Source: Nitrospira sp.
GTDB taxonomy: Bacteria > Nitrospirota > Nitrospiria > Nitrospirales > Nitrospiraceae
Reading direction: 5' to 3'
Assembly: GCA_005116945.1 (NCBI GenBank)
Contig: SWDH01000038.1
Span: forward strand, 54,122 to 105,477
DNA length: 51,356 nucleotides
Each line of letters begins with the position of its first letter. Positions within the stretch are counted from its first letter, which is position 1. Shown here piece by piece: positions 1 to 51,356 of this stretch. The translations under genes were made by a program, and so were the position numbers. Below the pieces are notes generated by a model. That model had not been told where the DNA came from and searched no databases. It was given only the letters and a program-made list of their open reading frames with translations.

Positions 1-1
1 G

Positions 2-706
2 CTGTTTACCGGAACACAGTCAGGCCCAGGCACAACCGCAGGCACGCTGGGCGGACCTAATCTACGAAACAGCCTGAAGTACGCTGGACGTCTGACGTGG
101 AACCTGCTGAACGAGGAGAAGAATCCTGGCTACTACACCAGCGGTACCTACTACGGGACAGCCGGTGATATTCTCGCGCTCGCGGTAGGGGGAGAATACC
201 AGAATGCCGCAGCAGGCTCATTAGCAAATCCAGCTCCGTTCGGGGCTTTTACAAGCGATATCCTGTTTGAGAAAGTCTTCTCGGACAAGGGTGTGTTCAC
301 GTTCAACGCAGAATACAAACGGTACTGGGCAGGGAGCCTCGCGTCCTTTACGGATGCAAGTGCGACGGCTCCATTCGCCACCAACTTTCCTATATTTGGC
401 GGGACATCCTTCACCGGGTACGCAATGTATTTGTTTCCGCAAGAGGTCGGGATCGGGAGATTCCAGCCCTATGGGAGATATACCTTCGTGAACAGTGTGT
501 ATCAAAACGCGCTCGATGAATTTGAAGCAGGCGTGAACTACGTCATTGCCGGTCACAATGCACGCATTTCGACGTGGTGGCGACATGGCAATCTTAGCAC
601 CTCTGCCTCAAACTATCCTGGGACTACTGGCTTTGCTGGGGGTGTTGCTGGTCTCGCTGGTGCGCATCAAGATTCGTTCCATGTGGCCTTGCAGTTGCAG
701 TATTAA
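2..706 (+). CDS. Outer-membrane porin, C-terminal part (5' end outside window)
   Basis: This is the 3' part of a beta-barrel porin gene that begins before the window; the frame is open from base 2 to the TAA at 704-706. The protein is a close paralogue of the complete porin at 6011-7315: both share the stretch SLKYAGRLTWNLLN, a PGYYTSGTYYGTAGDI segment, FQPYGRYTFVNSV and the C-terminal LQLQY. The terminal aromatic residue fits a beta-barrel assembly signal. Alternating hydrophobic strands with glycine- and asparagine-rich loops fit an outer-membrane channel. The substrate cannot be told from sequence. The reading frame of the next gene overlaps its last codons. Confidence 0.8.
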   Translation: MFTGTQSGPGTTAGTLGGPNLRNSLKYAGRLTWNLLNEEKNPGYYTSGTYYGTAGDILALAVGGEYQNAAAGSLANPAPFGAFTSDILFEKVFSDKGVFTFNAEYKRYWAGSLASFTDASATAPFATNFPIFGGTSFTGYAMYLFPQEVGIGRFQPYGRYTFVNSVYQNALDEFEAGVNYVIAGHNARISTWWRHGNLSTSASNYPGTTGFAGGVAGLAGAHQDSFHVALQLQY

Positions 707-1424
707 GGCTGAGCAACGCAAAGCATTACAGGTAGAGACCCTGTCGCAGGTCTCGGAAACAGTGGCATCCAATCGATTGATCAAGGATGTTCTCCAGCTT
801 CTTGTGACGATGACGGCGCAGATGATGAACTCGAAGATCTGCTCGATCATGCTGTTGGACGAAACCAGCGGGGAATTGCGGATTGCGGCAACACAAAGCC
901 TCAGCGAGCAGTATCGCCGGAAGCCGAATCTTAAGATTGGGCAAGGCATTAGTGGGCGCGCAGTGAAAGACCGACGGTCAATCATTGTGCTCGATGTGTC
1001 CACTGAGCGGGACTATATGTATCCGGATATGGCCAAGAAGGAGGGGCTGTGCTCTTTGCTTTCAGTCCCGATGATGGTGCGTGACAAGGCATTGGGCGTG
1101 ATCAATAGCTACACGTCCGTTCCGCATGTCTTCACCGGCGAAGAGGTCAAATTGCTTCAGGCCATTGCCAATCAGGCTGCCGTGGCTATCGAGCATACGA
1201 CGCTGATTGAGAAGTCTCATGAGATGCAGGAAGCCCTGGCGGTTCGGAAGCTGATGGAGCGGGCCAAAGGTTACCTGATGCGTTCGAAGAAGCTGACCGA
1301 AGAAGAGGCCTTCAAGCTCATTCAGCGGCAAAGTATGGATTTTAGAAAGTCCATGCGAGAGATTGCTGAGGCGGTGCTTCTAGCTGGAGAACTCGATCAA
1401 CGGGTTGAAAAACAGCGTGGATAA
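681..1424 (+). CDS. GAF-ANTAR transcription antitermination regulator
   Basis: Predicted cytoplasmic RNA-binding regulator of about 247 residues. An N-terminal GAF sensor domain (about residues 25-170, with IGQGISGRAVKDRR and LLSVPMMVRDKALGVIN) is followed by a C-terminal ANTAR domain (about 180-240: AVRKLMERAKGYLMRSKKL, EEAFKLIQRQSM). ANTAR domains bind paired six-base-loop hairpins in mRNA leaders and prevent termination; four such leaders occur in this window (5914, 23405, 24629, 26309), so it is the obvious candidate trans-acting factor. The start is uncertain. The frame stays open far upstream inside the porin gene; ATG 681 lies 26 bases inside the porin end and has no clear ribosome-binding site. 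Conserved sequence begins near 718, so a native start may have been lost by deletion or translation may be coupled to the porin. The GAF ligand is unknown. Confidence 0.85.
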   Translation: MWPCSCSIKAEQRKALQVETLSQVSETVASNRLIKDVLQLLVTMTAQMMNSKICSIMLLDETSGELRIAATQSLSEQYRRKPNLKIGQGISGRAVKDRRSIIVLDVSTERDYMYPDMAKKEGLCSLLSVPMMVRDKALGVINSYTSVPHVFTGEEVKLLQAIANQAAVAIEHTTLIEKSHEMQEALAVRKLMERAKGYLMRSKKLTEEEAFKLIQRQSMDFRKSMREIAEAVLLAGELDQRVEKQRG

Positions 1425-1472
1425 GGGTTTGGCCTGCCGGGGAAGCTCTCTTCGCAGTGGGCAAGGAATCGA

Positions 1473-2393
1473 TCAAGGCGTCGACTTCGGAGAGGAGGAG
1501 GGGGTTGAACGTGTGCGTTCCTTCTCTTGCTCCACCAGTTTCTGTTTGATCTCCTTCAACTCCTTTCGCAACTCTGCTAGATCCGCATCTCGCTGAGCAG
1601 ATTCCTCCTTCACTGGCGTCGTTGGTTGAGCGGCAGTCGATCGCATGTCCGGTGCAGCAGGCATTGTGGCAAGCAGGCTGTAGTCGATAACCAGAGTGGT
1701 GTCGGTTGAACGGGCCGTCCGATAACTATCAGGGCGCTTGGCGGATTCTGGAACGAAGTGTACTGTGCGATTGGCCAATCCTGTCGGATTGAATGGATGC
1801 CGATCGGCTAGGGTATTCGCGTCGGTCCGTTCTGTCCGTTGGCGATACCCGGTCAAGGTCAGATACAGCGACCGTTCATAACTGTAGAGGGAGCCTCCCG
1901 TTGCTTCTACGGATGCCCCTCTTCCCACCCGCTCTGACTCACACACGCCGGGGAAACGGACGTCCGACAAGCAAAAGACCGTTCCGGCAGATAGCGAGTG
2001 GGCGGGCGTGTCGTGTTTGACGATATGAAAGCCGACCTGCTGGTCCGACGCAGCTCTGGTGAGCCCTTCGACAAGGAGGGGCGCCAGGTACTCAACGTCG
2101 TCATCCCCAAACACTCGAATGGTCTCAGTCTTGTCTGCGGCAAGGTTTCCTACTACGCCTCGGCCGTCCTTGAGGATCACGCCGCGCAGAACTCGAGCCA
2201 TCGTATCCGACGATACTGTCATCGGGTGGGTAGCTTGAAAAGACCGATCGGGAATACGTTCTACAAACACCGCGCCGCGTTCGGACTGATGGATGGTGAT
2301 ATCCAGATCAGGTTTGGACGCACAGGCAGACACGACCAGGGTCATCCCGGTGAGAAGAAGCAGGGCGAGTTGCGGGCGATGAGACAACGGCAA
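1473..2393 (-). CDS. Predicted lipoprotein of unknown function (paralogue of 21185-22114)
   Basis: A 306-residue protein with a lipoprotein signal: a short hydrophobic stretch ending in VVSAC, so Cys23 should be lipidated. The start is TTG 2393, weakly supported by GTGAGAA upstream. The middle contains QATHPMTVSSDTMARVLRG and DDDVEYLAPLLVEGL, mirrored in the lipoprotein at 21185-22114 (QATHPITLDPLLLSQILKG, DDHIQFLAPLLAEGL), so the two are paralogues. The C-terminus is a charged predicted coiled coil (AELRKELKEIKQKLVEQEKE) with a Ser/Pro tail. It is convergent with the GAF-ANTAR gene. I recognise no enzymatic motif; an envelope role is inferred from the signal only. Confidence 0.7.
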   Translation of the reverse strand: MPLSHRPQLALLLLTGMTLVVSACASKPDLDITIHQSERGAVFVERIPDRSFQATHPMTVSSDTMARVLRGVILKDGRGVVGNLAADKTETIRVFGDDDVEYLAPLLVEGLTRAASDQQVGFHIVKHDTPAHSLSAGTVFCLSDVRFPGVCESERVGRGASVEATGGSLYSYERSLYLTLTGYRQRTERTDANTLADRHPFNPTGLANRTVHFVPESAKRPDSYRTARSTDTTLVIDYSLLATMPAAPDMRSTAAQPTTPVKEESAQRDADLAELRKELKEIKQKLVEQEKERTRSTPSSSPKSTP

Positions 2394-2807
2394 TTCTCAC
2401 AGTGAATTGAAGCCGCGAGTCTAGCATAGTTAGACAGGACGAGGACACCGGTAACATTCTTCAGATGCTGAGAGAGAGTTCTACTTGACAGGAGGACTAG
2501 AGACTCCGAATATAGGCCCACATAACGGTATGGGCTGAATATTGGACAACGACTTCCGACGATTCAGCCGGATTGTACGAAGTGTAAGAAAAGGACAATG
2601 GCGTCATGTCGGGATTGACAGAATGACCGGAAGGGCCTTTTCCTCTGCCACAGCATAGCCCTCCACGGTCGTTCACGCATATCGAAACGAGCAGTAGTCG
2701 CCGGCATGAGCAGGACCATTCCCGTCGCCTGTTACGGGGAGCTTCACGCAGGAGTGAACGTCCCGGTCGTAATGTCATGAGTGCGGTGTAGTCACGAGGC
2801 GAAAAGG
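2394..2807. other. Divergent intergenic region between lipoprotein and sensor kinase
   Basis: About 410 bases with no supported gene. It holds TTGACA at 2485-2490 but no good -10 at the right spacing, and GAC-AATGGC-GTC at 2594-2605. The latter has the same six-base loop as the ANTAR leaders elsewhere in the window, but only a 3-bp stem and no convincing partner hairpin. A small hairpin (GGAAGG-GCC-TTTTCC, 2629-2643) follows. The ribosome-binding site GAGG for the kinase is at 2796-2799. Confidence 0.4.
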
Positions 2808-5045
2808 ATGAATGACCATCCTGAGTCCAGAGATCCCAGGCCCTATTCTTGGCTGCCGATCCTTCTCGGTGTGCTGACGATCACCACGCTGAGCATCGGC
2901 ACAATTGCATTCCGCTACATCGAAACACGCATGGTTGCGACAGCAGGCGAAACCCTGGCCCAGACAGCCGCCGAAGTGTCGGACAAACTGGACCGATTTC
3001 TCTTTGAACGGCATGGCGATGTGTTGATGATGGCGAGGACATTCAGCGTGCAGTCATACAATCAGGAATTTCAGTCGGCCTATATCGCCGGGTTGATGAC
3101 CGCATACCCGGATTACCTATGGATCGGCGCCACTGACGAACGAGGAAAGATTGTCGTCGCAACCGACCCGGCCACGGTCGGGCGTGATTACAGCGCCGAA
3201 CCCTGGTTTCAGGCCGTGCGTGGCGGGCAAGGGGTCCATATGGGGGACGTGGAGCCATTCGCTGTGATGGGCGGTCCTGACGCCATAGCCGTGACGGCTC
3301 CCATCGCCGGACTGCGCGGAGAATTCTTGGGGGTCGTGACAACGCGGGTGGGAATTCCTGGACTTGAAGACGTCATGACGAGAACCCTACTGGCATTCCG
3401 GCAGCGAGAGGGAATTTGGGGAGCGCTGGAGTATCAGTTCCTGTCTGAAAAGGGAGTGGCCTTCATCGATTCGGATCTTGAGCATAAGGGCCATGTCAAT
3501 CTCAAACTACTCGGACTCCCGTCGGCGCTGTTACGAGAAGGTACCTTGTCCGGTTACATTGAAGAGGAGCACGAACATCGCCATGTGCCCGTTATTACCG
3601 GCTATGCCAGGACTCAAGGCTTAGGTGATTATGAGGGGTTACATTGGACAGTGCTGATGCGTATGGATCGGCGCGATGTGCTGACGCCGATTCGGGAAGT
3701 TCTCTGGAATCTTGGCTTGGCAGGGAGTGTCGTGGTGGTTCCGACGTTTGGGTTCTTGATATGGACCGTCACACGTGTGAGAAGGGAATATCGGCGCGCG
3801 CAACAGGAGCGCGCGCTCGCCAGAGACGCTGAAGCGTCCCTGCGAAAGAGCGAGGCGCATACGCGGAGTATCGTCGACCTGGCGCTCGATGGCTTCATCG
3901 GGATGGATACAGCGGGAATGATCACCGACTGGAACTTCCAAGCTGAAGAGATATTCGGCTGGACCCGGCAAGAGGCAGTTGGGCGGCTCCTCGCAGCCAC
4001 CATCATCCCGGCACAACATCGGGAGGCCCACGAACAGGGATTGCGTCGTTTTCTTGCAACCGGCGTAGGACCGATGCTGAACACCAGGATCGAGATCACT
4101 GGTGTCCATCGTGGCGGACACGAGATTCCAATTGAACTAGCGATTTCGCCGTCCTTGGGACAGGGAGGCATCTACACGTTCAGTGCGTTCGTGCGGGATA
4201 TCTCGGCGCGGAAACGGACGGAGACGCAGAGCCGCATGCATGAAGAGGAACTGCAACGACTCAACGAGGCCTTGGACAGGCGTGTGCAGGCCCGCACGCA
4301 AGAGTTGGCCACCGTCAACAAATCGTTGCTTGCGGAAGTGGCCGAACGGATGCAGACGCAGATATCGCTTGAGCAAAGCCGGCAAGACTTGCAGAAGTTG
4401 GCATTCGAGCTGTTGCGTGTGCAGGAGGATGAGCGGCGTCGAATCTCACGCGATTTGCACGATGACATCAATCAGCGCCTTGCGTTGCTTGCCATGGATA
4501 TTGAAGCGGTGGGACAGCAGCTTGATTCCTCAACAGATCCCAGGGGCCGGGCCGTCCAAGAGATACAAGAGCGGGTTGTGGAGTTGTCCGATGCGGTGCG
4601 TCGCTTGGCCTATCAGCTTCATCCTTCCATTCTCGATGACCTCGGCCTCCCGATCGCTCTGCAGCGGTTGGTGGAAGACGTCACCGCTCGAAGCCGTATC
4701 CAAGGGAGCTTTGGACACAAGAATATTCCTGCAACCATCCCTCAGGAGATCGCAAGCTGTCTCTACCGCGTTACCCAAGAAAGTCTCAACAACGTGGTTC
4801 GCCATGCAGAGGCGTCTCAAGTCGATGTGGAGTTGACCGGGGCTCAATCGGAGCTGGTGGTGACGATTACAGATAATGGAGTAGGATTTGACTCCGAACA
4901 ACTCCGGAACGGATCGCATGGACTGGGGCTGCTCGGCATGAAAGAGCGAGTCGCCTTGGTTCACGGGAACTTACACGTCGTGTCTGCAGTGGGGAAGGGA
5001 ACGAGGGTGCAGGTGGTGGTGCTCGTTCCAGCGGGGGTTGCATGA
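2808..5045 (+). CDS. Membrane sensor histidine kinase (Cache-PAS-HisKA_3-HATPase)
   Basis: A 745-residue NarX/DegS-type histidine kinase. ATG 2808 is chosen because GAGG lies eight bases upstream; an in-frame GTG at 2781 would add nine residues. Layout: TM1 about 14-35; a periplasmic double-Cache-like sensor domain to about 285; TM2 about 298-321; a PAS domain about 349-470 (DGFIGMDTAGMITDWNFQAE); a coiled-coil linker; HisKA_3 with DERRRISRDLHDD, phospho-acceptor His551; and an HATPase_c domain with ESLNNVVRHAE, DNGVGFD and GLGLLGMKERV. Its stop overlaps the start of the response regulator by four bases (ATGA), so the two form a translationally coupled pair. Cache domains usually bind small periplasmic ligands; which one is unknown here. 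Confidence 0.92.
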   Translation: MNDHPESRDPRPYSWLPILLGVLTITTLSIGTIAFRYIETRMVATAGETLAQTAAEVSDKLDRFLFERHGDVLMMARTFSVQSYNQEFQSAYIAGLMTAYPDYLWIGATDERGKIVVATDPATVGRDYSAEPWFQAVRGGQGVHMGDVEPFAVMGGPDAIAVTAPIAGLRGEFLGVVTTRVGIPGLEDVMTRTLLAFRQREGIWGALEYQFLSEKGVAFIDSDLEHKGHVNLKLLGLPSALLREGTLSGYIEEEHEHRHVPVITGYARTQGLGDYEGLHWTVLMRMDRRDVLTPIREVLWNLGLAGSVVVVPTFGFLIWTVTRVRREYRRAQQERALARDAEASLRKSEAHTRSIVDLALDGFIGMDTAGMITDWNFQAEEIFGWTRQEAVGRLLAATIIPAQHREAHEQGLRRFLATGVGPMLNTRIEITGVHRGGHEIPIELAISPSLGQGGIYTFSAFVRDISARKRTETQSRMHEEELQRLNEALDRRVQARTQELATVNKSLLAEVAERMQTQISLEQSRQDLQKLAFELLRVQEDERRRISRDLHDDINQRLALLAMDIEAVGQQLDSSTDPRGRAVQEIQERVVELSDAVRRLAYQLHPSILDDLGLPIALQRLVEDVTARSRIQGSFGHKNIPATIPQEIASCLYRVTQESLNNVVRHAEASQVDVELTGAQSELVVTITDNGVGFDSEQLRNGSHGLGLLGMKERVALVHGNLHVVSAVGKGTRVQVVVLVPAGVA

Positions 5046-5686
5046 GCAAGCCTCGGGTTCTGTTGGGTGACGACCATACCTTGGTGTTGGAAGGATTTCG
5101 GAAACTGTTGGAGGATCGGTGCGAGATCGTCGGGGTGGCGGAAGATGGCCGCACGTTGGTTCGAAAGGCCTACGAGCTGAAGCCTGACATTATCACGCTC
5201 GATATCTCGATGCCCGAACTCAACGGGGTCGATGCCGCCAGAAAGTTGAAGAAGATTCTGCCTGACACCAAGCTGATATTTGTGACGATGCACGCGGACC
5301 AGGCTTATGTGAATGAAGCCTTCAAGGCCGGTGCCGCCGGCTATCTGCTTAAGCGATCTGCCGGGTCAGAATTGCTTCAAGCCGTTCAATCAGTCATGGA
5401 GGGACAATGTTATGTCACCCCCCTGGTCGCCAAAGGTCTGGTGGAGTCGGCCATCACAAAGAAGATGCCTGCAGCTCTGAAGGACAAACCCTTAACGGGG
5501 CGCCAACGAGAAGTGTTGCAACTCGTAGCAGAAGGAAAGACGGTGAAGGAGATTGCATCGGCTCTTGCTCTCTCACCGAAGACGGTCGAGTTCCATAAAT
5601 CGCAGATTATGACGCTCCTCGATCTTCACACGACGGCGGAGCTTACAAAATACGCCCTTGTCCACGGCCTCCTCACATCGGATTAG
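5042..5686 (+). CDS. NarL/LuxR-family response regulator
   Basis: A 214-residue two-component DNA-binding regulator. The receiver domain (1-120) has the acidic pair DD10-11, phospho-acceptor Asp54 (ITLDISMPELNG), Thr82 and Lys104 (YLLKRSAG). The LuxR-type helix-turn-helix (about 145-210) has LTGRQREVLQLVAEGKTVKE and ALSPKTVEFHKSQI. It is the cognate partner of the kinase immediately upstream (ATGA overlap). Palindromic sites CCCTAGGG about 65-110 bases downstream of its stop, in front of the porin gene, are candidate operators for it, but this is inference from position only. Confidence 0.92.
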   Translation: MSKPRVLLGDDHTLVLEGFRKLLEDRCEIVGVAEDGRTLVRKAYELKPDIITLDISMPELNGVDAARKLKKILPDTKLIFVTMHADQAYVNEAFKAGAAGYLLKRSAGSELLQAVQSVMEGQCYVTPLVAKGLVESAITKKMPAALKDKPLTGRQREVLQLVAEGKTVKEIASALALSPKTVEFHKSQIMTLLDLHTTAELTKYALVHGLLTSD

Positions 5687-5750
5687 TCCCGTACCTCTCG
5701 CCTGAACATCCGCACCCGTAGCAGAAAGGGCCATAAAATAGGGGCTGGCT

Positions 5751-5791
5751 TCCCTAGGGATATTGTTTCATGTTCCTAGGGAGATCCCTAG
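5751..5791. promoter_or_regulatory. Cluster of CCCTAGGG palindromes, candidate operator
   Basis: TCCCTAGGGA at 5751-5760 is a perfect 10-bp palindrome. TTCCTAGGGA at 5773-5782 repeats it with centres 22 bases apart, about two helical turns. A further half-like copy, TCCCTAGTGT, starts at 5785. Such spacing suits a dimeric regulator, possibly the LuxR-type protein just upstream acting on the downstream porin. No binding data. Confidence 0.4.
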
Positions 5792-5913
5792 TGTGTTTGT
5801 TCTGCTTCTCCGCGTATAGATACCGGCCATGGATCTGGTGATGGTTCGGTCCCTCTGCTCTCAATCAAGGTGTGGGACGGTGTGCGATACATGGGTGGCA
5901 AAGGGCTGGGTGT

Positions 5914-5947
5914 GCGCACAATGGCGTGCGTCGCGACGATGTCGTCG
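5914..5947 (+). promoter_or_regulatory. Candidate ANTAR target RNA (paired hexaloop hairpins) before porin
   Basis: First hairpin GCGCAC-AATGGC-GTGCGT (5914-5931) has five Watson-Crick pairs plus a G-U and a hexaloop with A1 and G4. The second is CGAC-GATGTC-GTCG (5934-5947), four pairs and a hexaloop with G4 but G at position 1. The arrangement, and the AATGGC loop itself, match the leader at 26309-26342. No terminator overlaps it, so control may act on translation or through a structure I cannot see. Confidence 0.6.
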
Positions 5948-6010
5948 AGATGAGGAAGCCCAAGATGCGTGAGTACTAGAATCTCAACAGGGCATGGGAG
6001 GCTGTGACTT

Positions 6011-7315
6011 ATGAAGATAGATCTAAAGAGAGGGTGGAAAATGTGTGCGGTGACTGGGGCCGCGATGGCGCTGGTGGCTGGGATGGCATCCACGGTCCCG
6101 AGCGCCTACGCCGGTGGCACAATCAAGGTTGACGACGACAAGTATATTTCTATCGGAATGGGCATCCGTCAAAGTTTCAATATGGTAGAAGATGGGTCGG
6201 CAAGCGGGTCACAGTGGAGCAACGGCTTCGCGATCAACAATGCTCGTATCTATATCAACGGCGGGATCCATAAGTACGTCAAGTTCGCGTTCAACACCGA
6301 ATGTTTTAACTGTGCGGTTGGGGCAGGTAATGGTAATGGAGGTGCCGGTAATATTTTCGCGTCGAATACTACGATCGGTCTGCTCGATGCGATCGGGCAG
6401 TTTGAGTTCACTGAGACAGTGAACTTCTGGGTCGGGCGCACATTGGTGCCGACAGAGCGAGGTGAGCTGAACGGCCCCTTCTACCACGCGGTCTTCGATG
6501 GCTTTCGGACACCGTTCAACCAAGCCGACTTCAGTGGGAACATTGGCGCAGGTGGAGCGGGTCTCTATGGCCGTGACAATGGCGTGGTCTTCTTCGGGAA
6601 AGTCCATCCAGGGGGGACACATCTGCAATACGTCGCGTCGGTCTTCCAGGGGCTGCGGTCATCGTTAAACACAGGACCAAATCAAAGAGACAGTCTGAAG
6701 TACGCCGGACGTCTGACCTGGAACTTGCTGAACGATGAGTCGAATCCTGGTTACTACACCAGCGGGACCTATTACGGGACAGCCGGTGATATTTTGGCGC
6801 TTGCAATAGGGGGAGAGTATCAGAATGCAGGCGCTGGTTCGAATGCCAATAAAAGCGCTTTTGGGAGTTTTGTCGGCGATGTTCTGTTTGAGAAAGTGCT
6901 CGATAACAACAATGGCAGGACCAATGGCGTGTTCACAGCCAACGCTGAATACAAACGGTACTGGGCGCAGGGTCTCGCCGCCCAAGGGGGAGCTGCGACT
7001 GGGAATGGAGACTGTTTCTGCCTGTTTAGCGGTACGTCAGTTACTGCGTACGCCTTGTATCTGTTTCCAAATGAAGTCGGGATCGGGAGATTCCAGCCCT
7101 ATGGGAGATATACCTTCGTGAACAGTGTGCACACCGGCGCACTCGATGAATTTGAATTTGGCACGAACTACGTCATTAGCGGTCACAATGCACGCATATC
7201 GGCATTCTGGCGGACTGGTAGTCTGGCCCCCGCCGGTGGGCCTACGACGCTTGGCGCCATTGCGGGAGGCAGGCACCAAGACTCTGTCCATCTGGCTTTG
7301 CAGTTGCAGTACTGA
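6011..7315 (+). CDS. Outer-membrane porin
   Basis: A 434-residue beta-barrel protein with a clear signal peptide: basic start, then a hydrophobic stretch ending near PSAYA (about residue 34). The body is rich in short amphipathic strands and Gly/Asn loops and ends in the aromatic LQLQY. The layout recalls OprO/OprP-like porins, but the family assignment is tentative. The start ATG has GGGAGG nine bases upstream. It is a paralogue of the truncated porin at the left edge of the window. The leader carries the CCCTAGGG sites and a paired-hexaloop RNA motif. Position just before the urea transporter suggests, without proving, a role in uptake of small nitrogen compounds or ions. Confidence 0.8.
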   Translation: MKIDLKRGWKMCAVTGAAMALVAGMASTVPSAYAGGTIKVDDDKYISIGMGIRQSFNMVEDGSASGSQWSNGFAINNARIYINGGIHKYVKFAFNTECFNCAVGAGNGNGGAGNIFASNTTIGLLDAIGQFEFTETVNFWVGRTLVPTERGELNGPFYHAVFDGFRTPFNQADFSGNIGAGGAGLYGRDNGVVFFGKVHPGGTHLQYVASVFQGLRSSLNTGPNQRDSLKYAGRLTWNLLNDESNPGYYTSGTYYGTAGDILALAIGGEYQNAGAGSNANKSAFGSFVGDVLFEKVLDNNNGRTNGVFTANAEYKRYWAQGLAAQGGAATGNGDCFCLFSGTSVTAYALYLFPNEVGIGRFQPYGRYTFVNSVHTGALDEFEFGTNYVISGHNARISAFWRTGSLAPAGGPTTLGAIAGGRHQDSVHLALQLQY

Positions 7316-7332
7316 GGTGGTCGGGTGGTTGT

Positions 7333-7422
7333 GATACGTCGCGAGAGCGGGAGCTATCTGATGAGATGGGAAGGGGCTGCGACAACTCAAGGTGGTGCGG
7401 AAGAATGCTCGTGCGACGTATC
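7333..7422 (+). promoter_or_regulatory. Possible structured leader before urtA
   Basis: GATACGTCGC at 7333-7342 is exactly complementary to GCGACGTATC at 7413-7422, so a 10-bp stem could close a 70-base internal region about 50 bases ahead of the urtA start. I match it to no known riboswitch class. It could equally be a downstream structure of the porin transcript. Confidence 0.35.
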
Positions 7423-7471
7423 CTTCTCCCGGCTGACCTAACATCTATGTGTGTGTGAAAGGAGACTGATC

Positions 7472-8839
7472 ATGGCAACGGATAAACCTAATGAAGTAAA
7501 CCCGGTTGAACCGGGCGGTGCTGCAGAGAGCGAGGCTGGCCCTTCGCGGCGTGAGCTTCTGGTTAAGGGAGGCAAGGTCGTAGCTGGCATTGGGGTTGCC
7601 GCTCTGCTCGGCAATTTGGGCAACTGGGCCCTGTCCTATGCGGCAGACAAGGAACCGATCAAGATCGGTATCCTGCATTCGCTCAGCGGCACGATGGCGA
7701 TCAGCGAAGTGTCGTTGCGGGACACTGTGATGATGGCCGTCGAAGAAATCAACGCCAAGGGTGGGGTGATGGGCCGGATGATCAAGCCGGTCGTCGTCGA
7801 TCCGGCTTCGAACTGGGATCTCTTTGCCGAAAAGGCCAAGCAACTGTTGTTACAGGATAAGGTCTCGGTCACCTTCGGCTGTTGGACCTCGGTCAGTCGT
7901 AAATCGGTGCTGCCGGTCTTCGAGAAGAACAATGGCTTGCTGTTCTATCCCGTACAGTACGAGGGAGAAGAGTGCTCGCGCAATGTCTTTTATACAGGAG
8001 CGGCGCCGAATCAGCAGGCCGTGCCGGCGGTGGACTATCTGATGAGCAAAGAGGGTGGCGGATTTACGAAGTTCTATCTGCTCGGCACCGATTACGTGTA
8101 TCCCCGTACCACCAATAAAATCCTACGGGCGATGCTGTTGGCGAAGAAAGTCCCGGCGGACAAGATCATGGAAGAATACACGCCGTTCCACCATCAGGAC
8201 TATCAAACCATCTGCGGCAAACTGAAGAAATTCGCCGCAGGCGGAGGGGCTGCCGTGATCAGTACGATCAACGGCGACAGTAATGTGCCGTTCTACAAGG
8301 AATTTGCGAACCAAGGGTTGCGGGCCGAAGATGCTCCGATCATGGCCTTCAGCGTGGCAGAAGACGAGTTGCGAGGAATGGACACGTCCGCGCTGGTCGG
8401 TCACCTGGCGGCGTGGAACTACTATCAAAGCGTCGATACGCCGCAGAACAAGAAGTTCGTCGCGGATTTCAAGGCCTACTGCAAGAAGAATAATCTGCCT
8501 GACGGCGACAAGCGAGTCACGGACGATCCGATCGAAGCCGCCTATTTCGGCGTGTATATCTGGAAGCAGGCCGTAGAAAAGGCTGGGTCGGCTGACGTTG
8601 ATAAGGTCAGAAAGGCCGTCTATGGCAGCAAGTTCATGGCGCCGGGCGGTGAGATCATGATGGATGCCGCCAATCACCACACCTATCGGCCGGTGCTCAT
8701 CGGTGAGATCATGGCGGACGGGCAGTTCAAGGTGGTATCTCGTTCACCGGGGCTGGTGAAGCCGGAACCCTGGAGCGAATTTACGAACCCTGAGAAGGGC
8801 TGCGACTGGGTCGGTCATCAAGGAACCTATCAAAAATAG
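7472..8839 (+). CDS. urtA: Urea ABC transporter, substrate-binding protein
   Basis: A 455-residue periplasmic urea-binding protein of the UrtA/AmiC type. The start at ATG 7472 is fixed by AGGAG seven bases upstream; an in-frame GTG at 7451 is unlikely. The N-terminus carries a twin-arginine signal (SRRELLVKGGKV followed by a hydrophobic stretch), so it is probably exported folded by Tat. The mature part has the typical IKIGILHSLSGTMAISE start of the branched-chain-type binding fold, then FGCWTSVSRKSVLPVFE and FYPVQYEGEECS, all characteristic of UrtA. It is first gene of urtABCDE, followed by urease. A hairpin after its stop probably uncouples its level from that of the membrane subunits. Confidence 0.95.
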   Translation: MATDKPNEVNPVEPGGAAESEAGPSRRELLVKGGKVVAGIGVAALLGNLGNWALSYAADKEPIKIGILHSLSGTMAISEVSLRDTVMMAVEEINAKGGVMGRMIKPVVVDPASNWDLFAEKAKQLLLQDKVSVTFGCWTSVSRKSVLPVFEKNNGLLFYPVQYEGEECSRNVFYTGAAPNQQAVPAVDYLMSKEGGGFTKFYLLGTDYVYPRTTNKILRAMLLAKKVPADKIMEEYTPFHHQDYQTICGKLKKFAAGGGAAVISTINGDSNVPFYKEFANQGLRAEDAPIMAFSVAEDELRGMDTSALVGHLAAWNYYQSVDTPQNKKFVADFKAYCKKNNLPDGDKRVTDDPIEAAYFGVYIWKQAVEKAGSADVDKVRKAVYGSKFMAPGGEIMMDAANHHTYRPVLIGEIMADGQFKVVSRSPGLVKPEPWSEFTNPEKGCDWVGHQGTYQK

Positions 8840-8843
8840 TCCG

Positions 8844-8883
8844 TCACGTGAGAGGGAGCGACTGATGTCCCCCTCTCACGTGA
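8844..8883 (+). promoter_or_regulatory. Intercistronic hairpin between urtA and urtB
   Basis: A perfect 13-bp inverted repeat, TCACGTGAGAGGG / CCCTCTCACGTGA, with a 14-base loop begins four bases after the urtA stop. There is no T-run, so it is more likely an mRNA-stabilising or partial-attenuation hairpin, as often seen after the binding-protein gene of ABC operons, than a full terminator. Confidence 0.6.
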
Positions 8884-8947
8884 GTGAGAATTTGAGTGAC
8901 GGGACGAGAGGTCTACGTTATTCGTGTGTCTTGTTGAGGAGTAATTC

Positions 8948-10501
8948 ATGGTGATTTCTCTGGGGCGTACCGTTGCCGCCCTAGTTATCGTGGGACTGTT
9001 CCTGTTTTTCTGGCCGAGCTGGACGACTGCGGCGGATGGTCCTGTCTCTGCGCCTTCGGCCTCTTCGGTAGAACAAGCCCTCAATCAGGTTACCAGCGAG
9101 GACGAATCAATCCGCGCGGCGGCCATTCGTCTCTTGATCGAACAGGGTGATGCCGGCCTGCTTCCGCGGCTGGAAGCGATACGCGCCAATGCAAGCCGGA
9201 GCATTCGGCAGGTCATCAAGCCGCTCATGGACCTCCTCAAGAATCGAGCGAAACTTGCCAGCCCCGACAGCGACGCTCGACGGTCGGCGGCGACAGATCT
9301 CGGTTCATCCGGTAATCCTTCGGCGATTGCATGGTTGGATGCCGCCAAGGTGAACGAGTCGAACAAGTGGGTACGCTATACGATGGAAGAGTCTGCAGCG
9401 CTGCTCAGGCTCGCGTCGGACGATCCATCGATCAAAGTCGCGTCGGTCGAGAAGCTGGGCGAACTCCGCAGTGGAAATGCGGTGCCGGCCTTGAAATCGC
9501 TGGTCGAGGCCGGCGCCGTCGCTGAGGCGAGCGAACAGCAGAAGGTACTGGCGAAAGCTGCCGACGCCGCGATTGACCGAATTGAAACCTGGGGCGATTG
9601 GGCGAATGCGATTGAAACGATCTTCCGCGGAATCAGCCTCAGTTCAATCCTCTTGATTATGTCGTTGGGCCTGGCAATTGTGTTCGGATTGATGGGCGTC
9701 ATCAATATGGCCCATGGCGAGTTGATGATGGTCGGCGCCTACGCCACGTTTGTCACGCAGCAATGTTTCACGGCCTGGTTTCCACCAGATGTGTTCGACT
9801 GGTATTTTCCTGTAGCATTGCCGGTCGCGTTCCTTGCGGCCGCCGGCTCAGGATTCCTGCTGGAGGCGACGGTCATCCGGTTTCTCTATGGGCGTCCACT
9901 TGAAACCATGTTGGCGACCTGGGGCGTGAGCTTGGTTCTCATGCAGGCGGCACGGGTTTATTTCGGCGACCTCACCGCCGTGGTTGCGCCAGGGCCGCTC
10001 AGAGGCGGCGCGCAAGTGTTGGTGGGGGTCTACCTGCCGTATAACCGCATATTCATCATCGCGCTATCGATCGTCTGCGTGCTAGGCATTTACTTCGCGC
10101 TCTTTAAATCGAATCTCGGATTGCGCGTGCGGGCGGTGACGCAAAATCGAAATATGAGCGCCTGTCTCGGGATTCCGACCAGAAAAGTCGACTCGTATAC
10201 CTTTGCGTTCGGGTCTGGGTTGGCGGGCATCGCCGGTTGGGCGCTCACGATGGTCGGGAACGTCGATCCGGGCCTCGGTCAGAACTATATCGTGGATGCC
10301 TTCATGGTGGTGGTCACCGGAGGGGTTGGGAAACTGGCCGGTACGATCGTGGCCTCGCTGGGAATCGGCGGGCTGAACAAGCTGATCGAGCCGGGGTTAG
10401 GCGCTGTGTACGGCAAGGTGTTGATCCTCGTGATGGTGATTCTGTTCTTGCAGTGGCGGCCGTCCGGTCTGTTTGCAATGAAGGGTCGTGATGCCGATTG
10501 A
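8948..10501 (+). CDS. urtB: Urea ABC transporter, permease UrtB
   Basis: A 517-residue inner-membrane permease of the LivH type. A signal-like segment (residues 1-28) is followed by a roughly 190-residue periplasmic region with HEAT-like helical repeats (ESIRAAAIRLLIEQGD, DARRSAATDLGSSGN, SIKVASVEKLGELRSGNA). The membrane domain starts near residue 225 (ISLSSILLIMSLGLAIVFGL) and contains GVINMAHGELMMVGAYAT, conserved in UrtB. The long N-terminal region is known in UrtB proteins but absent from amino-acid LivH. It ends with the start region of urtC almost overlapping. Confidence 0.93.
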   Translation: MVISLGRTVAALVIVGLFLFFWPSWTTAADGPVSAPSASSVEQALNQVTSEDESIRAAAIRLLIEQGDAGLLPRLEAIRANASRSIRQVIKPLMDLLKNRAKLASPDSDARRSAATDLGSSGNPSAIAWLDAAKVNESNKWVRYTMEESAALLRLASDDPSIKVASVEKLGELRSGNAVPALKSLVEAGAVAEASEQQKVLAKAADAAIDRIETWGDWANAIETIFRGISLSSILLIMSLGLAIVFGLMGVINMAHGELMMVGAYATFVTQQCFTAWFPPDVFDWYFPVALPVAFLAAAGSGFLLEATVIRFLYGRPLETMLATWGVSLVLMQAARVYFGDLTAVVAPGPLRGGAQVLVGVYLPYNRIFIIALSIVCVLGIYFALFKSNLGLRVRAVTQNRNMSACLGIPTRKVDSYTFAFGSGLAGIAGWALTMVGNVDPGLGQNYIVDAFMVVVTGGVGKLAGTIVASLGIGGLNKLIEPGLGAVYGKVLILVMVILFLQWRPSGLFAMKGRDAD

Positions 10502-10515
10502 GAATAGAGAATTCG

Positions 10516-11673
10516 ATGAGTGACGGAACAACGGACACGAATCGTGGTGGAGGGCTGAGCTTCTGGGTTGTCGGCGGCATTTTACTCGTGGTCATGCCGC
10601 TCCTAAACCTCTTGCCGCCTGAAGATTCCTGGTTTCACCTCTCCGATTTCAGTCTGAACCGGTTCGGAAAATTTCTGGCCTTTGCGATTCTGGCTCTTGG
10701 GCTCGATCTCATTTGGGGTTACACCGGCATCTTGAGCTTGGGGCAAGGAGTATTTTTCGGATTAGGCGCCTATTGCATGGGCATGCACATGATGCTCACG
10801 ATTGGAAAAGAGAGCGTGTATGGCAGTGATATGCCGGACTTCATGGTGTGGAACCAGGTCAAAGAGCTGCCGCTATTCTGGAAGCCGTTCTATAGCTTTC
10901 CAGCTGCGGTCATTGGAGCACTCCTCGTGCCGATGGCCTTTGCGTTAGTATTCGGGTTTTTCGCATTCCGCAGCCGCATTAAAGGCGTCTATTTCGCGAT
11001 CATCACGCAGGCGCTGGCTCTCGCCGCCTGGCTGGTTTTTAACCGGAACGATACGAATCTCGGCGGCACGAACGGATTAACCGATTTTAAGCAGGTGATC
11101 GGGTATCGGCTCTCCGAACCCGGGACGCAACGGGTCTTGTATATCGTCACCGTGGTCTGTCTTGGCGCGTCCTATCTCTTGTGCCGGTGGATCATTCGTT
11201 CGCGGGCCGGCCGGGTGCTGGTCGCCGTGCGTGACAGCGAGAAGCGCGTCGTCTTTTCCGGGTATACGCCGCCCAACTACAAATTGTTTGTCTTTGTCGT
11301 GTCCGCTGGCCTGGCTGGACTGGCCGGGTTGCTGTATGCCCCTCAGGTCGGCATCATCACGCCGGCGCAGATCGGGGTGCTGCCGTCCCTTGAAATGGTC
11401 ATTTGGGTGGCGGTGGGTGGCCGTGGCAGTTTGGCAGGCGCGGTATTGGGGGCTGTGAGCGTGAACTACGGCCGGAGTGTGCTCACGAATTATTTTCCTG
11501 AACTCTGGCCCTTCATGCTGGGCGGACTCTTTGTGTTGGTGGTGCTGTTATTCCCAGATGGGATGGTCGGCATGATTCGAAAAGGGAAGGATCTTCTGAC
11601 TCGGCGTAAAGCTAGTGAAGAAAGGCCGATTGTGCCAAATCAGAAGATAGTTGTGCCGGAAGGGAAGCGCTGA
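10516..11673 (+). CDS. urtC: Urea ABC transporter, permease UrtC
   Basis: A 385-residue LivM-type inner-membrane permease with about ten hydrophobic segments. Family marks are LGLDLIWGYTGILSLGQGVF, GTNGLTDF and VGGRGSLAGAVLGA. ATG 10516 is preferred; an in-frame TTG at 10498 that overlaps the urtB stop would add six residues, and neither has a strong ribosome-binding site. Pairs with UrtB to form the transmembrane channel. Confidence 0.93.
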   Translation: MSDGTTDTNRGGGLSFWVVGGILLVVMPLLNLLPPEDSWFHLSDFSLNRFGKFLAFAILALGLDLIWGYTGILSLGQGVFFGLGAYCMGMHMMLTIGKESVYGSDMPDFMVWNQVKELPLFWKPFYSFPAAVIGALLVPMAFALVFGFFAFRSRIKGVYFAIITQALALAAWLVFNRNDTNLGGTNGLTDFKQVIGYRLSEPGTQRVLYIVTVVCLGASYLLCRWIIRSRAGRVLVAVRDSEKRVVFSGYTPPNYKLFVFVVSAGLAGLAGLLYAPQVGIITPAQIGVLPSLEMVIWVAVGGRGSLAGAVLGAVSVNYGRSVLTNYFPELWPFMLGGLFVLVVLLFPDGMVGMIRKGKDLLTRRKASEERPIVPNQKIVVPEGKR

Positions 11674-11674
11674 G

Positions 11675-12451
11675 ATGGCCGAGCCAAGTTCCTTCCAAAA
11701 TTCCATCATCTATCTCGATGGCGTGACCGTCGATTACGATGGCTTCAAGGCGCTGAACCGCTTGACCTTCATGGTCGACTACAAGGAATTGCGCGTCGTC
11801 ATCGGGCCGAACGGGGCGGGAAAGACGACGCTGTTGGATGTGATTTGCGGGAAGACGAAACCGGCTGCAGGCCGTGTCGTCTTTGGACAAGACACGGAAC
11901 TGATCGGGAAGCATGCGGATGAAATCGTGAAGCTCGGCATCGGGCGAAAGTTTCAAGCGCCGTCCATCTATGGAAATCTGACCGTCTGGGAAAACCTCGA
12001 CTTGTCGTTGAAACGGAGCAGTAAAGGGGTCTTCTCGACGTTGTTCGGGAAGTCGACGGCGGAGGAGCGGGCAAGGATCGAGGAAAATCTCGAAACGATC
12101 GGCCTGAAAGATTACGCGCATACCAGAGCCGGGTCTCTGTCGCACGGTCAGAAGCAGTGGCTCGAAATCGGCATGGTGATTTTGCAAGATCCTTCGTTGC
12201 TCCTCGTCGACGAGCCGGTCGCGGGGATGACCGACAAAGAAACGGAACAGACGGGGCAATTGCTCCAATCGTTGGCGGAGAAACACGCGATCATCGTCAT
12301 CGAACACGATATGGAGTTCGTCCGGCAGATCGCCCGCATCGTGACGGTCTTGCACGAAGGCACCGTCATTTGCGAAGGCACCGTCGAGAAAGTGCAGGCA
12401 GACGCTCGCGTCAGAGAGATCTATCTGGGCCGCCAAAAAGTGGCCCATTAG
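11675..12451 (+). CDS. urtD: Urea ABC transporter, ATP-binding protein UrtD
   Basis: A 258-residue LivG-type ATPase with Walker A GPNGAGKTT, ABC signature LSHGQKQWLEIG and Walker B LLLVDEPVAGMT followed by the H-loop VIEHDMEFV. It starts one base after the urtC stop; GGAAGGGAAG upstream serves as ribosome-binding site. The stop codon is immediately followed by a long palindromic repeat that separates it from urtE. Energises urea import together with UrtE. Confidence 0.94.
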   Translation: MAEPSSFQNSIIYLDGVTVDYDGFKALNRLTFMVDYKELRVVIGPNGAGKTTLLDVICGKTKPAAGRVVFGQDTELIGKHADEIVKLGIGRKFQAPSIYGNLTVWENLDLSLKRSSKGVFSTLFGKSTAEERARIEENLETIGLKDYAHTRAGSLSHGQKQWLEIGMVILQDPSLLLVDEPVAGMTDKETEQTGQLLQSLAEKHAIIVIEHDMEFVRQIARIVTVLHEGTVICEGTVEKVQADARVREIYLGRQKVAH

Positions 12452-12576
12452 CAGGATGTTGAAAATGGCCCCCAGCATCGTTCTCGGCTCGACAAGATCC
12501 TCAACGTACCCGAGAGGGTACGCCTCCGGTCTTCTCTCGCCTGCGGCCTTGCCGGAAGCCATTTTGAACATCCTGC
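12451..12576 (+). repeat. Long imperfect palindrome, copy A (after urtD)
   Basis: Outer arms GCAGGATGTTGAAAATGGC (12451-12469) and GCCATTTTGAACATCCTGC (12558-12576) pair at 18 of 19 positions. The interior holds CCTCAACGTACCC / GGGTACGCCTCCGG, shared with the other copies at 14053, 16461, 17994, 20960 and 39610. Its first base is the last base of the urtD stop codon. Confidence 0.85.
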
Positions 12577-12648
12577 AAAGGTTTTCTTCTGTTGAGTCGC
12601 ACGTGCAGCTTCACAGGAGAAGATACACCGAAGCTTTTCTCTAACATC

Positions 12649-13359
12649 ATGCTGCAGCTTGATAAAATCAACGCCTACTACGGTGAAAGCCACATTCTTC
12701 GGGATGTATCCTTTACCATCGACTCGGGTGAGGTTGTGTGTCTCATGGGTCGGAACGGTGTCGGCAAGACGACCACGCTGAAAGTATTGACCGGCCTCTT
12801 GCCTGCGAGATCGGGGCGGATGATGTTCGATGGGAAGGATGTCACGAAGGCGCCGACCGATCAGAGAGCGCGCGGCGGGTTGGCGTGCGTGCCGCAGGGC
12901 CGGGAGATTCTGCCTCACCTAACGGTACGGGAGAATTTGTTGCTCGGATTTTGGGCAAGGTCAGACAAACCAAACGGGACAGTTGAGAAGACCGCATTCG
13001 ACGAAGTCTACCACCTCTTTCCCAAGCTCACGCAAATTCTCAACCGCCCTGGCGGTGTCCTGAGCGGCGGTGAGCAGCAGCAGTTGGCGATCGGCCGCGC
13101 AATCCTGTCGAATCCTAAACTGCTCTTGCTCGATGAGCCGACTGAAGGTATTCAACCTTCGATCGTAGATCAAATTGAAGACGTGATCATTGGATTCAAA
13201 CAGCAGCGCCGGTTCGCCATCTTGTTGGTTGAGCAGGGGCTCCACTTTGCCGCTCGCCTGGCGGAGAAATATGTGGTGATGGCCAAAGGGGCGGTGGTGG
13301 TGGCGGGAAAAAGTACTGAGTTGACAGCGGAACAGGTGAAGCAGTATTTGACGGTGTAG
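12649..13359 (+). CDS. urtE: Urea ABC transporter, ATP-binding protein UrtE
   Basis: A 236-residue LivF-type ATPase starting MLQLDKINAYYGESHILRD. Walker A is GRNGVGKTT, the signature LSGGEQQQLAIGRA and Walker B LLLLDEPTEGI, the last being typical of UrtE. ATG 12649 is chosen from homology; no good ribosome-binding site is visible and an in-frame TTG at 12592 would add 19 atypical residues. Last gene of the urea transporter set, with a 390-base repeat-rich gap before urease. Confidence 0.92.
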   Translation: MLQLDKINAYYGESHILRDVSFTIDSGEVVCLMGRNGVGKTTTLKVLTGLLPARSGRMMFDGKDVTKAPTDQRARGGLACVPQGREILPHLTVRENLLLGFWARSDKPNGTVEKTAFDEVYHLFPKLTQILNRPGGVLSGGEQQQLAIGRAILSNPKLLLLDEPTEGIQPSIVDQIEDVIIGFKQQRRFAILLVEQGLHFAARLAEKYVVMAKGAVVVAGKSTELTAEQVKQYLTV

Positions 13360-13750
13360 CGGGGGGCGCGGGACGGCTAGGTGGGCTCCTTGCTCGCAGA
13401 ACGCGCACGATCAGAATGTGCTCGCTTGGGACAAGAGTGCGTCTCGGCGCACTCTGGGTTGGGCGGGTGTAAAGGTTGTGCGCAGTAGAGCCCAACCTAG
13501 CCGTCCCGCGCATGCCACTTTTCCGCGCCTTGGGGTAGGGGAAGAAGAGAAGGGGAGGGGATAGGAATAGGATAGGTGGTCAGGAGGACTTCTCTGCTCC
13601 CAGAACGCGCAATAAAAACCCGCTCGCTCCATGGGCGCAGTTGAAGTCACCCTGACCACCCCGCTACTATTTGGCTCTTGATCTAGTTAGATGAGCGAGG
13701 ACTCTCGTATCGATTGACGAATGACCATTGACGATTGACGGGGTTGTACG
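13360..13750. repeat. Repeat-rich gap between urtE and ureA
   Basis: No gene is seen. The stretch holds GC-rich elements around CTCGCAGAACGCGCA (near 13393) and CCCAGAACGCGCAATAA (near 13601), with relatives near 34340 in inverted orientation. It also has flanking inverted blocks: GGCTAGGTGGGC near 13375 against GCCCAACCTAGCC near 13490, and GGTGGTCAGG near 13575 against CCTGACCACC near 13651. Just before ureA are short direct repeats ATTGACGA/ATTGACGG (13715-13740). Probably mobile intergenic repeats rather than regulation. Confidence 0.5.
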
Positions 13751-14053
13751 ATGCATCTGACACCGAGAGAACAAGAAAAGCTGCTGATCTATGTTGCGGC
13801 GAATTTGGCCAAGGAACGGAAGGAGCGTGGATTGAAGCTGAACCATCCTGAAGCGGTTGCGTTTATTACAGCCGCGATTCTGGAAGGCATTCGTGACGGG
13901 CGTTCGGTGTCAGCCCTCATGAGCTATGGCGCCACGCTGCTGAAGAAGAAAGATGTCATGCCCGGTGTGGCGGAGATGATTCATGAATTGCAAGTCGAGG
14001 GCACGTTCCCTGACGGGACGAAGCTCGTCACAGTCCATGAACCGATTCGGTAG
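13751..14053 (+). CDS. ureA: Urease gamma subunit
   Basis: A 100-residue small structural subunit of nickel urease, of normal family length. It begins [20 protein letters not shown] and contains [17 protein letters not shown] and [14 protein letters not shown], all diagnostic of UreA. Assembles with UreB and UreC into the (alpha-beta-gamma)3 enzyme. The start codon is in a run of simple repeats without a clear ribosome-binding site. A palindromic repeat begins at the last base of its stop codon and separates it from ureB. Confidence 0.95.
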
Positions 14054-14178
14054 CAGGATGCTGAAAAATCCCGCCAGCGGCGTTCTCGCATCGTTCAGAT
14101 CCTCAACGTACCCCAGAGGGTACGCTTCCGGTCTTCTCTCGCTGCGGCCTTGCTGGACGGACTTTTTGAGCATCCTGC
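14053..14178 (+). repeat. Long imperfect palindrome, copy B (after ureA)
   Basis: Outer arms GCAGGATGCTGAAAAA and TTTTTGAGCATCCTGC, with interior CCTCAACGTACCCC / GGGTACGCTTCCGG. Same family and same orientation to the upstream gene as copy A; starts on the stop codon of ureA. Confidence 0.85.
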
Positions 14179-14264
14179 TGATGTGCGCCTGTTCTCCAGG
14201 ACATGCAGCTCAGCGGCATTCAGGCATGTCCAGATAGTTTTCCCGTAGCCTGATAGGTGAATCG

Positions 14265-14735
14265 ATGAAAAAGAAAACTAATGCCAGGCAGAAGATCACG
14301 AAGCGGAAAGTATCGAGTCGTGAGACCAAGAAAGCTTCAATTCAGTCTGCCTCTATTATTCCTGGTGAAATTATCCTCGGTGAGGGCGACATTGTGGCGT
14401 TCAATGGCCGGCAGACGGTTGAGATGATTGTTGCCAATATTGGTGATCGGCCGATTCAGGTCGGATCGCATTGTCATTTCTTTGAGGCAAATCGCGTGCT
14501 GCGGTTCGATCGAGAGAAGGCCTATGGGTTTCGGTTGCAAGTTCCGGCTGGCACCGCAGTGCGGTTTGAACCGGGTGAGGACAAGCGGGTGACGCTGGTC
14601 TCGGTCGGCGGGAATCGGGTGGCCTATGGGATCAATGGACTGGTGAATGGTCGTCTCGACGATGCAAGCGTAAAAGCCAAGGCTATGGCTGCAGCCCGCG
14701 AAGCTGGATTTCTTGCGAAGGGGAAAGCCACATGA
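14265..14735 (+). CDS. ureB: Urease beta subunit with basic N-terminal extension
   Basis: A 156-residue beta subunit. The conserved part starts near residue 30 ([18 protein letters not shown]) and includes [15 protein letters not shown], the usual UreB signature. The first 28 residues are rich in Lys/Arg and lie outside the usual family length of roughly 100-130 residues. There is no in-frame methionine between residue 1 and the core, which supports the long form. It overlaps ureC by four bases (ATGA), so the two are translationally coupled. Confidence 0.93.
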
Positions 14736-16459
14736 AAATCCCACGCCGGCAATACGCCGATTTGTATGGCCCTACCACTGGCGATCGTATTCGCTTGGCG
14801 GATACGGAATTGCTGATCGAGATCACGCGCGATCTGACGGTGCCCGGTGAAGAGGCCAAGTTCGGGGGCGGCAAGGTTATACGCGACGGTATGGGGCAGT
14901 CGCCGGCGGCCACCCGTGCAAGAGGGGCGCTCGATCTTGTGATTACTAACGCGATCATTGTCGATTGGTGGGGGATCGTGAAGGCGGATATCGGCATTCG
15001 AGATGGCCGTATTGTCGGTATCGGCAAGGCCGGCAATCCTGACATGATGGAAGGTGTGACGAAGGGGATGGAGATCGGGGCTTGCACCGAAGTGCTTTCC
15101 GCTGAAGGCAAGATCATTACAGCGGGTGGAATCGATACGCACATCCATTTTATTTGTCCACAGATCATCAATGAGGCCTTGGCTAACGGCCTGACGACGT
15201 TAATCGGCGGCGGCACCGGTCCGGCAACTGGGACGAATGCTACGACCTGTACGCCCGGTGCCTGGAATATCCATCGTATGCTGGAAGCAGCGGAAGGATT
15301 CCCGATTAATCTCGGATTTCTTGGGAAAGGGAATTCTTCGCTGCCGGAAGGCCTGCGCGAGCAAGTCGAAGCCGGGGTGATCGGGCTGAAATTGCATGAA
15401 GACTGGGGCACCACGCCGGCGGCGATTTCGACCTGCCTTGATGTCGCGGAAGAATTCGATATTCAGGTTGCGATCCACACCGATACGATAAACGAAGCCG
15501 GCTTTGTCGAAGATACGATTAAGGCGTTCAAAGGACGGACGATTCACTCATTCCATACGGAAGGCGCCGGTGGGGGACACGCTCCCGACATTATCAAGGT
15601 CTGTGGTGAGGCCAATGTGTTGCCTTCGTCGACAAATCCCACGATGCCGTTCACGGTGAATACCATGGACGAGCATCTTGACATGCTCATGGTTTGCCAT
15701 CATTTGAATCCGCGTGTCCCTGAGGATATCGCCTTTGCCGAATCGCGTATTCGCCGTGAGACAATCGCCGCGGAGGATATCCTGCACGACATCGGGGCGA
15801 TCAGCATCATGTCGTCCGACTCACAGGCGATGGGGCGTGTGGGTGAAGTCATTATTCGCACCTGGCAGACCGCGCATAAGATGAAAGTGCAGCGCGGGCA
15901 TCTTTCTCACACTGCTGCCGACAAGTTGGCAGATTCCAACGACAATTTTCGAGCACGACGCTATATCTCGAAGTACACCATCAATCCGGCGATTGCGCAC
16001 GGTATCGGGCATGAAGTCGGCTCGGTCGAAGTCGGCAAGTTGGCGGATCTCGTCCTGTGGAAGCCGGCATTCTTCGGCGTGAAGCCTGAAATCGTTTTGA
16101 AGGGCGGGTTTCCCATGTCCGCTGCCATGGGAGATCCCAATGCGTCCATCCCCACGCCGCAGCCGGTCCTCACCAGGCCCATGTTCGGGAGCTTTGGCCG
16201 CGCCTTGTTTTCCACCAGCCTCACCTTTCTTTCCAAGGCCGCAATCGACCACGAGGTGCACAAATCGCTCGGGCTGCAGAAACGTGTGGCGGCGGTGAAG
16301 AAATGCCGAGGCATCGGAAAGCGGGACATGAAGCTGAACGATGCGTTACCGCACATTGAGGTGGACCCAGAAACCTATGTGGTGAAAGCCGACGGGCAAA
16401 TTCTCACTTGCGATCCGATGGCGGTGTTACCCATGGCCCAACGGTATTTCCTGTTCTAA
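14732..16459 (+). CDS. ureC: Urease alpha (catalytic) subunit
   Basis: A 575-residue catalytic subunit hydrolysing urea to ammonia and carbamate. The nickel centre is complete: His137 and His139 (DTHIH), carbamylated Lys220 ([12 protein letters not shown]), His249, His275 and Asp363 (SSDSQAMGR). The mobile-flap cysteine and histidine are in [20 protein letters not shown] (His323/324). Length is typical. The chain ends [11 protein letters not shown], the standard UreC end. Translationally coupled to ureB; ureF, ureG and ureD follow, but ureE is not in this window. Confidence 0.97.
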
Positions 16460-16460
16460 C

Positions 16461-16581
16461 GGCTGCTGAAAACGCCGTCCAGCTTCGTTCTCGCCTCGAA
16501 AGCCTCCTCAACGTACCCCGGAGGGTACGCCTTCCGAGACTTTCTTCGGCTCGGCCTTTCTGGACAACGTTTTGAGCAGCC
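16461..16581 (+). repeat. Long imperfect palindrome, copy C (after ureC)
   Basis: A variant of the family with outer arms GGCTGCTGAAAACGCCGTCC and GGACAACGTTTTGAGCAGCC. The interior has CCTCAACGTACCCCGGAGGG. It starts one base after the ureC stop and lies in the same orientation as the other copies. Confidence 0.8.
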
Positions 16582-16627
16582 TCACGGTTGGGGATAATCT
16601 ACGGAGAGTGACCATCCGAGTCATACG

Positions 16628-17314
16628 ATGAATACGTTATCGCTTCTGAACGGTCTCCGATTCGTCGATAGTTTCTTTCCATCGGGAGGCTATGCCTTTT
16701 CATCGGGGCTTGAGGCGGCGGTGCAGGGGGGGGCGATTCGGAATGCGGAAGAGTTGTCACGCTACGTGGTTGAATCGCTCACGACTGGAATGGGGGAACG
16801 TGAAGCCGTGACAGTGGGATTAGCGCATGAGGCCTATGCTTCCGGCTTCTTGGAAACTGCCATAGAGGCGGATCGAGAACTTGAGGCGATGAAGCTGGGC
16901 CTTGAGTCACGGACCGCCAGCCGACAGATGGGGCGTCAAGTCATACGGCTGGCCGCAAACCAACAGACGAGATATTCCCTCATCGAAGATTTTCTTGCTC
17001 TGGTTGAGGCTGAGCAGACGCCAGGACATTTGGCGGTGACAGTCGGCCTCACGTTGGCGGCAGCCGGTTGGTCGAAAGAAGAGACCATTGCCGCGTTCCT
17101 GTACCAAACCGCGACAGGCTTTGTGGCTGCGGCGATGAAGCTGCTGCCGATCGGGCAGCGTGAGGGACAGCGGTTATTGGAGAGCTGGCTTGAGGTGATC
17201 GAACCAATCAGTCTCAAAGCCGCACACCAACAAGAGCTTCAGTCTTGGTCGCCGATCCAGGACATTTACGCCATGAGGCATAGTCGTTTGGAGTCGAGGT
17301 TGTTTCGGTCTTAA
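16628..17314 (+). CDS. ureF: Urease accessory protein UreF
   Basis: A 228-residue cytoplasmic chaperone of urease activation. Family marks: [20 protein letters not shown] near the start, [12 protein letters not shown], and the C-terminal [16 protein letters not shown]. Normal length. UreF bridges UreD and the GTPase UreG on apo-urease. It is followed after seven bases by ureG. Confidence 0.94.
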
Positions 17315-17321
17315 GAGCATT

Positions 17322-17993
17322 ATGCATCGAGCCGATGAACATTTCTCAGGTAACGGCCGTGTCACCGCGGCGCGGGCTGGTCATATTCCTGTGATCGGTG
17401 TCGGTGGGCCGGTGGGGTCTGGAAAGACTGCGTTGGTCGAAGCGCTCTGCCTGCGTCTGCGCGATCGCCTGAGTTTGGCGGTAGTCACCAACGACATCTT
17501 CACCAAGGAGGATGCTGAGTTTCTCACGCGCCGGGGCGCGCTCCCTCAAGATCGCATTCTAGGTGTCGAAACCGGAGGCTGTCCCCATACGGCGATCCGT
17601 GAAGATGCTTCGCACAATCAAGAGGCCTTGGATGATTTACTCAAGCGCCATCCCGATGTCGAATTGATGTTCGTCGAGAGTGGCGGCGACAATCTGGCTG
17701 CGACGTTCAGCCCTGAACTTGCAGATAAAGTGATCTATGTCATCGATGTGGCAGCCGGCGATAAAATTCCGCGCAAAGGCGGGCCTGGAATTACCAGATC
17801 CGACCTCCTCGTGATCAATAAGATCGATCTCGCGCCGCACGTCGGAGCCGATTTATCCATAATGGATCGGGACAGCAAGCGAATGAGAGGCGACTTGCCT
17901 TACCTCTTTACGAATCTGAAAACAGGGCAGGGACTCGATCAAATTGTGGCTTGGGTTGAGCAGCTCATTCCGCAGCACACCCATCAGCATTAA
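17322..17993 (+). CDS. ureG: Urease accessory GTPase UreG
   Basis: A 223-residue SIMIBI GTPase that delivers nickel to urease. The P-loop GPVGSGKT is at residues 29-36. The metal-binding CPH motif lies in [15 protein letters not shown], the switch region in [15 protein letters not shown], and NKIDL gives guanine specificity. Histidines at both ends (MHRADEH, HTHQH) may help bind nickel. The start is ATG 17322; ATG 17334 is an alternative. A palindromic repeat follows directly after the stop. Confidence 0.95.
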
Positions 17994-18164
17994 CAGGATG
18001 CTGAAAAAGTCCGCCAGCATCGTTCTCGCCTTGAACGTATCCTCAACGTACCCCACTCGGGGAAAGAGCTGTTTTGGCAGCTCGGGGCGGGTTGGGTGAA
18101 AAATGGTACGCCTCCGGTGCGTTCGACGGCTGCGGCCTTGCTGACGGCCTTTTTGAGCATCCTG
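17994..18164 (+). repeat. Long imperfect palindrome, copy D, with internal insert (after ureG)
   Basis: Arms CAGGATGCTGAAAAAG and CTTTTTGAGCATCCTG, starting right after the ureG stop. Unlike A-C and E it carries about 50 extra bases in the centre, including the hairpin GAGCTG-TTTTGG-CAGCTC. Copy G at 39610 has the same kind of insert at the same place. Confidence 0.8.
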
Positions 18165-18205
18165 CGATATAGTTGTTCCGCAGCCTGCGAAAGGAAAGGT
18201 CGCTT

Positions 18206-19075
18206 GTGAAGCTTCAGGCGGACGGTTCTTCAGTACTCGACGGCGTCGGTCGGCATGGTGCGCTGGTCTATGAGTTCGAACGGGAGGGACCGCGCACGGT
18301 ACTCACGCGCTCGTCTTGCACGAGTCCCTGGCATCACTTTCCTCCTTCCTGTCTCGACGACAGCGGGTGTGCCTATACATGGTTGGTGAATCCTTCCGGT
18401 GGTTTGGTTGGCGGCGATCATCTGTCGGTGGAGGCGCAGCTCCATGCTCGGTCGCATGTCTTGTTGACCAGCCCTTCTGCGAATCGTGTGTATCGAAGTC
18501 TCGCCGAGCTATCTGTGCAATCGGTTCGTTTGTCGGTCGGCCCTGATGCTCGGCTGGAATGGTTGCCTGAGGTCACGATCCCGTTTGCCGGATCTCGGTT
18601 TCGCCAATCGATCCATGTCGATCTTGCTCCAGGTGCGACGGTAGTTCTGTGGGATGCCATGGCCTCTGGTCGGGTTGCCAGGCACGAGCGCTGGGCGTTT
18701 GCCTCGCTTGAAAATGAGATCTGCATCAAAACAGCCTTAGATGGTTCGGTCGTCGAACGGTATCGCGTGGTTCCTGACCGATTGCCCGAATCGGTAGGTC
18801 TCGCCGGCAGCTGGGACTATGTGGCATCGCTCTTTGTCATCGGCGATGCAGTTGGTGCCGATGTCTGGAAACGGCTCGACACAGCGCTCGCTGCTATTCT
18901 GGAACAGCGTCCAGGCCTGGTGCTGGGAGGGATTTCAACTCCGGCAACTCCTGGTTTGGCGGTCAAGCTGGTCGCTCGATCTGCGCCGGATCTCACGGCG
19001 GTGCAGGAGGCCATGTGGACGGCGATAAGGAACGAGCTGTGGGGTCTTCCGGCCCTGAACTTGCGGCGATATTGA
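18206..19075 (+). CDS. ureD: Urease accessory protein UreD (UreH)
   Basis: About 289 residues. UreD scaffolds the UreDFG activation complex on apo-urease. Typical segments are NPSGGLVGGDHLSVEAQLHA, LTSPSANRVYRS, WLPEVTIPFAGSRF and WDAMASGRVARHERW. GTG 18206 is chosen because AAAGGAAAGG lies just upstream; an in-frame TTG at 18173 falls at the edge of the repeat and is less likely. Last gene of the urease cluster. Confidence 0.92.
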   Translation: MKLQADGSSVLDGVGRHGALVYEFEREGPRTVLTRSSCTSPWHHFPPSCLDDSGCAYTWLVNPSGGLVGGDHLSVEAQLHARSHVLLTSPSANRVYRSLAELSVQSVRLSVGPDARLEWLPEVTIPFAGSRFRQSIHVDLAPGATVVLWDAMASGRVARHERWAFASLENEICIKTALDGSVVERYRVVPDRLPESVGLAGSWDYVASLFVIGDAVGADVWKRLDTALAAILEQRPGLVLGGISTPATPGLAVKLVARSAPDLTAVQEAMWTAIRNELWGLPALNLRRY

Positions 19076-19184
19076 ATAGGCTGAAAGGGTGTAGGCTGAA
19101 GGCTTTGGAGAACTCATCGCGAAACTCCGACCTCCGACCTTCAGCCTGAACCCCTTCAGCCTAGGCTTTATGGTATAAAGCCGC
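19076..19184. repeat. CTGAAGG-type inverted repeat between ureD and nadE
   Basis: TAGGCTGAAAGGGTGTAGGC near 19078 and its near-complement (CCTTCAGCC ... CCCCTTCAGCCTA, 19137-19164) form an imperfect stem that may end the urease transcript. Next to it, GGCTTTAT-GG-TATAAAGCC (about 19164-19183) is a short palindrome directly before the nadE start and could hold a -10-like TATAAA. Confidence 0.45.
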
Positions 19185-20960
19185 ATGCGGACCTTTCGTA
19201 TTGCCATGGTGCAAATGAATCCGACGGTCGGCGACATCGCCGGGAACGTCCGCCGGGTCACGGCCTGGCTGCGCGAGGCAAAGAAGGCGAAGGCTGACTT
19301 AGTCGCATTCCCAGAGCTGGCCATCACTGGCTATCCGCCAGAAGATCTTTTGCTCAAACCTCGTTTTGTCGCGGATAACCGCCGTGCCCTTCAGGAAGTC
19401 GTTCGTCACTGTCGTGGCATTGCCGCAGTCGTGGGGTACGTCAGTCAGAGCGATGGACTCGATCCGAAATCGGCTCGCTCGACGGTCGTGCATGCGGGCG
19501 CGCACGAACTTTACAATGCGGCGGCGGTCATTGCCGATCAGAAACTCATCACGACCTATTGTAAGTGGTATTTGCCGAACTACGGCTGGTTCGACGAGAG
19601 CCGCTATTTTCATCCAGGTAAGCGGCTGCCGCTTATTCGCCTGCGCGGCACGGTAGTCGGGGTCAACATTTGCGAGGATATCTGGCTGCCGGACGGTCCG
19701 ACCGGTTTCCAGGCAGCGGCAGGCGCCGAAGTCATCGTGAATATCAATGCTTCGCCGTTTCATCTGAGGAAGAGCCGGGCCCGTGAGCAGATGCTGGCGA
19801 CCTGCGCGCGGGAACATGGAGTGGTGTTGACGTACACCAATGCGGTTGGGGCTCAGGATGAACTGGTCTTCGATGGGAATAGCGTGATTCTCGATCACCA
19901 GGGTGAGGTTCTCGCACGGGGAAAAGCCTTTGAAGAAGACTTGATCGTCGCCGATCTCAATATGGAGGCTGTTGCGCGAGCGAGACGAACCGGGCGGAAA
20001 ATGACCTTGCCGAAGCGTATAGCGGCTGCGGTGGAGCTGTGTGCCGCCCCGATCCCATCTGTCCGCAACGCTCGATCGTGCGTGGTTGGCGCTGTGGCGG
20101 CCACCGTAGATCCGTTGGAGGAAGTGTATCGGGCTCTGACGTTGGGGGTACGCGATTATGTGAGGAAAAATGGATTTACGCGCGCCGTGATCGGCCTTAG
20201 CGGCGGAGTGGATTCGGCGCTGACCGCTGTGCTCGCCGTCGATGCGCTCGGTTCTGAAAACGTATGGGGCCTGTTCATGCCGTCGCCCTATACGTCGAAA
20301 GATAGTCACGACGATGTTGCCGAATTGGGGGCACGGCTTGCAATCTCCGTGCATACGATTCCCATTACGGAGTTGTTCAACACCTATCGGCACGAGCTCG
20401 CGGCAACGTTCAAGGGGCGTGCACCCGATACGACGGAAGAGAATCTTCAAGCTCGTATTCGGGGCAATCTCCTCATGGCCTTCTCCAATAAATTCGGCCA
20501 CCTGGTGCTCACGACGGGAAATAAGAGCGAAATGAGTGTGGGGTATGCCACGTTGTATGGGGACATGGCCGGCGGTTTCGCCGTGATCAAAGACGTACCG
20601 AAGACGATGGTGTATGACCTGGCGCGGCTCCGCAATCTTCGCGGCGCAGCTCCGGTGATTCCCAAACGGACGATCGATCGGCCACCGACCGCCGAGCTCA
20701 GGCCTAACCAAAAGGACGAAGACTCTCTGCCGCCTTACGAGATACTGGACCCCATCCTACAATCCTATGTGGAAGAAGACCGGTCTCTCGATGAAATTAT
20801 CAAGGCAGGGTACGACCGTGCGACGGTGGCGCGTGTCATGGCCATGGTGGACGGCAGCGAGTATAAGCGCCGGCAGGCGCCGATCGGGATCAAGATTACG
20901 CATCGGGCCTTGGGGAAGGATCGGCGGATGCCGATTACGAACGGCTATCGAAATTCATAG
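19185..20960 (+). CDS. nadE: Glutamine-dependent NAD+ synthetase
   Basis: A 591-residue two-domain enzyme that makes NAD+ from nicotinic acid adenine dinucleotide using glutamine nitrogen. The N-terminal nitrilase-type glutaminase domain has Glu44 (FPELAITGYPPEDL), Lys127 (YCKWYLPNYGWFDE) and Cys163 (NICEDIWLP). The C-terminal synthetase domain has the ATP P-loop LSGGVDSALTAVLAVDALG, plus TTGNKSEMSVGYATLYGDMAGGF written here as two parts of one conserved motif. It lies downstream of urease; its use of glutamine links it loosely to the nitrogen genes. A palindromic repeat starts at its stop codon. Confidence 0.95.
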   Translation: MRTFRIAMVQMNPTVGDIAGNVRRVTAWLREAKKAKADLVAFPELAITGYPPEDLLLKPRFVADNRRALQEVVRHCRGIAAVVGYVSQSDGLDPKSARSTVVHAGAHELYNAAAVIADQKLITTYCKWYLPNYGWFDESRYFHPGKRLPLIRLRGTVVGVNICEDIWLPDGPTGFQAAAGAEVIVNINASPFHLRKSRAREQMLATCAREHGVVLTYTNAVGAQDELVFDGNSVILDHQGEVLARGKAFEEDLIVADLNMEAVARARRTGRKMTLPKRIAAAVELCAAPIPSVRNARSCVVGAVAATVDPLEEVYRALTLGVRDYVRKNGFTRAVIGLSGGVDSALTAVLAVDALGSENVWGLFMPSPYTSKDSHDDVAELGARLAISVHTIPITELFNTYRHELAATFKGRAPDTTEENLQARIRGNLLMAFSNKFGHLVLTTGNKSEMSVGYATLYGDMAGGFAVIKDVPKTMVYDLARLRNLRGAAPVIPKRTIDRPPTAELRPNQKDEDSLPPYEILDPILQSYVEEDRSLDEIIKAGYDRATVARVMAMVDGSEYKRRQAPIGIKITHRALGKDRRMPITNGYRNS

Positions 20961-21086
20961 CAGGATGCTGAAAAATGCCCCCAACTTCGTTCTCGGTTCG
21001 TCACAATCCTCAACGTACTCCTGAGGGTACGCCTCCGGTTATGACTCACCTGCGGCCTCGTTGGATGGCCTTTTTGAGCATCCTGC
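20960..21086 (+). repeat. Long imperfect palindrome, copy E (after nadE)
   Basis: Arms GCAGGATGCTGAAAAATGCC and GGCCTTTTTGAGCATCCTGC. The interior is CCTCAACGTACTCCTGAGGG. It begins on the last base of the nadE stop, in the standard orientation. Confidence 0.85.
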
Positions 21087-21184
21087 TGGGAAAGTTTGAA
21101 GGCGCGGGAAGCTGAAGCGTTTGAAACGTCGGACTCCGAATCTTGACCTTCGGCCTTTCGACCTTCAGCCTCGGATTTCAGCCT

Positions 21185-22114
21185 TCACTTTTTCTGCGGT
21201 GTGGTTTTTTGTTTCGGGCTGTCAGGCCCTGTGGATTGATTGCCGAGTTGCTGTTGTTTAAGGGATTGCATTTCCTTCTTGAGAGCTTCCACCTCCTGAG
21301 CCAGAGCCTCTGTGGATGAAGTAGGGGATCCTGATGCTCTGGCCCCGACTGCAGACCCGCGACTCGGCGAAGCTTCTCCAGCCTGAGGCGTAGACTGCCC
21401 AACGCTTGCTGCTGCTGGCGCCTGTTGCAGCAGCTGATAATCGATGGCAAGAAATCTATCGGTTGGCCTTTCCCCAATCGGTGTGTCGAAGGGATCAGAC
21501 CGTTGAGCGGCGCGCGGTGTGAACAAAAGGATTCGGTTCAGGAGGCCTGAATAGTCGAGGGGGCGTGATCGATTTGCCATGTCGCCGATATTCAGGTTTG
21601 TACGCGTCGGCGAATATCGATATTGGGAAAGAATCACGTACAGCTGCCGGCCATACGCGTAGAAGGATCCTGTGGTGGTTTCCGTGGTTGAAGATTCCAG
21701 GAAGGAGCCTTTGTGCGTGGTCTCGACACGATAGGTGATACGCTGATCCGGCGTTGCCGTACGTAACCCTTCTGCCAGTAACGGAGCGAGAAACTGGATA
21801 TGATCGTCCGAGAATACGGGAGCAGGCGCCGACGTGCCTCCGAGTATTTTCTGAAGGCCACGTTCCTGATCTTGGACTTCTATGCCTTTCAAGATCTGTG
21901 AAAGAAGGAGAGGGTCCAGCGTGATCGGATGTGTGGCCTGAACCGACTGATCGGGCATGGCCTGAAGAGACACGGTCCCGCGCGGATCCTCAAACAGAAC
22001 CCTGGTATTCGGGTCGGTCGCACTGCAGGCAGTCCCGAGAAGACAGAGGAGGGCGAATGTCGCTGCAGTGACGCGAGATCGTTGTCGTGCCCAAGCTGGT
22101 GGTACGAAAGCCAT
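21185..22114 (-). CDS. Predicted lipoprotein of unknown function (paralogue of 1473-2393)
   Basis: About 309 residues from ATG 22114; an in-frame GTG at 22135 would add seven. A basic n-region and a hydrophobic stretch end in LLCLLGTACS, an imperfect lipobox. The central region has QATHPITLDPLLLSQILKG and DDHIQFLAPLLAEGL, matching the lipoprotein at 1473-2393. A low-complexity Ala/Ser/Pro part is followed by a predicted coiled coil (EALAQEVEALKKEMQSLKQQ) and a basic tail. Function unknown. It is convergent with nadE and the intervening CTGAAGG-type repeats may terminate both. Confidence 0.7.
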   Translation of the reverse strand: MAFVPPAWARQRSRVTAATFALLCLLGTACSATDPNTRVLFEDPRGTVSLQAMPDQSVQATHPITLDPLLLSQILKGIEVQDQERGLQKILGGTSAPAPVFSDDHIQFLAPLLAEGLRTATPDQRITYRVETTHKGSFLESSTTETTTGSFYAYGRQLYVILSQYRYSPTRTNLNIGDMANRSRPLDYSGLLNRILLFTPRAAQRSDPFDTPIGERPTDRFLAIDYQLLQQAPAAASVGQSTPQAGEASPSRGSAVGARASGSPTSSTEALAQEVEALKKEMQSLKQQQLGNQSTGPDSPKQKTTPQKK

Positions 22115-22230
22115 AGGTGGCAGCGAATCTAGCACAGACGATCAGTCATTGCCAGAAGCCTGCCAGACCGAAACTCAGAGAGAGACGCGTCCTCACGGTC
22201 ATAGGCTCATCGCGTAGCCACCGTCGATCG

Positions 22231-23088
22231 TCACCTCGTCACCACTTCTTCCGCAATGGCATCGGTTGCGGTCACGCGATGGTGTAGGGGTTGCACCGGT
22301 CGATTGTTTCCATGGATGATCGCGTTGAACGCCCGGATCTGCTCCTTAGAAAGCTGGATGGGCGATTTCATGACGATCCACTGCACCACTTCCGAACAAG
22401 GCGGGGTGGTCAAGGAACCGTCGTATCGGTAGCTTTGTTGGCTATGAGGAAGGAGGTTATCTACGTCGACATGGACATGCTCGAAGTGTGACTCCATTCC
22501 TTTTTGCTTCGGAAGGTTCGCCCAGATCGGGTCAAAGGCTTTATTGTGCGCCCCTTGCTCGATGAACACGCCGACAACCGCCAAGGCGCCTGACGGGGAT
22601 TTGTGCATGAAATGCATTTCCATCGGGTAATGCTTGCCGTGGACTGTGTGTTCACTCGGGCTATGGAAGTGGAACTGGATCAGCTCGTAGTTGGTGTCTC
22701 CGATGGTGAGGGTGTCGCCCTCCGTATAATTGATCTGGATGGTATGGCCGTTATTGATTTCATCGGCGATGTGCTCGTGATGCACGATCTTCAGCTTGGC
22801 AGGATTGAAGTCGGCTCGGAGTTTCGGCAACGTAGCGGGAGCAGTTTTTTCAATGTCGATAGGCGACTGGTTCTGGCCATTTTCACAAAGCGAAAAGTCC
22901 GGATCGAGCTTGCCCCAGAACCGAGGCCCCTTTTCTCCTTCGTAGGTCCAGTGAGGCGTGTCGGAAGGAGGCGGCACGGCACGCGTCGTGACTTGTGGAG
23001 CTGGGGGAGGGGCATCTTGTGCCCAAGCGAGAGGGCTTAGAACTGTGACCATTGTCAATCCGACCGTGCAAGCAATTAGCTTCCTCAC
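22231..23088 (-). CDS. cah: Periplasmic alpha-carbonic anhydrase
   Basis: A 285-residue enzyme interconverting CO2 and bicarbonate. Signal peptide at residues 1-23 (ending AWAQ). The alpha-class zinc ligands are His140 and His142 (IQFHFHSPSEH) and His159 (MEMHFMH); NGQNQSPIDI and SLTTPPCSEVVQW are further class marks. The start is GTG 23088 with AGGAGG six bases upstream; the ATG inside that spacer is out of frame. The leader carries a sigma-70 promoter, a paired-hexaloop ANTAR target and an overlapping terminator, so expression should depend on antitermination. It may supply bicarbonate or handle CO2 released from urea. Confidence 0.93.
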   Translation of the reverse strand: MRKLIACTVGLTMVTVLSPLAWAQDAPPPAPQVTTRAVPPPSDTPHWTYEGEKGPRFWGKLDPDFSLCENGQNQSPIDIEKTAPATLPKLRADFNPAKLKIVHHEHIADEINNGHTIQINYTEGDTLTIGDTNYELIQFHFHSPSEHTVHGKHYPMEMHFMHKSPSGALAVVGVFIEQGAHNKAFDPIWANLPKQKGMESHFEHVHVDVDNLLPHSQQSYRYDGSLTTPPCSEVVQWIVMKSPIQLSKEQIRAFNAIIHGNNRPVQPLHHRVTATDAIAEEVVTR

Positions 23089-23374
23089 GACATGCCTCCT
23101 TTTATCTATCCCCGGGTGGTTCAGTTATTTTCAACGCGCCGATATTTACTGAACATGATCTTTTTCTTGGCGGCTCATGTCCTTGCTCGTGTGAGCCGCT
23201 CTATTGAGGTGTCTGACTATCTTTCCCGCCAGGCATTATATTTCTGCCGCAAGGCCTTTACCGCGTTGCCTATTAGTAACTATTCAAGATGAACTGAGCA
23301 TGAACGGATGATGAAGAATTCTTCACGATATTACATGGCTGACATCGCAATTCAGGCTGCCTGATTGCGAGCAT

Positions 23375-23409
23375 AAAAACGTCCTCTAGCCCGTTGGAGC
23401 CGGAGGACG
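23375..23409 (-). terminator. Intrinsic terminator in carbonic anhydrase leader
   Basis: Read on the minus strand, CGTCCTC (23409-23403) pairs with GAGGACG (23386-23380), followed by five T. Its 5' arm shares GTCC with the 3' arm of the second ANTAR hairpin, so both structures cannot form together. The block matches the terminator at 24690-24725 on the plus strand. Confidence 0.85.
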
Positions 23410-23465
23410 CCATTGTCCACGCCGTCTATTTTTTCTTGGAGCCGGTGGGGACAACCTTGTTCTCC
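23405..23465 (-). promoter_or_regulatory. ANTAR target RNA in carbonic anhydrase leader
   Basis: On the minus strand the second hairpin is GGAC-AATGGC-GTCC (23418-23405), four pairs with an A1/G4 hexaloop. The first, GGAGAAC-AAGGTT-GTCCCC (23465-23447), keeps an A1/G4 hexaloop but has mismatches in its stem. The second hairpin overlaps the terminator's 5' arm, as expected for ANTAR-controlled antitermination. Confidence 0.75.
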
Positions 23466-23480
23466 TAGCCCAAGCACGCG

Positions 23481-23510
23481 CTTATAACGTGGCGCAAAAA
23501 AACCTGTCAA
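23481..23510 (-). promoter_or_regulatory. Sigma-70-type promoter for carbonic anhydrase leader
   Basis: On the minus strand TTGACA (23510-23505) and TATAAG (23486-23481) are separated by 18 bases. Transcription would begin just ahead of the ANTAR hairpins. The hexamers are identical to those of the porin promoter at 24552-24580. Confidence 0.7.
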
Positions 23511-23601
23511 TGCCTCTCCGTCATCTTGTAGACTACAGAGGGCAGGCGACGGAAGCTGTGCCGTCTGCGGGGGCCGGGTCAGCCCCTGAAGCCAAATCTC
23601 T

Positions 23602-24363
23602 TCAAAAGTCGAGAAACAGATTCAGCGAGAGGATGTGATTCATGCGATCGGTGTTGGCGGTGTTGATGTATTGGTTGAGATACCCGACTTCGGTCAGAAT
23701 CTGCGGAGTCCAGCGATAGCCAAGTCCGGCAAACCCTCGGTTTTGATCGAATCCTTGCCGCGCGCCCCAATCCGTCGTATTCAGATGCACAAACATCTCA
23801 TCCCACGCCACGAAACTTGCCGCTGGGTGAAACCAGAACGGCCAGTTGAATTTGAACATCTGGCGAAACCGCCCTCCCGTATCGTCTCCGTTTTCCTGCC
23901 AGCGCTGTTCAAATCTGGTTCGGCTGGTGAAGGCACCCAGGAAGGTCGGCCCTGACCACGTATACTGCTGCCAAAGCCTGTTCTCCACGATCTCGTCGCC
24001 GACGGCTGGATAGTTCGTCACGTGGGCATATCCGATCCACACAGTTGAATGGTCTGTGAGTGCATAGCCGATTCCTGGGCGAATCAACAGTTGGTCCATT
24101 TCCTTTCCCGATTCTCGCGATCGAGGCTGCACTTCCATCCACCAGCGCCATCGTTTGAGGTCGGAATCGATAATCCCGAAATTTCCTCGTGCCGTCACGT
24201 TTCCCCATAGACGAAAATCATCCGCATCATCGGCCCAAGCAGTTGGCGAAGCGAAGGGCATCAGGGAGCATACGACCATCGCGATGACGAGATAGAGCGA
24301 TGGGAAGAACGATCGAGCTGATCGCATGATCGAACAGTGATAGATCATCTGCATTGGCATCAT
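23602..24363 (-). CDS. DUF2490-like outer-membrane-associated protein
   Basis: A 253-residue exported protein. ATG 24363 is chosen because AAGG lies seven bases upstream; the frame stays open further upstream but without family-like sequence. A signal peptide ends near SPTAWA. The mature part, with FRLWGNVTARGNFG, RPGIGYALTDHSTVWIGYAH and a Trp/Phe-rich C-terminus ending LSLNLFLDF, looks like the DUF2490 family, predicted beta-barrel proteins. I recall that family by pattern only. It lies between carbonic anhydrase and the divergent porin, suggesting an envelope role. Confidence 0.75.
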   Translation of the reverse strand: MMPMQMIYHCSIMRSARSFFPSLYLVIAMVVCSLMPFASPTAWADDADDFRLWGNVTARGNFGIIDSDLKRWRWWMEVQPRSRESGKEMDQLLIRPGIGYALTDHSTVWIGYAHVTNYPAVGDEIVENRLWQQYTWSGPTFLGAFTSRTRFEQRWQENGDDTGGRFRQMFKFNWPFWFHPAASFVAWDEMFVHLNTTDWGARQGFDQNRGFAGLGYRWTPQILTEVGYLNQYINTANTDRMNHILSLNLFLDF

Positions 24364-24551
24364 GAGAATTCCTTTGGTAGGGGAGGATTGTCTCAGAAGA
24401 GTCCGGTGTTCATGGTCGATAATGACTCCCATAAGCCCCGCGTTGCTAGAAATGGCCGGCAGGACCTTATCACAAACGTCTTTTGGCGCGCTATCCTGTA
24501 CATCTCGCCTCTCACGCATGGCTCCACGGCTCTCTGCGACAGAGATAGGCA

Positions 24552-24580
24552 TTGACAGATTATGGTCAGACAGGTATAAG
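24552..24580 (+). promoter_or_regulatory. Sigma-70-type promoter for first tandem porin
   Basis: TTGACA (24552-24557) and TATAAG (24575-24580) with a 17-base spacer, close to consensus. It lies about 50 bases ahead of the first ANTAR hairpin, so the leader RNA is roughly 265 bases long. Confidence 0.75.
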
Positions 24581-24628
24581 GGCGCGCAGGATAAGGGCCT
24601 CTAAGAGGTTCTTATTCGAGGGAATGAG

Positions 24629-24694
24629 GGGGAACAATGGCGTTTCCCACCGGTCTCAAGAAAGAACATCAGTACGGTTTGGACAATGGCGTCC
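24629..24694 (+). promoter_or_regulatory. ANTAR target RNA in porin leader
   Basis: Hairpin 1 is GGGGAAC-AATGGC-GTTTCCC (24629-24648), seven pairs including one G-U. Hairpin 2 is GGAC-AATGGC-GTCC (24681-24694). Both have the same hexaloop with A1 and G4, the defining feature of ANTAR targets. Hairpin 2 shares its 3' arm with the terminator beginning at 24690, so antiterminator and terminator are mutually exclusive. Confidence 0.85.
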
Positions 24695-24725
24695 TCCGGC
24701 TCCAACGGGCTAGAGGACGTTTTTT
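24690..24725 (+). terminator. Intrinsic terminator in porin leader
   Basis: CGTCCTC (24690-24696) pairs with GAGGACG (24713-24719), followed by six T. It stands 130 bases before the porin start, inside the leader, so it acts as an attenuator rather than an operon end. It matches the one in the carbonic anhydrase leader. Confidence 0.9.
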
Positions 24726-24854
24726 ATTGGCTGTGTTAGTGCGTAGGCTGGTGGGAATCGATTTGGAAGTGAGAGACCTAGTGAACGGAGAGTAACAAGA
24801 CGAAGGGGCATCTGAATCACCGATCGGAAGAAGAGGAATAAGGGGGATGATTGT

Positions 24855-26186
24855 ATGAGGTCAGTACGTAGTCGTATCGGGATTGGGATAGGCATGTGTG
24901 CCATGGTCTCGCTACTGGGCGGCAATGCGGTCTCCGCTGCAGATGCGGACTCCATCTGGAAGGACTTAGGGATTAAGCTCTCCGGAGCGGTGGATACCAC
25001 CTATACACAGAATTTCAACAATCCAAACACGAACCTTAATTCACTACGTGTGTTCGATACGCAGGCGAACTCGTTTGTGCCGCAAGTGGCACAATTCATG
25101 GTGGAACGGCAAGCCGTGGCAAGCGGCAGTGCCATGGATCGGGTGGGCTTTCGCGCGCGGGTCAATTTTGGAGCCCAATCCAGATTTTCTCGGGCTCGCA
25201 CGAACTATCAACCGGGCACAGATAACAATGAGCTGGATGTGCATGAACTCTATGGAGAGTATATCGCGCCGATCGGCAACGGCCTGAAGATTCAAGCCGG
25301 AAAGATCAATACGTTGATTGGGTTAGAGGTGATCAATAGCTGGGAGAATCCCAGCATTTCCCGCAGCTGGACGTTCGGTCTCGGACAAGCCTTCACGACC
25401 ACCGGCATCCGGTTCACCTATCCGTTTGCCTCATGGGGAACGGCAGCCATCGGACTCATCAATGGCTGGGATAACATTGAGGACAATAACAGGGGCAAGT
25501 CGTTCGAATATAAAGTGGACCTGACGCCGCACGAGATGTTCGGATTCGCCGTGTACGGCTCCTACGGGGCCGAGCAGACCAATGGCAATGCCACCGTTGG
25601 TAATGCTCTTACTGGTGCCTGCGTGAGCGGAACGACGGGGTGCGATCCTACAGGCAAACGCACGGTGGTGGGTGCACTGATCACGATCAAGCCGACCCCC
25701 AAGGATACCCTGATCCTGGAGCCCTACTACGCGAACGAGGGCAATGCGACGACGAACGCGGGGCAGCCATCGCGGAATGCACGCTGGAATGCGTTGCTGC
25801 TCTATTACACGCATGACTTCAATGATCAAAACCAGCCCCATGCGTTCAGTCTCCGGGCTCGTGGAGAGATCTTCGAAGATGCCGGTGGGACTCGTACCTG
25901 TGTCGGCGGCAATAACTTCAATGGTGGGGCGAATGTCTGCACGGGCGGTTTTGGCGCTGGTGGTTTTACGACAGGTGGAGGTGTATTTAATACGGCGACG
26001 GGTTCGGGAGCTCGACAGACCCTTTGGGGCGGGACCTTCACACTCCAATACAAGCCGGCCCCGTCTCTCATCACAAGAGTGGAATTCCGGTACGACAAGT
26101 CGGACCAGAATGTGTTTCTCCGAGGCGCCGGTGAGGGAATCAACAATCAACAGACTCTGGGATTCCAGGTTGTCTACCTGTTCTAA
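24855..26186 (+). CDS. Outer-membrane beta-barrel porin (tandem copy 1)
   Basis: A 443-residue porin resembling the BBP2/OmpL-like putative porin family (tentative). Signal peptide ends near AVSAAD (residue 28). Strand-rich segments such as LSGAVDTTYTQNF, RVGFRARVNFGAQ and GKINTLIGLEVINSWENPS follow, ending in the aromatic FQVVYLF. The start has GGGGG eight bases upstream. Near-identical to the next gene except for loop segments around residues 240-255 and 350-385, which look like surface loops. Expression is predicted to be controlled by the ANTAR leader. Substrate unknown. Confidence 0.85.
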   Translation: MRSVRSRIGIGIGMCAMVSLLGGNAVSAADADSIWKDLGIKLSGAVDTTYTQNFNNPNTNLNSLRVFDTQANSFVPQVAQFMVERQAVASGSAMDRVGFRARVNFGAQSRFSRARTNYQPGTDNNELDVHELYGEYIAPIGNGLKIQAGKINTLIGLEVINSWENPSISRSWTFGLGQAFTTTGIRFTYPFASWGTAAIGLINGWDNIEDNNRGKSFEYKVDLTPHEMFGFAVYGSYGAEQTNGNATVGNALTGACVSGTTGCDPTGKRTVVGALITIKPTPKDTLILEPYYANEGNATTNAGQPSRNARWNALLLYYTHDFNDQNQPHAFSLRARGEIFEDAGGTRTCVGGNNFNGGANVCTGGFGAGGFTTGGGVFNTATGSGARQTLWGGTFTLQYKPAPSLITRVEFRYDKSDQNVFLRGAGEGINNQQTLGFQVVYLF

Positions 26187-26308
26187 GTGGAGTGAGACTG
26201 AGGTCTATTCGATGGTGGCATGATGCCGGCAGAAATTCTGAGCATTCTGCTAGTTAGGAATCGATGTGCAGTGAAAAGGCTAGTGGGCAGAGTAGGGTCT
26301 TGCGGTAT

Positions 26309-26342
26309 GCGCACAATGGCGTGCGCGGCGACAACGACGTCG
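26309..26342 (+). promoter_or_regulatory. ANTAR target RNA before second tandem porin
   Basis: Hairpin 1 is GCGCAC-AATGGC-GTGCGC (26309-26326), six perfect pairs. After two bases comes hairpin 2, CGAC-AACGAC-GTCG (26329-26342), four pairs. Both loops have six bases with A1 and G4. No intrinsic terminator follows before the porin start at 26400, so the downstream mechanism is unclear. Confidence 0.75.
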
Positions 26343-26399
26343 AGGGTTGAGAGGCAAGGGAGCTAACCGAATCATCAATCGGATCAGGGAGGATGAATT

Positions 26400-27725
26400 A
26401 TGTCAGCACGCAGTCGTATTGGTCTAGGAATAGGCATGTGTGCCATGGTCTCGCTGCTGGGCGGCAATGCAGTCTCCGCTGCAGATGCAGACTCCATCTG
26501 GAAGGACTTAGGGATTAAGCTTTCCGGAGCGGTAGATACGACCTATACACAGAATTTCAATAACCCCAACACGAACATCAATTCACTGCGTATTTTCGAT
26601 ACGCAGGCCAACTCGTTTGTGCCGCAAGTGGCGCAGTTCATGGTGGAACGGCAGGCAGTGGCCAGCGGCAGTGCCATGGATCGGGTGGGCTTTCGCGCGC
26701 GGGTCAATTTTGGAGCCCAATCCAGGTTTTCTCGGGCTCGAACGAATTACCAACCCGGCACAGATAACAATGAGCTGGATGTGCATGAACTCTATGGAGA
26801 GTATATCGCTCCGATCGGCAACGGCCTGAAGATTCAAGCCGGAAAGATCAATACATTGATCGGGCTCGAGGTGATCAACAGCTGGGAGAATCCCAGCATT
26901 TCCCGCAGCTGGACATTCGGTCTGGCACAAGCCTTCACGACCACCGGCATCCGGTTCACCTATCCGTTTTCATCATGGGGGACCGCAGCCATCGGACTCA
27001 TCAATGGCTGGGACAACATTGAGGACAATAACAGGGGCAAATCCTTCGAATATAAAGTGGACCTGACGCCGCACGAAAAGTTCGGATTTGCCGTGTATGG
27101 TTCCTACGGGCCCGAACAGTCGAATGGCAATGCTGGCGGTGGTAATGCAGCCACTGGTGGCTGTACGCTCGGTAACCCCGGGTGCGATCCTACGGGTAAA
27201 CGAACGGTGGTGGGAGCGCTCATCACGATCAAGCCGACCCCAATGGATACCCTGATCATCGAGCCCTATTACGGGAACGAGGGCAATGCGACGACGAACG
27301 CGGGGCAGCCATCCCGGAACGCACGCTGGAATGCGTTGTTGGCCTATTACACGCATGACTTCAATGATCAAAACCAGCCCCATGCGTTCAGATTCTCGGC
27401 TCGTGGCGAAATCTTCGAAGATGCCGGCGGGGTTCGTACCTGCATCGGCGGCAATAACTTCAACGGTGGTGCCAATGCCTGTGCGACCGCGCCAGCCGGT
27501 GGTTTTTCAACGACTGCTCCTCTCTTTAATACGGCAACGGGTGGGGGGACTCGTCAGACCCTTTGGGGCGGGACCTTCACGCTCCAATACAAGCCGGCTC
27601 CGTCTCTCATCACGAGGGTGGAATTCCGGTACGACAAGTCGGACCAGAATGTGTTTCTCCGAGGTGCCGGTGAGGGAATCAACAATCAACAGACTCTGGG
27701 ATTCCAAGTGGTCTACCTGTTCTAA
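26400..27725 (+). CDS. Outer-membrane beta-barrel porin (tandem copy 2)
   Basis: A 441-residue porin, nearly the same protein as the gene at 24855-26186; the signal peptide, most strands and the C-terminus are shared. Differences cluster in predicted loops (NGNAGGGNAATGGC against NGNATVGNALTGAC, and the ACATAPAGGFSTT region). AGGGAGG lies seven bases ahead of the start. It has its own leader with a different spacing of the ANTAR hairpins, so the two copies may respond differently to the same regulator. A strong hairpin follows. Confidence 0.85.
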   Translation: MSARSRIGLGIGMCAMVSLLGGNAVSAADADSIWKDLGIKLSGAVDTTYTQNFNNPNTNINSLRIFDTQANSFVPQVAQFMVERQAVASGSAMDRVGFRARVNFGAQSRFSRARTNYQPGTDNNELDVHELYGEYIAPIGNGLKIQAGKINTLIGLEVINSWENPSISRSWTFGLAQAFTTTGIRFTYPFSSWGTAAIGLINGWDNIEDNNRGKSFEYKVDLTPHEKFGFAVYGSYGPEQSNGNAGGGNAATGGCTLGNPGCDPTGKRTVVGALITIKPTPMDTLIIEPYYGNEGNATTNAGQPSRNARWNALLAYYTHDFNDQNQPHAFRFSARGEIFEDAGGVRTCIGGNNFNGGANACATAPAGGFSTTAPLFNTATGGGTRQTLWGGTFTLQYKPAPSLITRVEFRYDKSDQNVFLRGAGEGINNQQTLGFQVVYLF

Positions 27726-27761
27726 GAGCGGGAAGACAGTCATCGGTTGAATGGTTACAGA

Positions 27762-27799
27762 GCGCTCCCTTCGTGGACTGGTCCACGAAGGGAGCGCTT
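27762..27799 (+). terminator. Strong hairpin after tandem porins
   Basis: AGCGCTCCCTTCGTGGAC and GTCCACGAAGGGAGCGCT are perfectly complementary over 18 bp with only TG between them. There is a short T pair but no long T-run. It probably marks the end of the porin transcript or protects its 3' end. Confidence 0.6.
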
Positions 27800-27901
27800 A
27801 CTAGAAGCGCCGCTGACCATGTCGGCTCGGGCATGGCTGGTAGGCTGCGAGGGTTATGGTCGATTATTGTGACGTGGTGCAACAAGCAGTCAAACAGTGA
27901 A

Positions 27902-27925
27902 GGGCTGAGTTCGCGCGCTCAGCTC
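27902..27925 (+). promoter_or_regulatory. Hairpin upstream of amt
   Basis: GGGCTGAG-TTCGCGCG-CTCAGCTC forms an 8-bp stem (one G-U pair) about 155 bases before the amt start. I see no promoter I would defend in the 27800-28079 gap, and no ANTAR hexaloop. Confidence 0.35.
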
Positions 27926-28079
27926 TCGCGCGGGCAGGCGCCGCAGTTCAATCTAACGAAGAAATGTGCTCTCAGCATAGTTGAAGGGGGAGCGTGAGAC
28001 AACTAGGGGGGCCGCTCAGAAGATTCCAACGCACGTTTTGTCAACCTCGTCCTGAACCAGGGGATGAAAGGATACACAT

Positions 28080-29453
28080 ATGTCATCGCATATGATGAGC
28101 AGTATGAAGAAGATTCTGCCGGTCCTCCTGATCTGCTGTACTGTTATGTTGGTAGGAGGGGCTGGGCTGTATGTGCCGGATGTGGCTGCGCAGGCGCCGG
28201 CCGCGGAAGCTGCGCCGGCTGCACTCAAGGTCGATACGGGGGACACCGCATGGATTCTCGCCTCCTCGGCGCTGGTGATGATGATGACGCTGCCGGGGCT
28301 GGCGCTCTTCTATGGAGGACTCACCAGGCAAAAGAATATCCTGAGTACGGTTTTGCATAGCTTTATCTGTCTCTGTCTCGCCAGCATAGCCTGGGTGTTG
28401 TTCGGATATAGCCTTTCGTTTGGTCCCGACGTCGGTGGGTTCATCGGGAACTTCGATTGGGCAGGATTGCGTGGGATAGGAGCCGATCCCCATCCGGTCT
28501 ATGGTCCCACGATTCCTCACGAAGTCTTTATGATGTATCAGATGATGTTCGCCGCCATTACCCCGGCGCTGATGACCGGAGCCATTGCGGAACGCATCAG
28601 GTTCTCCTCGATGTTGTGGTTTCTCGGCATCTGGTCGATCGTGGTGTACTATCCTGTCTGCCATTGGATTTGGGGAGGTGGATGGTTGGCGCAGATGGGC
28701 GCATTAGACTTTGCCGGTGGCGCAGTCGTGCACGTCAGTTCCGCCACGTCCGCCCTGGTCGCCTGCATTATGCTCGGAAAGCGTATGGGCTATCCGAATA
28801 CGCCGATGCCTCCGCATAACCTCCCTGTCATGTTATTGGGTGCGGGTCTGCTCTGGTTCGGCTGGTTCGGGTTCAACGCGGGCAGTGCGTTGGGTGCGAA
28901 TGGGCTGGCGGCCAGCGCGTTTGTGGCGACCCACATTGCAGCCTGTGTTGCAACGGTGGTGTGGATGCTGATCGAGTGGATGCACCGTGGGAAGCCCACC
29001 GCGCTCGGTTGCGCGACCGGGGCGATCGCTGGTCTGGCCACCATTACCCCTGCTGCCGGGTTTGTCGGATTGTTCGGGGCGATCATGATCGGTATCGCTG
29101 CTGGAATCGTTTGCTATATCTGTGTCAGTCTCCTGAAGCCGGCCCTGGGTTTCGACGATTCGCTCGATGTGGTGGGGGTTCACGGTGTGGGCGGAGCGCT
29201 CGGTCTCGTTGGGGCAGGCTTATTTGCCTCGAAGGCGATCAATGCTGCCGGGAACGATGGGCTGTTCTTTGGCAATCCAAAACTTCTCATGGTTCAGCTC
29301 ATTATGATCGGCGCGGTGGCGGGCTTTTCTATGATCTGTACCTGGATTATTCTCAAAATAATCGATGTGATCATGGGTCTGCGTGTGACGCAGGATGAAG
29401 AGCAGGAAGGCTTGGATATCAGTCAGCACGGTGAAAAGGCCTATCACGTGTAA
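28080..29453 (+). CDS. amt: Ammonium transporter
   Basis: A 457-residue Amt-family channel with an N-terminal signal-like hydrophobic segment and about eleven membrane spans. Family marks: TAWILASSALVMMMTLPGLA, FMMYQMMFAAITPALMTGAIA, and the twin histidines of the conduction pore in DFAGGAVVHVSSA and VVGVHGVGGALG. AAAGG precedes ATG 28080. It sits directly upstream of glnB, the usual arrangement in which the PII protein gates the channel. The AmtB-type signatures argue against an Rh-type protein. Confidence 0.95.
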   Translation: MSSHMMSSMKKILPVLLICCTVMLVGGAGLYVPDVAAQAPAAEAAPAALKVDTGDTAWILASSALVMMMTLPGLALFYGGLTRQKNILSTVLHSFICLCLASIAWVLFGYSLSFGPDVGGFIGNFDWAGLRGIGADPHPVYGPTIPHEVFMMYQMMFAAITPALMTGAIAERIRFSSMLWFLGIWSIVVYYPVCHWIWGGGWLAQMGALDFAGGAVVHVSSATSALVACIMLGKRMGYPNTPMPPHNLPVMLLGAGLLWFGWFGFNAGSALGANGLAASAFVATHIAACVATVVWMLIEWMHRGKPTALGCATGAIAGLATITPAAGFVGLFGAIMIGIAAGIVCYICVSLLKPALGFDDSLDVVGVHGVGGALGLVGAGLFASKAINAAGNDGLFFGNPKLLMVQLIMIGAVAGFSMICTWIILKIIDVIMGLRVTQDEEQEGLDISQHGEKAYHV

Positions 29454-29484
29454 TAGCGGGCCTATGATACAATCGACGAAATAA

Positions 29485-32645
<3,161 letters not shown>

Positions 32646-32669
32646 ATCGGGCGTATAAGGAGGACAGGA

Positions 32670-34079
32670 ATGAATCCCCGCGAGGTATTGGAGTTTGCGA
32701 AGAAGCATAAAGTCCAGATGGTGGACTTAAAGTTTGTGGACCTGATCGGCACCTGGCAACACTTTTCCATTCCTGTGGAAGAGCTGACTGAAGGGTTGTT
32801 TAAAGATGGGTCCGGGTTGGATGGTTCGTCGATAAGGGGCTGGAAAGCGATCAACGACAGCGACCTGCTGATGATTCCCGATTCGTCAGCGGTCTGCATC
32901 GATCCATTTTGCGCGGTGCCGACACTAAGCCTCGTCGGCAACATTGTCGATCCGATTACGCGCGAGCCCTATGATCGCGATTCGCGGTTTGTGGCGCAGA
33001 AGGCGGAGAAATATCTCCAGAGCACCAAGATCGGCGACACCTCTTATTGGGGGCCGGAGGCGGAGTTCTTCCTCTTCGATCATGTCCGGTACGATCAGAC
33101 GGGCCACAGCGGCTTCTACTTCATCGATTCCGAAGAGGGCGCCTGGAACATCGGACAGGAAGGCCATAACTTGGGCGGGAAAATCCGCCACAAGGAAGGC
33201 TATTTCCCCGTGCCTCCGACCGACACACAACAAGACATCCGTACCGAGATGGTTCTAGAGATGCAAAAGGTCGGGATTTCCGTCGAGAAACATCATCACG
33301 AGACGGCGACGGCGGGTCAGGCTGAAATCGATATCCGATTTGGTTCGCTGGTCAAAACCGCAGACCAATTGATGATGTACAAATACATCGTCAAGAATGT
33401 CGCTCGCCGCCATGGTAAGACTGCGACCTTTATGCCCAAGCCGATCTTCGGGGACAACGGGACCGGGATGCATACGCATCAGAGCATCTGGAAAGACGGG
33501 AAGCCGCTGTTTGCGGGAAAGGAATATGCCGGCATCTCGCAACTCTGTCTCTATTATATCGGAGGCATTTTAAAGCACGCCCCGGCGCTGGCGGCGTTTA
33601 CGAATCCGACGACAAATTCCTACAAGCGGCTCACCCCTGGGTACGAGGCGCCGGTTCTGTTGGCCTATTCCAGCAGGAATCGTTCTGCGGGCGTCCGGAT
33701 TCCCATGTACTCTCCGAGCCCGAAAGCCAAACGGATCGAGGTGCGCTTCCCCGACCCAACCGCGAACCCGTACCTCGCCTTTTCTGCCATGCTCATGGCA
33801 GGGTTGGACGGGATCGAGAACAAGATCAATCCCGGCGAGCCGGCAGAGAAGGACCTCTACGACCTGGAGCCTGAGGAAGCGGCGTCCATCCGCACAATGC
33901 CGGGCAGTCTCGACGAAGCATTGCGCAACCTCGAACAGGACCATCAGTTTCTCCTCAAGGGCGGGGTCTTCAGCAAGGACCTGATCGAGGCCTGGATCAG
34001 CTACAAGCGCAAAAAGGAAGTCGATCCCATGCGGTTGCGCCCGCATCCGTATGAGTATGTGCTGTATTACGACGTGTAG
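32670..34079 (+). CDS. glnA: Glutamine synthetase type I
   Basis: A 469-residue GSI enzyme fixing ammonium onto glutamate. Marks: [25 protein letters not shown], the ATP-binding [28 protein letters not shown] and Tyr397 in KDLYDL, the adenylylation site of GSI-beta enzymes. Length and Tyr position equal those of the enterobacterial enzyme. A strong AAGGAGG precedes the start. Its presumed modifying enzyme GlnE appears truncated just downstream, which raises the question of whether adenylylation still works. Confidence 0.97.
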
Positions 34080-34153
34080 AACGATGCTGCGAGACTAGTG
34101 GGACGCGCGGGAAAAGCGCGACGAGGTTAGGCTCTCGACCCAAGCAATACGAT

Positions 34154-34194
34154 AACGGCGTCCGTCTCTCGACAAGGAGGCGGCCGCCGTTTTT
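34154..34194 (+). terminator. Intrinsic terminator after glnA
   Basis: AACGGCG (34154-34160) pairs with CGCCGTT (34185-34191), followed by a T-rich stretch. It lies about 75 bases after the glnA stop and fits the end of the amt-glnB-glnD-glnA transcript. Confidence 0.75.
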
Positions 34195-34509
34195 CTTTCT
34201 CTTCCGAAGGTTTTCCTCTCTTTACCTTGTCGTTAGGGGAGTGGCCAAGGCTGCCACTCGACTGCGCGCAGCATTCTCACTCGCCCAACCCCGAGCACGC
34301 CGGGACGCGCTCTTGCCACAAGCGAGCACAGTCTTACCCTGCGCGTTCTGCGAGCAAGGAGGGTACCTGGCTGCTCCCTCCCAGCTTGCACACCTTCCTT
34401 CATGGGAGGGTGATCTGTTTGTTCTCTCAATTGCGCGCGTCCAACGAGGGCCTTCTAAGGCGCGCGTTGCGCGGGCACAAGAGAACAACAGGCTACCCTC
34501 CCGCTCCCC
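34195..34509. repeat. GC-rich intergenic repeats after glnA
   Basis: No gene is supported. It contains TGCGCGTTCTGCGAGCAAGG near 34341, the inverse of a motif in the urtE-ureA gap. GCGCGCGTCCAACGAGGGCC near 34436 recurs in inverse orientation after purC (about 43785). The many GCGCGC/GGTACC-like stretches point to a small family of dispersed intergenic elements. Confidence 0.5.
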
Positions 34510-36372
34510 TCACAACGCTCCGAATGTCCGTTCGTAGAAAGTTTTGGTGAGTGTCATGTGCTGTTGGATGTCAGACTGTAATTCTCGTGCGCCGGCTCGC
34601 CAGTCGTCTCGTGTATAGCCGATGCGGCGAGCAAGGCTGACGAACTCTTCTGAATCCGGAGGAGGGAGGACAAGGTCTTTGGTGTTTCCCCTGACCATGC
34701 GTAATCCGTCGACTAAAATCCGGGAGAAGATATAGGCTTTTCGAAGACCGGCTCCATCGGTGCGCGCGATCAACCCCGCATTCACCAAGGCAGCGAGTGC
34801 CTGCAGGGTATTGGGCGTATGTAGACCAGGGTGCTTATGGCCATGCATGACTTGGAGATACTGCGCGGTATATTCAATATCAATGAGCCCTCCTGCGCTG
34901 TACTTCACGTTGACCTTGCCTGGAGCGACCAGTTGTTTGAGCTGTTGTCTCCTGAGCTCTAGTGCTGCGGGAATGTCCCAGGGGGTGTCTCCGTAGACGA
35001 AAGAGTCCCGGTGTGTTTCCAGTTTATGGCTCAGGGTGGAGTTGCCGGCGATATGTCGTAATTTGATCAGGGCTTGCCGCTCAAACGGCGCGGCTAGGCC
35101 AATTGGGCTGTAGTATCGGCAGATCTCCTCGAACGCATTAGCGAGTGCGCCCTTGCCTCCGTGCGGTCGAAGCCGGACATCGATACGAAAGATGCCTTCC
35201 TGCTTAGCCTCGATCCACCCCAAAAGCTCCTGGGCCAGCCGTTCGAAGTATTCGCTATTCTCAATTTCGTTCTTGCCATTGGTGTTGCCGGATCCACCGT
35301 AGACGAACAGGACTTCGATGTCTGAGGCGTAGCCGAGTTCTCGCCCTCCGAATTTTCCAAGTCCCAAGATGGCGATGGGGCAGGGTTTTCCGTTGGCAAG
35401 CCGTGGGACTCCATACGATTGTTCCAGCTTGGCGCTGCAGTCTGCGAGGCTCCGTTCCATGATGACTTCTGCCAGTTCCGTGAGTGCGAGCGAAAAGTCT
35501 GGGAAATTGCTTGAAGGTTCGACGATGTGCTTGATGTCGATCCGGAACATCTCACGGTCTTTAAACCAGTTCAAGGCGTCTTTTCTCGCTTCGTCTGTTT
35601 TGGCGTGAGCGACCAGACGGCCAAGCTCTTTCCGGAGGGTCGCCTGCGGCTTGATCAGAGGGGCATCCCGGTATTCTGTGAGCAGCGGTAGGAGGTTGTC
35701 ATGCTGGCGTCGGAGAAAATCCTCCCAGAGGAAGTCACTGGCGCCGAGCAGTTGTGCGAGCAACGGAAAGGTTTTTTTGTCGCTGACGAAGTCGAGTGCC
35801 TGGTTTTTGCTCTTCTTGCCCTGGTCCTTCACGATGAGATCCAGGAACTGATCGAACGATGCGAGCGCCTTCGCCGGGTCGGACGCCCAAGTCAAGGCAT
35901 GTGTGAATTGTTTGATGAGCACAGCGGTCAGCCGTAGTTGCTGTTGATCGGCAGAGTCGGTCAGCTTCTGTCCATCGCGATTCCTGACGAAGAAACGATC
36001 GTGCAGCTTGGCGCCGTCGCATTCGATTTGGGCCTTGGTGATATATATGTTGCGCATGGCCAGGGCATTCGCCAGCGCATAGAGGAACGCCGGCGTATCA
36101 TCCGATTGGATGTCCATGATCGTGTCAGTCGGTGACTGGCTGTTGTCGAAGGTAATCTGCACCGTATCCAGCAGGCCGGTAAAGGCGCTTCGCTGCTTGT
36201 CCAATCGTTCAACGAGACGGCGGTTGACATATTGGCGGGTCTCTTCGTACTGACCGGTGTCCAGCAGTTGAACAACCTCGCTGATGGTCTGTCGGAGGGT
36301 ATGATGTTGCGGTACGGGAAAGCCCGCGGTCAGCGAGCAGCTTCGTGTCTGGAGCGAATCCTTCTCGCTCAA
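34510..36372 (-). pseudogene. glnE: Glutamine synthetase adenylyltransferase-like gene, 5'-truncated
   Basis: A 620-codon frame. Homologous sequence begins only at about residue 17 (GFPVPQHHTLRQTISE); the first codons are out-of-frame reading of the sigma-factor gene. An ACT-like segment follows (TPAFLYALANALAMRNIYIT), then one GlnE-type nucleotidyltransferase domain with LGLGKFGGRELGYASDIEVL, FRIDVRLRPHGGKGALANAF and KYSAGGLIDIEYTAQYLQ. Known GlnE proteins have two such catalytic domains in roughly 950 residues, so an N-terminal half seems missing. The frame is otherwise intact for more than 600 codons, so a shortened protein from an internal start or the TTG at 36372 is possible. Confidence 0.6.
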
Positions 36373-36949
36373 GTTTGGCCTTCTCTTTTTTGAGGTTATA
36401 GAACAGCTTCCGTTGATCCTGGGTCGTCCCGATCTTGACCAGTCGATAGTTGTTCAGCAAATAGCGAAGGATGTAGGCCCGGGACCACCAGGCCGCATAG
36501 GCGTAAAAGCGCACGTTCTTCGACGGGTCGAACTTTTTGATGGCATGCATCAGTCCGACATTACCTTCTTGGATGAGGTCCATGTGGTCGGCGCCAGTGT
36601 GGAGATATTCGGCGGCAATTGAGATGGACACGCGCAGGTTGGCCATGATGAGCTTGACGGCGGCATCCCGGCTACCTTGGACTTTATATTCATGGAAGAG
36701 GCGCAGCTCTTCTTCTTTGGAGAGGTAGGGGTGGAGACGGACCTCGGCCAAGTATTGCTGAAGGGCCGTGACCGGTACCACGGCGGTGGAATCGGCGGTG
36801 TGAGGATCTTCCTTGGCTATACGGTGAGAGGCCTCAGGAGGCAGACCGATCTCGGCGATCTCTTCATCGGACGGACCGAGGACCTCCGGCTCGATGGGTT
36901 CTTCGTTGAGATCCTTCTTGCGGGGACACATCGCTGTCGAGATTATCAT
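36209..36949 (-). pseudogene. Heat-shock-type sigma-70 factor, 3'-truncated
   Basis: Sigma region 1.2/2 is clear: TALQQYLAEVRLHPYLSKEE, ISIAAEYLHTGADHMDLIQE, GNVGLMHAIKKFDPSKNVRF, YAYAAWWSRAYILRYLLNNY. The RpoH-like VKIGTTQDQRKLFYNLKKEK follows. After DTKLLA (about residue 206, position about 36330) the sequence stops looking like a sigma factor and becomes an out-of-frame copy of the glnE-like gene, ending at 36209. Regions 3 and 4, including the -35-binding helix-turn-helix, are absent. A single deletion between the two genes explains both truncations; a misassembly would look the same. Confidence 0.7.
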
Positions 36950-36960
36950 AAGATCCTGTA

Positions 36961-36998
36961 GCCTGGGTGTTGAAAAAGTCAGCCGACGATCGTTCTCT
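36961..36998 (+). repeat. Half copy F of the long palindrome
   Basis: GCCTGGGTGTTGAAAAAGTC followed by CGTTCTC resembles the left arm and adjoining part of the family (compare 17994). The right arm is absent. It lies between the truncated sigma gene and the transporter gene. Confidence 0.55.
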
Positions 36999-37084
36999 TG
37001 CGCAAACGAAACAACGTCCCCTATGATGGCAGGACCTGGACAGACGCGACAGACATACCGAACACGCAGGGCGGATCAGATATT

Positions 37085-38284
37085 ATGGCGATTCTGGAAG
37101 TGTTACGGAGTGGGCATTGGCCATCCTTAGCTGGAGCGTGGTTGCATTTGACTGTCAGCTTCATGGTCTGGCTGTTGATCGGCGCGATGAGCATTTCGCT
37201 CGCGCAAGACCTTCAGCTGAGCGATCAGCAAGTGGCGTGGTTGGTGGCATTGCCGCTTCTTGGCGGGGCAGGCCTCAGAATGCTGGCGGGATGGAGCGCC
37301 GACTGGGTGGGTGCACGGCTCACTGCCTTCGTGATTCTCCTCGCGGAATTGGCTGCCTTGCTGTGGGGGTGGCTGGGTGTGTCCGGCTATCACGAGGCGT
37401 TGGTTTTTGCGTTGCTTCTTGGTGTTGCCGGCGCGAGTTTTGCGGTCTCGTTGCCGATCGCCGGGCGAGCCTATCCGCCGGCAGCGCAGGGGCTCGTATT
37501 AGGCCTGGCTGCATCAGCGAACGTCGGGACTGTCCTGATCCTGTTTCTTGCCCCGCGATGGGTTGCCGTGATGGATTGGCACCAGGTCTGCGCGGTGATG
37601 GCGAGCATTGTCGTCGTCACACTGGTGCTGTTCATGTTTCTTGTGCCGAAGAGGCAGTCGAACGTGCGGTCCAGTCGCGCCGAATGGTGGCGCACTGCGG
37701 CGGAACTCATCCGCCGCCGATCAGCCTATTGGCTCTGCTTCTTGTATGCCGTCACATTCGGCGGGTTTGTCGGGTTCTGCAGCCTGCTGCCTTTACTGTT
37801 GCACGACCTGTTTCAGCTGGATGCGGTCATGGCCGGCACCATCGCCGCAGTTTGTGGGCTGTTCGGTAGCCTGATTCGCCCTGTGGGGGGCTATGTTGCC
37901 GATCGGCTGGGGGGACTTCGGACCCTCTATTATGCCTTACCGGTCATTGTCGGGTCGTTGGTGGCCGTGACGAGTCCATCGCTTCCTGTGGCTGTGGCCA
38001 TGATGGCGCTCGCGACCGGCGCGATGGGATTTGGGAACGGCGCAGTCTTTCAATTAGTGGCTGAATGGTTTCCGAAAGACATCGGCCTGGCATCGGGTGT
38101 GGTGGGAGCGGCCGGTGGGTTCGGGGGATTTCTCTTGCCTATCGTGACCGCAACCATGAAGGGGTTTACCGAAAGCTACGATACGGGTCTCTGGCTCTTT
38201 GCGGGATGTGGTGTCTGTGCCTGGGGAACGGTGATCGTCGCATTGCGGAATCGAGTCGTCTCTGTGGCAGGATCGTCTTCCTGA
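37085..38284 (+). CDS. NarK-type nitrate/nitrite transporter (MFS)
   Basis: About 399 residues with twelve predicted membrane spans. Two nitrate/nitrite-porter-like motifs are visible: GASFAVSLPIAGRAYPPAAQ with the following GLAASANVGT, and GFGNGAVFQLVAEWFPKDIG with ASGVVGAAGGFGGF. ATG 37085 (MAILEVLRSGHWPSL) is preferred; a TTG at 36998 would add 29 hydrophilic residues partly encoded by the repeat. Direction of transport cannot be told. In a nitrite oxidiser it could bring in nitrite or export nitrate. Confidence 0.85.
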   Translation: MAILEVLRSGHWPSLAGAWLHLTVSFMVWLLIGAMSISLAQDLQLSDQQVAWLVALPLLGGAGLRMLAGWSADWVGARLTAFVILLAELAALLWGWLGVSGYHEALVFALLLGVAGASFAVSLPIAGRAYPPAAQGLVLGLAASANVGTVLILFLAPRWVAVMDWHQVCAVMASIVVVTLVLFMFLVPKRQSNVRSSRAEWWRTAAELIRRRSAYWLCFLYAVTFGGFVGFCSLLPLLLHDLFQLDAVMAGTIAAVCGLFGSLIRPVGGYVADRLGGLRTLYYALPVIVGSLVAVTSPSLPVAVAMMALATGAMGFGNGAVFQLVAEWFPKDIGLASGVVGAAGGFGGFLLPIVTATMKGFTESYDTGLWLFAGCGVCAWGTVIVALRNRVVSVAGSSS

Positions 38285-38390
38285 AGGAGATCCTTGTTGA
38301 TCGTGGCAGGCGAAAAAATCATGTTACATCTGCAAAGTTAAATGATAAATTGACCCTCCATTGAGAACGAATCACTGACGATCACATCGT

Positions 38391-39608
38391 ATGGGACCTA
38401 TGGCCACACCGTTTCATAGCATCGAAGATGCCATTCGAGACATCAAGCAGGGCAAACTCATCATCCTGGTGGATGACGAAGATCGCGAGAACGAAGGCGA
38501 TCTAGTTATGGCTGCCCAACACGTCACCCCGCAAGCCGTCAACTTCATGGCCCGCCATGCCCGAGGGTTGATCTGTCTTGCCCTGACGCCCCAGCGAGTG
38601 GAGGAACTCCATCTCCCGCAGCAGGCCGTGGAGAACACGGCAACCTTCGGCACGGCCTTTACGGTGTCGATCGATGCCAGGAAAGATATTACAACGGGCA
38701 TCTCGGCGGCGGATCGAGCCACGACGATTCATGTGGCAATTGATCCTAAGTCCAAACCTGGCGATCTGGCGCGACCTGGCCACATTTTTCCGCTCAAGGC
38801 GCAACAAGGCGGTGTGCTGAAGCGGGCGGGGCAGACGGAAGGGTCTGTCGATCTGGCGCGGTTGGCCGGGCTCATTCCTGCCGGCGTGATTTGCGAAATC
38901 ATGAACGAGGACGGCACGATGGCGCGCGTGCCGGAACTGGGGAAATTCGCGAAAGCGCACAAGTTGAAGATGGTGACGATCAAGGCGCTCATCGAATACC
39001 GCATGCAGCGGGAGCCCTTTGTGCGGAAGATGGCCAGTGCCCGGTTGCCGACAATGTTCGGCGATTTTGAAGCCGTGGCGTTCGAAAACGAATTAGATGG
39101 GGTCACGCACATTGCGCTGGTGAAAGGGCGTGTAGAGGGCGGTGATCCGACGCTGGTGCGCGTGCACTCAGGCTGTTTGACGGCCGATGCCCTTGGCTCG
39201 TTGCGATGCGATTGCCGGGATCAGTTACATAAAGCGATGGAGGTGATTCAAAAAGAAGGGCGAGGAGTACTGCTCTATTTGAATCAGGAAGGGCGTGGCA
39301 TCGGTTTACTTAACAAGATCAGAGCCTATGGGTTGCAAGATCAGGGGTGCGATACAGTGGAAGCGAATGCGAAATTGGGATTCAAGGCGGACCTGCGCGA
39401 CTATGGGGTTGGGGCGCAGATCCTCGTCAATCTCGGACTGCACCAGATCAAGCTCATCACAAATAATCCGCGCAAGATCGTCGGTATCGAAGGCTATGGA
39501 TTAAAGGTGGTGGAGCGTGTGTCGATCGAGATTCAGCCGCGCGCAGCGAACGTGCGGTATCTGCGCACGAAGAAGAATAAGATGGGGCACATTCTCAAGA
39601 AGGTATAA
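38391..39608 (+). CDS. ribBA: Bifunctional riboflavin protein RibBA
   Basis: A 405-residue fusion. N-terminal 3,4-dihydroxy-2-butanone-4-phosphate synthase has [15 protein letters not shown] and [21 protein letters not shown]-terminal GTP cyclohydrolase II has the zinc site [17 protein letters not shown] and [16 protein letters not shown] 38391 and ATG 38400 are both possible starts. No FMN riboswitch is recognisable in the 100 bases upstream. Followed by ribH and nusB in one direction, with a palindromic repeat right after the stop. Confidence 0.95.
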
Positions 39609-39609
39609 C

Positions 39610-39775
39610 GGCTGCTGAAAATGGCCCCCAGCTTCGTTTTCAGCTCAAAACGATCCTCAACGTACCCCACATGGGTAGAGAGCTGTCTTGGCAGCTCGGA
39701 GAGGGTGGGTGAGAAGGGAAACGCCTGCGGTCGTTTCTCTTCTGCGGCCTCGCTGGATGACCATTTTGAGCAGCC
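39610..39775 (+). repeat. Long imperfect palindrome, copy G, with internal insert (after ribBA)
   Basis: Arms GGCTGCTGAAAATGG and CCATTTTGAGCAGCC, beginning one base after the ribBA stop. The centre carries an extra block with GAGCTG-TCTTGG-CAGCTC, as in copy D. Confidence 0.8.
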
Positions 39776-39817
39776 TAATCAGAACGTCTTGGCTGAGTGG
39801 AAGGTGACTGTTAGTAC

Positions 39818-40378
39818 ATGAAACTTCATAAAGGTTCACACGATGCGACGGGGTTACGGTTTGGAATTGTCGTCGCGCGGTTTAACAAGTTCGTCACGAG
39901 CAAACTGCTGAGCTCCTGCGTCGACGGCTTGATTGCACAGAGGGTGAAGGCTGACGACATCGAAGCGGTGCGGGTGCCAGGGGCCTTTGAGATTCCTTTG
40001 GTGGCTCGGACGATGGCACGGACGAAGCGGTTTGATGCGATCATTTGTCTGGGGGCTGTCATTCAAGGAGATACACCGCATTTCGATTACATCAGCGCAG
40101 AAGCCAGTCGCGGGATTGGGCAGGCGGCGCTGGATGCCGACGTACCGATCATCTTCGGCGTGCTCACGACGCATACGATCGCACAGGCGATCGAACGGTC
40201 TGATCCGGCTAAGTTCAACCGAGGAGGAGAGGCCGCCAAGTCTGCAATCGAAATGGCAACGGTCATGCGTCTTTTGCGGGTGGCCGAGGGAGTTCCGCCG
40301 AGCGTGACGCGTGACGCGTTAAACGTAAAACGTAAAACATCAGATAAGATACGGGCGCCGCGAAAGCGGAAAGCCTAG
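39818..40378 (+). CDS. ribH: Lumazine synthase
   Basis: A 186-residue enzyme of riboflavin synthesis. Marks: [41 protein letters not shown] and the catalytic His in that motif; [14 protein letters not shown]. The normal core ends near residue 158. The last ~28 residues ([19 protein letters not shown] and a basic end) are encoded by short direct repeats (GTGACGC, ACGTAAA) and look like a recent addition. It ends two bases before nusB. Confidence 0.94.
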
Positions 40379-40380
40379 CT

Positions 40381-40833
40381 ATGGGCTCACGCCATCACGC
40401 GAGGGAGCGAGCACTCCAAATTCTGTTTCAGTATGACATTCATGGCAAACCGGGCCTCTGGCTGGATCTGTTCTGGAAGGAAAACGAGTCCACGGATGAG
40501 GTGAAGGCCTTCGCTGAGCGGCTCGTAGCCGGAGTGTTGGAAAAGAAAAAAGAGTTGGATGCCCTCATCGGGAAATATGCGACGAATTGGAAAGTTAGCC
40601 GTATGCCGATTGTGGACCGTAATATCTTGCGTGCCGGCGCCTATGAATTGCTGTGGATGGATGATGTGCCGGCCAAGGTGACAGTGAATGAAGCCATCGA
40701 ATTAGCGAAAAGTTTTGGCGACGACGATGCGTCGAAATTTGTCAACGGCATTCTGGATCAAATCTTGGGCAAGGAATTGACGCTAGCCATTAAAAGACGT
40801 GAGGTGTCAGGCGTAAAGGGTGAGGAAAAATGA
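40381..40833 (+). CDS. nusB: Transcription antitermination factor NusB
   Basis: A 150-residue all-helical RNA-binding protein acting with NusE/S10 on boxA of rRNA operons. Marks: [57 protein letters not shown] and NGILDQI. The ribH-nusB arrangement is common. The C-terminal dozen residues ([13 protein letters not shown]) again derive from repeat-like GAGGTGTCAGGCGTAAAGGG sequence. Confidence 0.94.
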
Positions 40834-40881
40834 ACAGGCCCATTCACACTCAACACTCAATACTCAGCACTTCGGATTGCC

Positions 40882-42210
40882 ATGATCGATAGATACACCC
40901 GTTCCAGGATGAAAGCCATCTGGGAATTGAAACGGAAGTACGAGATCTGGCTCGCCGTCGAACTGGCTGCCTGTGCAGCATTCGAACGGGCGGGACAGGT
41001 CCCTCGCGGCACCGCGGCTCGTATCGGGAAGAAGGCCACCATCGATGTGAAGCGCATCGCCAGAATCGAGAAGGTGACGAAACACGATGTCATTGCCTTT
41101 CTCGAATCGTTGGTGGAATCAGTGGGGCCGGAGCATCGGTTCCTCCATATGGGACTGACCTCATCGGATATCGTCGACACCTCCTTGGCCGTGCAGATGA
41201 CGGAGGCGCTCGACCTCATTCTCGATGATCTTGACGAGCTGATCGCTGTGTTGAAGCGGCAGGCGCTGAAGTACAAACATACGGTGATGGTTGGCCGCTC
41301 GCACGGCATTCATGGCGAACCGATTTCGTTCGGCTTCAAGTTGGCTATTTGGTACGAAGAAGCCTGTCGGCACCGGGAGCGGCTGGGGCACGTTCGGCAG
41401 GAAATTGCCGTGGGGAAGCTTTCGGGTGCCATGGGGACGTTCGCACATCAAGGGCCTGAAGTGGAAGAATACGTCTGTGCCAAGCTAGGTCTCACGCCGG
41501 ACCCCGTCTCGAATCAAATCGTGCAGCGAGATCGCCATGCCTCCTATGCCTCGGCGCTGGCATTGTTAGCTGCGAGCATTGAAAAGTTTGCGACGGAGAT
41601 TCGCCATCTACAACGGACTGAGGTGCTCGAAGCGGAGGAGTATTTCTCAGAAGGGCAGAAAGGGTCCTCGGCCATGCCGCACAAGCGGAACCCGATCGCT
41701 TCAGAGAATCTCTGTGGGCTGGCGCGTGTCGTGCGAAGTAATAGTCTTGCGGCGATGGAGAACGTCGCGCTGTGGCACGAGCGCGACATCAGTCATTCGT
41801 CCGTCGAGCGCGTGATTATGCCGGACAGTACGATCCTCATCGATTATATGTTGGCGCGGATCACCGACGTCATCAAGCATTTGGTGGTCTACCCCGACAA
41901 TATGAAACGTAACCTCGACCTCACCGGGGGATTGGTCTATTCGCAACGGCTGCTGTTGCGGCTCATTGAGAAGGGTGCGCAGCGCAAGGAATCGTATGAA
42001 GCGGTTCAAAGCAATGCCATGGCTTCATGGAAAGGGGTGGGGCCATTGCAAGAGTTAGTCGGCAAAGATCCTTTTGTCGCGAAACATCTCACGGCAGCAG
42101 AGATAAAATCCTGTTTCGACCCGAAATATTATTTGCGCCATATTGATAAGATTTATCACCGGGTGTTCGGATCGGGAGCCCGGAAATCAGGGAAGGGGAG
42201 AACACGATGA
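40882..42210 (+). CDS. purB: Adenylosuccinate lyase
   Basis: A 442-residue fumarase-superfamily enzyme catalysing two purine steps. The signature SSAMPHKRNPIASENLCGLA is complete. Catalytic histidines are expected in MGLTSSDIVDTSLAVQM and VGRSHGIHGEPISFG. Starts MIDRYTRSRMKAIWE. It overlaps the chlorite dismutase start by four bases (ATGA). First gene of the purine block. Confidence 0.96.
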   Translation: MIDRYTRSRMKAIWELKRKYEIWLAVELAACAAFERAGQVPRGTAARIGKKATIDVKRIARIEKVTKHDVIAFLESLVESVGPEHRFLHMGLTSSDIVDTSLAVQMTEALDLILDDLDELIAVLKRQALKYKHTVMVGRSHGIHGEPISFGFKLAIWYEEACRHRERLGHVRQEIAVGKLSGAMGTFAHQGPEVEEYVCAKLGLTPDPVSNQIVQRDRHASYASALALLAASIEKFATEIRHLQRTEVLEAEEYFSEGQKGSSAMPHKRNPIASENLCGLARVVRSNSLAAMENVALWHERDISHSSVERVIMPDSTILIDYMLARITDVIKHLVVYPDNMKRNLDLTGGLVYSQRLLLRLIEKGAQRKESYEAVQSNAMASWKGVGPLQELVGKDPFVAKHLTAAEIKSCFDPKYYLRHIDKIYHRVFGSGARKSGKGRTR

Positions 42211-43001
42211 AACGATTGATTTCTGTGTGTATGACTCTTGTTGTACTGATTCTTTGGTTGATAACGGTTCCGGCCGTTAAGGCCGCTGACCGCGATAAGC
42301 TTCTCAGCGAACCTGGCGTCTATGGCACCTTCGCCTCCTATAGCCTCGATGAGGCGTGGGGGAAGCAGGATCAAGCAGTTCGCATCGCGCAATTGACCAT
42401 TCTAAAGGGAGTGGTTGAGCAGCATCGAGAGAAACTGGCGATCGATGTCTATCTTCTTCGCGGACTATCCGATCATGCGGACCTACTCTTTCGTGTTCAC
42501 GCAAGTGAGTTGCGTGAGACCCAACAATTTCTTCTGGATCTTCAAGGCAGCCTCTTTGGCAAGCACCTGACCGGCAGCACAATATTTTCTGGCCTGACGA
42601 AAAAGGCCAACTATGTTGCTGGTATGTCGGATAATATTAAAGCAGAGCTAAAGGTATTAAGCGAGCCTGGGCCAAAACCCTACGTGATCGTGATCCCCAT
42701 CCGGAAGGATGCGGACTGGTGGTCTCTGTCGCAAGAACAGCGTGGAGCGATGATGCAAGAGCATACCGAAGCCGCGTTGCCCTATAGCAAGACGGTGAAG
42801 CGAAAGCTGTATCATGCGACCGGCCTCGACGATCTGGATTTCATCACCTATTTCGAAACATCGCGGCTGGAGGACTTTCAAAGCTTGATTCTGGCATTGG
42901 AGAAGGTGAAGGAGTTCCGGCATAATCGACGCTTCGGTCATCCGACGTTGCTGGGAACGGTCAGATCCTTGGACGAGATCATCGAGGTGTTGGCTCAGTA
43001 A
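42207..43001 (+). CDS. cld: Chlorite dismutase, Nitrospira type
   Basis: A 264-residue haem enzyme splitting chlorite to chloride and O2. The signal peptide ends VKA at residue 26, so it is periplasmic. Proximal His186 (MQEHTEAALPY) and distal Arg199 (KTVKRKLYH) become His160 and Arg173 in the mature protein, the numbering I recall for the Nitrospira defluvii enzyme. Further matches to it are LLRGLSDHADLLFRVHA and KVKEFRHNRRFGHPTLLGT. The start overlaps purB (ATGA), so it is translationally coupled to purine synthesis, which is odd for a periplasmic detoxification enzyme. Confidence 0.96.
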   Translation: MKRLISVCMTLVVLILWLITVPAVKAADRDKLLSEPGVYGTFASYSLDEAWGKQDQAVRIAQLTILKGVVEQHREKLAIDVYLLRGLSDHADLLFRVHASELRETQQFLLDLQGSLFGKHLTGSTIFSGLTKKANYVAGMSDNIKAELKVLSEPGPKPYVIVIPIRKDADWWSLSQEQRGAMMQEHTEAALPYSKTVKRKLYHATGLDDLDFITYFETSRLEDFQSLILALEKVKEFRHNRRFGHPTLLGTVRSLDEIIEVLAQ

Positions 43002-43027
43002 TTATGATTGTGGTTCGAGGCTAACCT

Positions 43028-43732
43028 ATGCCCACAGGCGCACTACTCTACGAAGGTAAGGCCAAGCAGGTCTTTGCGACGGATAAGCCGGACCAGGTCG
43101 TCCAGTATTTCAAGGACGATGCGACGGCGTTCAACGCGCAGAAGCGCGGTATCATCGTTGAAAAAGGCGTCATCAACAATAAAGTGTCCGAGCGGCTCTT
43201 TCAGTTGCTGGAACAGGCCGGTGTGCCGACACATTTTATCGAGCGCCTCAGTGACCGAGAACTGCTCACGAAGAAGGTCACGATTGTCCCGGTCGAGGTC
43301 GTGGTTCGCAATGTGGTGGCAGGCAGCTTGGCAAAGCGTTTGGGCTTGAAAGAGGGCGATCCGATCGAGCCGGCCATTGTGGAGTGGTACTACAAGAACG
43401 ATGCCCTGGGCGATCCCTTGATTGCCGATGAGCATATTCGCTTGATGAAGCTGGCGACGCCGGAACAGATGACGGAGATCAAAAGGCTCGCGTTGAAAGT
43501 CAACAGTCTGTTGCACCCGTTCTTCGGTGAACGACAGATGATCCTTGTCGATTTCAAATTGGAGTTTGGGCTGCACAACGGCCAGCTGATCCTGGCCGAT
43601 GAGATTTCACCAGACACCTGCCGATTCTGGGACCAGACGACGAAGGAGTCGATGGATAAGGATCGGTTCAGGAAGGATTTGGGGAAGATTGAAGAGGCGT
43701 ATCAGGAAGTGCTGAAAAGGGTGTGCGGATGA
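43028..43732 (+). CDS. purC: SAICAR synthetase
   Basis: A 234-residue enzyme adding aspartate to CAIR. Marks: LYEGKAKQVFATDKPDQVVQ, VEVVVRNVVAGSLAKRLG, LVDFKLEFGLHNGQLILADE and ISPDTCRFWD. Standard length, start ATG 43028. Followed by a repeat block and a small membrane-protein gene before purS. Confidence 0.96.
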   Translation: MPTGALLYEGKAKQVFATDKPDQVVQYFKDDATAFNAQKRGIIVEKGVINNKVSERLFQLLEQAGVPTHFIERLSDRELLTKKVTIVPVEVVVRNVVAGSLAKRLGLKEGDPIEPAIVEWYYKNDALGDPLIADEHIRLMKLATPEQMTEIKRLALKVNSLLHPFFGERQMILVDFKLEFGLHNGQLILADEISPDTCRFWDQTTKESMDKDRFRKDLGKIEEAYQEVLKRVCG

Positions 43733-43736
43733 GGGG

Positions 43737-43860
43737 ATGGTGGGGCCGTCCTCTTTGCTCGCGCAATGCGCGGCCTGGGAAGGCCCTCGTTGGACGCGCG
43801 CAGTCGAGGACAACCCCACCATTCTCTCGGGAGTTTCCAAATCTTTCCTTTATGGGAGGG
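43737..43860. repeat. GC-rich repeat between purC and the small membrane-protein gene
   Basis: CGCGGCCTGGGAAGGCCCTC followed by GTTGGACGCGCGCAGTC is the inverse of a block near 34436-34480. Flanking ATGGTGGGGCCGTCCTC (43738) and GAGGACAACCCCACCAT (about 43805) are imperfect inverses, so the element folds as a large hairpin. Confidence 0.6.
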
Positions 43861-43886
43861 AGGCGGGAAGTGAAGAGAGGAGAATT

Positions 43887-44111
43887 GTGAAGGGGTTTCG
43901 GGGATGGTTCCTGAATTATGGGTTGGTCTTATCCATTTTGGTCTCCACGGCGTTGGTGGCTGTACTGGCCTATCGCATAGAAGGCTCGCGCTGGCGTTGG
44001 CCGATGGTGGCGCTGGCTCTGGCCGGGGTCGGGACGGCTGCGGGGGTTTTATGGATCAGGAGATACATCGATAGGCAGCCCAAAGCATCTGATCAGGAGA
44101 ATACACAGTGA
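43887..44111 (+). CDS. Small two-span membrane protein, unknown function
   Basis: A 74-residue protein from GTG 43887, with GAGGAG just upstream. Two hydrophobic spans are visible, LVLSILVSTALVAVLAYRI and WPMVALALAGVGTAAGVLWI, then a short polar tail. The frame is open further upstream through the repeat, but that part reads as repeat sequence. Its stop overlaps the GTG start of purS, so it is translated in the purine operon. I do not recognise a family. Confidence 0.6.
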   Translation: MKGFRGWFLNYGLVLSILVSTALVAVLAYRIEGSRWRWPMVALALAGVGTAAGVLWIRRYIDRQPKASDQENTQ

Positions 44112-44350
44112 AAGCCAAGATTTATGTGACATTGAAGCAGGGGATCCTCGACCCGCAGGGGAAGGCCATCGAGCATGCGCTCGATTCTCTGGGGTTCAAG
44201 AATGCGGGCAATGTGCGGGTCGGAAAGTATATGGAAGTGGACCTCGAAGAGAAAGATAAGGTCAAGGCCGAGGCTGAGGTTAAGCAGATGTGTGAGAAGC
44301 TCTTGGCGAACACGATCGTTGAAGAATATCGGTACGAGCTCACGGCGTAA
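44108..44350 (+). CDS. purS: FGAM synthase subunit PurS
   Basis: An 80-residue small subunit of the three-part formylglycinamidine ribonucleotide synthase. Typical sequence: [56 protein letters not shown] start overlapping the previous stop. Links PurQ and PurL. Confidence 0.94.
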
Positions 44351-44373
44351 ACTGTGAAACGAGTAGGCTACGG

Positions 44374-45099
44374 ATGCTGAAAATTGGTGTTGTCATTTTC
44401 CCTGGTAGTAATTGCGATCACGACTGCCAGCATATCTTTAAAAATGTGCTGGGACAATATGTGGAGATGATCTGGCACAAGGAGACCTTGCTTGCAGGGC
44501 TGGATGCGATCGTCCTGCCGGGCGGGTTTTCCTACGGCGATTATTTGCGGACTGGCGCCATCGCGCGCTTCTCGCCGGTGATGGGGGCGGTGAAGGGGTT
44601 TGCGAAGAAGGGTGGGCTGGTGCTCGGCATCTGCAACGGATTTCAGATTTTGCTCGAAGCAGGGTTGCTACCAGGGGCCATGCTCCGGAACAAGTCGCTG
44701 CATTTCATCTGCAAGGATGTGTCGATGAAGGTTGAAAATGCAGCCACCTCATTTACCAGCGCCTATGAGTCTGGCCAGGTGCTCAAGATTCCGATCGCCC
44801 ATGCAGACGGGAACTACTACACCGATCCGGTCACGCTTGCGTCAATGCAGGCGAATGCGCAGATCGTACTCCGCTATTGCACGCCGGAGGGCAAGGTGAC
44901 CCCGGACGCGAATCCAAACGGCTCACTCGACAACATTGCCGGGATCATTAATGCCGAAGGCAACGTGCTCGGCATGATGCCGCATCCAGAGCGCTGCGCG
45001 GAAGCGGTATTGGGCAATGACGACGGAAAGCAGATTTTCCTCTCGATGCTGGAGTCGCTCAAGGGGAATAAGAAGCAGCTCAAGATGATCCCTGCATGA
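44374..45099 (+). CDS. purQ: FGAM synthase glutaminase subunit PurQ
   Basis: A 241-residue class I glutamine amidotransferase. Marks: [33 protein letters not shown], the nucleophile Cys in [18 protein letters not shown], and the catalytic His/Glu in [14 protein letters not shown]. Supplies ammonia to PurL. Confidence 0.96.
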
Positions 45100-45117
45100 G
45101 GACGTGAAGCCTTCAAT

Positions 45118-47370
45118 ATGAGACCGATAAGCCCGCTCATGACCAAAGATCTCATCGCGCAGCATAATTTGACGGACGATGAGTATAAGAAGATCGTTGA
45201 GATACTCGGAAGGGAACCGAATATCACTGAGCTGGGTATGTTCTCGGTGATGTGGTCAGAGCATTGCTCCTATAAGAGTTCTCGCGTGCACCTTAAAAAA
45301 TTGCCCACGACGGGGCCTCGGGTGGTTCAGGGGCCGGGGGAAAATGCCGGCGCGGTGGATATTGGTGACGGCCTTTGCGCGGTCTTCAAAATGGAGTCGC
45401 ATAATCACCCTTCGTTCATCGAGCCCTATCAAGGTGCGGCGACTGGGGTAGGCGGGATTCTGCGCGACATCTTTACAATGGGGGCGCGCCCGATTGCCTT
45501 GCTTGATGCGTTGCGGTTTGGTGGGCTCGATCATGCGAAGAACCGGCATCTGGTCAAGGGTGTCGTGTCGGGCATTGCGGGGTACGGCAACTGCATGGGT
45601 GTGCCTACGGTCGGGGGCGAAATCGTCTTCAACGATATCTATTCGCAGAATCCGCTTGTGAACGTGTTTTGCCTCGGCATTGCGCACAAGGACAAGATCT
45701 TTCTTGGAACGGCAGCTGGGGTCGGTAATCCCGTCATCTATTTTGGCTCGAAGACGGGCCGTGACGGAATTCATGGTGCGACGATGGCCTCCGATTCCTT
45801 TGACGACCAGTCGGAGCAGAAGCGGCCTACCGTGCAGGTGGGCGATCCCTTTACCGAGAAGCTGTTGCTGGAAGCCTGTCTTGAACTGATGGCGGGAGAT
45901 TTGCTCGTTGGCATTCAGGATATGGGGGCAGCAGGGTTGACTAGTTCGTCCTGTGAAATGGCGTCGCGTGCCGGTAACGGAATCGACCTGGACTTGACAG
46001 ATGTGCCTCGGCGTGAGCCGGGCATGACACCTTATGAATTGATGCTATCTGAATCGCAAGAACGCATGTTGATGGTGGCGCAGGCGGGTAAGGAAGAGGA
46101 GTGCATCAGAATCTGTAAGAAATGGGATCTTGATGTGGCGGTGGTGGGGCGGGTCACGGGCGATGGCATTCTCAGGGTGAAAGATCAGGGCCAGGTGGTG
46201 GCAGAGATTCCGGCGAAGTCGCTGGCCGATGATGGCCCACGCTATGAGCGGCCCTACTCGCCGCCGGGTTATCAGGACATGCTGACCAACTTGAACTACG
46301 ATGCGCTACCCGATGTAAAGGATGCGAGTGCGGCGCTGTTGTCCCTGTTGGAGTCGCCGACGATTGCGAGTAAACGCTGGGTCTACGAACAGTACGACCA
46401 TATGGTGCGGACCAACACGATGGTCCGGCCAGGTTCCGATGCTGCGGTGGTTCGGATCAAGGGGACGAATAAAGCCCTTGCGATGACGGTGGATTGTAAT
46501 AGCCGCTATTGCTTGCTGCATCCGTATGAAGGGGCTCGTCTTGCGGTGGCCGAGGCGGCGCGGAATCTGGTCTGCTCCGGTGCGGAGCCGATCGGGCTGA
46601 CGGATTGCTTGAACTTCGGCAACCCTGAACGTCCTGAAGTCATGTGGCAGTTTGTGTTGGCGATCGAGGGGATGAAGGATGCCTGTGAGTATTTCAAGAT
46701 TCCTATCGTCAGTGGTAACGTAAGTTTCTACAATGAGACGAACGGTCTCTCGATTTATCCCACCCCGATGTTAGGGATGGTGGGTCTGATCGAGTCAGCT
46801 GATAAGACGATGACCCAGTGGTTCAAGCAGAACGGCGACGTGATTCTTCTCTTAGGTAAGACGAAAGAAGACCTGGGTGGTAGCGAGTACCTGAAAGTGC
46901 ACCATCATCGAGAACAGGGATCCCCACCGTTACTGAGCGTAGAGGCAGAGAAGATGCTTCATGATTTTATGCTGAAAGTAATACATGATGGATCTGTTCA
47001 ATCAGCTCATGATTGCTCGGATGGTGGGCTCTCTATCGCATTGGCTGAATGTTGTATTTCTGCCCCGGACACTAGGCGAGGGGCTGTGATAAAGTTGGGT
47101 CTCGATACCTTGCGGCTGGATGCCCTCCTGTTCGGTGAGAGCCAATCGCGGGTCATTCTTTCGGTAAAGCCAGGAATGGTGGACAGGGTATTAAATAGCG
47201 CTTGGGACTCAGGTATTCCAGCAACCAAAATCGGGGCTGTAGGAGGAGACCGTTTCGTTATCGATGTGGAGGAGGGGCAATGGAGCGAAGGTTGCCACAT
47301 CGATCTCCCTGTTGATCAACTGTACGACCGATGGGCTTTTTCGATTGAACGCACCCTGAACGGGACGTGA
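45118..47370 (+). CDS. purL: FGAM synthase large subunit PurL
   Basis: A 750-residue ATP-dependent subunit of the small (three-part) type. Marks: [58 protein letters not shown], and in the second half [20 protein letters not shown] and [18 protein letters not shown]. Start 45118 or 45139 ([16 protein letters not shown]); the second is nearer to family length. Confidence 0.96.
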
Positions 47371-47413
47371 GGGGTTAGGCGTCAGGGGTGAAGGGTTAAA
47401 GGTAAACGGGATT

Positions 47414-48886
47414 ATGAGTCAGAACCGAGAATTGCCTTCAATTACCTCACGCCTTACGCATCACCCCTTACCGCTGATCACTCCCGACAAGTTTCACGAC
47501 GAATGCGCTGTCTTCGGCATTTACGGCCACAAGGAAGCGGCAAATCTCGCCTATCTGGGCTTGTATGCCCTGCAGCATCGCGGACAGGAAGCTTCCGGCA
47601 TTGTCTCAGGCGATGGCGAGCAGTTTTATATTCATAAGGGGAAGGGGCTTGTCGCGGACATCTACAATACCAAGGCGCTCGATCAATTGATCGGTTCGAT
47701 GGCGATCGGTCACAATCGCTACTCGACGGCTGGAGGGAATGACCTCAAGAACGTTCAGCCGTTCTCGGTCAATTTTGCGCTTGGGAACCTGGCGCTTGCC
47801 CATAACGGCAATCTCATCAATGCCCAAGTGTTGCGGCACGAGCTCGAGGCCTACGGCGCGATCTTTCAATCCAGTTCCGACAGCGAAGTCATCATCCATC
47901 TGATCGCCCATTCACGGGCCGATACGTTGCTGGCCCGCATCATCGACGCATTGAGCCAAGTGCGCGGAGCCTTTTCGATCGTCTTGCAGACGGACGAGGG
48001 GGTTATTGCAGTACGAGACCCTCATGGATTCCGGCCTCTCTGCCTTGGCCGTTTGGGCGACACCTACCTCGTGGCGTCGGAAACGTGCGCGTTCGATCTG
48101 CTCGGAGCTGAAGTGGTCCGTGAGATCGAACCAGGCGAGTTAGTTCTGCTGAACGACAAGGGTGTGACGAGTCATAAGCCGTTTGCTCCTGCCAGTCCGG
48201 CCATGTGTGTATTCGAGTATGTCTATTTTTCCAGACCGGACAGCAAGATCTTCGGAGCCAATGCGGTGTATGGCACGCGTAAGGCCTTGGGGAGGCAACT
48301 AGCGAGGGAATCGTCGGTGCCGGCGGATATCGTCATTCCGGTACCGGACTCTGGGGTGCCTGCTTCGCTTGGCTATGCCGAAGGAGCGGGGATTCCATTT
48401 GAACTTGGGCTGATTCGAAATCACTATGTCGGCCGCACCTTCATCGAACCGGAACAATCGATCCGCCACTTTGGCGTAAAAGTGAAGCTCAATGCTGTGC
48501 CTGAGGTGCTGGAGGGAAAGCGTGTTGTCGTAGTCGATGATTCGCTAGTGCGGGGTACGACGAGCCGTAAAATTGTGAAGATGCTTCGTAATGCCGGAGC
48601 CAAAGAAGTGCATATGCGCATCAGTTCGCCGCCGATTATCTCGCCCTGTTTCTACGGTATCGATACGCCTACTAAGAAAGAACTCATTGCCTCCAGTCAC
48701 ACGACCGAAGAGATTCGGAAGTACATCACGGCAGATAGCCTTGCCTACTTGAGTCTCGATGGCATGCTAAACGCCTCTCCTGGTAGACCTGACCAGTATT
48801 GCAACGCCTGCTTTACCGAACGCTACCCCATTCCTCTGACCCGCGCTGAGGAATGGCAGCTTGGCCTCTTCGAACCATCTCCCTAG
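47414..48886 (+). CDS. purF: Amidophosphoribosyltransferase
   Basis: A 490-residue first enzyme of purine synthesis. Cys31 in [13 protein letters not shown] should be the N-terminal nucleophile after removal of a 30-residue propeptide. Other marks are [44 protein letters not shown] and the PRPP loop [17 protein letters not shown]. The propeptide is longer than usual, and part of it (LTHHPLP region) is encoded by sequence inverse to the repeat between purL and purF (about 47372-47402). A start nearer the cysteine is not available as ATG. Last gene of the block. Confidence 0.95.
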
Positions 48887-49376
48887 CCCTCAAACGCAAA
48901 CTCTTCTATCCACGGTGCCCATACGTAGAGTCGTAAGTTCCCTCCGTTAAGGAAACACCTCCAAGGAGAACGTTTGACCGACGAGTTCAAGCACAATTAG
49001 AGCTAGCACGCAAGGTTTACATTGTTCAGAAATGTGCCGCACGCTGTTTTCTGCTTGTCCCCTCAAAGTACGGCTATTCAAATAGCACTAGTTCTGATAC
49101 CGTCACAAACAGTTACCATTGGTATCCTAGGCTAGAATAAGTAGAAATGCTTTGCGCATCCAACCTCGATGCGAAACACCGGTGACGCCTCACGTTCTGA
49201 GCCAACAACGTTGATTTCCCCTGGCAGAGCCAGGGACAAATGGGCAAAAGCAGTTCGTCATGAGCGTTGTGAGTCAAGCTTTCAGTCCGACCTCTCATTA
49301 GTCTTATTGTTGAGAGAGATGGATCGGAGAACATAATTCTGCCGCGTGGAGCAAATAGAAAACCATCAGATCACGG
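48887..49376. other. Gene-free gap before the RiPP cassettes
   Basis: About 490 bases with no gene I can support. The only structures I see are GATACC (49097-49102) against GGTATC (49122-49127), and a few short inverted repeats. No clear promoter. Base composition is visibly less GC-rich than the flanking purine genes. Confidence 0.4.
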
Positions 49377-49517
49377 AAGAAGGACCCATGTTGGACCCCT
49401 CTACAAGCAACCCCACCTTCAATCACCTCAGACTATCCCATCGATCGTACGATACTTGACCGAACCATCCTCCGACCCAGCCCCGATGTCCAAGGCACGA
49501 GCCTGGAGGGCGAGACA

Positions 49518-49730
49518 GTGTTGTTGGACCTCAGTACCGGGCGTTATTACACCTTGAACCAATTGGGCAGTGTTATTTGGGAGCATTGTACCGGCCACGG
49601 CACAATCAGCGAGATCCATGCGGTCCTGTGCGACCGCTTTGATGTCGCCCCTGAGCGGGCCCTAGACGATCTCGTCGCCCTGGTCAACCATCTGATCCAG
49701 GAGGGGCTACTTCAACAGGAAAGGAGGTGA
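49518..49730 (+). CDS. PqqD-like RiPP recognition protein, cassette 1, apparent 5' frameshift
   Basis: The intact part is a PqqD/B1-type RiPP recognition element: VLLDLSTGRYYTLNQLGSVI, WEHCTGHGTISEIHAVLCDR, LVNHLIQEGLLQQERR. Homology to cassette 2 extends upstream in the same frame to about 49440 (IDRTILDRTILRPSPDVQGT), but no ATG exists in that frame after the stop at 49356. A good start, ATG 49388 with AGAAGGA ahead of it, lies in another frame that ends at 49457-49459. The natural gene is therefore probably 49388-49730 with a one-base indel near 49435, or a sequencing error. As written, translation could begin only at a non-ATG codon such as GTG 49518. Its last codons carry the AAAGGAGGTGA ribosome-binding site of the precursor gene. 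Confidence 0.7.
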   Translation: MLLDLSTGRYYTLNQLGSVIWEHCTGHGTISEIHAVLCDRFDVAPERALDDLVALVNHLIQEGLLQQERR

Positions 49731-49736
49731 GCAAGC

Positions 49737-49865
49737 ATGAACACAGCGAAGAAAGAATCATATGTGCAGCCAGCGCTTGAGAGGCACGAACTGTTGCGGG
49801 ACATCACTGCGCAAAGTTCGGGCAATAACAATTGCAATGGTTCGGAAAAGCGTTGCGAGGATTAA
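49737..49865 (+). CDS. RiPP precursor peptide, cassette 1
   Basis: A 42-residue peptide gene with a near-perfect ribosome-binding site, AGGAGG, nine bases upstream. The leader at residues 9-25 is YVQPALERHELLRDITA, which keeps the lasso-type register (Tyr, Pro at +3, Leu at +5, Thr at +15). The presumed core is QSSGNNNCNGSEKRCED, with two cysteines (residues 33 and 40). Unlike classical lasso cores it starts with Gln if cut two residues after Thr, and has no acidic residue at core position 7-9. A terminator follows. It is paired with the recognition protein directly upstream. Confidence 0.8.
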   Translation: MNTAKKESYVQPALERHELLRDITAQSSGNNNCNGSEKRCED

Positions 49866-49877
49866 GTAAGCTAAGGG

Positions 49878-49916
49878 GGCTGGCCGGTTCACAGAGATCG
49901 GCCAGCCTTTCTTTTT
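49878..49916 (+). terminator. Intrinsic terminator of cassette 1
   Basis: GGCTGGCCG (49878-49886) and CGGCCAGCC (49899-49907) form a 9-bp stem followed by TTTCTTTTT. It ends the cassette 13 bases after the precursor stop. The same stem sequence recurs after precursor 2. Confidence 0.85.
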
Positions 49917-50293
49917 GTCGGGCCTGTGTTTGTTGTTGATAGTCGGGTTTCACGGCTCATGGCTCTCGCCGATCACGCCGCGCACCGTCTCTTCCTCTGC
50001 TTATGCTTCTTTGATTTCTTATGCCAGGAACCACCAGGACCTTCAGCCTCTCGCTCGTTCGATCTAACAAAGCCACCAACATGCGTTTATGCGCGTGCGA
50101 CGTTCCCCCCACCAAGGTAGGGTGCTTGCTTTGGTCTTTGTGGGTATAGGCAGAAACCCAATGCCGGGCTACCTTTCTTGAAGACGACGACAGGGCGTGT
50201 TCGAGGCTACCGAAGATCGAAGTAGGCAGTCGTTGCCGGCACAGCAGCTCGTAAGAGAGAAGCCCGGCAATGACCAAGCAAGGAGGATGGCTG
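49917..50293 (+). promoter_or_regulatory. Leader region of cassette 2, conserved with cassette 3
   Basis: No gene is supported. From about 50111 the sequence is nearly the same as 51002-51186. It can form a stem AAGGTAG (50114-50120) with CTACCTT (50169-50175), GGGT/ACCC inside it, and an alternative long stem GCCGGGCT (50163-50170) with AGCCCGGC (50261-50268). The strong AAGGAGG for the recognition protein follows. The first part (49920-50110) is only loosely similar to its counterpart at 50810-51000. Confidence 0.45.
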
Positions 50294-50635
50294 ATGGCAG
50301 ATGTAGCAGCTACAACGACATTGCCTGGGGCGACAGGATCTTCGATCGACCGAACGCAGCTCGATGGCATCATGTTGCGGACAAGTCCCGATGTCCAAGG
50401 CACGAGCATGGAGGGCGAGACAGTGTTGTTGGACCTGAGCAGTGGACGGTACTACACGTTGAACCGATTAGGGAGCGTGATTTGGGAGCATTGCACAGGC
50501 CAGAGCACGATTGCAGATATCCATACGGCAATCTGCGAACGGTTTGACGTTGTGCCAGAGCGAGCCTTCGACGATCTGGTCATATTAGCCAATGAATTAA
50601 TTCAGGAAGGGTTACTTGAACAAGAAAGGAGGTGA
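50294..50635 (+). CDS. PqqD-like RiPP recognition protein, cassette 2
   Basis: A 113-residue protein. ATG 50294 is fixed by AAGGAGG seven bases upstream; an in-frame ATG at 50270 has no such site. A variable, Thr/Ala-rich N-terminal ~35 residues precede a PqqD/B1-type winged-helix fold: SPDVQGTSMEGETVLLDLSS, GRYYTLNRLGSVIWEHCTGQ, AFDDLVILANELIQEGLLEQ. Such proteins bind the leader of a precursor peptide and present it to the modifying enzymes. The stop overlaps the ribosome-binding site of the precursor gene six bases on. Confidence 0.88.
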   Translation: MADVAATTTLPGATGSSIDRTQLDGIMLRTSPDVQGTSMEGETVLLDLSSGRYYTLNRLGSVIWEHCTGQSTIADIHTAICERFDVVPERAFDDLVILANELIQEGLLEQERR

Positions 50636-50641
50636 GGAACA

Positions 50642-50752
50642 ATGGAACAGAAGAAAGAGCAGTATGTCCAGCCGGTGGTGGTGAAGCATGAGTTGCTGCG
50701 CGACATCACGGCGGGTCAGTCCGGCTATGTCTGTCGTGAATGCGAAAAGTAG
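50642..50752 (+). CDS. RiPP precursor peptide, cassette 2
   Basis: A 36-residue peptide gene, AGGAGG nine bases upstream. The leader at residues 8-24 is YVQPVVVKHELLRDITA, nearly the same as in cassette 1. The core is GQSGYVCRECEK with Cys31 and Cys34. Cutting two residues after Thr23 leaves Gly as first core residue, and Glu falls at core position 9. That is the geometry of a Gly1-Glu9 macrolactam as in lasso peptides, though the three-residue tail would be very short. No database comparison was possible. Confidence 0.82.
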   Translation: MEQKKEQYVQPVVVKHELLRDITAGQSGYVCRECEK

Positions 50753-50766
50753 TAGCAGTCTGAACC

Positions 50767-50806
50767 GCTGGCCGATTCGTAAGGATCGGCCAGCCTGTCT
50801 TCTTGT
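50767..50806 (+). terminator. Hairpin/terminator of cassette 2
   Basis: GCTGGCCGAT (50767-50776) and ATCGGCCAGC (50785-50794) form a 10-bp stem, followed by a T-rich but interrupted tract. Equivalent in place and sequence to the terminator of cassette 1. Confidence 0.75.
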
Positions 50807-51186
50807 CGGACTAGTCTATGTTGATGATGGCGGGTTTGTCCTGCAGCCTGTCGCTTTCCAGGTTCACACCCCGTGAATTTCTTTTCTCCGTTTCATGCCT
50901 GCTTTCAGCGTCTCCCTTAGAGCCACGAGGCTTGTCACGTTCTTGCTCACATGATCGACAAAGCCAGAAAGCTATGAATTCATGCGGGTGCTTCCTTGCC
51001 ACCTACCAAGGTTGGGTGCTTGCTTTGGTCTTTGTGGGTATAGGCAGAAACCCAATGCCGGGCTACCTTTCTTGAAGACGACGACAGGGCGTGTTCAAGG
51101 CTACCAGAGATCGGCGTAGACAGTCGTCTCCGGCACAGGGCTCATAAGAGAGAAGCCCGGCAATGACCAAGCAAGGAGGATGGCTG
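50807..51186 (+). promoter_or_regulatory. Leader region of cassette 3
   Basis: No gene is supported. From about 51002 it repeats the cassette 2 leader, with GCCGGGCT (51057-51064) against AGCCCGGC (51154-51161) kept exactly. The outer stem has one mismatch (AAGGTTG against CTACCTT). AAGGAGG lies at 51173-51179. Confidence 0.45.
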
Positions 51187-51356
51187 ATGGCAGATGTAGC
51201 AGCTACAACGACATTGTCTGAGACGACTGGATCTTCGATCGACCGAACACAGCTCGATGGCATCATGTTGCGGACAAGTCCCGATGTCCAAGGCACGAGC
51301 ATGGAGGGCGAGACAGTGTTGTTGGACCTCAGTACCGGGCGTTATTACACCTTGAA
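51187..51356 (+). CDS. PqqD-like RiPP recognition protein, cassette 3 (3' end outside window)
   Basis: ATG 51187 with AAGGAGG seven bases upstream. The N-terminal ~45 residues nearly match cassette 2 (SSIDRTQLDGIMLRTSPDVQ), but the last visible bases, from about 51328, are identical to cassette 1 (LLDLSTGRYYTL coded by the same codons), so this copy is a mosaic. It runs off the window, where a third precursor gene would be expected. Confidence 0.85.
   Translation, partial: MADVAATTTLSETTGSSIDRTQLDGIMLRTSPDVQGTSMEGETVLLDLSTGRYYTL

Follow-up and report, generated by a model that had tools for sequence, protein, structure and literature searches.

Two short peptide genes at the end of a stretch of Nitrospira DNA each directly follow a gene for a PqqD-type recognition protein, and this arrangement raises the question of which kind of peptide is made there. 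The analysed stretch (the window) comprises 51,356 nt of Nitrospira sp. GCA_005116945.1, contig SWDH01000038.1, forward strand 54,122 to 105,477. Nitrospira are major nitrite oxidisers, and the comammox nitrifiers are among them. On balance, we think that the window ends in a RiPP island of the Nitrospiraceae that carries a phosphorylating lasso toolkit (A, B1, B2, K, N, often D) without the cyclase C. The best reading is that some members add a graspetide-type ligase pair to this island (module 2, beside module 1). In the literature covered by our search, partly in excerpts, such a system is not described for Nitrospira, and we found no paper that joins Nitrospira with PqqD-type RiPPs or with graspetides. 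In the available portion of its main text, a graspetide phylogenomics study does not use the terms 'Nitrospir', 'transglutaminase' or 'nucleotidyltransferase' (PMC8939145).

Recognition and precursor genes at the end of the window

The following features were found, all on the forward strand (window coordinates unless stated otherwise).

47414..48886, +, purF; the island's left neighbour here and in many relatives, outside the system
49359..49733, +, PqqD/RRE copy 1; N-terminal part disrupted; PF05402 E 1.2e-18 at C32:103633-103833
49737..49865, +, precursor 1; 42 aa; leader MNTAKKESYVQPALERHELLRDITA; predicted core QSSGNNNCNGSEKRCED (Ser3)
49875..49910, +, hairpin 3' of precursor 1; GGCTGGCCGGTTCACAGAGATCGGCCAGCC, then TTTCTTTTT; terminator-like
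50270..50635, +, PqqD/RRE copy 2; 121 aa, intact; PF05402 E 5.3e-17, 62.3 bits vs cut-off 23.4
50642..50752, +, precursor 2; 36 aa; leader MEQKKEQYVQPVVVKHELLRDITA; predicted core GQSGYVCRECEK (Ser3)
50767..50794, +, hairpin 3' of precursor 2; TGGCCG...CGGCCA stem, as in the precursor 1 hairpin
51163..51356, +, PqqD/RRE copy 3; only the N-terminal portion, truncated at the window end by the 100-N scaffold gap

The initial annotation, made from the letters alone, had described three PqqD-like genes at steps of about 0.9 kb. Three PF05402 genes are indeed present (at about 49388, 50270 and 51163, spaced about 0.88-0.89 kb). Copy 1 is open in the PqqD frame from 49359 onwards, and the earliest ATG, GTG or TTG in this frame is the GTG at 49518; thus, this copy is N-terminally disrupted or starts elsewhere. 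The ORF of the ATG at 49388 already ends at 49459. Copy 3 is cut by a gap of 100 N that begins immediately past the last base of the window; it has no assignable precursor. Copy 2 and a fourth copy, to the right of the gap, are intact.

The annotation was also right about what follows copies 1 and 2. The two precursors start 6 bases past the stop of their own recognition gene, from a ribosome-binding site (GAAAGGAGGTGA) that overlaps this stop, and each contains two cysteines. The hairpin proposed behind each precursor is strong, with folding energies of -36.9 kcal/mol (95 nt) and -31.3 kcal/mol (78 nt); the shuffle controls for these values preserved base composition only.

Genes across the scaffold gap

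To the right of the gap, the scaffold resumes with the 3' end of a second purF, followed by the fourth PqqD gene and its precursor. Over 1.1 kb, this part shares 79-80% identity with window positions 48800-49930. Two versions of a single locus may have been joined here, and the chromosomal copy number is therefore uncertain. Also on this side are genes for an HprK-like kinase, a lasso-type B2 protease, an ABC exporter, a nucleotidyltransferase and two graspetide-type ATP-grasp proteins (gr1 and gr2), one more recognition gene and additional precursors. A PF14907 protein is among the island genes. In this genome, the right-hand part of the island is connected to the window by the scaffold join over the gap.

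The annotation had suggested looking for maturation genes in this direction. A B2 protease and an ABC transporter do lie within 10 kb, whereas the asparagine-synthetase cyclase that it named is missing from the island of this genome, and the NCBIfam scan of ten island proteins found no radical SAM enzyme. Comparable islands were found in 40 regions of 38 other genomes, including the one-contig genome G092; these regions were picked from the 71 of 175 family genomes that have a B2 match (E<=1e-8). In these relatives, B2 and ABC genes again lie beside such cassettes, which supports their reading as RiPP-type recognition and precursor cassettes and speaks against a locus of broken precursor frames with no maturation genes nearby. 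One recognition-gene copy, in G059, carries an in-frame stop, and two precursor-like ORFs of relatives are degenerate or altered.

It is possible, but in our view rather unlikely, that the tandem array is largely an assembly artefact, in which two strain versions of a locus with one or two cassettes were merged. The 100-N gap and the second purF 3' end beyond it would fit such a merger, as would the fact that the assembly contains no second 5' part of purF and the position of PqqD1 and PqqD4 as nearest neighbours in the recognition-protein tree. However, copies 1, 2 and 3 lie on the same side of the gap with no N between them, and tandem recognition genes occur on single contigs in relatives (two module-1 copies each in G137, G121, G054, G091 and G057). 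A simple, fresh expansion of the cassette, as the annotation had proposed, is not supported in this form: copies 1 and 2 fall into different subclades (weak support, 80 columns), and copies 1 and 4 are perhaps one locus in two strains.

A near-fixed leader and a hypervariable core

In the 103 distinct precursors that we collected, a hypervariable core follows a lasso-like leader (Tyr-17, Pro-14, Leu/Val-12, Thr-2); the collecting pattern itself imposes, wholly or partly, positions -17, -14, -6, -5, -4 and -2, and the 84 loci partly overlap (identical contigs from two collections). Position -12 is L in 69 and V in 26 of the precursors. Precursors 1 and 2 are rows of profile A3, and their A3 matches are thus by construction. 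When the Y..P..T spacing is tested by gene position, the arrangement of a PqqD gene followed by a precursor exceeds chance: an ORF with this spacing lies within 5-7 bases 3' of 44 of the 55 PqqD genes in this and related loci and is absent from 11, and all 44 ORFs are preceded by a Shine-Dalgarno-like sequence. When the 15 ligase loci were checked with an HMM, two more precursor-like ORFs, both altered, came up that lay outside the pattern (L080 and L077). The DNA pattern also matched two contigs labelled Rhizobiales (L117 and L144), which at the search level used have neither a precursor nor island genes (L144 has a 22% ABC match); these were discarded as chance.

The cores are 8-38 residues long, the shortest having 8-12. 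Ser occupies core position 3 in 64 of the 103 distinct cores, and Ser, Thr or Tyr is found at position 3 or 4 in 102, with Ser making up 9.4% of all core residues. Third positions account for 51.9% of the codon differences in the leader and for 35.6% within core codons 1-6. The two-cysteine precursors of the annotation are confirmed for precursors 1 and 2, but two cysteines are rejected as a hallmark of the family: 24 distinct cores have two, 14 have one and 65 have none. A C-terminal Ser as the kinase site, as in paeninodin, is likewise rejected, with a final Ser in 6/103 cores. The lasso ring rules (G/S/C/A at position 1, D/E at 7-9) are satisfied by 21 cores; for the other 82, a canonical lasso is rejected by these rules.

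Enzymes of the island and their known counterparts

The sequence matches of PqqD4 in the PDB are lasso B1 proteins only (9x90, TfuB1, TbiB1), and the RRE scores fall under the curated lasso cut-offs of NCBIfam (47-58 bits where 80 are needed, and 45-47 where 70 are needed). The island B2 passes NF033537 (42.6 vs 33 bits) and its residues C117 and H151 are kept in at least 37 of 38 aligned rows, one row being an 11-residue fragment. The kinase scores 62 bits with TIGR04352 (cut-off 200). It fits the P-loop and His-Lys-Asp-Asp signature of HprK-like RiPP kinases: in an alignment of 43 kinases, at least 42 retain H156, K177, D194 and D195. For the nucleotidyltransferase-type protein NTP5, the fold search returned nothing at E<=0.001; the best matches were ANT(2'')-Ia, TM1012 and LnuA, at E of about 0.002-0.006.

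A close likeness exists to the bsf cluster of Bradymonas sediminis as set out in the accessible part of its report (PMC10368454): both have a discrete RRE (B1), B2, an HprK-like kinase, a nucleotidyltransferase and an ABC transporter, a YxxPxL leader motif at -17 to -12 and Ser at core position 3. Unlike the island, bsf has a cyclase (bsfC), Ile at -2, Gly1 and Asp8 (PMC10368454), whereas the island lacks a cyclase, its leaders have Thr at -2, and most of its cores are without the ring residues. According to the same part of that report, the lasso kinase BsfK phosphorylates Ser3, not Tyr3, and BsfB1 aids the kinase as well as the protease (PMC10368454). The paeninodin and pseudomycoidin clusters share the K and N tailoring genes, and in pseudomycoidin K followed by N yields phosphoglycosylation, as described in the sections at hand (PMC9266682, PMC8498205). 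By our own assignment, the His-Lys-Asp-Asp set reported there for the kinases corresponds to H156, K177, D194 and D195, which are conserved here. In contrast to the island, those kinases modify a C-terminal Ser, and the lassos are made with a cyclase (same sections of PMC9266682, PMC8498205). The SynChlorMet cassette (ScmC HprK-related, ScmD PqqD-related) is matched weakly by the kinase (24 bits) and the RRE (33-42 bits), far under the cut-offs of 125 and 100, and the island proteins scanned include no radical SAM enzyme.

The lasso cyclase

Of 41 loci, L088 alone gave a tblastn match to the two Asn-synthetase queries, and this match lies about 4 kb beyond the island; PF00733 has no match inside the island in any of 13 genomes. 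The lasso cyclase model NF033535 reached its cut-off (525 bits) in none of 24 genomes, in a scan that scored matches in pieces against a cut-off made for whole proteins. Five candidates and the two Asn-synthetase-family proteins of this genome were rescored as whole proteins. In G141 and G152 (same genus), G107 and G132, proteins outside the island have lasso cyclase as their best NCBIfam model (451-493 bits); these genomes probably encode lasso cyclases elsewhere, and because of these proteins a trans-acting cyclase is possible there. In G107, the gene starts 42 bp past its own, different B2, which places it in a separate lasso locus. For the genome analysed here, the two strong Asn-synthetase-family proteins match XrtA-amidotransferase and Asn-synthase models much more closely than the lasso one (225 and 127 bits with NF033535). 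The assembly of this genome is 82% complete.

Graspetide-type ligases and a second kinase

The gr2 protein is a graspetide-synthetase homologue in which K155, E187, R195, D255, E268 and N270, which we take to be the catalytic positions, are kept in 15/15 rows. In gr1, the Lys is kept in 14/15, and E187, R195, D255 and E268 are replaced in nearly all rows. The PDB sequence search with gr1 returned unrelated weak matches only, and its predicted structure has the graspetide-synthetase fold (pTM 0.80; fold search PruB E 8e-18). Thus, gr1 and gr2 resemble in fold, and gr2 also in its active-site positions, the graspetide enzymes (microviridin MdnB/MdnC, plesiocin PsnB, PruB). Different from graspetides are the pairing of one intact with one degenerate ATP-grasp protein and the lasso-type leader, RRE and B2; the island ATP-grasp scores 125.8 with TIGR04187, whose cut-off is 350. 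Graspetide leaders that are bound directly by the ligase carry a motif such as PFFARFL. By eye, none of the listed leaders has such a motif.

All 25 distinct leaders that end in Thr-Gly belong to ligase loci. The module-2 cores contain K/S/T plus D/E in 26/27 cases; the remaining core has no Asp/Glu and counts against a graspetide crosslink, since this would need an acid. KYxE cores occur in 10/10 ligase loci with a gene of the kinase-2 clade and in 0/4 without (Fisher value 0.0007, with G006 counted as positive and relatedness ignored); this association covers 14-15 related loci and includes the kinase-2 gene of G137, which has an in-frame TAG. As BsfK left Tyr3 unphosphorylated, kinase 2 would have to differ from it.

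Proposed working and alternatives

From the gene content, conservation, leader spacing, core hydroxyl residues, lack of an above-cut-off cyclase and kinase-core co-occurrence, we infer the chemical steps, the export and the biological role as follows. The discrete B1/RRE would bind the leader (Y-17, P-14, L/V-12) and hand the precursor to the HprK-like kinase for phosphorylation of the core's hydroxyl residue, at position 3 or, in the N. defluvii type, at position 4. A group may next be attached to this phosphate by the nucleotidyltransferase-fold protein. B2 together with the RRE would cleave past Thr(-2)-Ala/Gly(-1), leaving a short, N-terminally decorated, non-lasso peptide to be exported by the ABC transporter. 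In module 2, gr2 and its degenerate partner gr1 probably crosslink Lys/Ser/Thr to Asp/Glu in cores that would ride on a second leader/RRE class, with the leader ending in Thr-Gly, and the second kinase clade may be dedicated to the KYxE cores. Recognition gene and precursor would stay adjacent as a cassette because each recognition protein pairs with its leader class.

Canonical lasso peptides tied by a cyclase encoded elsewhere in the genome seem improbable to us. Leader, B1, B2, K, N and D are all like those of phosphorylated lasso clusters, the cyclase-like proteins described above are present in four of 24 genomes, and about a fifth of the cores obey the ring rules. However, the best NF033535 pieces of seven one-contig genomes (G092, G046, G048, G053, G017, G020, G038) reach 138-279 bits against the cut-off of 525, the G107 candidate has its own locus, and most cores violate the ring rules. 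We assign a similarly small probability to a primarily graspetide system that recruited a lasso-type RRE and B2, with module 1 as a reduced derivative that lost the ligases. The conserved gr2 positions, the shared gr1 fold and the K/S/T plus D/E content of the module-2 cores agree with such an origin, and graspetide groups 33 and 39, which have transglutaminase-fold proteins, may be of the island's kind, as far as the excerpt of the source goes (PMC13097080). Against this origin, a gr2-like gene (E<=1e-30) is found in only 25 of the 175 family genomes, fewer than have B2; a ligase is absent from 25 of the 40 relative regions (one of these, L072, comes from G137, which carries its ligases on another contig, L071); and the leader is of the lasso type.

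Very improbable, in our estimate, is that the peptides are unexported internal substrates or regulators, for instance a phosphorylatable switch or a small carrier, whose cores vary freely. The N. defluvii type (L103-L110) has no ABC homologue in the island, and the shortest cores would suit such a role; but an ABC exporter is present in 28/41 loci (some contigs end early) and B2 in 40/41, and open cores behind a fixed leader are RiPP-like. We thus return to the phosphorylating toolkit without a cyclase. An island without the lasso-tying enzyme suggests a peptide product of an undescribed kind. More tentatively, this could be a new RiPP class in which a lasso-type leader, RRE and protease serve a never-lassoed product marked by phosphorylation, and further transfer, at core residue 3, with a KYxE kinase that is an HPr-kinase-derived RiPP tyrosine kinase and an RRE-guided, heteromeric graspetide-type ligase of one active and one inactive protein.

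If true, a lasso toolkit would be usable without a lasso, and leader recognition would be separable from cyclisation. Engineered two-leader chimeras that are processed by lasso as well as graspetide enzymes are known, from the part of the source available (PMC13003496); the island would link both enzymologies under one natural leader type. It would also offer a natural series to probe how HprK-type kinases choose among Ser3, Ser4 and Tyr3. Lastly, with its occurrence in many family members, its near-fixed leader and its hypervariable cores, the island would be a candidate source of a chemical signal or weapon of this group.

Genes at the end of the window and beyond the scaffold gap

The window ends (49359-51356) with PqqD-type gene 1, precursor 1, a hairpin, PqqD-type gene 2, precursor 2, a hairpin and the beginning of PqqD-type gene 3. 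The three PqqD-type genes in a row of the initial annotation are thus present, gene 3 by its first part only. Gene 1 contains no in-frame ATG: the one at 49388 runs to a stop at 49459, and the first usual start in the PqqD frame is GTG 49518. The ribosome-binding site proposed to lie within the end of the recognition gene was confirmed for precursors 1 and 2: the Shine-Dalgarno sequence overlies the stop, and the precursor starts 6 bases past it.

The window corresponds to C32:54122-105477 of an assembly that is 82% complete, and a 100-N gap directly follows its last base. In the fetched region L006 (C32:102500-121500), gap and a second purF 3' end occupy 2979-3165 (C32:105478-105664). Beyond the gap, the sequence shares 79-80% identity with the purF-PqqD1-precursor 1 stretch of the window, and this 3' fragment is the only strong purF match elsewhere in the assembly. 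We therefore consider the join unsafe and do not rely on it; the scaffold may have joined two strain versions of one locus. Of the maturation genes to be looked for to the right of the window, the leader protease B2 and an ABC exporter were found on the far side of the gap.

Island genes right of the gap (L006 coordinates)
3080-3165: purF, second 3' end
3651-4007: PqqD4
4014-4145: precursor 4, then hairpin
about 4246-5274: HprK-like kinase
5271-5831: B2
5897-7717: ABC
7794-8951: nucleotidyltransferase PF14907
9332-10324: ATP-grasp gr1
10248-11147: ATP-grasp gr2
11188-11646: PqqD5
11653-11790: precursor 5
12029-12157: precursor 6
12330-13373: fatty-acid-hydroxylase-type gene

The stem TGGCCG...CGGCCA occurs in the window solely after the two precursors and in L006 four times (two of them the same), each after a precursor; it was not found in L007 and L008, 38 kb further right. 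A stem of at least 7 bp within 110 bases follows 81 of 102 precursors (7.7 expected from composition shuffles), whereas a T-rich tail is present for only 18 of 102 (0.7 expected). The hairpin may act as a terminator at cassette ends and as an attenuator inside the operon.

The island in related genomes

Of 175 family genomes, 71 carry a B2 homologue (E<=1e-8) and 25 a gr2 homologue (E<=1e-30). From 38 of these genomes we fetched 40 regions, giving 41 loci with this genome. The island lies beside purF in 24 loci (about 6 kb away in G006). The other 17 stretches, which include regions from G053 and G116 (both one-contig genomes), lack purF; thus, purF is not a constant neighbour of the island. 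The usual order is [PqqD-precursor], kinase, nucleotidyltransferase (NTP5), B2, ABC, with NTP5 after ABC in this genome and G137. Fifteen loci, this one among them, continue with gr1, gr2, PqqD5 and precursor(s) (module 2), often with a second kinase and a fatty-acid hydroxylase; some of these have B2 directly 3' of purF and no ligase-free cassette (module 1). Fourteen ligase loci, all but G006, have one or more copies of the fatty-acid-hydroxylase-type gene next to the ligase module. The N. defluvii type (L103-L110; parts out of view in L108 and L109) contains B2, PqqD, precursor, kinase and NTP5, with no ABC or ligase.

The L006 kinase shares 91% identity with a kinase of G103, from another genus, but 74% with that of same-genus G137, whereas the closest relatives of B2 are in G094 and G137 (72 and 70%). 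From this mosaic kinship of sequences, the island seems to recombine. By eye, several loci share redoxin-like, TPR and methyltransferase-like ORFs after the island (L006 13682-17582; L084 16500-18809; L103 11797-15074; L106, right to left).

A degenerate DNA leader pattern matched 43 stretches in a named genome collection, 41 of them labelled Nitrospira, Nitrospiraceae or Nitrospirae, including the Candidatus Nitrospira defluvii chromosome FP929003.1. The precursor profile matched 37 of 295 genomes sampled across the phylum, all within this family, its own rows matching by construction.

Precursors

We gathered 103 distinct precursors from 84 partly overlapping loci with a pattern that itself fixes part of the leader. 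A check from the gene side, at 55 PqqD genes, showed the Y..P..T spacing in the ORF that follows 44 of them; the other 11 include one precursor in which Cys replaces Tyr and another masked by an overlapping ATG. Third positions account for 51.9% of codon differences in the leader vs 35.6% in the first six core codons. The core (8-38 residues) is hypervariable except for a hydroxyl site: Ser, Thr or Tyr occupies position 3 or 4 in 102 of 103, with Ser3 in 64, Ser4 in 26 (partly overlapping the Ser3 cores) and Tyr3 in 16. Ser4 is found in the nine precursors of L103-L110, and Ser3 in the 18 of L086-L102, where no ligase genes were seen.

Relation to lasso peptides

The island contains the recognition protein (B1), B2, kinase, nucleotidyltransferase and often the exporter; a lasso cyclase was not found. 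None of 24 genomes has a match above the cut-off of the lasso cyclase model NF033535, which also gives below-cut-off matches in 9 of 14 control genomes. PF00733 matches are numerous, yet in none of 13 genomes does one fall within the island; the closest strong ones are separated from the PqqD gene by about 4 kb in G116 and about 16 kb in G107. Scored as whole proteins, four best match the lasso-cyclase model (451-493 bits, cut-off 525), whereas Asn-synthase or XrtA-amidotransferase models better fit one G117 protein and the two of this genome.

Probable lasso-cyclase genes outside the island (lass_lactam_cya is the best-matching NCBIfam model)
G107:C5:362572-364178
G132:C1:2268989
G141:C1:22395
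G152:C55:73511

As the G107 gene begins 42 bp past a different B2, that genome probably holds a separate true lasso locus. In both cyclase and core, the island falls outside the lasso peptides.

Kinases and ligases

Among tested systems, bsf comes closest: according to PMC10368454, an HprK-like kinase there phosphorylates core Ser3 with the help of the RRE (recognition protein); kinase and RRE are common to bsf and the island, and the Ser3 phosphorylation was tested in bsf. In the island kinases, each of H156, K177, D194 and D195 is retained by at least 42 of the 43 aligned rows. For pseudomycoidin, the reviews PMC9266682 and PMC8498205 describe N-type proteins acting on the phosphorylated residue; the predicted structure of the island's N-type protein weakly resembles aminoglycoside and lincosamide nucleotidyltransferases. 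By analogy, the pathway would work like that of phosphorylated lasso precursors, up to leader removal.

Ten of the 15 ligase loci encode a kinase that belongs to a distinct, well-supported clade (kinase 2), and each of these ten has at least one KYxE core, in counts that ignore the relatedness of loci. Four ligase loci (this genome, G054, G091, G092) lack kinase 2 and show no KYxE in 16 gathered cores and two altered precursor-like ORFs; a whole-genome search of these four found kinase 1 only. In G006, the single kinase is divergent and the KYREK cores are shifted in position. All 17 KYxE cores are in ligase loci. As the four kinase-2-less loci belong to two genera, this suggests that kinase 2 was lost more than once. 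In G137, the kinase-2 gene on the ligase contig (G137:C216:14642-15631) has one in-frame TAG, and another copy lies on contig C181.

By sequence, gr2 is a graspetide-synthetase homologue (7drm, PsnB, E 6e-24), and all 15 of its rows retain K155, E187, R195, D255, E268 and N270. The predicted fold of gr1 resembles PruB/MdnC/PsnB; in the joint alignment, it keeps the Lys in 14 of 15 rows, while E187, R195 (14/15), D255 and E268 are replaced and N270 is Ser in 13 of 15. Leaders of module 2 end in Thr-Gly (25 distinct, every one in ligase loci), and 14 of 15 module-2 RREs form one clade (96/94) in a tree of only 80 columns, with G006 outside. The graspetide survey PMC13097080 mentions groups with transglutaminase-fold proteins, and relatives of module 2 may be within it.

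The island is thus a new combination of known parts, in which genes for lasso-type leader processing and tailoring stand without a lasso cyclase and to which some members add a graspetide-type ligase pair.
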